Below are positions 1 through 24,762 of a stretch of 24,762 nt of DNA, piece after piece. Position 1 is the stretch's first letter. Each line of letters starts with the position of its first letter. Origin of the DNA: a virus; IMG/VR virus record IMGVR_UViG_3300034031_000056, positions 1-24,762 of that record; one strand, given 5' to 3'. The notes under the pieces were generated by a model. It saw nothing but the letters and a program-made list of their open reading frames with translations, had not been told where the DNA came from and did not search any database. Made by a program: the position numbers and the translations under genes.

Positions 1-801
1 TCAGCCGTTATGCGTGGCTGCGGCGTAGAGGGCAATGGCGGCGGCATTGGAGACGTTGAGGCTCTCGATCCGCTCGCTGATCGGCAGGCGGGCGAGCGCG
101 TCGCAATGCGCTTCGGTGTTCTGCCGCATGCCTTCGCCCTCCGCGCCGAGCACAAGCGCGACCCGCGCCGGGCCGAGCGCCTGCTTGAGCGGCATCTCGG
201 TCCCGCCGGTAAGGCCGATCCGCCAGAAGCCGGCAGCGGCCATTTCGTCGAGCGCGCGGGACAGGTTCACCACCCGCACCCAGGGCACGATCTCCAGCGC
301 GCCGCTGGCGGCCTTGGCAAGCGCACCCGATTCGGGTGGGGCGTGGCGGTCTTGGGTGATCAGGCCGAGCGCGTCGAAGGCGGCGCAGCTCCTCAGGATG
401 GCGCCGACATTGTGGGGATCGGTGACCTGGTCGAGCACGATCAGGGGCCGGTTGTCCTCCGCCTGGTCGAGCAGTTCGGCGAGAAGGATGTCCTCCAGCC
501 GCTCGACCTCCGCAACGATACCCTGGTGGGGAGCGTCCTTGGGCACCATTCTGCCGAGATCGGCAGCGTCGGCATAGGTGACGGGAACCCCGGCCGGAAT
601 GTCGAAATCCGCCGCGGCCTCGTGGGTCACCGAGATGCGCACAATTGTACGCTCCGGGTTGGCGAGGGCCGCGGCCACGGCGTGGCGACCCCAGAAGCGG
701 GGGCGGTTTTCGGCTTTGGTCAGCTGACGGGCTCTGCGGCGCATCCCCGCCCAATGCCGCCCCGCGCGCGTGCTGGCAAGCAGCGGCTTCTTCCGCCCCA
801 T
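1..801 (-). CDS. rlmB: 23S rRNA (guanosine-2'-O-)methyltransferase RlmB, SpoU/TrmH family
   Basis: A 266-residue SpoU-type methyltransferase that, by family knowledge, transfers a methyl group from SAM to a ribose 2'-OH in 23S rRNA (G2251 in E. coli). All three SPOUT motifs are visible: motif 1 DQVTDPHNVGAILRSC, motif 2 LVLGAEGEGMR, and motif 3 ESLNVSNAAAIALYA near the C-terminus, which form the knotted SAM site. The N-terminal FWGRHAVAAAL segment is the usual RlmB substrate-binding start. The first 30 or so residues are basic and less conserved, so a start slightly downstream is possible. The stop codon lies at the window edge, so the gene is complete. It is transcribed away from the tRNA-Tyr gene and is host sequence outside the prophage. 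Assignment to RlmB rather than another TrmH relative rests on length and the GRHAV motif. Confidence 0.92.
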   Translation of the reverse strand: MGRKKPLLASTRAGRHWAGMRRRARQLTKAENRPRFWGRHAVAAALANPERTIVRISVTHEAAADFDIPAGVPVTYADAADLGRMVPKDAPHQGIVAEVERLEDILLAELLDQAEDNRPLIVLDQVTDPHNVGAILRSCAAFDALGLITQDRHAPPESGALAKAASGALEIVPWVRVVNLSRALDEMAAAGFWRIGLTGGTEMPLKQALGPARVALVLGAEGEGMRQNTEAHCDALARLPISERIESLNVSNAAAIALYAAATHNG

Positions 802-804
802 GCG

Positions 805-833
805 TTGACAGCGGCAAAGGCATTCGCCATTGA
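805..833 (+). promoter_or_regulatory. possible promoter for tRNA-Tyr
   Basis: A perfect TTGACA lies at 805-810, and 17 bases later comes CATTGA (828-833), a weak -10. The placement about 30 bases before the tRNA suits a tRNA promoter. The -10 match is poor, so this is tentative. Confidence 0.3.
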
Positions 834-864
834 GCCGCCTCCTCGCTTCGGAGCGTGTTTTTCC

Positions 865-950
865 GGACAGGTGGCCGAGTGGTTAAAGGCAGCAGACTGT
901 AAATCTGCCCGGGTTTCCGTACGCTGGTTCGAATCCAGCCCTGTCCACCA
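865..950 (+). tRNA. tRNA-Tyr (anticodon GTA)
   Basis: A complete cloverleaf can be folded by eye. The acceptor stem is GGACAGG (865-871) with CCTGTCC (940-946), followed by discriminator A947 and encoded CCA (948-950). The anticodon stem is GCAGA/TCTGC (892-896/904-908) around loop CTGTAAA, giving anticodon GTA (899-901). The T arm is GCTGG-TTCGAAT-CCAGC (923-939). The variable arm is long, as expected of a class II bacterial tRNA-Tyr. The gene is intact although a tyrosine integrase lies just downstream, as expected when a phage restores the tRNA 3' end on integration. Confidence 0.97.
906..950 (+). other. probable attL, within the 3' end of tRNA-Tyr
   Basis: The 3' half of tRNA-Tyr directly abuts the prophage arm that carries a convergent tyrosine integrase. 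tRNA 3' ends are classic targets of this integrase class. The exact core cannot be set because the second copy (attR) is not in the window. The interval is the maximal likely identity segment, from the 3' anticodon stem to CCA. Confidence 0.45.
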
Positions 951-995
951 CGCTCTAAGCGACGGCAATCAAAGAGAAATCGGGAATAACACTCT

Positions 996-1015
996 CGCCC
1001 TTCGGGGCGGGGGTT
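996..1015 (+). terminator. hairpin with UUCG tetraloop after tRNA-Tyr, possible terminator
   Basis: Stem CGCCC/GGGCG (996-1000/1005-1009) closes a TTCG loop, giving the very stable C(UUCG)G tetraloop, followed by GGGGGTTT. The T run is short, so intrinsic termination of the tRNA transcript is plausible but unproven. Confidence 0.35.
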
Positions 1016-1073
1016 TCCTACGCGTGTGTAATTCTCGTGTAACGCTGCCGCTCCGGGGCTCGGCACCGCGGTA

Positions 1074-1103
1074 CTGACCGGGCACAAAATTGTGCCGGGT
1101 CAG
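1074..1103. repeat. 30-base imperfect palindrome in the prophage left arm
   Basis: Arms beginning CTGACC and ending GGTCAG pair outside an inner GGCACAA/TTGTGCC. There is a single G-G mismatch between the two blocks and an AA centre, so 13 of 14 arm positions are complementary. No T run follows on either side, so it is less like a simple terminator than a protein-binding site. Confidence 0.6.
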
Positions 1104-1307
1104 ACTGGGCTCGGACGCAAAAGCGCTGCCCGCTCCGAACCTACGGAGGGCGCCCACCCTAGGTCTGCGGCGGATGCCGCTCGCGCGGCGGGCCTTTCGG
1201 AGCACCAACATAAGCAGGCTGTTCGGGTGGCGAATGTTCCGATGCCGGAATTCGAGCGTGTGGTTGAAAGCGAAATGCCGCCGACAGTCACGAAGCTGGC
1301 GGCCTAA
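1092..1307 (+). pseudogene. remnant ORF with a conserved-looking C-terminal segment
   Basis: This frame could start at GTG 1092 inside the palindrome and would encode 71 residues. The second half (AADAARAAGLSEHQHKQAVR, then VANVP, then VESEMPPTVTKLA) has the look of a conserved segment I recall from longer alphaproteobacterial plasmid and phage proteins of unclear function. Here it has no proper N-terminal part, no Shine-Dalgarno and no continuation after TKLA. The frame is open from about 1032 but lacks a good start. Its TAA (1305-1307) overlaps the convergent integrase TAG (1306-1304). The best reading is a fragment left by recombination at the phage end; a short expressed protein cannot be excluded. 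Confidence 0.4.
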
Positions 1308-2482
1308 GCGACCACGCTCAAATGCGACCCAGCGCCGGGCGGAGTGGGCATAGCCGTATCGATCGATTGCAACGCGAGGTCGATGCGCTCGTCATTGACG
1401 TGGGTGTAATGCATCACCATCGCCGCCGTTTTGTGGCCGCTGATCTTCTGGATCGTTGCCACGTCAACGCAGCGCGAGAGGTCAGTAACCACGGTGTGCC
1501 GCATAAGGTGAGGGGTCACCTTGGCAGGGTCCAGTCCCGCTCGCTTGGCAGCCCGCCTGAAGCCATCATCCATCGCCGTTCGATGGGGCTTGCCGCACAA
1601 GGTGGTTCTGAGCGCCGGGAATATCCACCCGTTGGGATCGTCCTCCATCGCCTGCTGCCGAACCAAGGCTTCACGCACCCAGCCTGGAAACGGCTGGAGG
1701 CGAGCGCCGGCCTTCGCTTTGTCGATCTCGAAGCGGCTCGCGCTCCAGTCTATCTCGTCATAGCGGCGACGCAAAATCTCGGTGTGCCGCATGCCGGTTC
1801 CGAGACCCAGGGCAACAAAGAGCCACAGGCGGGGGTCATGATCTTCCATCGCGCCTTTCATAAGGGAGTTCCGCTCGATCGTGGTGAGCGCTCGTCTCGC
1901 CTTGCGCTGCTCAGCAACGCGCGGGATGCGAGGCTTCTGATCCGGTTTGATCCATTTCCAATCAACAGCCCGGTTCATCAAGTGAAGGAACGTCGCCAAC
2001 TCTCGGTTCACGGTCGCGTCTGAGGCGCCGGCATCGATCCGCACCTTGCGATATTTCTGAAGAACAAAGGCGCTGAGTTGGTCGAGCCGGTGCGCGCGGA
2101 AGTACGGAACGAGGTGCGCCCGAAGGTGGCGTGTCTTATTCTTCAAATCCTTCCCGCCAGCTTCCGCCATCCTCGCCAGGTAATCGTCGGCTGCCTCTCC
2201 GAACGTCCGGTGCAGCTTCCGCCCCTGCGGGAGGTCCAAGCGTTCGGCGCGCGCATCGGTGCGCAGTTTCTCCAGGAGCTGTTCGGCCTGGTTGCGGGTG
2301 ACCCCATCCGATTCGCGGCCGACAATGCGATGAACCCGCTGCCCATCAACCATGACATTGACGCCGAAACGCACGTCACCGCTCGCAAGCCGCTGAGCAT
2401 AGATGCCGTGTTCGTGGATCTTCTCGCCGGGCTGTAGGGCGCGTACGCCGTCGCGGGTGAGTTTCTGAAACTTAACGGCCAA
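1304..2482 (-). CDS. int: tyrosine-type site-specific integrase
   Basis: A 392-residue phage integrase that would catalyse recombination between attP and the tRNA-Tyr attB. After an N-terminal arm-binding region comes the SAM-like core-binding domain (from FGEAADDYLARM to the AVDWKWI helix). The catalytic domain then has the first Arg in GTGMRHTEIL, the HxxR box HLMRHT, the second His in ISGHKT, and the nucleophile Tyr359 in VMHYTHV. The chosen start is TTG at 2482-2480: GGAG sits about 8 bases upstream, and the protein beginning LAVKFQKLTRDGVR matches typical integrase starts. A longer in-frame extension to 2557 looks like frame shadow. The start overlaps the end of the upstream RHH gene by 11 bases, so translation is probably coupled. 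The stop overlaps a convergent ORF. Confidence 0.95.
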   Translation of the reverse strand: MAVKFQKLTRDGVRALQPGEKIHEHGIYAQRLASGDVRFGVNVMVDGQRVHRIVGRESDGVTRNQAEQLLEKLRTDARAERLDLPQGRKLHRTFGEAADDYLARMAEAGGKDLKNKTRHLRAHLVPYFRAHRLDQLSAFVLQKYRKVRIDAGASDATVNRELATFLHLMNRAVDWKWIKPDQKPRIPRVAEQRKARRALTTIERNSLMKGAMEDHDPRLWLFVALGLGTGMRHTEILRRRYDEIDWSASRFEIDKAKAGARLQPFPGWVREALVRQQAMEDDPNGWIFPALRTTLCGKPHRTAMDDGFRRAAKRAGLDPAKVTPHLMRHTVVTDLSRCVDVATIQKISGHKTAAMVMHYTHVNDERIDLALQSIDTAMPTPPGAGSHLSVVA

Positions 2483-3293
2483 CTTCGTTCTCCGTGCGTG
2501 GCATCGGCGGCTTGCCCCGGAGCCGACGGCTCTCGGGACTTCCGCCGGCATGAACACCAGAAATCTCTGTGCCCACCTGATGCGTGATCTGCCGGCGTCG
2601 CCGTCTGATATCGGTGAGCTCGTTGTAGCGCGGCTTAATCGCGTCGATCTCGGCGTTGATCCCGCTGAACTCCGCCATCAAACCATCCCATTCACCCGGC
2701 TTTTCAGGTGCGGCGTCGATATTCTCCCCATCTCGAAGCCGTTGGAGTTCACTCAGACGCTCTGAGATTTCTCTCGATCGCTTGGCAGCTTCGCCCCACT
2801 TCGCTTCAAGTAACCAGTATTCACGCTCGTAATCGGGCAATGTGGCCGGTTCCAGATGGTCAAGCTGCTGGCGGATCGCCGTGCGCAAGATGTGCCACGT
2901 CTCGTAATCTTCATCCAAACTCTTGCCCGTGCGGACCTCGGTAAAGTTGATCAACGAGGTCAAGATGCGAGCGAGGTGCAAGCCGACGTTCGATTGAAAG
3001 CCTGCTTCATACTCGTATGCCCTGCGCAGAATATCCTCCAAGGCCACCTCAGCCGGGACACCTGCTGCTGCGGCATTCGCTTTGATAATCTCAGCCAAAT
3101 CAGCGGGGAGGGGTAGGTCGCCACTTTCGAAAGACTGTTCGAGCCGACGCTCAATCTCCTGGGTCATGGAGACTTTGCGTGAGGCCGCGGCCTGCTCAAT
3201 AAGGCTCCTCAGTTCGGGCGACGTGCGAATCCCAATCGGCACACTCTTGACCTGCTCACCATGCCGGGGGCGCCCACCCGAAGATTTTTTCAT
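2472..3293 (-). CDS. ribbon-helix-helix (Arc-like) DNA-binding protein with long helical C-terminus; candidate phage repressor
   Basis: A 273-residue protein. Residues about 15-55 match the Arc/MetJ ribbon-helix-helix pattern: a basic lead-in (GGRPRHGEQVK), the DNA-reading strand SVPIGIRTS, then helices PELRSLIEQAAASRK and SMTQEIERRLEQSF. The rest is helical and charged, with a coiled-coil-like stretch around 165-240 (EREYWLLEAKWGEAAKRSRE, then ISERLSELQRLRDG). Most phage RHH proteins are far shorter, so the C-terminal part is an added domain of unknown role. Of two possible ATGs, the one at 3293 is preferred because GGAAGG lies 6 bases before it and touches the ATG at 3299. It is cotranscribed with and overlaps the integrase, and its leader carries tandem ATGCCGG repeats, so autoregulation is likely. 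Repressor function is inferred from position. Confidence 0.8.
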   Translation of the reverse strand: MKKSSGGRPRHGEQVKSVPIGIRTSPELRSLIEQAAASRKVSMTQEIERRLEQSFESGDLPLPADLAEIIKANAAAAGVPAEVALEDILRRAYEYEAGFQSNVGLHLARILTSLINFTEVRTGKSLDEDYETWHILRTAIRQQLDHLEPATLPDYEREYWLLEAKWGEAAKRSREISERLSELQRLRDGENIDAAPEKPGEWDGLMAEFSGINAEIDAIKPRYNELTDIRRRRRQITHQVGTEISGVHAGGSPESRRLRGKPPMPRTENEVGR

Positions 3294-3310
3294 CGTCATC
3301 CTTCCCGAAG

Positions 3311-3327
3311 ATGCCGGAACATGCCGG
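3311..3327. repeat. tandem ATGCCGG repeats, candidate operator
   Basis: ATGCCGG occurs at 3311-3317 and again at 3321-3327, so the start-to-start distance is 10 bases, one helical turn. The pair lies in the leader of the RHH gene, just upstream of its ribosome-binding site. RHH proteins typically bind tandem short boxes on one DNA face. Confidence 0.45.
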
Positions 3328-3335
3328 ATGAGTTT

Positions 3336-3353
3336 CCTCTAACAGTTTTGAGG
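3336..3353. promoter_or_regulatory. inverted repeat CCTCnAA-N4-TTnGAGG between divergent promoters
   Basis: Positions 3336-3342 and 3347-3353 form an interrupted dyad that overlaps the proposed -10 of the leftward promoter. It is a candidate operator, with six of nine arm positions symmetric. Confidence 0.35.
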
Positions 3354-3363
3354 TAATTGACAA
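3336..3363 (-). promoter_or_regulatory. possible leftward promoter for the RHH-integrase operon
   Basis: On the minus strand TTGTCA (3363-3358) is followed after 16 bases by TAGAGG (3341-3336). The -35 is good and the -10 is weak. It shares its -35 bases with the rightward promoter. Confidence 0.35.
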
Positions 3364-3386
3364 GCCCCTTCGGGTACCCGTAGGCA
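3357..3386 (+). promoter_or_regulatory. probable rightward early promoter
   Basis: A perfect TTGACA (3357-3362) is followed after 18 bases by TAGGCA (3381-3386), 45 bases before the first gene of the rightward operon. The palindrome CGGGTACCCG (3371-3380) fills the spacer and could be an operator blocking this promoter. Confidence 0.5.
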
Positions 3387-3431
3387 TGTTTCCACAAACA
3401 GCGTTCGCGCAAACCTGTTCGAGGAAACAAG

Positions 3432-3671
3432 ATGTCGCTTGAAAGCCCTCCCGTTCAGCCCGTGCATCTCGTGCCGGAGCCCGTGAAGATCATGATCCTT
3501 CCTTCCGGGAAGGTTGATCGCGCGAACGCAGCCAAGGCGCTCGGACGATCGAGCAAAACCCTCTCCGAATGGAAGCGCCTGGGCATCGGACCGCGTTCGC
3601 AGACGATCAGCGGGCGCGCGTTCTACGACTGGGAAGAGGTGTTGGCCTTTGGACGCGGTGAGGCAGCGTAA
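3432..3671 (+). CDS. small helix-turn-helix (AlpA/excisionase-like) DNA-binding protein
   Basis: A 79-residue protein. Residues about 28-75 (DRANAAKALGRSSKTLSEWK, then a GIGP turn, then FYDWEEVLAF) match the small MerR-like winged-helix fold found in phage excisionases and AlpA-type regulators. The lysine/arginine-rich recognition helix is followed by a Y-x-W-E-E-V segment that packs the wing. GAGGA lies about 7 bases before the ATG. It is the first gene after the divergent control region, the place where lambdoid phages carry cro and other phages carry xis-like genes. Control of the switch or of excision is therefore plausible but inferred. The next gene begins directly after its stop codon. 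Confidence 0.7.
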   Translation: MSLESPPVQPVHLVPEPVKIMILPSGKVDRANAAKALGRSSKTLSEWKRLGIGPRSQTISGRAFYDWEEVLAFGRGEAA

Positions 3672-3869
3672 ATGGCGGTCGCCTCCTCCGACACTCAGGC
3701 CGACGCCGGCCTGCCCGAGCCGCTGGTGCCGGCCGACTGCGACTTGCGTGGGATAGAGCCGCCGTGGGCGGATATGATCGATTTCGCCGTTACAGAGCAT
3801 GGTGCCGATCGCGGGCTAGCTGAGGAGTTCGTGGGCGAGCTGCGCCGCGACTGGCTGGCGCGCCAATGA
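3672..3869 (+). CDS. hypothetical protein with CDLR motif
   Basis: A 65-residue acidic protein of unknown function. Its first half carries EPLVPADCDLRGIEPPWADM, which resembles the P-x-(D/E)-CDLR start of the DUF1376-like protein encoded immediately downstream. The rest is a short helical segment ending LRRDWLARQ. The ATG follows the previous stop directly (TAAATG), and the end overlaps the next gene by ATGA. Context places it with the replication genes; no function can be read from the sequence. It may be a partial duplicate of the downstream gene's N-terminus or an independent small partner sharing a docking motif. Confidence 0.7.
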   Translation: MAVASSDTQADAGLPEPLVPADCDLRGIEPPWADMIDFAVTEHGADRGLAEEFVGELRRDWLARQ

Positions 3870-4576
3870 ACGCACAACCGCAACCGGCGCCGATGACGCC
3901 CGCAGAGTGCGATCTTCGCGACTTTCCGCGCATCATGATCGATGTCTCGCGTCTATTCCACTCCAGCTTCAATGCGACGGCATCTGGAACGCCCTTGGCG
4001 TGGATGGTCGGTCACAAGCTTTGGTACCGCAGCTGGCATCAAGTGCCCGCGGCCTCTCTTCCCGACGATGATGCGGAGCTGTGCCACCTGGCAGAGCTAG
4101 GTTCTGACCTAAAGGGGTTTCGCAGGATCAAGGCCCTCGCCATGCGAGGCTGGATCAAATGTAGCGACGGCAAGCTGTACCATCCGGTTGTCGCCGAAGC
4201 GGCCCTGGACTCGTGGATTTGCAAGCTCCAGCAGCGCATTTCCAGCAACTCAGGAAACGCGCGGCGGTACGGCACACCCTTCGATCCGGCGCCGTTGAAG
4301 CTTCAGATCGCGACCGCGACGGCGATGCTGTCCTCCATCGCCCCTCATTCCAAAAGCCTTCCTCGGCTTAGGCGGCGGCAAGCCCAGGCCGATGCCGACG
4401 GGATCGCCGGTGGGAGTGCCGGTGGGACTCCCAGCGGGAGGCTGAGCGGGAGCGGATCGGGATTTCCGTCGGGATCGCAAGAGACAGAGACAGGGACAGG
4501 GACAGGGACAGGTAGGAAAGAAGACCCTATCCAAGGAAGTAGTGTTCGTAGGGTAGGCACTGGGGGTGGCGCGTGA
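3866..4576 (+). CDS. DUF1376/YdaU-like phage replication-associated protein
   Basis: A 236-residue protein. The N-terminal 130 residues show the pattern known from phage proteins beginning with P-x-(D/E)-CDLR, followed by WHQVPAASLPDDDAEL and then MRGWIKCSDGKLYHPVVAE. These resemble the DUF1376/YdaU winged-helix domain, which usually sits beside replication initiators or helicases. The C-terminal 55 residues are low-complexity Gly/Ser/Thr, including ETETGTGTGTG from a tandem hexamer at 4481-4510, and look disordered. The following gene is a helicase with overlapping start (GTGA), so a helper role in phage replication is inferred. The usual family core FMPLDV is replaced by RIMIDVSRLF, so assignment is by overall pattern. 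Confidence 0.7.
   Translation: MNAQPQPAPMTPAECDLRDFPRIMIDVSRLFHSSFNATASGTPLAWMVGHKLWYRSWHQVPAASLPDDDAELCHLAELGSDLKGFRRIKALAMRGWIKCSDGKLYHPVVAEAALDSWICKLQQRISSNSGNARRYGTPFDPAPLKLQIATATAMLSSIAPHSKSLPRLRRRQAQADADGIAGGSAGGTPSGRLSGSGSGFPSGSQETETGTGTGTGRKEDPIQGSSVRRVGTGGGA
4481..4510 (+). repeat. tandem hexamer (GRGACA)x5
   Basis: Two copies of GAGACA followed by three of GGGACA lie inside the 3' part of the DUF1376-like gene and encode alternating Glu/Gly-Thr. The unit is a multiple of three, so slippage would change length without shifting frame. Confidence 0.9.
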
Positions 4577-6036
4577 CAGCGCAGCTACGCCCTTACCAGG
4601 TGAGCGCGATTGCTCTGCTGCGCGCCACGGTCGCCCGCCGATGCTTTCGCGTTGCCCTGAAGCTGCCGACTGGCGCCGGGAAAACGGTTGTCGCGGCAAC
4701 CATTTTCAAAAGCGCAAAGGAGCGCAATCCGAACGCTCGGCTGCTGATCATCGTGGATCAGCTTACCCTGATCGACCAGACAGTGGACGCGCTCTACGCC
4801 GCCGGCCTCTACGACATCGGTGTGATCCAGGCGGATCATCCAAAGACCGACCCTTCGAAATCGATCCAGGTTGCGTCCGTACAGACGCTCCGGCGCCGCG
4901 GAATGCCGCCGGCCGATCTCGTGATAGTGGACGAATGTCACCGTCAAGACGGCTGGCTTCAAGAGATCATGGCTTCCGAAGAGTGGAAGAACATCCCCTT
5001 CATCGGGCTTTCAGCCACTCCTTGGAGCAAGGGGCTGGGCAACGTGTACGAGGAGCTGATCGATCCCGTCACGATGCAGGAGCTGATCGATGCCGGTTAC
5101 CTGTCGCCGTTCAAAGTTTTTGCCGCGGCTCACCCCGATCTCACCGGCATTAAGACCCTCGCTGGAGATTACCACGAAGGCCAGCTTTCGGAACGCATGC
5201 AGGAAGGCGGCCTGATTGCTGATCTCATCGGAACCTGGAAGGCCCGAGGTGAGAACCGTCCTACACTGATATTCTGCGTCGATCGCGCGCATGCAAAGGC
5301 AGTGCAGTTGCGGTTCGAAGAGGCCGGGATCGGGTGCGGTTATATCGACGCGTACACCGACCCGGTTGATCGGAGACAGGTCAAAGCACAGCTTGACCGG
5401 GGCGACATCAAGGCAGTCGCGAACGTAGCCTGTCTCACAACCGGCGTTGATTGGGCGATCGGCTGCATTGTGCTGGCCAGGCCCACGAAATCCGAAATGC
5501 TGTACGTGCAGATGGTGGGGCGTGGCCTGCGGGTAAATCCCGGCATGGATGACTGCATCATCCTCGATCACGCCGACAACACTCTGCGCTTGGGCTTGGT
5601 GACTGACATCCATCACGATCATCTGTGCCGTGCCGTTAAGGGTGAGCGGACCTCGATCGAGGCGAAGGCCAGTCTGCCGAAAGAGTGTCCGAAATGCACC
5701 TTCATCAAGCCGCCCAAGGTCCATCAATGCCCTGAATGTGGGTTCAAGCCTGTTAAGCGTTCCGAGATTCAGGAGGAAGCAGGTGAGCCAGTCGAGATCA
5801 CAAAAGCTACGGCCGCGGCAGACAAGGCTGTGAAGCAATCTTGGCTTTCCCAGCTAAACGCAATCGCGTCGGAACGGAAATACACCTCCGGTTGGGTGTC
5901 GAACACCTACAGGAAGAAGTTCGGCGTCTGGCCCCGAGGGCTTAACAGCTTGGCCTTCCAGGAGCCGACTTCCGAGGTTCGGAATTACGTCCTCGCAATG
6001 AACATCCGCTTTGCCAAGCGGAGGCAAGTCGCATGA
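4573..6036 (+). CDS. superfamily 2 DECH-box helicase with C-terminal zinc ribbon
   Basis: A 487-residue DNA/RNA helicase of the DEAD/DEAH superfamily, expected to use ATP to open duplexes during phage replication or recombination. Visible motifs are LRPYQ (5-9), Walker A LPTGAGKT (31-38), Walker B VDECH (119-123), SAT (147-149) and motif VI QMVGRGLR (313-320). After the two RecA-like domains comes a Cys4 zinc ribbon (C372, C375, C386, C389). The last 60 residues (from about YTSGWVSNTYRKKFGVWPRG) resemble the short C-terminal domain often attached to such phage helicases. The GTG start overlaps the previous stop (GTGA), and the end overlaps the primase gene (ATGA). No phage DNA polymerase is seen in the window, so host polymerase is probably used. 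Confidence 0.92.
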   Translation: MTAQLRPYQVSAIALLRATVARRCFRVALKLPTGAGKTVVAATIFKSAKERNPNARLLIIVDQLTLIDQTVDALYAAGLYDIGVIQADHPKTDPSKSIQVASVQTLRRRGMPPADLVIVDECHRQDGWLQEIMASEEWKNIPFIGLSATPWSKGLGNVYEELIDPVTMQELIDAGYLSPFKVFAAAHPDLTGIKTLAGDYHEGQLSERMQEGGLIADLIGTWKARGENRPTLIFCVDRAHAKAVQLRFEEAGIGCGYIDAYTDPVDRRQVKAQLDRGDIKAVANVACLTTGVDWAIGCIVLARPTKSEMLYVQMVGRGLRVNPGMDDCIILDHADNTLRLGLVTDIHHDHLCRAVKGERTSIEAKASLPKECPKCTFIKPPKVHQCPECGFKPVKRSEIQEEAGEPVEITKATAAADKAVKQSWLSQLNAIASERKYTSGWVSNTYRKKFGVWPRGLNSLAFQEPTSEVRNYVLAMNIRFAKRRQVA

Positions 6037-6974
6037 TCGACATTGCCGATCAGACCTACAATCGCTGGCGCTCAATTTTGCCCATGTTCGGCATCCCCGC
6101 CGAGCTGCTTACAGGCAGACATCGCCCATGCCCGATCTGCGAAGGGAAAGACCGCTTTCGCTTTGACGACAAGGACGGGCGGGGATCTTCGATCTGCAAC
6201 ATCTGCGGTTACCGGAACGGCATGGACCTGGTGATGGCCAAAACCGGTATGTCCTTCAAGGATGCCTGTGCAGCCATTCGGGAGCGGCTAGGCGAAACAG
6301 CAACCGCACCTTCCACCGCGTCGATCAGCCCGGAACGTGCCCAGCTGATGCGGCGGGAGTTGTGGGCGAAAAGCCGGGTAATCGGCGATGACGAGGCAGC
6401 CGCCTATTTGATGCGGCGCGGGTTCATCGCGCCATTCCCTACGGCTTTGCGGTTTTGCCCTTCTGCGCCGGTGTCCAATCATCCGACGCGTACCGAACTG
6501 CCGGCCTTGCTCGCTCTGGTCAGGGCCTCAGACGGTTCGGCCGTCAATATTCACCGAACCTACCTTGAAGGCGGCGATAAAGCCAAGATTGAAGCGCCCC
6601 GAAGGATGATGCCCGGGGATCTTCCGGGAGGGGCGGCTATTCGCCTGTCTCCACACAATGGTGTGCTGGGGGTCGCCGAAGGGCTGGAAACAGCAATGGC
6701 GGTAGAGCGCGACGCCGGCATTCCCTGTTGGTCCACGATCAGTTCGACGTTGCTCGCCAAGTTTATCGCTCCAGCCGATGTCGTTGAACTGCATGTCTAC
6801 GGCGACAACGATCCGACTTTCGGCGGGCAGGCCGCAGCCTTTCAGTGTGCGCACCGAAACGCCGTGCGGCCGAACTCCCCGCGCGTGTCAGTCCATATCC
6901 CTGGGCTGAGCTTCAATCCCAGCAAACTGGGCACCGACTGGGCAAATTTCCAAGCAGGACAGGAGGCAGCATGA
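6033..6974 (+). CDS. phage DNA primase, zinc-finger plus Toprim domains
   Basis: A 313-residue primase of the T7 gp4 N-terminal type. The zinc-binding domain has C33-P-I-C36 and C55-N-I-C58 around a RFRFDDKDGRG strand pair that should recognise the template. The Toprim domain carries the catalytic Glu in VAEGLETA (E216) and the metal-binding YGDND (D258, D260). Unlike T7 gp4 it stops after Toprim and has no fused helicase; the preceding gene supplies an SF2 helicase instead. It would synthesise RNA primers for phage replication. The start and end both overlap neighbours by ATGA, within the gapless rightward operon. Confidence 0.92.
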   Translation: MIDIADQTYNRWRSILPMFGIPAELLTGRHRPCPICEGKDRFRFDDKDGRGSSICNICGYRNGMDLVMAKTGMSFKDACAAIRERLGETATAPSTASISPERAQLMRRELWAKSRVIGDDEAAAYLMRRGFIAPFPTALRFCPSAPVSNHPTRTELPALLALVRASDGSAVNIHRTYLEGGDKAKIEAPRRMMPGDLPGGAAIRLSPHNGVLGVAEGLETAMAVERDAGIPCWSTISSTLLAKFIAPADVVELHVYGDNDPTFGGQAAAFQCAHRNAVRPNSPRVSVHIPGLSFNPSKLGTDWANFQAGQEAA

Positions 6975-7324
6975 ACACCCCCAGCCATGAGCTTAGTGCC
7001 GCTGATGCTGCCGCAGAAGGCATGGCGCGCGCCGCTGCCAATGCCGACGCGAAGCAGGAACAGTGGACCGCGCGAGCGTTCGCATATCTCACCAGCTACG
7101 CGGAGACGCACTTCGAGTTCATGACCGAAGATGTTCGGGTCGCTGCTTATGCAGAGGGGCTTCCGGTACCTTCCGATGGCCGCGCCTGGGGTTCTGTGAC
7201 CCAGCGCGCCGCTCGCGAGAATTACATCGCCGTCTCAGCATATCGGAAGACGCGCATCCGCCCGGCACACGCGACGCCCCGCCCGCTGTGGCGAAGCCTC
7301 GTTTTCAAGGAGCAAGCGGCATGA
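6971..7324 (+). CDS. conserved phage hypothetical protein
   Basis: A 117-residue protein. The start at 6971 is chosen because AGGAGG lies about 5 bases upstream and the ATGA overlap follows the operon's pattern; a longer in-frame reading to 6845 would run through the primase gene and is rejected. The central region (ARAFAYLTSYAETHFEFMTE, then DVRVAAYAEGLPVPSDGRAWG) and the end (RPLWRSLVF) look like a small phage family that sits beside replication genes and often carries a late TP-x-LWRSL motif. I do not know its function. Position suggests a replication or recombination accessory factor. Confidence 0.75.
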   Translation: MNTPSHELSAADAAAEGMARAAANADAKQEQWTARAFAYLTSYAETHFEFMTEDVRVAAYAEGLPVPSDGRAWGSVTQRAARENYIAVSAYRKTRIRPAHATPRPLWRSLVFKEQAA

Positions 7325-7470
7325 ACCAGCGCAAGCGTGTTCTTGGCTTCCGACGATCGCAGCAACAGCCGCGCCGGCCGGAGGAGGGCAGCGAACGGGC
7401 ATTGGTCGAAAGCCCGAACCCCCATCAACCACGCCTAGGCGGCGCCCTAGCCGAGTTGGAGATGGCATGA
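7321..7470 (+). CDS. small basic hypothetical protein
   Basis: A 49-residue frame beginning MNQRKRVLGFRRSQQQPRRP and ending ALAELEMA. It is supported mainly by position: ATGA overlaps at both ends continue the unbroken chain of coupled genes. GGAG lies about 11 bases before the ATG. The N-terminal half is strongly basic and could contact nucleic acid, but no family is recognised. Confidence 0.55.
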   Translation: MNQRKRVLGFRRSQQQPRRPEEGSERALVESPNPHQPRLGGALAELEMA

Positions 7471-7661
7471 CCATGATCTACCACGGGCGCCATCCGCGCC
7501 GCGGCCTGCGCTTCGCTGCCGTCGATCCCCACGCGCCGCCCTGTCAGCCCAAGTTGGCCGGCGGGCCTTTCGGCGCGGTCATGGCGCCGTTCCGCACTTC
7601 CGAGGCTGCCATGCGCGCGCTCCTGAACTTCGGCGCAGAACCGAAAAGGAGGGTAGCATGA
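7467..7661 (+). CDS. small hypothetical protein
   Basis: A 64-residue protein (MTMIYHGRHPRRGLRFAAVD to the C-terminus FGAEPKRRVA). GGAG lies about 8 bases before the ATG, and ATGA overlaps join it to both neighbours. No domain is recognised. The composition is basic and proline-rich with no membrane segment. It belongs to the accessory block between replication and packaging genes. Confidence 0.55.
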   Translation: MTMIYHGRHPRRGLRFAAVDPHAPPCQPKLAGGPFGAVMAPFRTSEAAMRALLNFGAEPKRRVA

Positions 7662-8137
7662 GCGAGTGCGACAGCCCGGCTTTCACCAGCGCGCCCTACA
7701 GCCGGTGGGACAGGTTTAGCCATTGGGCTGTTCCTCATTTCAGCTTCCAGCGCCCCTACGAATTGGAGTCGGCCTACGAAGGCGGCGGTATGACCGTTGG
7801 GTGGGTGCTTAGCGTCGAATGGCTGAGCATGACGCTCTCGATCAGCGGCGGCATCTTCCGATCCGGCGAGTGGTGGGATCGGAGGGAGCGCAGTCAGCTA
7901 GACCCAGACGCAGCCACCGGGTGTGCAGACGATCACACGTGGGCGGGGGTGCCAGTAGACGCTTTGAGGCAGCATCTGGGCGAGCCGCAAACGGTGCCCC
8001 GGCAAGCTCTCAGCGACCTCCACGACATTGCGTTCGCTTATCTTCAGACCACCGAGAGCCCGGAGTGTCCGAACCCGGTGGAGCCTTGGGAACTGGATGG
8101 CGCGCTGGACCAAGCGAGGAGGGTTCTGTGGCCATGA
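7658..8137 (+). CDS. hypothetical protein, accessory block
   Basis: A 159-residue protein of unknown function. It is rich in aromatic residues early (SRWDRFSHWAVPHFSFQRPY), has a beta-rich middle (MTVGWVLSVEWLSMTLSISG) and a helical C-terminus. A good AGGAGG-like site (AAGGAGGG) lies 6-13 bases before the ATG, and it overlaps both neighbours by ATGA. No signal peptide or membrane helix is evident. Genes in this place in phage genomes are often host-interaction factors, but nothing in the sequence shows that here. Confidence 0.65.
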   Translation: MSECDSPAFTSAPYSRWDRFSHWAVPHFSFQRPYELESAYEGGGMTVGWVLSVEWLSMTLSISGGIFRSGEWWDRRERSQLDPDAATGCADDHTWAGVPVDALRQHLGEPQTVPRQALSDLHDIAFAYLQTTESPECPNPVEPWELDGALDQARRVLWP

Positions 8138-8574
8138 ACATCGGAGCGCCCGGCAACGCCATGATCAGAACTGGGCTTAAGGAGACTGGTGGGGTGGGTA
8201 AACAACCAAAGGAGCTGAGCGCACTTGCGAAGCGGGTGGAAGCCTTTCTCGCGGAGACGCGAATGGACCCTCAGCAATTCGGGCTTGAAGTGTTCAAGGA
8301 ACGTCACCTTGTCCGCGATCTGCGCAAGGGTCGGAACTTCGGCCCGGTATTTGAGGCGAGGATCATGGCGTATCTCAGCGCGCGCCAGTTCAAGCATCCA
8401 GAGACCGACGGCGTTTTGAAGCCGTCACTCCAAACAATGGAGAAGCACGATAGGATTGTCTGTGGTCGGATGCAGGTCGAAGCCGAAGCGCGCCGCATCC
8501 CGCTCAATGATTTGCTCGCTCAGGTCTGTCTAATGGGGTGGGCCATATATGCGTCTCAGCGGGGGCTGGATTGA
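8134..8574 (+). CDS. hypothetical protein with possible small DNA-binding motif
   Basis: A 146-residue protein. Residues about 26-75 (LAKRVEAFLAETRMDPQQFG, then VFKERHLVRDLRKGRNFGP) resemble the compact FG-x(n)-DP-LV-DLR-GR segment seen in short sphingomonad and phage proteins, which looks like a lambda-repressor-type helix pair. The C-terminal half is helical and unassigned. ATG 8134 gives the usual ATGA overlap. GTG 8128 is an alternative start closer to the strong GAGGAGGG at 8116-8123. It lies just upstream of the terminase genes, so a role in late-gene control or packaging is possible but speculative. Confidence 0.65.
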   Translation: MNIGAPGNAMIRTGLKETGGVGKQPKELSALAKRVEAFLAETRMDPQQFGLEVFKERHLVRDLRKGRNFGPVFEARIMAYLSARQFKHPETDGVLKPSLQTMEKHDRIVCGRMQVEAEARRIPLNDLLAQVCLMGWAIYASQRGLD

Positions 8575-9146
8575 TGGCTGCCCTCTCCGAAAAGCGCGCT
8601 CGGTTCGTTGCTGAGTACCTTGTCGATTCGAACGCCACTCAGGCGGCGATTAGGGCAGGGTACAGCCCCGCAACGGCTGAACAGCAGGGTCACCAGCTGC
8701 TTAAGAATACTTCAGTCGCTGAGGCTGTCGAAGCCGGTCGTAAGCGCATCATGAACAAGCTGGAGATTACCCAGGAGCGGGTTGCGACCGAACTCGCCAA
8801 GATCGGCTTCTCCAACATGCTCGATTACATCACGATCGGTGCCGACGGCGATCCTCGGTTCGACCTGTCGGCGCTCACCCGAGACCAAGCCGCGGCCATA
8901 TCCGAACTGACCGTTGAGCAGTTCATGGATGGTCGCGGCGACGATGCTCGGGAGGTCCGTCGCATCAAGTTCAAGCTGGGCGACAAGCGCGCCGCCCTGG
9001 TTGATCTCGGCAAGTACCTGGGCATGTTCACCGAGAAGGTTGATCTAACCTCTGGCGGGGAGAAGCTGCCGGAAGAGGTGATCGCAATTCGCGTTGCCGC
9101 GCTGTTCAACGGGGTTCAGCACCGCAGCGCGGCGGGTGGGCAATGA
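8574..9146 (+). CDS. terS: terminase small subunit
   Basis: A 190-residue protein of the Terminase_2 family, which recognises phage DNA and delivers it to the packaging motor. The signature helix-turn-helix is at the N-terminus: LSEKRARFVAEYLVDSNATQ followed by AAIRAGYSPATAEQQGHQLL. The middle (MLDYITIGADGDPRF) and later part (RRIKFKLGDKRAALVDLGKY, LGMF) are the usual family landmarks. The start is ATG 8574 in a TGATG overlap with the previous stop; the reading extended to 8538 is shadow. It is separated from the large subunit by an HslV-like gene. Confidence 0.93.
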   Translation: MAALSEKRARFVAEYLVDSNATQAAIRAGYSPATAEQQGHQLLKNTSVAEAVEAGRKRIMNKLEITQERVATELAKIGFSNMLDYITIGADGDPRFDLSALTRDQAAAISELTVEQFMDGRGDDAREVRRIKFKLGDKRAALVDLGKYLGMFTEKVDLTSGGEKLPEEVIAIRVAALFNGVQHRSAAGGQ

Positions 9147-9571
9147 CCACGATCGCATGCACGAGCGCCGGCATGGCTGGCGATGGCCGGATCATGCGGG
9201 GGAGCATCATCGCGGCAGAGAGCGCCGTGAAGGTCCATCGCCTGGAGGATGGAACGCTGGTCGGCTGCGCGGGGCAGACCTTGGACAGCATGGCTTTTCG
9301 CGACTGGCTGGCAGGCGGTGAAGAGGGGAAGCGGCCCAAGGCATCCTCTCCGTTCGGCGCGCTGGTGTTCAAACCGGATGAAACTCTCTGGTACTATGCC
9401 GACGGCAGCAGTGGCGCCATCGTTGACACGCCTATGGCGATTGGAAGTGGGTCTGAGTTGGCCATGGGAGCCATGCTTGCCGGCGCCGATGCAGAACAGG
9501 CCGTGAAGGTCGCTGCCCGCGTTGATCCATACACCGGCGGCAGGATTACCGTTCACCTGGTCGGGCGCTGA
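9143..9571 (+). CDS. HslV/proteasome-beta-like Ntn-hydrolase peptidase
   Basis: A 142-residue protein resembling HslV, the peptidase partner of HslU. It begins MTTI as HslV does, so removal of Met would expose Thr2 as the N-terminal nucleophile. The AGDG motif (Asp14) and the Lys of VKVHRL (Lys30) correspond to the HslV catalytic Asp17 and Lys33. DGTLVGCAGQTLD and the later AIGSGSELAMGAMLAGADAE match the core strands and helix of the fold. It is shorter than E. coli HslV (about 176 residues), mainly in the middle. No HslU-like ATPase is in the window. Its place between terminase subunits suggests a head-assembly, scaffold-degradation or host-modifying role; this is inference. It overlaps terS by ATGA and abuts terL. 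Confidence 0.85.
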   Translation: MTTIACTSAGMAGDGRIMRGSIIAAESAVKVHRLEDGTLVGCAGQTLDSMAFRDWLAGGEEGKRPKASSPFGALVFKPDETLWYYADGSSGAIVDTPMAIGSGSELAMGAMLAGADAEQAVKVAARVDPYTGGRITVHLVGR

Positions 9572-11218
9572 ATGACCGCCCCCGGTCTCCAGCATTATTC
9601 TCCCGCCGATGTCGAGCGCATCCGTGGGCTCATGACGCAAGACGAGCGGGACGAAATGGATCGCCTGCTGGCAATGGACCCGAAGCTGTGGCGCCCGCAG
9701 CATGGGCCTCAGAGCCGCGCCTATGAAAGCCGAGCTGACATCATCGGCTTTGGCGGTTCGGCAGGTGGCGGCAAGACGGACTTGGCTGCTGGCCTGACGC
9801 TGGAGGAGCATAAACGAACGCTCTACCTTCGCAGCGAGAAGAACCAGACGGAAGGCTTTGCCCAGCGTATCGAGCAAATCTTGGGAAGCACCAAAGGCTA
9901 TAACAGCCAAAAGAGTTCGTGGCGGCTGCCCGGGCGACGCCTGCTTGAACTCGGTGGTCTCGAAAACCAAGGGGACGAAAAGCGGTGGCAAGGCCGGCCG
10001 CACGATCTCGTTATCCTGGACGAGGCGACAGAGATCAGGGAAGCGCAGGCTCGCTTCGTTATGGGCTGGGCGCGTACCGATGATCCTGAACAGCGCGTTC
10101 GTGTCCTGCTGCCGTTCAACCCGCCGCGCACTGTGGAAGGGCGTTGGGTCATCCGGTTCTTCGCACCGTGGTTGGATGACAAGCACCCGAACCCGGCACA
10201 GGATGGCGAGCTGCGCTGGTTTACCACGGTAGGCGGCGAGGATTTCGAGGTGAGCGACAACCGCCAGTTTGTGCTGGTGGATGGCGTCGCCTGCTATGAC
10301 TTTGATCCAGCCGACTTCAAGCCGGAGGACATTCTTCGCCCGCTGTCGCGCACGTTCTTCAAGTCGCGGGTGTCGGACAATCGCTACTACGTGAACAGCG
10401 ACTACATGACCCAGCTTCAGGGTCTGCCGGAGCCGCTGCGTTCCCAAATGCTCTACGGCGACTTCCAAGCCGGTGTTGAAGATCCCCGCGACCAGGTGAT
10501 CCCGACGGCGTGGATCGATGCGGCGATGGATCGGTGGCAGGAGCGCGAACGCAAGGGCGCGATGGATAGCCTCGGCGCCGACATCGCGGCCGGCGGCAAA
10601 GACAACATGGTAATCGCCCGCCGGCACGGGTCATGGTTCGATGACCTGATCCGCATTCCCGGCAAGGACATCCCCCAGACGCGCGCCGGGCCGATCGCAG
10701 CGAGCCATATCCTTTCCGCACGTCGCGACCGGGCGCCGGTTCATATCGACGTGGTAGGCTGGGGTCTCTCCGCCACGAACTTCCTTCAGGAGAACGGCGT
10801 CCAGACGGTGCCGGTCAACGGCGCCGGCAAGTCGTTCGAGAGAACCGCCAGCCCCACGGCAGGCCCACTCGGTGCGTTTGGCTCCTCGCTCGCCTTCTTC
10901 AACAGGCGCGCTGAGGTGATCTGGCGGATGCGGGAAGCGCTCGATCCCACCAATCCGCACTGCGTCGATCTGCCGGACGATACCGAGCTGCGATCCGATC
11001 TCGCCGCTTATCGTTGGAGCTTCACGCCCAACGGCATCAAGATCGGCGGCAAAGATGACATGCGCAAGGTTCTCGGCCGCTCGCCGGACGCTGGCGACGC
11101 CGTGTGCCTGGCGAACATGGCGACGATGAAGACGGAGACGCTTCAAGCCATTCAGGATCACCAGGAGGAGACGTACGATCGCTTCTCGGAGCTGGATCGG
11201 GAGTTCGGGCGCGCATGA
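9572..11218 (+). CDS. terL: terminase large subunit
   Basis: A 548-residue packaging ATPase and nuclease. The ATPase domain shows Walker A GSAGGGKTD (from about residue 62, Lys68) and Walker B LVILDEATE (Asp150, Glu151), followed by the coupling region VLLPFNPP. The C-terminal RNase H-like nuclease has acidic residues in SLGADIAAGG (Asp337), HIDVVGWG (Asp393) and DAGDAVCLA (Asp509), fitting a two-metal site. It would translocate DNA into proheads and cut concatemers. The start follows the HslV-like stop directly (TGAATG), so translation is probably coupled. Length and motif order are normal for the family. Confidence 0.96.
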   Translation: MTAPGLQHYSPADVERIRGLMTQDERDEMDRLLAMDPKLWRPQHGPQSRAYESRADIIGFGGSAGGGKTDLAAGLTLEEHKRTLYLRSEKNQTEGFAQRIEQILGSTKGYNSQKSSWRLPGRRLLELGGLENQGDEKRWQGRPHDLVILDEATEIREAQARFVMGWARTDDPEQRVRVLLPFNPPRTVEGRWVIRFFAPWLDDKHPNPAQDGELRWFTTVGGEDFEVSDNRQFVLVDGVACYDFDPADFKPEDILRPLSRTFFKSRVSDNRYYVNSDYMTQLQGLPEPLRSQMLYGDFQAGVEDPRDQVIPTAWIDAAMDRWQERERKGAMDSLGADIAAGGKDNMVIARRHGSWFDDLIRIPGKDIPQTRAGPIAASHILSARRDRAPVHIDVVGWGLSATNFLQENGVQTVPVNGAGKSFERTASPTAGPLGAFGSSLAFFNRRAEVIWRMREALDPTNPHCVDLPDDTELRSDLAAYRWSFTPNGIKIGGKDDMRKVLGRSPDAGDAVCLANMATMKTETLQAIQDHQEETYDRFSELDREFGRA

Positions 11219-11409
11219 TGGATGATCGTTGGCTTTCGAACAGGTATTTTCGAGCACTTTCCGATGCCGAACTCCACGCCGGCTATACGCCTGACGGCCT
11301 GTTCCAGCGAGGAGTGAATTGCGGGAGAGCGTGGCGAGAGATCAAGCGTCGCGCGGCCTGTCGTCCCCGGCAACTCGATCAGCCTCCGCAGTTGCCTACG
11401 CCGCCTTAA
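11215..11409 (+). CDS. small hypothetical protein after terL
   Basis: A 64-residue protein beginning MMDDRWLSNRYFRALSDAEL. GGAG-like bases and an ATGATG overlap with the terL stop support this start. The C-terminus is basic then proline-rich (PPQLPTPP). No family is recognised; a small virion or packaging accessory is the likely context. Its stop codon TAA forms the left edge of the repeated TAAGGAAATC element, ending the gapless operon that began at 3432. Confidence 0.6.
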   Translation: MMDDRWLSNRYFRALSDAELHAGYTPDGLFQRGVNCGRAWREIKRRAACRPRQLDQPPQLPTPP

Positions 11410-11442
11410 GGAAATCCAGACCCACGCTAGTTTCCCGCCATG
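11407..11442 (+). promoter_or_regulatory. repeated element copy 1: TAAGGAAATC-N9-GCTA, then ATG
   Basis: TAAGGAAATC lies at 11407-11416, GCTA at 11426-11429 and ATG at 11440. The same arrangement recurs at 18056 and 22147, in each case filling one of the few intergenic gaps. No ribosome-binding site is close to the ATG, so a promoter whose transcript starts near the ATG is proposed. Confidence 0.5.
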
Positions 11443-11463
11443 CTCAAGCGGGATGATCATTGA
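11440..11463 (+). CDS. possible 7-codon leader peptide (MLKRDDH)
   Basis: The ATG placed by repeat element copy 1 opens a 7-codon frame whose TGA (11461-11463) overlaps the start of the next gene (TGATG). In the two other copies of the element, the ATG at the same place starts a real gene. Coupled reinitiation is therefore plausible; expression is unproven. Confidence 0.3.
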   Translation: MLKRDDH

Positions 11464-11669
11464 TGTGCGGCTCGTTGCTCCAGAAGCTAAGCCCGGCGGC
11501 GGCTATCGGCGGGAAAAAGGTTGGGATCGGCGCATTGAGCCCAGCTGCTCTCGCCGTTTCGATGCTCACTAAGAAGAAGAAGCCTCAGCAGTCGGCGGCG
11601 GCCGCTGGCGGATCGCCTGCCGCTAGCTTCATGGGCGTGGCACCCAAGTCCACGCTGGGCGGCGCCTGA
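11463..11669 (+). CDS. small virion-module protein, MCGS N-terminus (first of pair)
   Basis: A 68-residue protein starting MCGSLLQKLSPAAAIGGKK, with an alanine-rich hydrophobic middle (ALSPAALAVSML), a lysine cluster and a tail ending APKSTLGGA. Both ends echo the next protein (MCGS start, K-T-TLG end), and the first 13 bases around the start (TGATGTGCGGCTC) are identical in the two genes. Proteins of this kind sit beside the portal gene in short-tailed phages and are presumed minor virion components. There is no good Shine-Dalgarno, so translation may depend on the upstream leader frame. The Cys at position 2 might be modified; this is speculation. Confidence 0.6.
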   Translation: MCGSLLQKLSPAAAIGGKKVGIGALSPAALAVSMLTKKKKPQQSAAAAGGSPAASFMGVAPKSTLGGA

Positions 11670-11884
11670 TGTGCGGCTCCGCGCTCTTCGGCAAGCCGCC
11701 CAAGCCGGTGATGCCTGCCCAGTTCCAGGATGCGAAGTCGCCGGAGTACGACGCGCGCGGCCGTTCCGGGCAGCGTGAAGCCCGTCGCCGCGGCTTCGCC
11801 AGTTCGATCCTGATGGCGATGCAAAAGGGCGCGCTCGTCCCGCCCGCCACCACTGCCAATCAGATGAAAACGACCCTCGGCTGA
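11669..11884 (+). CDS. small virion-module protein, MCGS N-terminus (second of pair)
   Basis: A 71-residue protein starting MCGSALFGKPPKPVMPAQFQ. Its plan of short Cys-Gly start, proline-rich segment, RRRGFASSILMA and an end of MKTTLG resembles a small phage family I recall with endings like RRR-x-SSTIL...KKTLLG, encoded next to portal or tail genes. The role is unknown, but it is probably a virion-associated or assembly protein. The start overlaps the previous stop (TGATG) and the end overlaps the portal start (TGATG). Confidence 0.7.
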   Translation: MCGSALFGKPPKPVMPAQFQDAKSPEYDARGRSGQREARRRGFASSILMAMQKGALVPPATTANQMKTTLG

Positions 11885-13623
11885 TGCCGGACAGCTCCTC
11901 CCCCGCAGGCACTCGCCGCGCGTTGACGCTGAGGGAGCATTGCGACCTCCGTTCGCGTCGCATGAAGGCGGAGCGGGAGGACTACGATCCTGTCTATTAC
12001 GAGATCGCCACCTATGCCGCGCCGGCACGATCGCGCTTCAATCACAACAACCAGGTGCCGAGCCGCAAGAAGCGGGCTCGAGCCCATACGCTGTACGACG
12101 GCCATGCGATCGGCGCCTTCAACATCCTCTCGGGGGGCATGACATCGGGCCTTTCCAGCCCCTCGCGCCCGTGGTTCCGCTTCGCACTTCCCGATCCCGA
12201 CTTGATGAAGTTCTGGCCGGTGAAGGTCTGGCTCGCCGATGTCGAGCGCATCATCTACGATTTTCTCGGCAAAACGAACTTCTACACCGCCGTGAAGAGC
12301 GGCTATTCCGAACTCGGGCTGTTCGGCACCGAAGCGATGTTCATGGATGAACATTGGAACTCGGGCATCGTGTTCTCCACCATGACCGCTGGCGAATATT
12401 ATCTCGCCTGCGGCGATGATCAGCGCGTCGATACCCTCTGCCATCATGTCCCCATGACGGTTCGCCAGATCGTGCAGCGGTTCGTCGCCGATCGCTTCGA
12501 CAGCCACACGATGCACTGGGATCGGGTCAGCCGCACAGTGAAGCAGCTGTGGGACAATTCGAACGACGATACGACGGTGCAGGTCATGCGCCTAGTCGAG
12601 CCGAACCCAGCCTATGACAGCTTCCGCGGCGACGCGGACGGTAAGCGGTTCCGTTCGCTCTGGTGGGAGTGCGGCAACGATAACAAGACCGCTATCCTCA
12701 GCAAGAGTGGGTACGAGGAACAGGCGTTCGTCGGCGCTCGGTGGCAGACCATCGGCAACGACACCTACGGCTCGGGACCGGGCTGGAACGCGTTGCCCGA
12801 TATGCGGGTGCTGCAAGTGCAAGCGAAGCGCCTTGGCGAGCTGACGGACCTCCTAGCTAAGCCGCCGGTGGTCGCCCCGGTAGGAACTCGGGTGAAGCTG
12901 ACTCCCGGTGCCGTGACCTATGCTGCCCAAGTGGACATGGCTGGCGTGAAGCCGCTGTTCCAGGTCGACGGGCAAGCAATCGATCGCGTCGAACAGACGA
13001 TGGCCAGGCTGTACGGCAAGATCGACACCGCTGCTTTCGCCGACATCTTCATGGCGATCACGCAGATGGACGGCGTTCAGCCGCGTAACCAGGAAGAGAT
13101 TTTCGCGCGTAACGAGGAGAAGCTGACCCAGCTTGGCCCGGTGGTGGAACGCGTATCGACGGAGAAGCTGAAGGTCATTCTCGACCGCGTGTTCTATGTT
13201 TTGGAGCGCCGCGGCGCATTCCCCGAGCCGCCGGAAGAACTGGACGGCATCAAGCTGTCGATCGAGTTCATCTCGACGCTCGCCCAGGCTCAGCGGATGA
13301 TCGGCCTCAGTCAGGTCGAGCGGGTGGTCGGCTTCGTTGGCAACCTCGCTGAGTCGTTCCCTGAAGCGGCTGACAACCTCGATCCCGACGCGCTGGTGCA
13401 TGAATACGCCGACCGCGCGGGCTCGCCTCCGAAGATCATGCGCGATCCTGCCGCCGTCGATGAACTGCGGCAGCAGCGTCAAGCCAGCGAGGCTGAAGCA
13501 AAGGCTGCCGCTATGATGCCGGCCGTCAAGCAGGCGGCGGACGGTGCCCAGCTGCTGTCCGAGACGCCGATCAACACCGGCGAGCCGAACCTGCTCGATA
13601 CATTGATGGCAGGCACAGCGTGA
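11884..13623 (+). CDS. portal (head-to-tail connector) protein
   Basis: A 579-residue podovirus portal of the head-tail connecting protein family (T7 gp8-like), which would form the dodecameric DNA gate at one capsid vertex. Landmarks are the N-terminal helix rich in R/E (LTLREHCDLRSRRMKAERED), the clip-proximal IATYAAPARSRF, the conserved LYDGHAIGAFNILSGGMTSG followed by SSPSRPWFRF, and YSELGLFGTEAMFM. The later FADIFMAITQMDG and GPVVERVSTEKLKVILDRVF match the family's stem and tunnel-loop regions. The last 80 residues are helical and Ala/Gln/Glu-rich. Length is close to T7 gp8. It overlaps neighbours by TGATG and GTGA. Confidence 0.93.
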   Translation: MPDSSSPAGTRRALTLREHCDLRSRRMKAEREDYDPVYYEIATYAAPARSRFNHNNQVPSRKKRARAHTLYDGHAIGAFNILSGGMTSGLSSPSRPWFRFALPDPDLMKFWPVKVWLADVERIIYDFLGKTNFYTAVKSGYSELGLFGTEAMFMDEHWNSGIVFSTMTAGEYYLACGDDQRVDTLCHHVPMTVRQIVQRFVADRFDSHTMHWDRVSRTVKQLWDNSNDDTTVQVMRLVEPNPAYDSFRGDADGKRFRSLWWECGNDNKTAILSKSGYEEQAFVGARWQTIGNDTYGSGPGWNALPDMRVLQVQAKRLGELTDLLAKPPVVAPVGTRVKLTPGAVTYAAQVDMAGVKPLFQVDGQAIDRVEQTMARLYGKIDTAAFADIFMAITQMDGVQPRNQEEIFARNEEKLTQLGPVVERVSTEKLKVILDRVFYVLERRGAFPEPPEELDGIKLSIEFISTLAQAQRMIGLSQVERVVGFVGNLAESFPEAADNLDPDALVHEYADRAGSPPKIMRDPAAVDELRQQRQASEAEAKAAAMMPAVKQAADGAQLLSETPINTGEPNLLDTLMAGTA

Positions 13624-13994
13624 GCAACGGTGTCCGGGAGCAGCAGCAGAAGGAAGACATGATCCTTTTGATGGGCCGGCCGGAGTTCCGCCGGACCCTA
13701 TTCAGGATAATCGAAGAGGCGGGTATATTCTCTTCTGCCGCTGGGTCCGAAGAGCGCTCCCTTTCTGCGAGAGAGGGGCGGAGGAGCCTGGGGTTAGACA
13801 TCCTTCGCTGGGCCGAGGAGGCACTGCCCTCCGCCGCGCACCCAAGCAGCATCCCCGTGATCACGATGATGTCCGCGCTCCGCGAAGAAGTTCAACCACA
13901 GGAGGAATCGAATGGCCGGCGAGGCAGAAGTTCAAGAACTGACACAGACGGAGACCCAGACGGCGGAGACCGCGGGCTCTTCGAGCGAGGCTGA
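13620..13994 (+). CDS. Bbp19-like phage protein
   Basis: A 124-residue protein starting at GTG in a GTGA overlap with the portal stop. Residues about 15-70 (ILLMGRPEFRRTLFRIIEEA, GIFSS, then REGRRSLGLDILRWAEEA) match the pattern of small proteins related to Bordetella phage BPP-1 Bbp19: LM-x-P-x-(G/F)RR, EAG(V/I)(F/Y), EG-RN-GL-LL. The role is unknown but it lies between portal and scaffold genes in such phages. The final 28 residues, from SNGRRGRSS on, read the scaffold gene in another frame: the gene runs 83 bases into the scaffold ORF and past its ribosome-binding site. That tail is probably unconserved. Confidence 0.72.
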   Translation: MSNGVREQQQKEDMILLMGRPEFRRTLFRIIEEAGIFSSAAGSEERSLSAREGRRSLGLDILRWAEEALPSAAHPSSIPVITMMSALREEVQPQEESNGRRGRSSRTDTDGDPDGGDRGLFERG

Positions 13995-14646
13995 GACCGG
14001 CACCGCTGCTGCCACCGAAGGCGCCGAAACGGCGACCGGCGGCGATGAGGCGACGGCACTCGGCAAGAAGCCTGAGGCGGAAGGTGACGAAGAGGGCAAG
14101 GAGGGCGCCGACACTGGCGCCGCCTCCATCCTCGGCGCGCCGGAAGCGTACGAGATCAAGCCGCCGGAAGGACGCGAGTTTGACCAGGAAGTGTTCGATC
14201 TCGTCGCCGACGATCTGAAGGGCATGGACCTCTCCAATGAGGGCGCTCAGCGCATCGTTGACCTGTATGCCGAGAAGGTTCTCCCAAAGGTGGAGGAGCG
14301 GATGCTCGCGCAGGTGCAGGAGCAGAGCCAGCTTGCCACCGCCCAGTACCGCAAGGACTGGCTGGATGCTGCCAGGGCTGACCCTGAAATTGGCGGCGCG
14401 AAGTGGGACGAAAGCCTGCACCTCGCCGCCAAGGTGTTCGACACGGTTGGTATGAAGGTCAGCGACCCTCTGCGGGTGCTGCTGGAAGAAAGCGGCCTCG
14501 GCAATCACCCCGATTTCATTCGCTACCAGCGCCGTGTTGCGCAGCTGATCGGCGAAGATCGCACCGAAGCTGGCGATGGTCAGCCCGGCGGCGCGCGCAC
14601 CGGCGCGCTGAGCCTCTATTCTGACGAATTTCAGCCAAAAACGTAA
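13912..14646 (+). CDS. capsid assembly scaffold protein
   Basis: A 244-residue acidic protein fitting podovirus scaffolds. Residues 1-70 are disordered Glu/Thr/Ala/Gly-rich (such as TQTETQTAETAGSSSEAETG). After them come KPPEGREFDQEVFDLVADDL and VDLYAEKVLPKVEERMLAQV, then helices ending in a short basic-acidic tail (SLYSDEFQPKT). Scaffolds guide capsid protein into procapsids and are then removed. The order portal, Bbp19-like, scaffold, capsid supports the call. AGGAGG ends 6 bases before the ATG, the strongest ribosome site in the neighbourhood, consistent with high expression. The HslV-like peptidase upstream is a conceivable partner for its removal, by inference only. Confidence 0.85.
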   Translation: MAGEAEVQELTQTETQTAETAGSSSEAETGTAAATEGAETATGGDEATALGKKPEAEGDEEGKEGADTGAASILGAPEAYEIKPPEGREFDQEVFDLVADDLKGMDLSNEGAQRIVDLYAEKVLPKVEERMLAQVQEQSQLATAQYRKDWLDAARADPEIGGAKWDESLHLAAKVFDTVGMKVSDPLRVLLEESGLGNHPDFIRYQRRVAQLIGEDRTEAGDGQPGGARTGALSLYSDEFQPKT

Positions 14647-14658
14647 GGAGACTGAACG

Positions 14659-15693
14659 ATGCCTGCTCGCAATGGAACCGTCGCAACCCTTGTGGATGTG
14701 ACCGCCGGCTACGGCGAGGATGGCGCCTCCCAGGGCACCATCGCGGAAATCCTGACCAAGGAGAACGCGATCCTCGAAGACATGACCTGGAAGGAAGGCA
14801 ACCTCCTGACGGGTGAACGCACCTGGGCCCGCACGGGCAAGCCGGGGGTCGCATGGCGCCGTTACAACCAGGGCGTTCCCCGCTCGAAGGGCACCGCCGG
14901 CTCCGTGGATGAAGCCTCGGCGCAGCTCGCCGCCACGTCGCAGATGGATCGCAGCCTTGCCATCCTCGGCGGCAACCCGGCGCAGGCCCGCGTCAACTTC
15001 GCCAAGCCGTTCTTCGAAGCGATGAACGACGAGATGTCGGAGACCGTGTTCTACGGAAACTCGTTTTACGAGTCGAAGGAGTTCACCGGCCTGGCGCCGC
15101 GGTACAATAGCTTCGCGGGTCCGACGGGCGACTACATCATCGATGCCGGCGGCACCGGCAACGACAACCGCTCGATCTGGGTGGTGAACTGGGATCCCGA
15201 AGCGATCACCGGCATCTTCCCCAAGGGCTCTAAGGCCGGTCTGCTCCACATGGACATGACCAAGGGTCGCGAAGCTGGTCCGGACGGCTGGCCGGTGGGT
15301 GACATCGTGCATGACGAAGCCGGCAACGGCTACCCGGCATATACCGATTACTTCCAGTGGGACGCCGGTCTCGCTGTGAAGGATCACCGCCACGCCGTCC
15401 GCATCGCCAACATCGACTTCTCGCTGTTGACGAAAGATCGCAGCACCGGCGCCGATCTCGAAGACCTGCTCGTGCAGGCGATCGAGCGCATCAAGGCGAC
15501 CGGCAGCAACGCCGCGATCTATGCGCCGAAGCCGCTCAGCGGCATGCTTCGCCGTCAGGCCCTGACCGATACCCGAGCCGGCCGCGGCTTGCTCGGCTTC
15601 GACCAGATCGGCGGTCGCCGCGTCACCGTCTTCGACGGTCTTCCCATCCGCCCAGTCGACGCCCTGAACGTCGATGAAGCCCGCGTCGTCTAA
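14659..15693 (+). CDS. major capsid protein
   Basis: A 344-residue coat protein of the BPP-1 Bbp17-like type, expected to have the HK97 fold. Features include an N-terminal arm (TLVDVTAGYGEDGASQGTIA, then EILTKENAILEDM), the long helix region (AQARVNFAKPFFEAMNDEMS) and later strands around YAPKPLSGMLRRQALTDTRA and FDQIGGRRVTVFDGLPIRPV. The position after the scaffold and before a cement protein agrees. TAAGGAGA, whose TAA is the scaffold stop, lies 15 bases before the ATG. That stop/ribosome-site fusion recurs before the next two genes. There is no sign of an N-terminal pro-domain cleavage site. Confidence 0.9.
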   Translation: MPARNGTVATLVDVTAGYGEDGASQGTIAEILTKENAILEDMTWKEGNLLTGERTWARTGKPGVAWRRYNQGVPRSKGTAGSVDEASAQLAATSQMDRSLAILGGNPAQARVNFAKPFFEAMNDEMSETVFYGNSFYESKEFTGLAPRYNSFAGPTGDYIIDAGGTGNDNRSIWVVNWDPEAITGIFPKGSKAGLLHMDMTKGREAGPDGWPVGDIVHDEAGNGYPAYTDYFQWDAGLAVKDHRHAVRIANIDFSLLTKDRSTGADLEDLLVQAIERIKATGSNAAIYAPKPLSGMLRRQALTDTRAGRGLLGFDQIGGRRVTVFDGLPIRPVDALNVDEARVV

Positions 15694-15705
15694 GGAGAGA
15701 TCGAC

Positions 15706-16146
15706 ATGAACACCGACAAGGAACTGCTCGCTTCCGAGAAGCAGGCGCTTACCGCCACCGCCGTCTCGACCGATTCCATCATGGTTTCTGGTCTGTCCGG
15801 CCTCGACCGGGGCTCGCGATTGCGCGCCTTTGCCCAGCTGGAAACTGCCCTCACGGGCGGCACCGGCACCGGCGTCACGGTGGAAATCATCCAGGCGGAC
15901 AACGCCGCCCTGACGCAGAACGTGGAGTCTCTTTTCTCCACCGGGGTCAAGGCGAACGGCACTAATACCGCCGCTGGCAGCCGCCTCGTGGACGTGCCGA
16001 TCCCGGCCTTCACGAAGCCCTACGCCGGCTTCCGCTACACCATGGCTACCGGCGCTTACGCGGCAGGTGCCATCACGGCGGGCTTCGTCGTCGGCACCGA
16101 AACGCCGCAGGCAACTCGCCCGCTGGCGGAAAGCCACGGCTTCTAA
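15706..16146 (+). CDS. Bbp16-like capsid cement (decoration) protein
   Basis: A 146-residue protein resembling the capsid cement protein family of BPP-1 (Bbp16), which forms jelly-roll units stabilising the head exterior. Visible features are the short helix start (DKELLASEKQALTATAVSTD), a central RAFAQLETALTGGTGTGVTV strand pair, VDVPIPAFTKPYAGFRYTMA and a C-terminal AGAITAGFVVGTE. It lies directly after the capsid gene, as in BPP-1. It begins with the TAAGGAGA stop/ribosome-site fusion 15 bases before the ATG. Confidence 0.82.
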   Translation: MNTDKELLASEKQALTATAVSTDSIMVSGLSGLDRGSRLRAFAQLETALTGGTGTGVTVEIIQADNAALTQNVESLFSTGVKANGTNTAAGSRLVDVPIPAFTKPYAGFRYTMATGAYAAGAITAGFVVGTETPQATRPLAESHGF

Positions 16147-16158
16147 GGAGAGAATGAC

Positions 16159-16599
16159 ATGGCCGAAAAAGTAGTCACCAAGAAGTCGTTCATCGGCGGC
16201 CGTATCGTCCTTCCGGGCGAAGTCGTGGATGTGGACGCCAAGGGCGAACTGGCACCGGCGGCTTCGACGCCGATCGGCGCTCTCACCGTCGATCAGCTGC
16301 GTTCCGCGCTCAATGCGCGGGAGTCGAGCGAGAAGGGCGAACAATTCGGCGGCAACCTCGCCGATCGCTCCGACGCATCGACTGGTTCTCAGCCGCTCGA
16401 AATGGCTCGCGTCGCGCCGGCTTCGGCCGGTTCGACGGCTCCGCAGGGCCTTCCGCCCGGCACCGAGCCCCACGGCGAGTCCTTCTTCCGTCCTGCGTCG
16501 GAAGGCGCGGAAGCGGCGGTGGAAGAAGTCGTTGGCGCTGAAGCTGCCGCACCGGCAGCGAAGCCCCGGCGTCGCGCCAAGGCCGGCGACAAGGGCTGA
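16159..16599 (+). CDS. hypothetical virion-module protein
   Basis: A 146-residue protein. Residues 1-35 (MAEKVVTKKSFIGGRIVLPG, EVVDVD) form a small strand-rich motif seen at the start of some minor head or neck proteins. The remainder is Ala/Pro/Gly-rich and probably disordered, ending in a basic tail KPRRRAKAGDKG. The start is the third TAAGGAGA fusion, 15 bases before the ATG. No firm family is recognised. A strong hairpin follows the stop codon. Confidence 0.65.
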   Translation: MAEKVVTKKSFIGGRIVLPGEVVDVDAKGELAPAASTPIGALTVDQLRSALNARESSEKGEQFGGNLADRSDASTGSQPLEMARVAPASAGSTAPQGLPPGTEPHGESFFRPASEGAEAAVEEVVGAEAAAPAAKPRRRAKAGDKG

Positions 16600-16605
16600 A
16601 GAAGT

Positions 16606-16641
16606 AGAGACGGGCGCTACGCCCCCATGGCGCCCGTCTCT
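16606..16641 (+). terminator. strong 12-bp hairpin after the capsid genes, possible terminator or attenuator
   Basis: AGAGACGGGCGC (16606-16617) pairs perfectly with GCGCCCGTCTCT (16630-16641) around a 12-base loop. There is no T run, so it may be a partial terminator, a pause or an RNA stabiliser. A competing small hairpin GGGCG-CTA-CGCCC (16612-16624) uses part of the left arm and the loop. Confidence 0.6.
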
Positions 16642-16660
16642 GCACCAGAAGGAATAGAAC

Positions 16661-16948
16661 ATGGCGAAGCTGCGGATTTGGGAATCGGTGCGTGGGGCAA
16701 GCGGACTTCCGCTCGTCCGGCTCGATGATCGAGTGAATTACCAGGAGGTGACGTTCAGCGGCGCAGCCGCGGCCTCTGCCGCCTTTGACGCCGACACAAG
16801 CGTAATTTCGGTTCTTGCAGACGTAGCATGCGCCGTGAAAGTATCCAGCGATCCCACCGCCGACATCAACAGCTTTCCTGTGCCAGCAAATACCAGGATC
16901 GACTTCGAAGTGACGCCGGGCTCTAAGATCAGCGCGATTGCAGCCTGA
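16661..16948 (+). CDS. small hypothetical virion-module protein
   Basis: A 95-residue protein beginning MAKLRIWESVRGASGLPLVR, with alternating small and hydrophobic residues suggesting a compact beta fold (SVISVLADVACAVKVSSDPT). GAAGGAATAG lies 5-14 bases before the ATG. It is the first gene after the strong hairpin and is coupled to the next by TGATG. Small beta proteins in this place in podoviruses are often decoration or neck components, but no family is recognised. Confidence 0.65.
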   Translation: MAKLRIWESVRGASGLPLVRLDDRVNYQEVTFSGAAAASAAFDADTSVISVLADVACAVKVSSDPTADINSFPVPANTRIDFEVTPGSKISAIAA

Positions 16949-17538
16949 TGGTTCTTGGTTCTCTTGGCTGCCTTGGCCTCAATCTAGGCCCTCGCTCAGG
17001 CGGTGCCGCGGTGGTTCCCCCGGCGCCGTATGCGTTGTTCGATCCCGAAGCGAACGCATCTGTTGCAAACCCGACTTCTGCCGGCGGCGCTGCTACCATT
17101 ACTAAGACCGGCGACACGGGCGGTTATGACGGCCGCGCCCAATCGTGGGACGTCATGCCGCCGAACTTCCTCGCCCGGTTCCGCACCACCGTTGATGACG
17201 GCGTGTTCTATCTTGGTTGGGCAGGTTCCGGAGCGACGGGACCGAGCGATTTCGAGTGGGCAGTCGCGATCGATGCCAGCATTGTTTATTGCGAAAGCTA
17301 CCAGAAGGGCAGCCTCGCGTTCGGCCATGGCGCAGCGGACTCCAGCACCCTTCGTGTTTTCGTCCGGCGGTTGAATGGCGAGTGGACCGTCTGGACCAAG
17401 GACGGCAGCGACGATTTCGCCGGGGCGGTTCTACGCCACACCTACAACGACAGCGGCATCGACACGAACGCCTTCTACGCAACGGCCTTGCTTGCGACGC
17501 CTGGTATGGCTGCTGAGGTAAGCATCACCGCCCTTTAA
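16948..17538 (+). CDS. hypothetical beta-rich virion-module protein
   Basis: A 196-residue protein. Its start, MVLGSLGCLGLNLGPRSGGA, is a Gly/Leu-rich segment of a type common at the N-termini of phage structural proteins. Then comes a beta-rich domain (about 35-196) with WDVMPPNFLARFRTTVDDGV and WAVAIDASIVYCESYQKGSL, which reads like a concanavalin- or SPRY-like sandwich. Such domains can bind glycans or decorate virions; neither is shown. It overlaps the previous gene by TGATG. A 52-base gap follows. Confidence 0.6.
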   Translation: MVLGSLGCLGLNLGPRSGGAAVVPPAPYALFDPEANASVANPTSAGGAATITKTGDTGGYDGRAQSWDVMPPNFLARFRTTVDDGVFYLGWAGSGATGPSDFEWAVAIDASIVYCESYQKGSLAFGHGAADSSTLRVFVRRLNGEWTVWTKDGSDDFAGAVLRHTYNDSGIDTNAFYATALLATPGMAAEVSITAL

Positions 17539-17590
17539 GCGCATCCCATAAGCCGGCGACCCGCTCAGCGGACCTGGCAAGGAACAAACT

Positions 17591-18058
17591 ATGCCGCCAT
17601 TTCAAGAACCTCAAATCGCCACTGCGGCGCCAGTTGTCGGGGACGGATGGGAATACAGCCGCTTGAACGGTCCGTTCTCCACCCTCTCAACCGGCACCCG
17701 CAACATCGGCCTCGGCTTCATCCCTCTACCTGAAACGGATTACGAGTTCGAAGCGTCGCTTTCGGTCATTCGGGCCGGCGAGGGACTGCCGATCATCGCG
17801 GTTTCTTGGGGAACTGGCATGCTCAACGGGGGAGCGGCGAAAATTGCAGGCTCGAGCCATCCTCTGGGGGCCACCGTTGGCGCTGCCGAAGCCGTGATCG
17901 ATCAGCCAAAGAATGTAACTGGGTTGGTGCATATCACCGGCCTGGTGCGGGCGGGGCACAGCCCGCAGGCAATCAACCTTCAAGTCGCTTCGCAAGCCAA
18001 GAACGAAGAGGTGATCATCGGCGACCTCTCGTTTCTGCGCTTCCGAGCCGTCCCTTAA
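17591..18058 (+). CDS. hypothetical virion-module protein
   Basis: A 155-residue protein beginning MPPFQEPQIATAAPVVGDGW, beta-rich throughout (TDYEFEASLSVIRAGEGLPI, GDLSFLRFRAVP). A good AAGGAAC lies 7-13 bases before the ATG. No family is recognised, though the pattern of short strands suits a fibre, decoration or carbohydrate-binding module. Its TAA stop begins the second copy of the TAAGGAAATC element. Confidence 0.6.
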   Translation: MPPFQEPQIATAAPVVGDGWEYSRLNGPFSTLSTGTRNIGLGFIPLPETDYEFEASLSVIRAGEGLPIIAVSWGTGMLNGGAAKIAGSSHPLGATVGAAEAVIDQPKNVTGLVHITGLVRAGHSPQAINLQVASQAKNEEVIIGDLSFLRFRAVP

Positions 18059-18091
18059 GGAAATCGGCGCCTTCGCTATCGAAGTGCCATG
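18056..18091 (+). promoter_or_regulatory. repeated element copy 2: TAAGGAAATC-N9-GCTA, then ATG
   Basis: TAAGGAAATC at 18056-18065, GCTA at 18075-18078 and ATG at 18089, with the same spacing as copy 1. CCTTAAGGAAATC (13 bases) is identical in copies 1 and 2. Here the GCTA lies in the loop of a small hairpin CTTCG-CTAT-CGAAG (18071-18084). Confidence 0.5.
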
Positions 18092-18742
18092 GCCCTCAGC
18101 AAAGTCCAAATCGCGAATATGGCGCTGGCCGAAGTGCCGGCGTCCCGCATCTCTGGCCTAGACGAAGACAGCATCGAAGCCGGTCACGTCCGCGTTCATT
18201 ATCAGCCTTCGCTGGAACTCCTGCTGGAAGCGCACGATTGGGATTTCGCGATAAAGCGTATCGTCCTCGCGGCTGTCGCGAACGATCGGCCGGACGAGCA
18301 TGGCTCCGCATTTCAGCTTCCGGCAGACGTTGCGTCGCCGCGCCGCCTTGTGCCGAGCGCTACCGCCGCCGGCCTCGTCGCGCCGGGGGTCCCCAGCGTC
18401 CGCTCGGCGTTCTCGGCTGGGCTGGATGAGATGCTGACCATCTACCCCTACACCATCGCCGCCGGGAAGCTTTACACCGACCTTGATGGGGCGACGCTGG
18501 AGTATGTCTCCAACAACGTCAGCGAAAGCGCCTTCCCGGCGCTTTTCGCCCGTGCCCTCGGCCTGGAATTGGCAACGCGGCTGGTCTCGCCCATCAAGCA
18601 GGACACCAAGCGGCAGGACTATATTCGTGGAATGGCTGAGGTCGCCCGCGAACGCGCGATCGCCGACAACATGAACCGCCAGCCGCGCCAGCAATATGGC
18701 TTCGCGTCGGAGGAAGCGCGGGCTCGGGCGCTGGATTACTGA
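18089..18742 (+). CDS. tail tubular protein A-like head-tail adaptor (T7 gp11-like)
   Basis: A 217-residue protein with the typical gp11-type start: QIANMALAEVPASRISGLDE, then SIEAGHV, then YQPSLELLLEAHDWDFAIKR. This corresponds to the CNLAL-x-x-(I)G...S...A..C...Y...R..LL..HPW.FA pattern of the family. The protein links the portal ring to the nozzle. The C-terminus is helical (LATRLVSPIKQDTKRQDYIR, RERAIADN). No Shine-Dalgarno is near the ATG, and the start lies 14 bases after the GCTA of repeat element copy 2. It overlaps the next gene by one base (ATGA-type TGATG). Confidence 0.88.
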   Translation: MALSKVQIANMALAEVPASRISGLDEDSIEAGHVRVHYQPSLELLLEAHDWDFAIKRIVLAAVANDRPDEHGSAFQLPADVASPRRLVPSATAAGLVAPGVPSVRSAFSAGLDEMLTIYPYTIAAGKLYTDLDGATLEYVSNNVSESAFPALFARALGLELATRLVSPIKQDTKRQDYIRGMAEVARERAIADNMNRQPRQQYGFASEEARARALDY

Positions 18743-19410
18743 TGACGTTCCGGGTCGGCCTCCACAACTTCAGCAAGGGCGTTCTCTCCGACGAACTGCA
18801 GGGTAGGCAGGATGTCGCCGCCTACAATGCGGGCATGAAGCGGTGCGAGCATGCCTACATCCTGAAATACGGGGGCATTGCCGGGCGGCCGGGAACGCGG
18901 GTGGTGTACGAGACGGAGACAGCGAACGTACGGCTGGTGCCTTTCGAGGTGTCCGACATCCAGAATTACATGATGCTGTTCGAGCAGGCGTCGATGAAGC
19001 CGATGACGCTGGGCGGCATGGTTCTGGAGCAGGAGCTGGTAATCACCGGCATCACCCGCTCCAATCCGGCTCAAGTCACGGTCGCCTATCATGGTCTTAG
19101 CGCCGGGGACGAGGTGTTTATTGGCGACCAGCTTGGCATGATCGAGGTGAACGACCGCATCTGGAAGGTGCTGGAGGTCACCGGCGTAAACACCTTTACG
19201 ATCGACGCCGACAGTTCGGCATTCGGCGTCTGGACAGGCAACGTAGGCGGCGCAGTGAACCCTGGACCACCGCCTCCGCCGCCTTCACCGCCGCCTGAGG
19301 TGCCGCCACCGCCGCCGCCACCGGTCCCCCCAGCGGTTGGCGGCAACTACCCTGCTTACGGGAACTGGAAAGGTCGCGATATTCTGCACCCTGATATGGA
19401 GGTGCCGTAA
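18742..19410 (+). CDS. tail nozzle protein (gp12-like), N-terminal part of a split gene
   Basis: A 222-residue protein equal to the first part of T7 gp12-type nozzles. FSKGVLSDELQGRQDVAAYN and GMKRCEHAYILKYGGIAGRP-GTR are the usual start. Residues 95-165 form an inserted domain (ITRSNPAQVTVAYHGLSAGD, VFIGDQLGMIEVNDRIWKV, then FTIDADSSAFG-x-W) that I know from many phage tail proteins, where it is often annotated as E1 FCCH-like. After GG the chain enters a polyproline run (about 174-194) and ends HPDMEVP at a TAATG. The remaining nozzle domains begin in the next ORF, so the pair together (820 residues) matches one nozzle protein. Confidence 0.82.
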   Translation: MTFRVGLHNFSKGVLSDELQGRQDVAAYNAGMKRCEHAYILKYGGIAGRPGTRVVYETETANVRLVPFEVSDIQNYMMLFEQASMKPMTLGGMVLEQELVITGITRSNPAQVTVAYHGLSAGDEVFIGDQLGMIEVNDRIWKVLEVTGVNTFTIDADSSAFGVWTGNVGGAVNPGPPPPPPSPPPEVPPPPPPPVPPAVGGNYPAYGNWKGRDILHPDMEVP

Positions 19411-21206
19411 TGGGGGTCCGCCGCCTATACAAAGCCCCGATGCCTTTTAATGCGTCGGAGCTGCCGCAGATCGATTTCGCGCAAGCGTTCGATACCGTCT
19501 ACACCGCGCATCTGAACCATGAGCCGGGCAAGCTTCAGCGGTACAGTCATACCGACTGGCGCTTCACGTCCCTGACATTCGGCTCCGACGTGCCGCCGCC
19601 TGGCGACGTGGCTGCGCTGGCAACGACCCCCAACACGGACGCCGCGAACTCAGGTGCCGCCTACTTCCCTCAGGAAAGCAGCTACGTCGTAACTGCGGTC
19701 AACGAGGAGACGGGGCAGGAGAGTCTGCCGTCCACCGCCTCTGTCGTGATCAACGACCTGACGCTGAAGAAGAACTATACGACGGTCTCCTGGTCGGCTG
19801 TGACGGGGGCGAATTATTACCGCGTCTACAAGCGCCGCAATCAGGGCGAATATGGTCTTGTCGGTCAGACAGAGCAGCTCACCTTCCGCGACGACAACAT
19901 CATTGCTGACCTGACGGATGGCCCGCTTCAAGGCCGCAATCCGCTTACGGGCGAGGGCAACCGGCCCGCCACCGTCTTCTTCTTCGATCAGCGGCTGGGC
20001 TATGCCTGCACCGCGAATAATCCGAACGGCATGTACCTGTCCCGCTCCGCCGACTTCGAGAATATGGATGTCGCGCGGCCGGTGCGGGCGGATGACGCGA
20101 TCTCCATTCGGCTGGTGGCGGAGAAGGTTAACGCCATCAATCAAGTCCTCCCGATGGACGATCTACTTGGGCTGACCTCGACGGGGATCTTCGTCATCCG
20201 GGGGTCGAATGATGATTACCTGTCCGCCAACCCGCCGCCCAAGTCCCGCCGGCGGTCGGCGCGCGGCGTGTCGCGGTTGAAGGCCATCACGATCGACACG
20301 GTGGCGCTCTACACTCTCGATAGCGGAGACGGCGTTTACTCGCTCAGCTATTCCCTAGAGCAGGACGGGCAGAAGTCGGCCGACGTGTCTGTTTTCTCAC
20401 CTCACCTCTTCGAGGGCTTTCGCATCCACAGCTGGGCCTATGCCGAGAAGCCTCACTCGATAGTCTGGGCAGCACGCTCAGACGGGAAGCTGCTGTCCTT
20501 TACTTGGGAGCAGGACCAGGAAGTCTGGGGTTGGACGGGCCCGCACGACATGGGCGGGTTCGTCAATTGGGTTGCCGCGGTTCCGGAGAACGGTGAACAC
20601 CGTGTCTACCTTTCGATCACGCGCAACTTCGGTGGCGAGGCCCGCCACTTTATTGAGCGCATGGCGTCGGTCAGGGTGCCGGAAAACGCCGCGCTGGAAT
20701 GCTACCTCGATTGCGCGGTCAGTCAGCAATTCGAAACTCCCACGAAGACGATCCCCAACCTTCACCATCTCGAAGGGCGGACGGTAAGTGTTTTGGCCGA
20801 CGGGGACGCTTATGCCGATAAGCTTGTGCAGAACGGCGAGGTCACTCTCGAACACGAAGTGACCATTGCCACTGTCGGGTTGCCGTACGTTGGTAAGGTG
20901 GAAACCCTGCCGGTTATCTACCCCTCGCAAGGCACCAATGCCGGCAAGCCTCAGTCACTGGGTCAGGTGGCGCTGAAGGTGGTGAAGACACGAGGCCTCA
21001 AGGTGGGACGCCGGGAAGCTGAGATGTACGCGCTTCGTGCGCGCGAAAACGAAAATATCGGGACTCCCACCGACAGGGTGACCGGCACCTTCAATGCCGC
21101 CGTCGAACCTGTGCAGTCCGGGGGAGCCTCCCTCATCATCCGACAGGAGAAGCCTTTTTCATGGCGCGTGACCTCGGTCTTTCTCGATCCTGTGCTGAGC
21201 GGGTAA
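19410..21206 (+). CDS. tail nozzle protein (gp12-like), C-terminal part of a split gene
   Basis: A 598-residue protein that starts in the middle of the nozzle fold. RRLYKAPMPFNASELPQIDF followed by AQAFDTVYTAHLNHEPGKLQ corresponds to the TPY...DL..L.FAQSAD...HP...P..L.R segment of intact homologues. A fibronectin-like domain (about 90-170) follows, then FFFDQRLGYACTANNPNGMY, FVIRGSNDDYLSANPPPKSR and EQDQEVWGWTGPHDMGG, standard nozzle landmarks. The C-terminus (PFSWRVTSVFLDPVL) ends as full nozzles do. ATG overlaps the first part's stop (TAATG), so reinitiation probably supplies both chains. The end overlaps the next gene by 46 bases. Confidence 0.87.
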   Translation: MGVRRLYKAPMPFNASELPQIDFAQAFDTVYTAHLNHEPGKLQRYSHTDWRFTSLTFGSDVPPPGDVAALATTPNTDAANSGAAYFPQESSYVVTAVNEETGQESLPSTASVVINDLTLKKNYTTVSWSAVTGANYYRVYKRRNQGEYGLVGQTEQLTFRDDNIIADLTDGPLQGRNPLTGEGNRPATVFFFDQRLGYACTANNPNGMYLSRSADFENMDVARPVRADDAISIRLVAEKVNAINQVLPMDDLLGLTSTGIFVIRGSNDDYLSANPPPKSRRRSARGVSRLKAITIDTVALYTLDSGDGVYSLSYSLEQDGQKSADVSVFSPHLFEGFRIHSWAYAEKPHSIVWAARSDGKLLSFTWEQDQEVWGWTGPHDMGGFVNWVAAVPENGEHRVYLSITRNFGGEARHFIERMASVRVPENAALECYLDCAVSQQFETPTKTIPNLHHLEGRTVSVLADGDAYADKLVQNGEVTLEHEVTIATVGLPYVGKVETLPVIYPSQGTNAGKPQSLGQVALKVVKTRGLKVGRREAEMYALRARENENIGTPTDRVTGTFNAAVEPVQSGGASLIIRQEKPFSWRVTSVFLDPVLSG

Positions 21207-21643
21207 AGCTGGTTCCGGCGTCGGCGGCGCATGTTGGCCGTATCGCAACACGGATGCGAGACGCCGATCGCGCTGAAGTTCGAGCCCTCGGCCATACGCC
21301 GAAGCAGGCGCTTCGACTGGCGCTTGTCGGTTCAAGCTGGGCTGTCACCGCTATGATCAACGGCTCGCCGCATGGCATGTTTGGGGTGACGCCGGTTGCG
21401 CCCTGGAAGGGGGAGCCGTGGTTTCTCGGCACAAACCTCATCTATCAGGAGCGGCGAGCGATGCTGGTGCTTGGGCAACGGGCCGTTGATCAGATGCAGG
21501 CGCAATTCAGTAAATTGGGGAATGTCGTATCAGTCCACAACGAGCGAGCGATCCGCCTCCTGGAGCGGTGGGGATTTACGGTAGGAGCCGACGTGCAGGT
21601 AATCGGTGATCTGGAGTTTCGGCAGTTCTGGAGGGCGCGCTGA
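21161..21643 (+). CDS. GNAT-fold virion protein (T7 gp13-like)
   Basis: A 160-residue protein. From about residue 15 it follows the GNAT acetyltransferase plan: VKLVPASAAHVGRIATRMRD, then ALVGSSWAVTAMINGSPHGM-FGV, then NVVSVHNERAIRLLERWGF, the last being the classic N-x-x-AIRL-x-x-x-GF. Phage proteins of this type occupy the T7 gene 13 position before the gp14-like gene and are needed for virion assembly. A canonical acetyl-CoA loop (Q/R-x-x-G-x-G/A) is not clear, so catalysis is doubtful. AGGAGA lies about 10 bases before the ATG, inside the nozzle gene. A TGATG overlap leads into the next gene. Confidence 0.78.
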   Translation: MARDLGLSRSCAERVKLVPASAAHVGRIATRMRDADRAEVRALGHTPKQALRLALVGSSWAVTAMINGSPHGMFGVTPVAPWKGEPWFLGTNLIYQERRAMLVLGQRAVDQMQAQFSKLGNVVSVHNERAIRLLERWGFTVGADVQVIGDLEFRQFWRAR

Positions 21644-22149
21644 TGTGTGGTCCTGCGGCACTCGCCATCGCCGGCGCGGCTATGACTATCGGCGGGCAGA
21701 TTACCGAAGGCGTCGGCGCCGCCCGCCAGGCCGGGTACGAAAGCAAGGTCGCCAAAATCAATTCAGGCTTGGAGTCGGAACGCGCTCGTGATGCGATCGT
21801 GCGGGGCGAAGAACAGGTTCGCATCTTCCAGAACAAGGCAGGGCAGGAGCGCGGGGCGATGCGCGCGGCGATGGCCGCGAACGGCATCGATCTGGATTAC
21901 GGCTCCGCTTCCGACGTGCTGGGTGATCAGGCTCAGAACGCGGCTGAGGACGCGGCAGCGCTAACCCACAATTCCGAGCGCGAGGCGATGGGTTTCCGTC
22001 AGTCTGCGGCGAATTGGGCAGGGGAAGCGGCGGCGGCGAAGGCGCGCAAGCGAGGCGCGATTGTAGGCACTGTCTTCAAGGTGGGCGCCACGGCGCTGAG
22101 CTCGGCGTCTCAGGTCGGCAAGATCAACGCTGCCAAGAAGGCCGGCTAA
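21643..22149 (+). CDS. internal virion protein B-like (T7 gp14-like), MCGP N-terminus
   Basis: A 168-residue helical protein. It begins MCGPAALAIAGAAMTIGGQI, a hydrophobic Ala/Gly helix that could insert in a membrane, followed by long amphipathic helices (SKVAKINSGLESERARDAIV, RGEEQVRIFQNKAGQERGAM) and a late DLDYGSASDVLGDQA. This is the plan of gp14-type internal proteins, which are ejected into the host envelope at infection. The C-terminal AIVGTVFKVGATALSS is a second hydrophobic segment. The Met-Cys-Gly start is shared with two small proteins upstream of the portal gene. It is coupled to the GNAT-like gene by TGATG. Confidence 0.82.
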   Translation: MCGPAALAIAGAAMTIGGQITEGVGAARQAGYESKVAKINSGLESERARDAIVRGEEQVRIFQNKAGQERGAMRAAMAANGIDLDYGSASDVLGDQAQNAAEDAAALTHNSEREAMGFRQSAANWAGEAAAAKARKRGAIVGTVFKVGATALSSASQVGKINAAKKAG

Positions 22150-22185
22150 AGGAAATCCGAAGAGGCCCTATCGTCCCTGACCATG
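22147..22185 (+). promoter_or_regulatory. repeated element copy 3: TAAAGGAAATC-N9-CCTA, then ATG
   Basis: GGAAATC at 22151-22157 and CCTA at 22167-22170 keep the 16-base start-to-start spacing of the other copies. ATG follows at 22183, two bases further than in copies 1 and 2. There is no ribosome-binding site next to the ATG. Confidence 0.45.
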
Positions 22186-24408
22186 CCAACGGTCAGTATT
22201 TCCGAGCGCCGCATCGATCAGCGTGGCCTAAGTCAAGAGAACGCCCGTGCCGCCGACATGACGGCGGGTACGCGAGCCATCGGTCAAGGCATGCAGGAAC
22301 TGGGTGCTGAAGGCTCTCAGGCCGCCCAAGTTTGGGACCGCATCAAGATCGAGCGCGACGAAACGGACGCAAAGCGCGCGGACGTTTCGGCTGCTCTGAC
22401 CTTGAACAAGCGCATGCGGCTTGACCCAGACGCCTTCCTGAACCGCCGCGGCGCCAATGCGCGTGACCTTACCACCGCCGCCGCAACCGACTTCGATACT
22501 ATCAAGCAAGAGGCGCTGAAGTCGCTGCCGTCCAAGCGCTCTCGCGAGATGTTCGGACAGATTTTCGACCAGCGGGCGGCCAAGGAGCTGACGGTAATCA
22601 GCGGGCACGAAGTCGAGCAGGTGCGCGTTGATAAAATCGAGACGGCCAAAGCTGGCGCTCAGTCGTTTGCCGGCCTCGCCGTCGATAGCAGCAACGACCC
22701 GGAAGCCTTTCGGAAGATCCTTGCCGATGGCTTCAGTGAATATGACACCTTAGCGACGGCTGAGGGCTGGAGCCCTGGGCGCCTCAAGCAAATGAAGGCT
22801 GATTACGTCTCCTCGATTCACCGGCGCGTGGCTGAGAAACTTCGCGCTGGGGATCCCCGCGCTGCTGAAGATTGGCTGAATACCAACGCCGCCGAAATCA
22901 GCGACAGCGACGAAACGGCTATTCGCGAAACCTTGGTGCCGGGCTTGGAAGAGGCCCAATACGAAGACGACATGTTGGCGGTAGACGGTGCGATAAAGGA
23001 TGCACCGCCGCCACCTGCGGAGACACCTGCTCCCTCAGCCTCCGGCGCCGCTGAGACGCCGGCAGCTACTCCGGCAGTCGCCTTCAAGCCCGCCATGATC
23101 ACGCGCCGGGGAACCCAAGGTCAGACAGCGGCTCAACATCGCGCTCGGGGAAGTCAGAACGGCGTCGATATTCCTGCCCCGATGGGCGATCCCGTCTACC
23201 CGCCGATCGATGGCGTGGTGACACAGGTCATCCCGGACAACGGCGGCGACGGCGGCAATCAGGTGATCGTGCGCCACCCTGACGGCCGCGTGACGGGTTA
23301 CGCTCACCTTTCGAAGATCACGGTGAAGGTGGGTGACCCGGTGGGGCAGGCCCGCCCAATCGGAAACGTCGGCTCTACCGGCCGCTCCAGCGGGCCGCAC
23401 GTCCACTTCACGGTTCGGGTGAACGGTGAGAAGGTTGATCCAGCTACGCAGAAGTTTGGCGGCGCGACTGGCACGGGTGAGCCGGTCACGCGCTACACCG
23501 CCAAGCTGGACAACACTCAGGCCCTTTACGACACCGCTCACCGGCTTGCCGTTGATCAGGGCTGGTCCACGAAGCGCTACGAGCGAGTGCTGCGCGGGAT
23601 CGACGCCCGCGCCAACCGAAACCAAGCTCTCTTGGCGGATCAAGAGCGGCTGGCGTCTCGCGAGGCGGCGGAGGTTATCGAGAAGCTTGGCCCCGGCGGT
23701 CTCACAAGCGTGAAGCAGATGGGCGAGGTCTTTCACCGCCTCCCGCCAAGCGAGCGTGTCTCGTACCTTGCCCTGATTGCGCAGAACACTGCGCCGAAGG
23801 AGCCCGAGTTCGATCCTGCCTTTGTGCTTGAACTGTCCGACCAGCTTGCCACCGATCCCGCAGGCTTCGCCGCTCGTGACGCCGCTGCTGACCTAGCGAG
23901 GCTGCCGAAGGGGTCGCAGATGACCTACATCGGCTGGCGCCGCTCAGCACTCGGTGAAGGCGGTAAGGATGGCCCCGCCGGCAAGGTGCCGAAACAGATC
24001 GATCACAGCAAGATCATCAACGTGTCCAAGCCGCTTCTTGATCTGGCGATGCCGGTTTCGAAAAGCCCGAACAAGAAGGTCGCTGAACAGGAGAATGCTG
24101 TTCGGGCGCGCCGGCTGCTGAGCTTCCGCACCTCCATGTCGGAGCAGCTTGCGGAGTTTGAAAGGGCGAACAACCGCCCTGCCGGCGACGACGACATTTT
24201 CAAGATGGCGTCGCGCCTGCTGACGGAGGTCCATTACCAGGATGGAAGTCAGGCGTTCGCCTACGAGCGCCCGCATGCACGGGGCGACGTTCGCATCCCC
24301 GCGGCAGAGGAGCGGCGCATCCAAAGCGACTACCTGACGCGCTTCGGCGAAGCACCGACGCGCGCTGAGGTGGTGCGCATCTGGTTTGACAGCGGATTGG
24401 GGCGCTAA
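22183..24408 (+). CDS. internal virion/ejection protein with degenerate M23 (LytM-like) peptidase domain
   Basis: A 741-residue protein in the T7 gp15 position. The N-terminal 280 residues are helical (ERRIDQRGLSQENARAADMT, KSLPSKRSREMFGQIFDQRA). A Pro/Ala-rich linker (270-305) leads to an M23 endopeptidase domain (about 318-420), with GVDIPAPMGDPVYPPIDGVV, YAHLSKI and SSGPHVHF. Catalytic His375 and His406 and zinc ligands Asp329 and His408 are present, but the first zinc ligand is Gln325 in QNGVD where the family has His. The long C-terminal part is helical. Such proteins are ejected and open the peptidoglycan for DNA entry; activity here is uncertain because of the lost ligand. The start follows repeat element copy 3 without a ribosome-binding site. 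Confidence 0.85.
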   Translation: MPTVSISERRIDQRGLSQENARAADMTAGTRAIGQGMQELGAEGSQAAQVWDRIKIERDETDAKRADVSAALTLNKRMRLDPDAFLNRRGANARDLTTAAATDFDTIKQEALKSLPSKRSREMFGQIFDQRAAKELTVISGHEVEQVRVDKIETAKAGAQSFAGLAVDSSNDPEAFRKILADGFSEYDTLATAEGWSPGRLKQMKADYVSSIHRRVAEKLRAGDPRAAEDWLNTNAAEISDSDETAIRETLVPGLEEAQYEDDMLAVDGAIKDAPPPPAETPAPSASGAAETPAATPAVAFKPAMITRRGTQGQTAAQHRARGSQNGVDIPAPMGDPVYPPIDGVVTQVIPDNGGDGGNQVIVRHPDGRVTGYAHLSKITVKVGDPVGQARPIGNVGSTGRSSGPHVHFTVRVNGEKVDPATQKFGGATGTGEPVTRYTAKLDNTQALYDTAHRLAVDQGWSTKRYERVLRGIDARANRNQALLADQERLASREAAEVIEKLGPGGLTSVKQMGEVFHRLPPSERVSYLALIAQNTAPKEPEFDPAFVLELSDQLATDPAGFAARDAAADLARLPKGSQMTYIGWRRSALGEGGKDGPAGKVPKQIDHSKIINVSKPLLDLAMPVSKSPNKKVAEQENAVRARRLLSFRTSMSEQLAEFERANNRPAGDDDIFKMASRLLTEVHYQDGSQAFAYERPHARGDVRIPAAEERRIQSDYLTRFGEAPTRAEVVRIWFDSGLGR

Positions 24409-24762
24409 GTGCCGCAGACACCATATGATCGGGCAATGGAACGTGCCCGCGCTCGGCGGCAAGCGCAGGAAAAGGAACTCGCCGCCGCTTGGGTCGCCTC
24501 CGTTGGGGAGCCGGAGGAGCGTCGCCGCCGCGCCGCTTCCGCAGATATTCTCGGCCGCGCCGTTGGGCTTCCCGGCGCCGCCGTCGAACAGAATTACGAC
24601 CGCGTAAAGCACCTCTCCACGGCACAGCGGCAAGTCGAGACCGTCCGAAACAACCCGCGACTTCTTACCTGGATGAGCGATCCCCGCCGCGCCACCGTTG
24701 CGGCAGATGACGTGGATGCGCTGAACTCGGTGAGCGCCTGGTTCGGCCCGAACTCCACTGTC
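24409..24762 (+). CDS. large internal virion/ejection protein, 5' part (truncated by window)
   Basis: The frame is open from GTG 24409, directly after the previous stop, to the window end (118 codons seen). ATG 24436 is an alternative start. After a basic helix (MERARARRQAQEKELAAAWV) the segment SADILGRAVGLPGAAVEQNY, then VRNNPRLLTWMSDPRRATVA, then DDVDALNSVSAWFG resembles the beginning of very large podovirus internal proteins, in which ALGLP...V..N and a P-x-x-x-W-x-x-DP...A-x-DD-x-x-L pattern recurs. These proteins often carry a lytic transglycosylase domain further on, which cannot be seen here. Position (T7 gp16-like) agrees. Confidence 0.72.
   Translation, partial: MPQTPYDRAMERARARRQAQEKELAAAWVASVGEPEERRRRAASADILGRAVGLPGAAVEQNYDRVKHLSTAQRQVETVRNNPRLLTWMSDPRRATVAADDVDALNSVSAWFGPNSTV

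Follow-up and report, generated by a model that had tools for sequence, protein, structure and literature searches.

The window analyzed here is the whole 24,762-base stretch of an IMG/VR provirus fragment, which contains integrase, replication, terminase, portal, capsid and tail genes beside a tRNA-Tyr gene (865-950), and which includes neither the 3' part of the phage with the tail-fibre region nor the host genome. The virion genes are distant relatives of those of epsilon15, phiV10 and BPP-1, and the phage is epsilon15/BPP-1-like. The host is probably an alphaproteobacterium, and probably a sphingomonad. Searches of viral contigs with the portal and M23 proteins gave no match, and the same was true for gp11 and portal in genome contigs. 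The segment 865-2557, with the tRNA-Tyr and then an integrase-like gene on the other strand, is a probable attachment site. Between the capsid and tail genes (16600-16640) lies a strong inverted repeat (AGACGGGCGC...GCGCCCGTCT) that has no T-run and may be a terminator or attenuator. Three late proteins of the window (11463, 11669 and 21643) begin with Met-Cys-Gly (ATGTGC/ATGTGT), and their relatives begin with Met-Cys.

Three late gaps of the window share the element GGAAATC-N9-SCTA, which had been described in the initial annotation as a repeated promoter-like sequence. The pattern matches the window exactly three times, always on the plus strand, at 11410, 18059 and 22151, compared with a mean of 0.00 matches in dinucleotide shuffles of the window, and the reversed pattern used as control did not match the window at all. 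The 13-base stretch reported as common to copies 1 and 2 (CCTTAAGGAAATC) is indeed identical in both and differs at two positions in copy 3, and in a shuffling of the late gaps 0 of 2000 sets reached the 15 matched columns observed. The three copies are confirmed as real, exact, co-directional and absent elsewhere in the record; this window-specific form rests on three sites in one record. A sequence with one mismatch (GGAAGTC-N9-CCTA, 24244-24275) lies within the M23 gene, and an ATG follows its T at 13 nt; it has no CTTAAG, opens only a short frame and is possibly due to chance.

Each left block overlaps the stop codon that ends the gene before it (TAA at 11407, 18056 and 22147). The block had been taken simply as a block longer than a usual -35, but it is better resolved into two parts, a hexamer at the -35 position (CTTAAG, CTTAAG and CTAAAG in copies 1, 2 and 3) exactly 17 bp before the -10 and the sequence GAAATC, conserved within the spacer at -29 to -24. 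Despite the 17-bp spacing these hexamers fail a TTGACG-like -35 criterion, and a strict E. coli-style sigma-70 scan gave no match. The right box reads GCTA in copies 1 and 2 and CCTA in copy 3 and resembles the start of the -10 element of Caulobacter RpoD promoters, for which the boxes TTGaCgS and GCtANAWC have been defined (PMC8144410); the matches past these four bases are weak (GCTAGTTT, GCTATCGA and CCTATCGT). The T of the TA dinucleotide was counted as -12, which sets +1 at T+12. The coordinates of all features are given in Table 1.

Table 1. Predicted promoter elements and associated genes in the window.
Feature	Position	Strand	Remarks
Copy 1, CTTAAG at the -35 position	11405..11410	+	17 bp before -10; overlaps preceding stop codon
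Copy 1, GAAATC spacer block	11411..11416	+	-29 to -24
Copy 1, -10-like GCTAGTTT	11426..11433	+	T of TA at 11428 = -12; predicted +1 at 11440; consensus GCtANAWC (PMC8144410)
Leader hairpin TCCCGC/GCGGGA around predicted +1	11433..11453	+	Start at 11440 would remove the 5' arm
Predicted leaderless 7-codon frame MLKRDDH	11440..11463	+	TGATG overlap: possible translational coupling
Short Met-Cys-Gly protein gene	11463..11669	+	First gene past promoter copy 1; portal two genes on
Copy 2, CTTAAG at the -35 position	18054..18059	+	Overlaps stop codon TAA 18056-18058
Copy 2, GAAATC spacer block	18060..18065	+	
Copy 2, -10-like GCTATCGA	18075..18082	+	T at 18077; predicted +1 at 18089 = A of start codon
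gp11-like tail gene, predicted leaderless mRNA	18089..18742	+	Most close relatives have the ATG at T+12/13
Copy 3, CTAAAG at the -35 position	22146..22151	+	Overlaps stop codon TAA 22147-22149
Copy 3, GAAATC spacer block	22152..22157	+	
Copy 3, -10-like CCTATCGT	22167..22174	+	T at 22169; predicted +1 near 22181, ATG at +3
M23 peptidase / ejection protein gene, leaderless or near-leaderless mRNA predicted	22183..24408	+	TGTGCA-dialect copies at same position: L211:16040 (ATG at T+12), L210:14778 (T+11)
Candidate dialect-specific late regulator, 146 aa	8134..8574	+	Directly upstream of terminase small; role inferred from slot shared with DnaA-C/winged-helix proteins

The distances of 14, 14 and 16 bases between element and ATG given in the initial annotation are correct when counted from the S of SCTA. 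In our numbering the gp11-like gene starts at T+12 and the mini-frame of copy 1 likewise, and the M23 gene at T+14, not T+12. Two of these codons open virion genes as proposed, namely the gp11-like gene (18089) and the M23-peptidase gene (22183; PF01551, E 6e-28). The ATG of copy 1 (11440) opens only the 7-codon frame MLKRDDH, whose stop codon overlaps the ATG of the short Met-Cys-Gly protein at 11463 (TGATG). The reported lack of a nearby ribosome site holds for all three ATGs: no Shine-Dalgarno sequence is found at the usual spacing, and TAAGGA is located about 25 nt or more upstream.

To compare these gaps with those of related phages, we collected records with a 73-81% identical capsid protein and added more in two later searches. 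The comparison set consists of 15 records with related late genes, the window included; the records are related and the counts are not independent. The idea that GGAAATC itself is conserved had to be rejected, as it is absent at the homologous gaps; taken alone, this absence would speak against the proposal, but other left boxes are found there. Promoter-like elements are present in the equivalent late gaps of the 15 records with one left box type per record, and they fall into three mutually exclusive dialects. Nine records use TGTGCR-N28/29-TA, written out as TGTGCA followed by exactly 29, sometimes 28, bases and TA; five records with 19 sites use GATTCAA-N18-TA, written out as CGATTCAA, exactly 18 bases and TA; and C(T/A)AAGGAAATC-N11-TA is restricted to the window. 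A sixteenth record (G015, locus L047) fits none of them. The spacing between left and right box is fixed within each dialect, and all three share the Caulobacter-RpoD-like right box. The conserved box lies at -47 to -42 in the TGTGCR dialect and at -37 to -31 in the GATTCAA dialect, and, like the window copies, those of the GATTCAA dialect carry a hexamer 17 bp ahead of the -10, at the -35 position (TTCAAG, TTCAAC).

A scan of 16 records for GATTCAA-N17-19-TA showed that all 19 matches have N18, lie on the late-gene strand and are confined to five records, and the reversed control had 0 matches. Among about 170 other loci of more distant relatives, which also lack the dialect factors, the element occurs at one site. 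Taken with loose ends, the TGTGCR pattern also gives chance matches. TGTGCA-dialect sites are located before the M23-position gene in G017 and G018, that is at the place of window copy 3. In both the TGTGCR and the GATTCAA dialect, sites also occur inside the gp13-like coding sequence at nearby positions, and the TGTGCR sites there use the Cys codon TGT, compared with 14 TGC and no TGT in sampled late genes. These internal sites are dialect-matched and lie upstream of gp14 (L015:13555, L017:12535, L019:15283, L021:16852 and L205:13357; L044:16885 and L140:15489).

Only three copies are present in the window, and one could suspect functionless short repeats due to chance or shared ancestry; but the shuffles gave 0 and the relatives keep a function-like spacing with a different sequence, which makes this explanation practically negligible. 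An effect at the RNA level was the alternative offered in the initial annotation. In this case the stop-overlapping TAAGGA would be folded to the ATG and serve as ribosome site, or the element would be a processing or attenuation site. TAAGGA matches the anti-Shine-Dalgarno sequence, TAAGGAG ribosome sites at normal spacing exist in other gaps of the window, and copy 2 can form a hairpin between TAAGGA and the ATG; against this, the three copies fold differently, the same gaps of the relatives have neither TAAGGA nor GGAAATC and carry other boxes with fixed spacing instead, and variable spacers of fixed length point to recognition of DNA. A stop-proximal ribosome site with hairpin bypass was rejected as well because of the different folds of the copies. 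We consider an RNA-level element quite improbable as the primary function; hairpins seem to form a second layer at the first promoter of a set.

The position of the right box relative to the genes supports the assumption that SCTA is used as a -10 and that transcription starts at the ATG, although there are no transcript data. At 22 of 59 sites in the 15 records an ATG opening at least 50 codons is located at T+11-13; when every TA dinucleotide of these records is taken, the proportion is 1.9%. The T+12 hypothesis was formed on L015-L021, L004, L018, L044 and L047. Among the gp11 genes collected later, those of L205, L142 and L212 start at T+12, in L212 without a left box there. Others do not follow the rule: in L211 the TA is at T+10, L210 has CATGGT instead, and L138, L140, L143 and L145 do not obey it. 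Because ATGs of long frames are found at T+11-13 and +1 is expected at T+12, mRNAs from these sites should be leaderless or nearly so, an inference which depends on the -10 position. In Caulobacter, leaderless mRNAs are frequent and efficiently translated, with 375 genes described (PMC4117421). Among phages, the cI mRNA of lambda is a leaderless message of a regulatory gene (PMC9031893); the likeness is that the 5' nucleotide belongs to the start codon, whereas here virion genes at several promoters per phage are concerned.

A leader of 27-36 nt with a hairpin is often found at the promoters that precede the Met-Cys-Gly/portal block and the tail fibre. The ribosome site is in the 3' arm; the 5' arm mostly falls between T+3 and T+14 and would be lost, wholly or in part, with a start at T+12. 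Examples of such hairpins are CCTCC-AAAC-GGAGG in G011, CCTCC-GTCAA-GGGAGG in G014 and GGGCTGC/GCAGCCC in G013. Most hairpin-led sites form a stable hairpin with the Shine-Dalgarno sequence in the 3' arm. In a folding comparison, which leaves out the P1 site of G018, a start at T+12 weakened folding from about -10 to -20 to about -1 to -8 kcal/mol, and the gain in accessibility of the ribosome site was uneven. Window copy 1 is built in this way too (TCCCGC/GCGGGA), and its ribosome site is poor. The folding suggests, without showing it, that read-through RNA is kept untranslated. A similar principle operates in T4, where read-through RNA of genes e and soc hides the ribosome site and a late start removes the 5' arm. 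T4 belongs to a different phage group with another promoter type, and hairpin control in our phages is inferred from folding only.

Terminator-like hairpins are found directly before the gp11 promoter in L015, L017, L047, L210 and L211. Like the sites before the M23-position gene and inside the gp13-like coding sequence, they add to the case for elements acting as DNA. They would also be compatible with a late antiterminator, Q-like or GafZ-like, for which the conserved block would be the loading site, with the three promoters each loading antiterminated polymerase for one segment. Moreover, GAAATC lies between -35 and -10 as do the lambda QBE and the GafZ element, and both GafZ and Q elements are known to be located there (PMC11150451). 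However, the box positions of the TGTGCR and GATTCAA dialects are better suited for an upstream activator, and antiterminators usually have one site per operon and not three to five. For the window itself this possibility is not excluded; overall we regard it as unlikely.

A box repeated at a set distance ahead of several late genes in one phage, as expected of activator-dependent late promoters, is present. Additional support for an activator comes from a gene which changes together with the dialect. In most records the distance from its end to the following start is at most about 25 nt, and in most of them the next gene is terminase small. Comparing all frames of the 15 records, a protein of about 130 aa was found in 9 of 9 TGTGCR phages and 0 of 5 GATTCAA phages, and a winged-helix protein in 5 of 5 GATTCAA phages and 0 of 9 TGTGCR phages, with 0 crossovers. 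The TGTGCR-dialect protein was assigned to DnaA domain IV by Pfam (E 8e-7, 4e-6, 5e-6 and 7e-8, only the last above the curated cutoff), by NCBIfam and by similarity to PDB 1j1v (E 8e-6), and TGTGCATAA in G001 is the complement of a DnaA box. The GATTCAA-dialect protein has a weak MarR/LexA winged-helix resemblance. In the capsid tree G007, a GATTCAA phage, and the window share one supported clade with the nine TGTGCR phages; the dialect therefore does not follow the capsid, and the regulator changes along with the dialect. This is in line with the proposal that the left block is a phage-specific recognition site, as the left box switches between phages with the regulator gene.

For the window, the assignment of the 146-aa protein (8134-8574) to this slot is a positional inference. 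The protein had no match in Pfam, PHROGs or NCBIfam and no recognised DNA-binding or DnaA-like domain, and a search in phages gave no match. Over 51 residues it is 47% identical to a Sphingomonas plasmid sequence; AlphaFold gave no confident fold (pLDDT 49), and a weak C-terminal similarity to the winged-helix group (hhalign probability 11%) is a lead only. In general, the slot gene is a candidate late activator, for which no binding data exist. The initial annotation had left open whether an activator or a polymerase is involved, and of these an activator of the host RNA polymerase is more likely than a phage enzyme. Promoters of a phage-encoded polymerase of the T7 or N4 type would explain a repeated phage-specific element with starts near genes, and T7-like ejection genes (gp14-like) are present. 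But the right box resembles the host RpoD -10, the box position differs by dialect, the shared dialect-specific genes encode small DNA-binding proteins and not polymerases, and no polymerase family was detected among the scanned window proteins, bearing in mind that the 3' part of the phage is outside the record. This leaves a phage polymerase as a very remote option.

Taken together, we consider it likely, in the absence of transcript data, that the three gaps are regulator-dependent late promoters of an epsilon15/BPP-1-like prophage, which make leaderless or near-leaderless mRNAs. Host RNA polymerase with the main sigma factor would use the SCTA(T/G) block as -10, and a phage regulator would read the conserved block CTTAAGGAAATC around the non-consensus -35 hexamer (CTTAAG/CTAAAG); use of this polymerase and sigma factor is inferred, and so is the binding, whereas the element and its spacing, the exclusive dialects, the T+11-13 placement and the link between dialect and regulator gene were established by computation. 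Transcription is predicted to start 12 nt past the T of the -10. For the gp11-like gene this is the start codon itself (18089), for the M23 gene a point 2 nt ahead of its ATG (22183), and in copy 1 the ATG at 11440, with the 7-codon leader presumably coupled to the Met-Cys-Gly protein at 11463. Read-through RNA would have no ribosome site at these genes, or a site hidden in a hairpin as at the first and fibre promoters of the relatives, and its untranslated state is again an inference. Without a usable ribosome site on read-through RNA, the genes would be translated mainly from their own late transcripts. We lean, by a small degree, towards the further assumption that the late switch is an exchangeable cassette: when the regulator upstream of terminase small (DnaA domain IV, winged helix or a third kind in the window) is swapped, the left boxes of the three to five scattered late promoters would be swapped along with it. 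The -10, the virion genes and the mode of starting, leaderless or hairpin-trimmed, would remain, and the leaderless design would silence virion genes on read-through RNA.

Compared with Caulobacter RpoD promoters (PMC8144410), the elements share the GC before the TA of the -10 and, in two dialects, a -35-position hexamer spaced 17 bp from the -10, but their -35 is far from consensus, the downstream part of the -10 is poorly matched and the left box is phage-specific. The nearest known analogues are GafA of Rhodobacter and GafY of Caulobacter, which activate gene transfer agents (PMC9638019, PMC6363796, PMC11150451); the phage elements are predicted to work like the activator-dependent promoters of these systems. 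GafA acts on gene transfer agent promoters with a DnaA-like DNA-binding domain (PMC9638019), and GafY, which serves about 18 promoters, makes contact with RpoD where the -35 is degenerate (PMC11150451). The TGTGCR-dialect proteins resemble GafA in the DnaA-like domain, which in GafA drives virion genes; in contrast, the phage protein is small and encoded beside terminase small, its box is located directly at -47 to -42, and other phages fill the slot with a winged-helix or unknown protein. As the window protein has no DnaA-like domain, we did not assign it to the GafA/GafY group. The portal, capsid and tail gene set is shared with epsilon15 of Salmonella and BPP-1 of Bordetella; in 50,697 phage records, however, no dialect regulator turned up. 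Small phage activators that serve several late promoters with a poor -35 also include P2 Ogr and Mu C. They belong to other protein families and use other box positions, and the predicted leaderless starts and the exchanged activator slot distinguish the phages described here.

In the open-access literature we found no paper joining Sphingomonas, prophage and late promoter. If our interpretation is true, a testable code would link small phage regulators to late promoters across three dialects, expression of virion genes from leaderless mRNAs would be the rule and not the exception, and the DnaA-like GafA/GafY activators would be tied to regulators still working in prophages. The joint change of scattered promoters and regulator can be tested directly with these records.

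Further sites were observed at other late genes. Dialect sites before terminase small, with an ATG at T+11 to T+15, overlap the end of the regulator gene in L017:1818, L019:2387 and L251:10681. Leaderless-type sites (T+12) of two different dialects precede another late gene (MGGPLTRGQGN / MARDVPMYRGQGN) in L020:10165 and L134:13863. Finally, in L043:11905, L069:12091, L151 and L152 gp11 is preceded by a box GTGGCATAAG/GTGGCATAAC and then by a short leader containing a ribosome site, which perhaps represents a fourth dialect.
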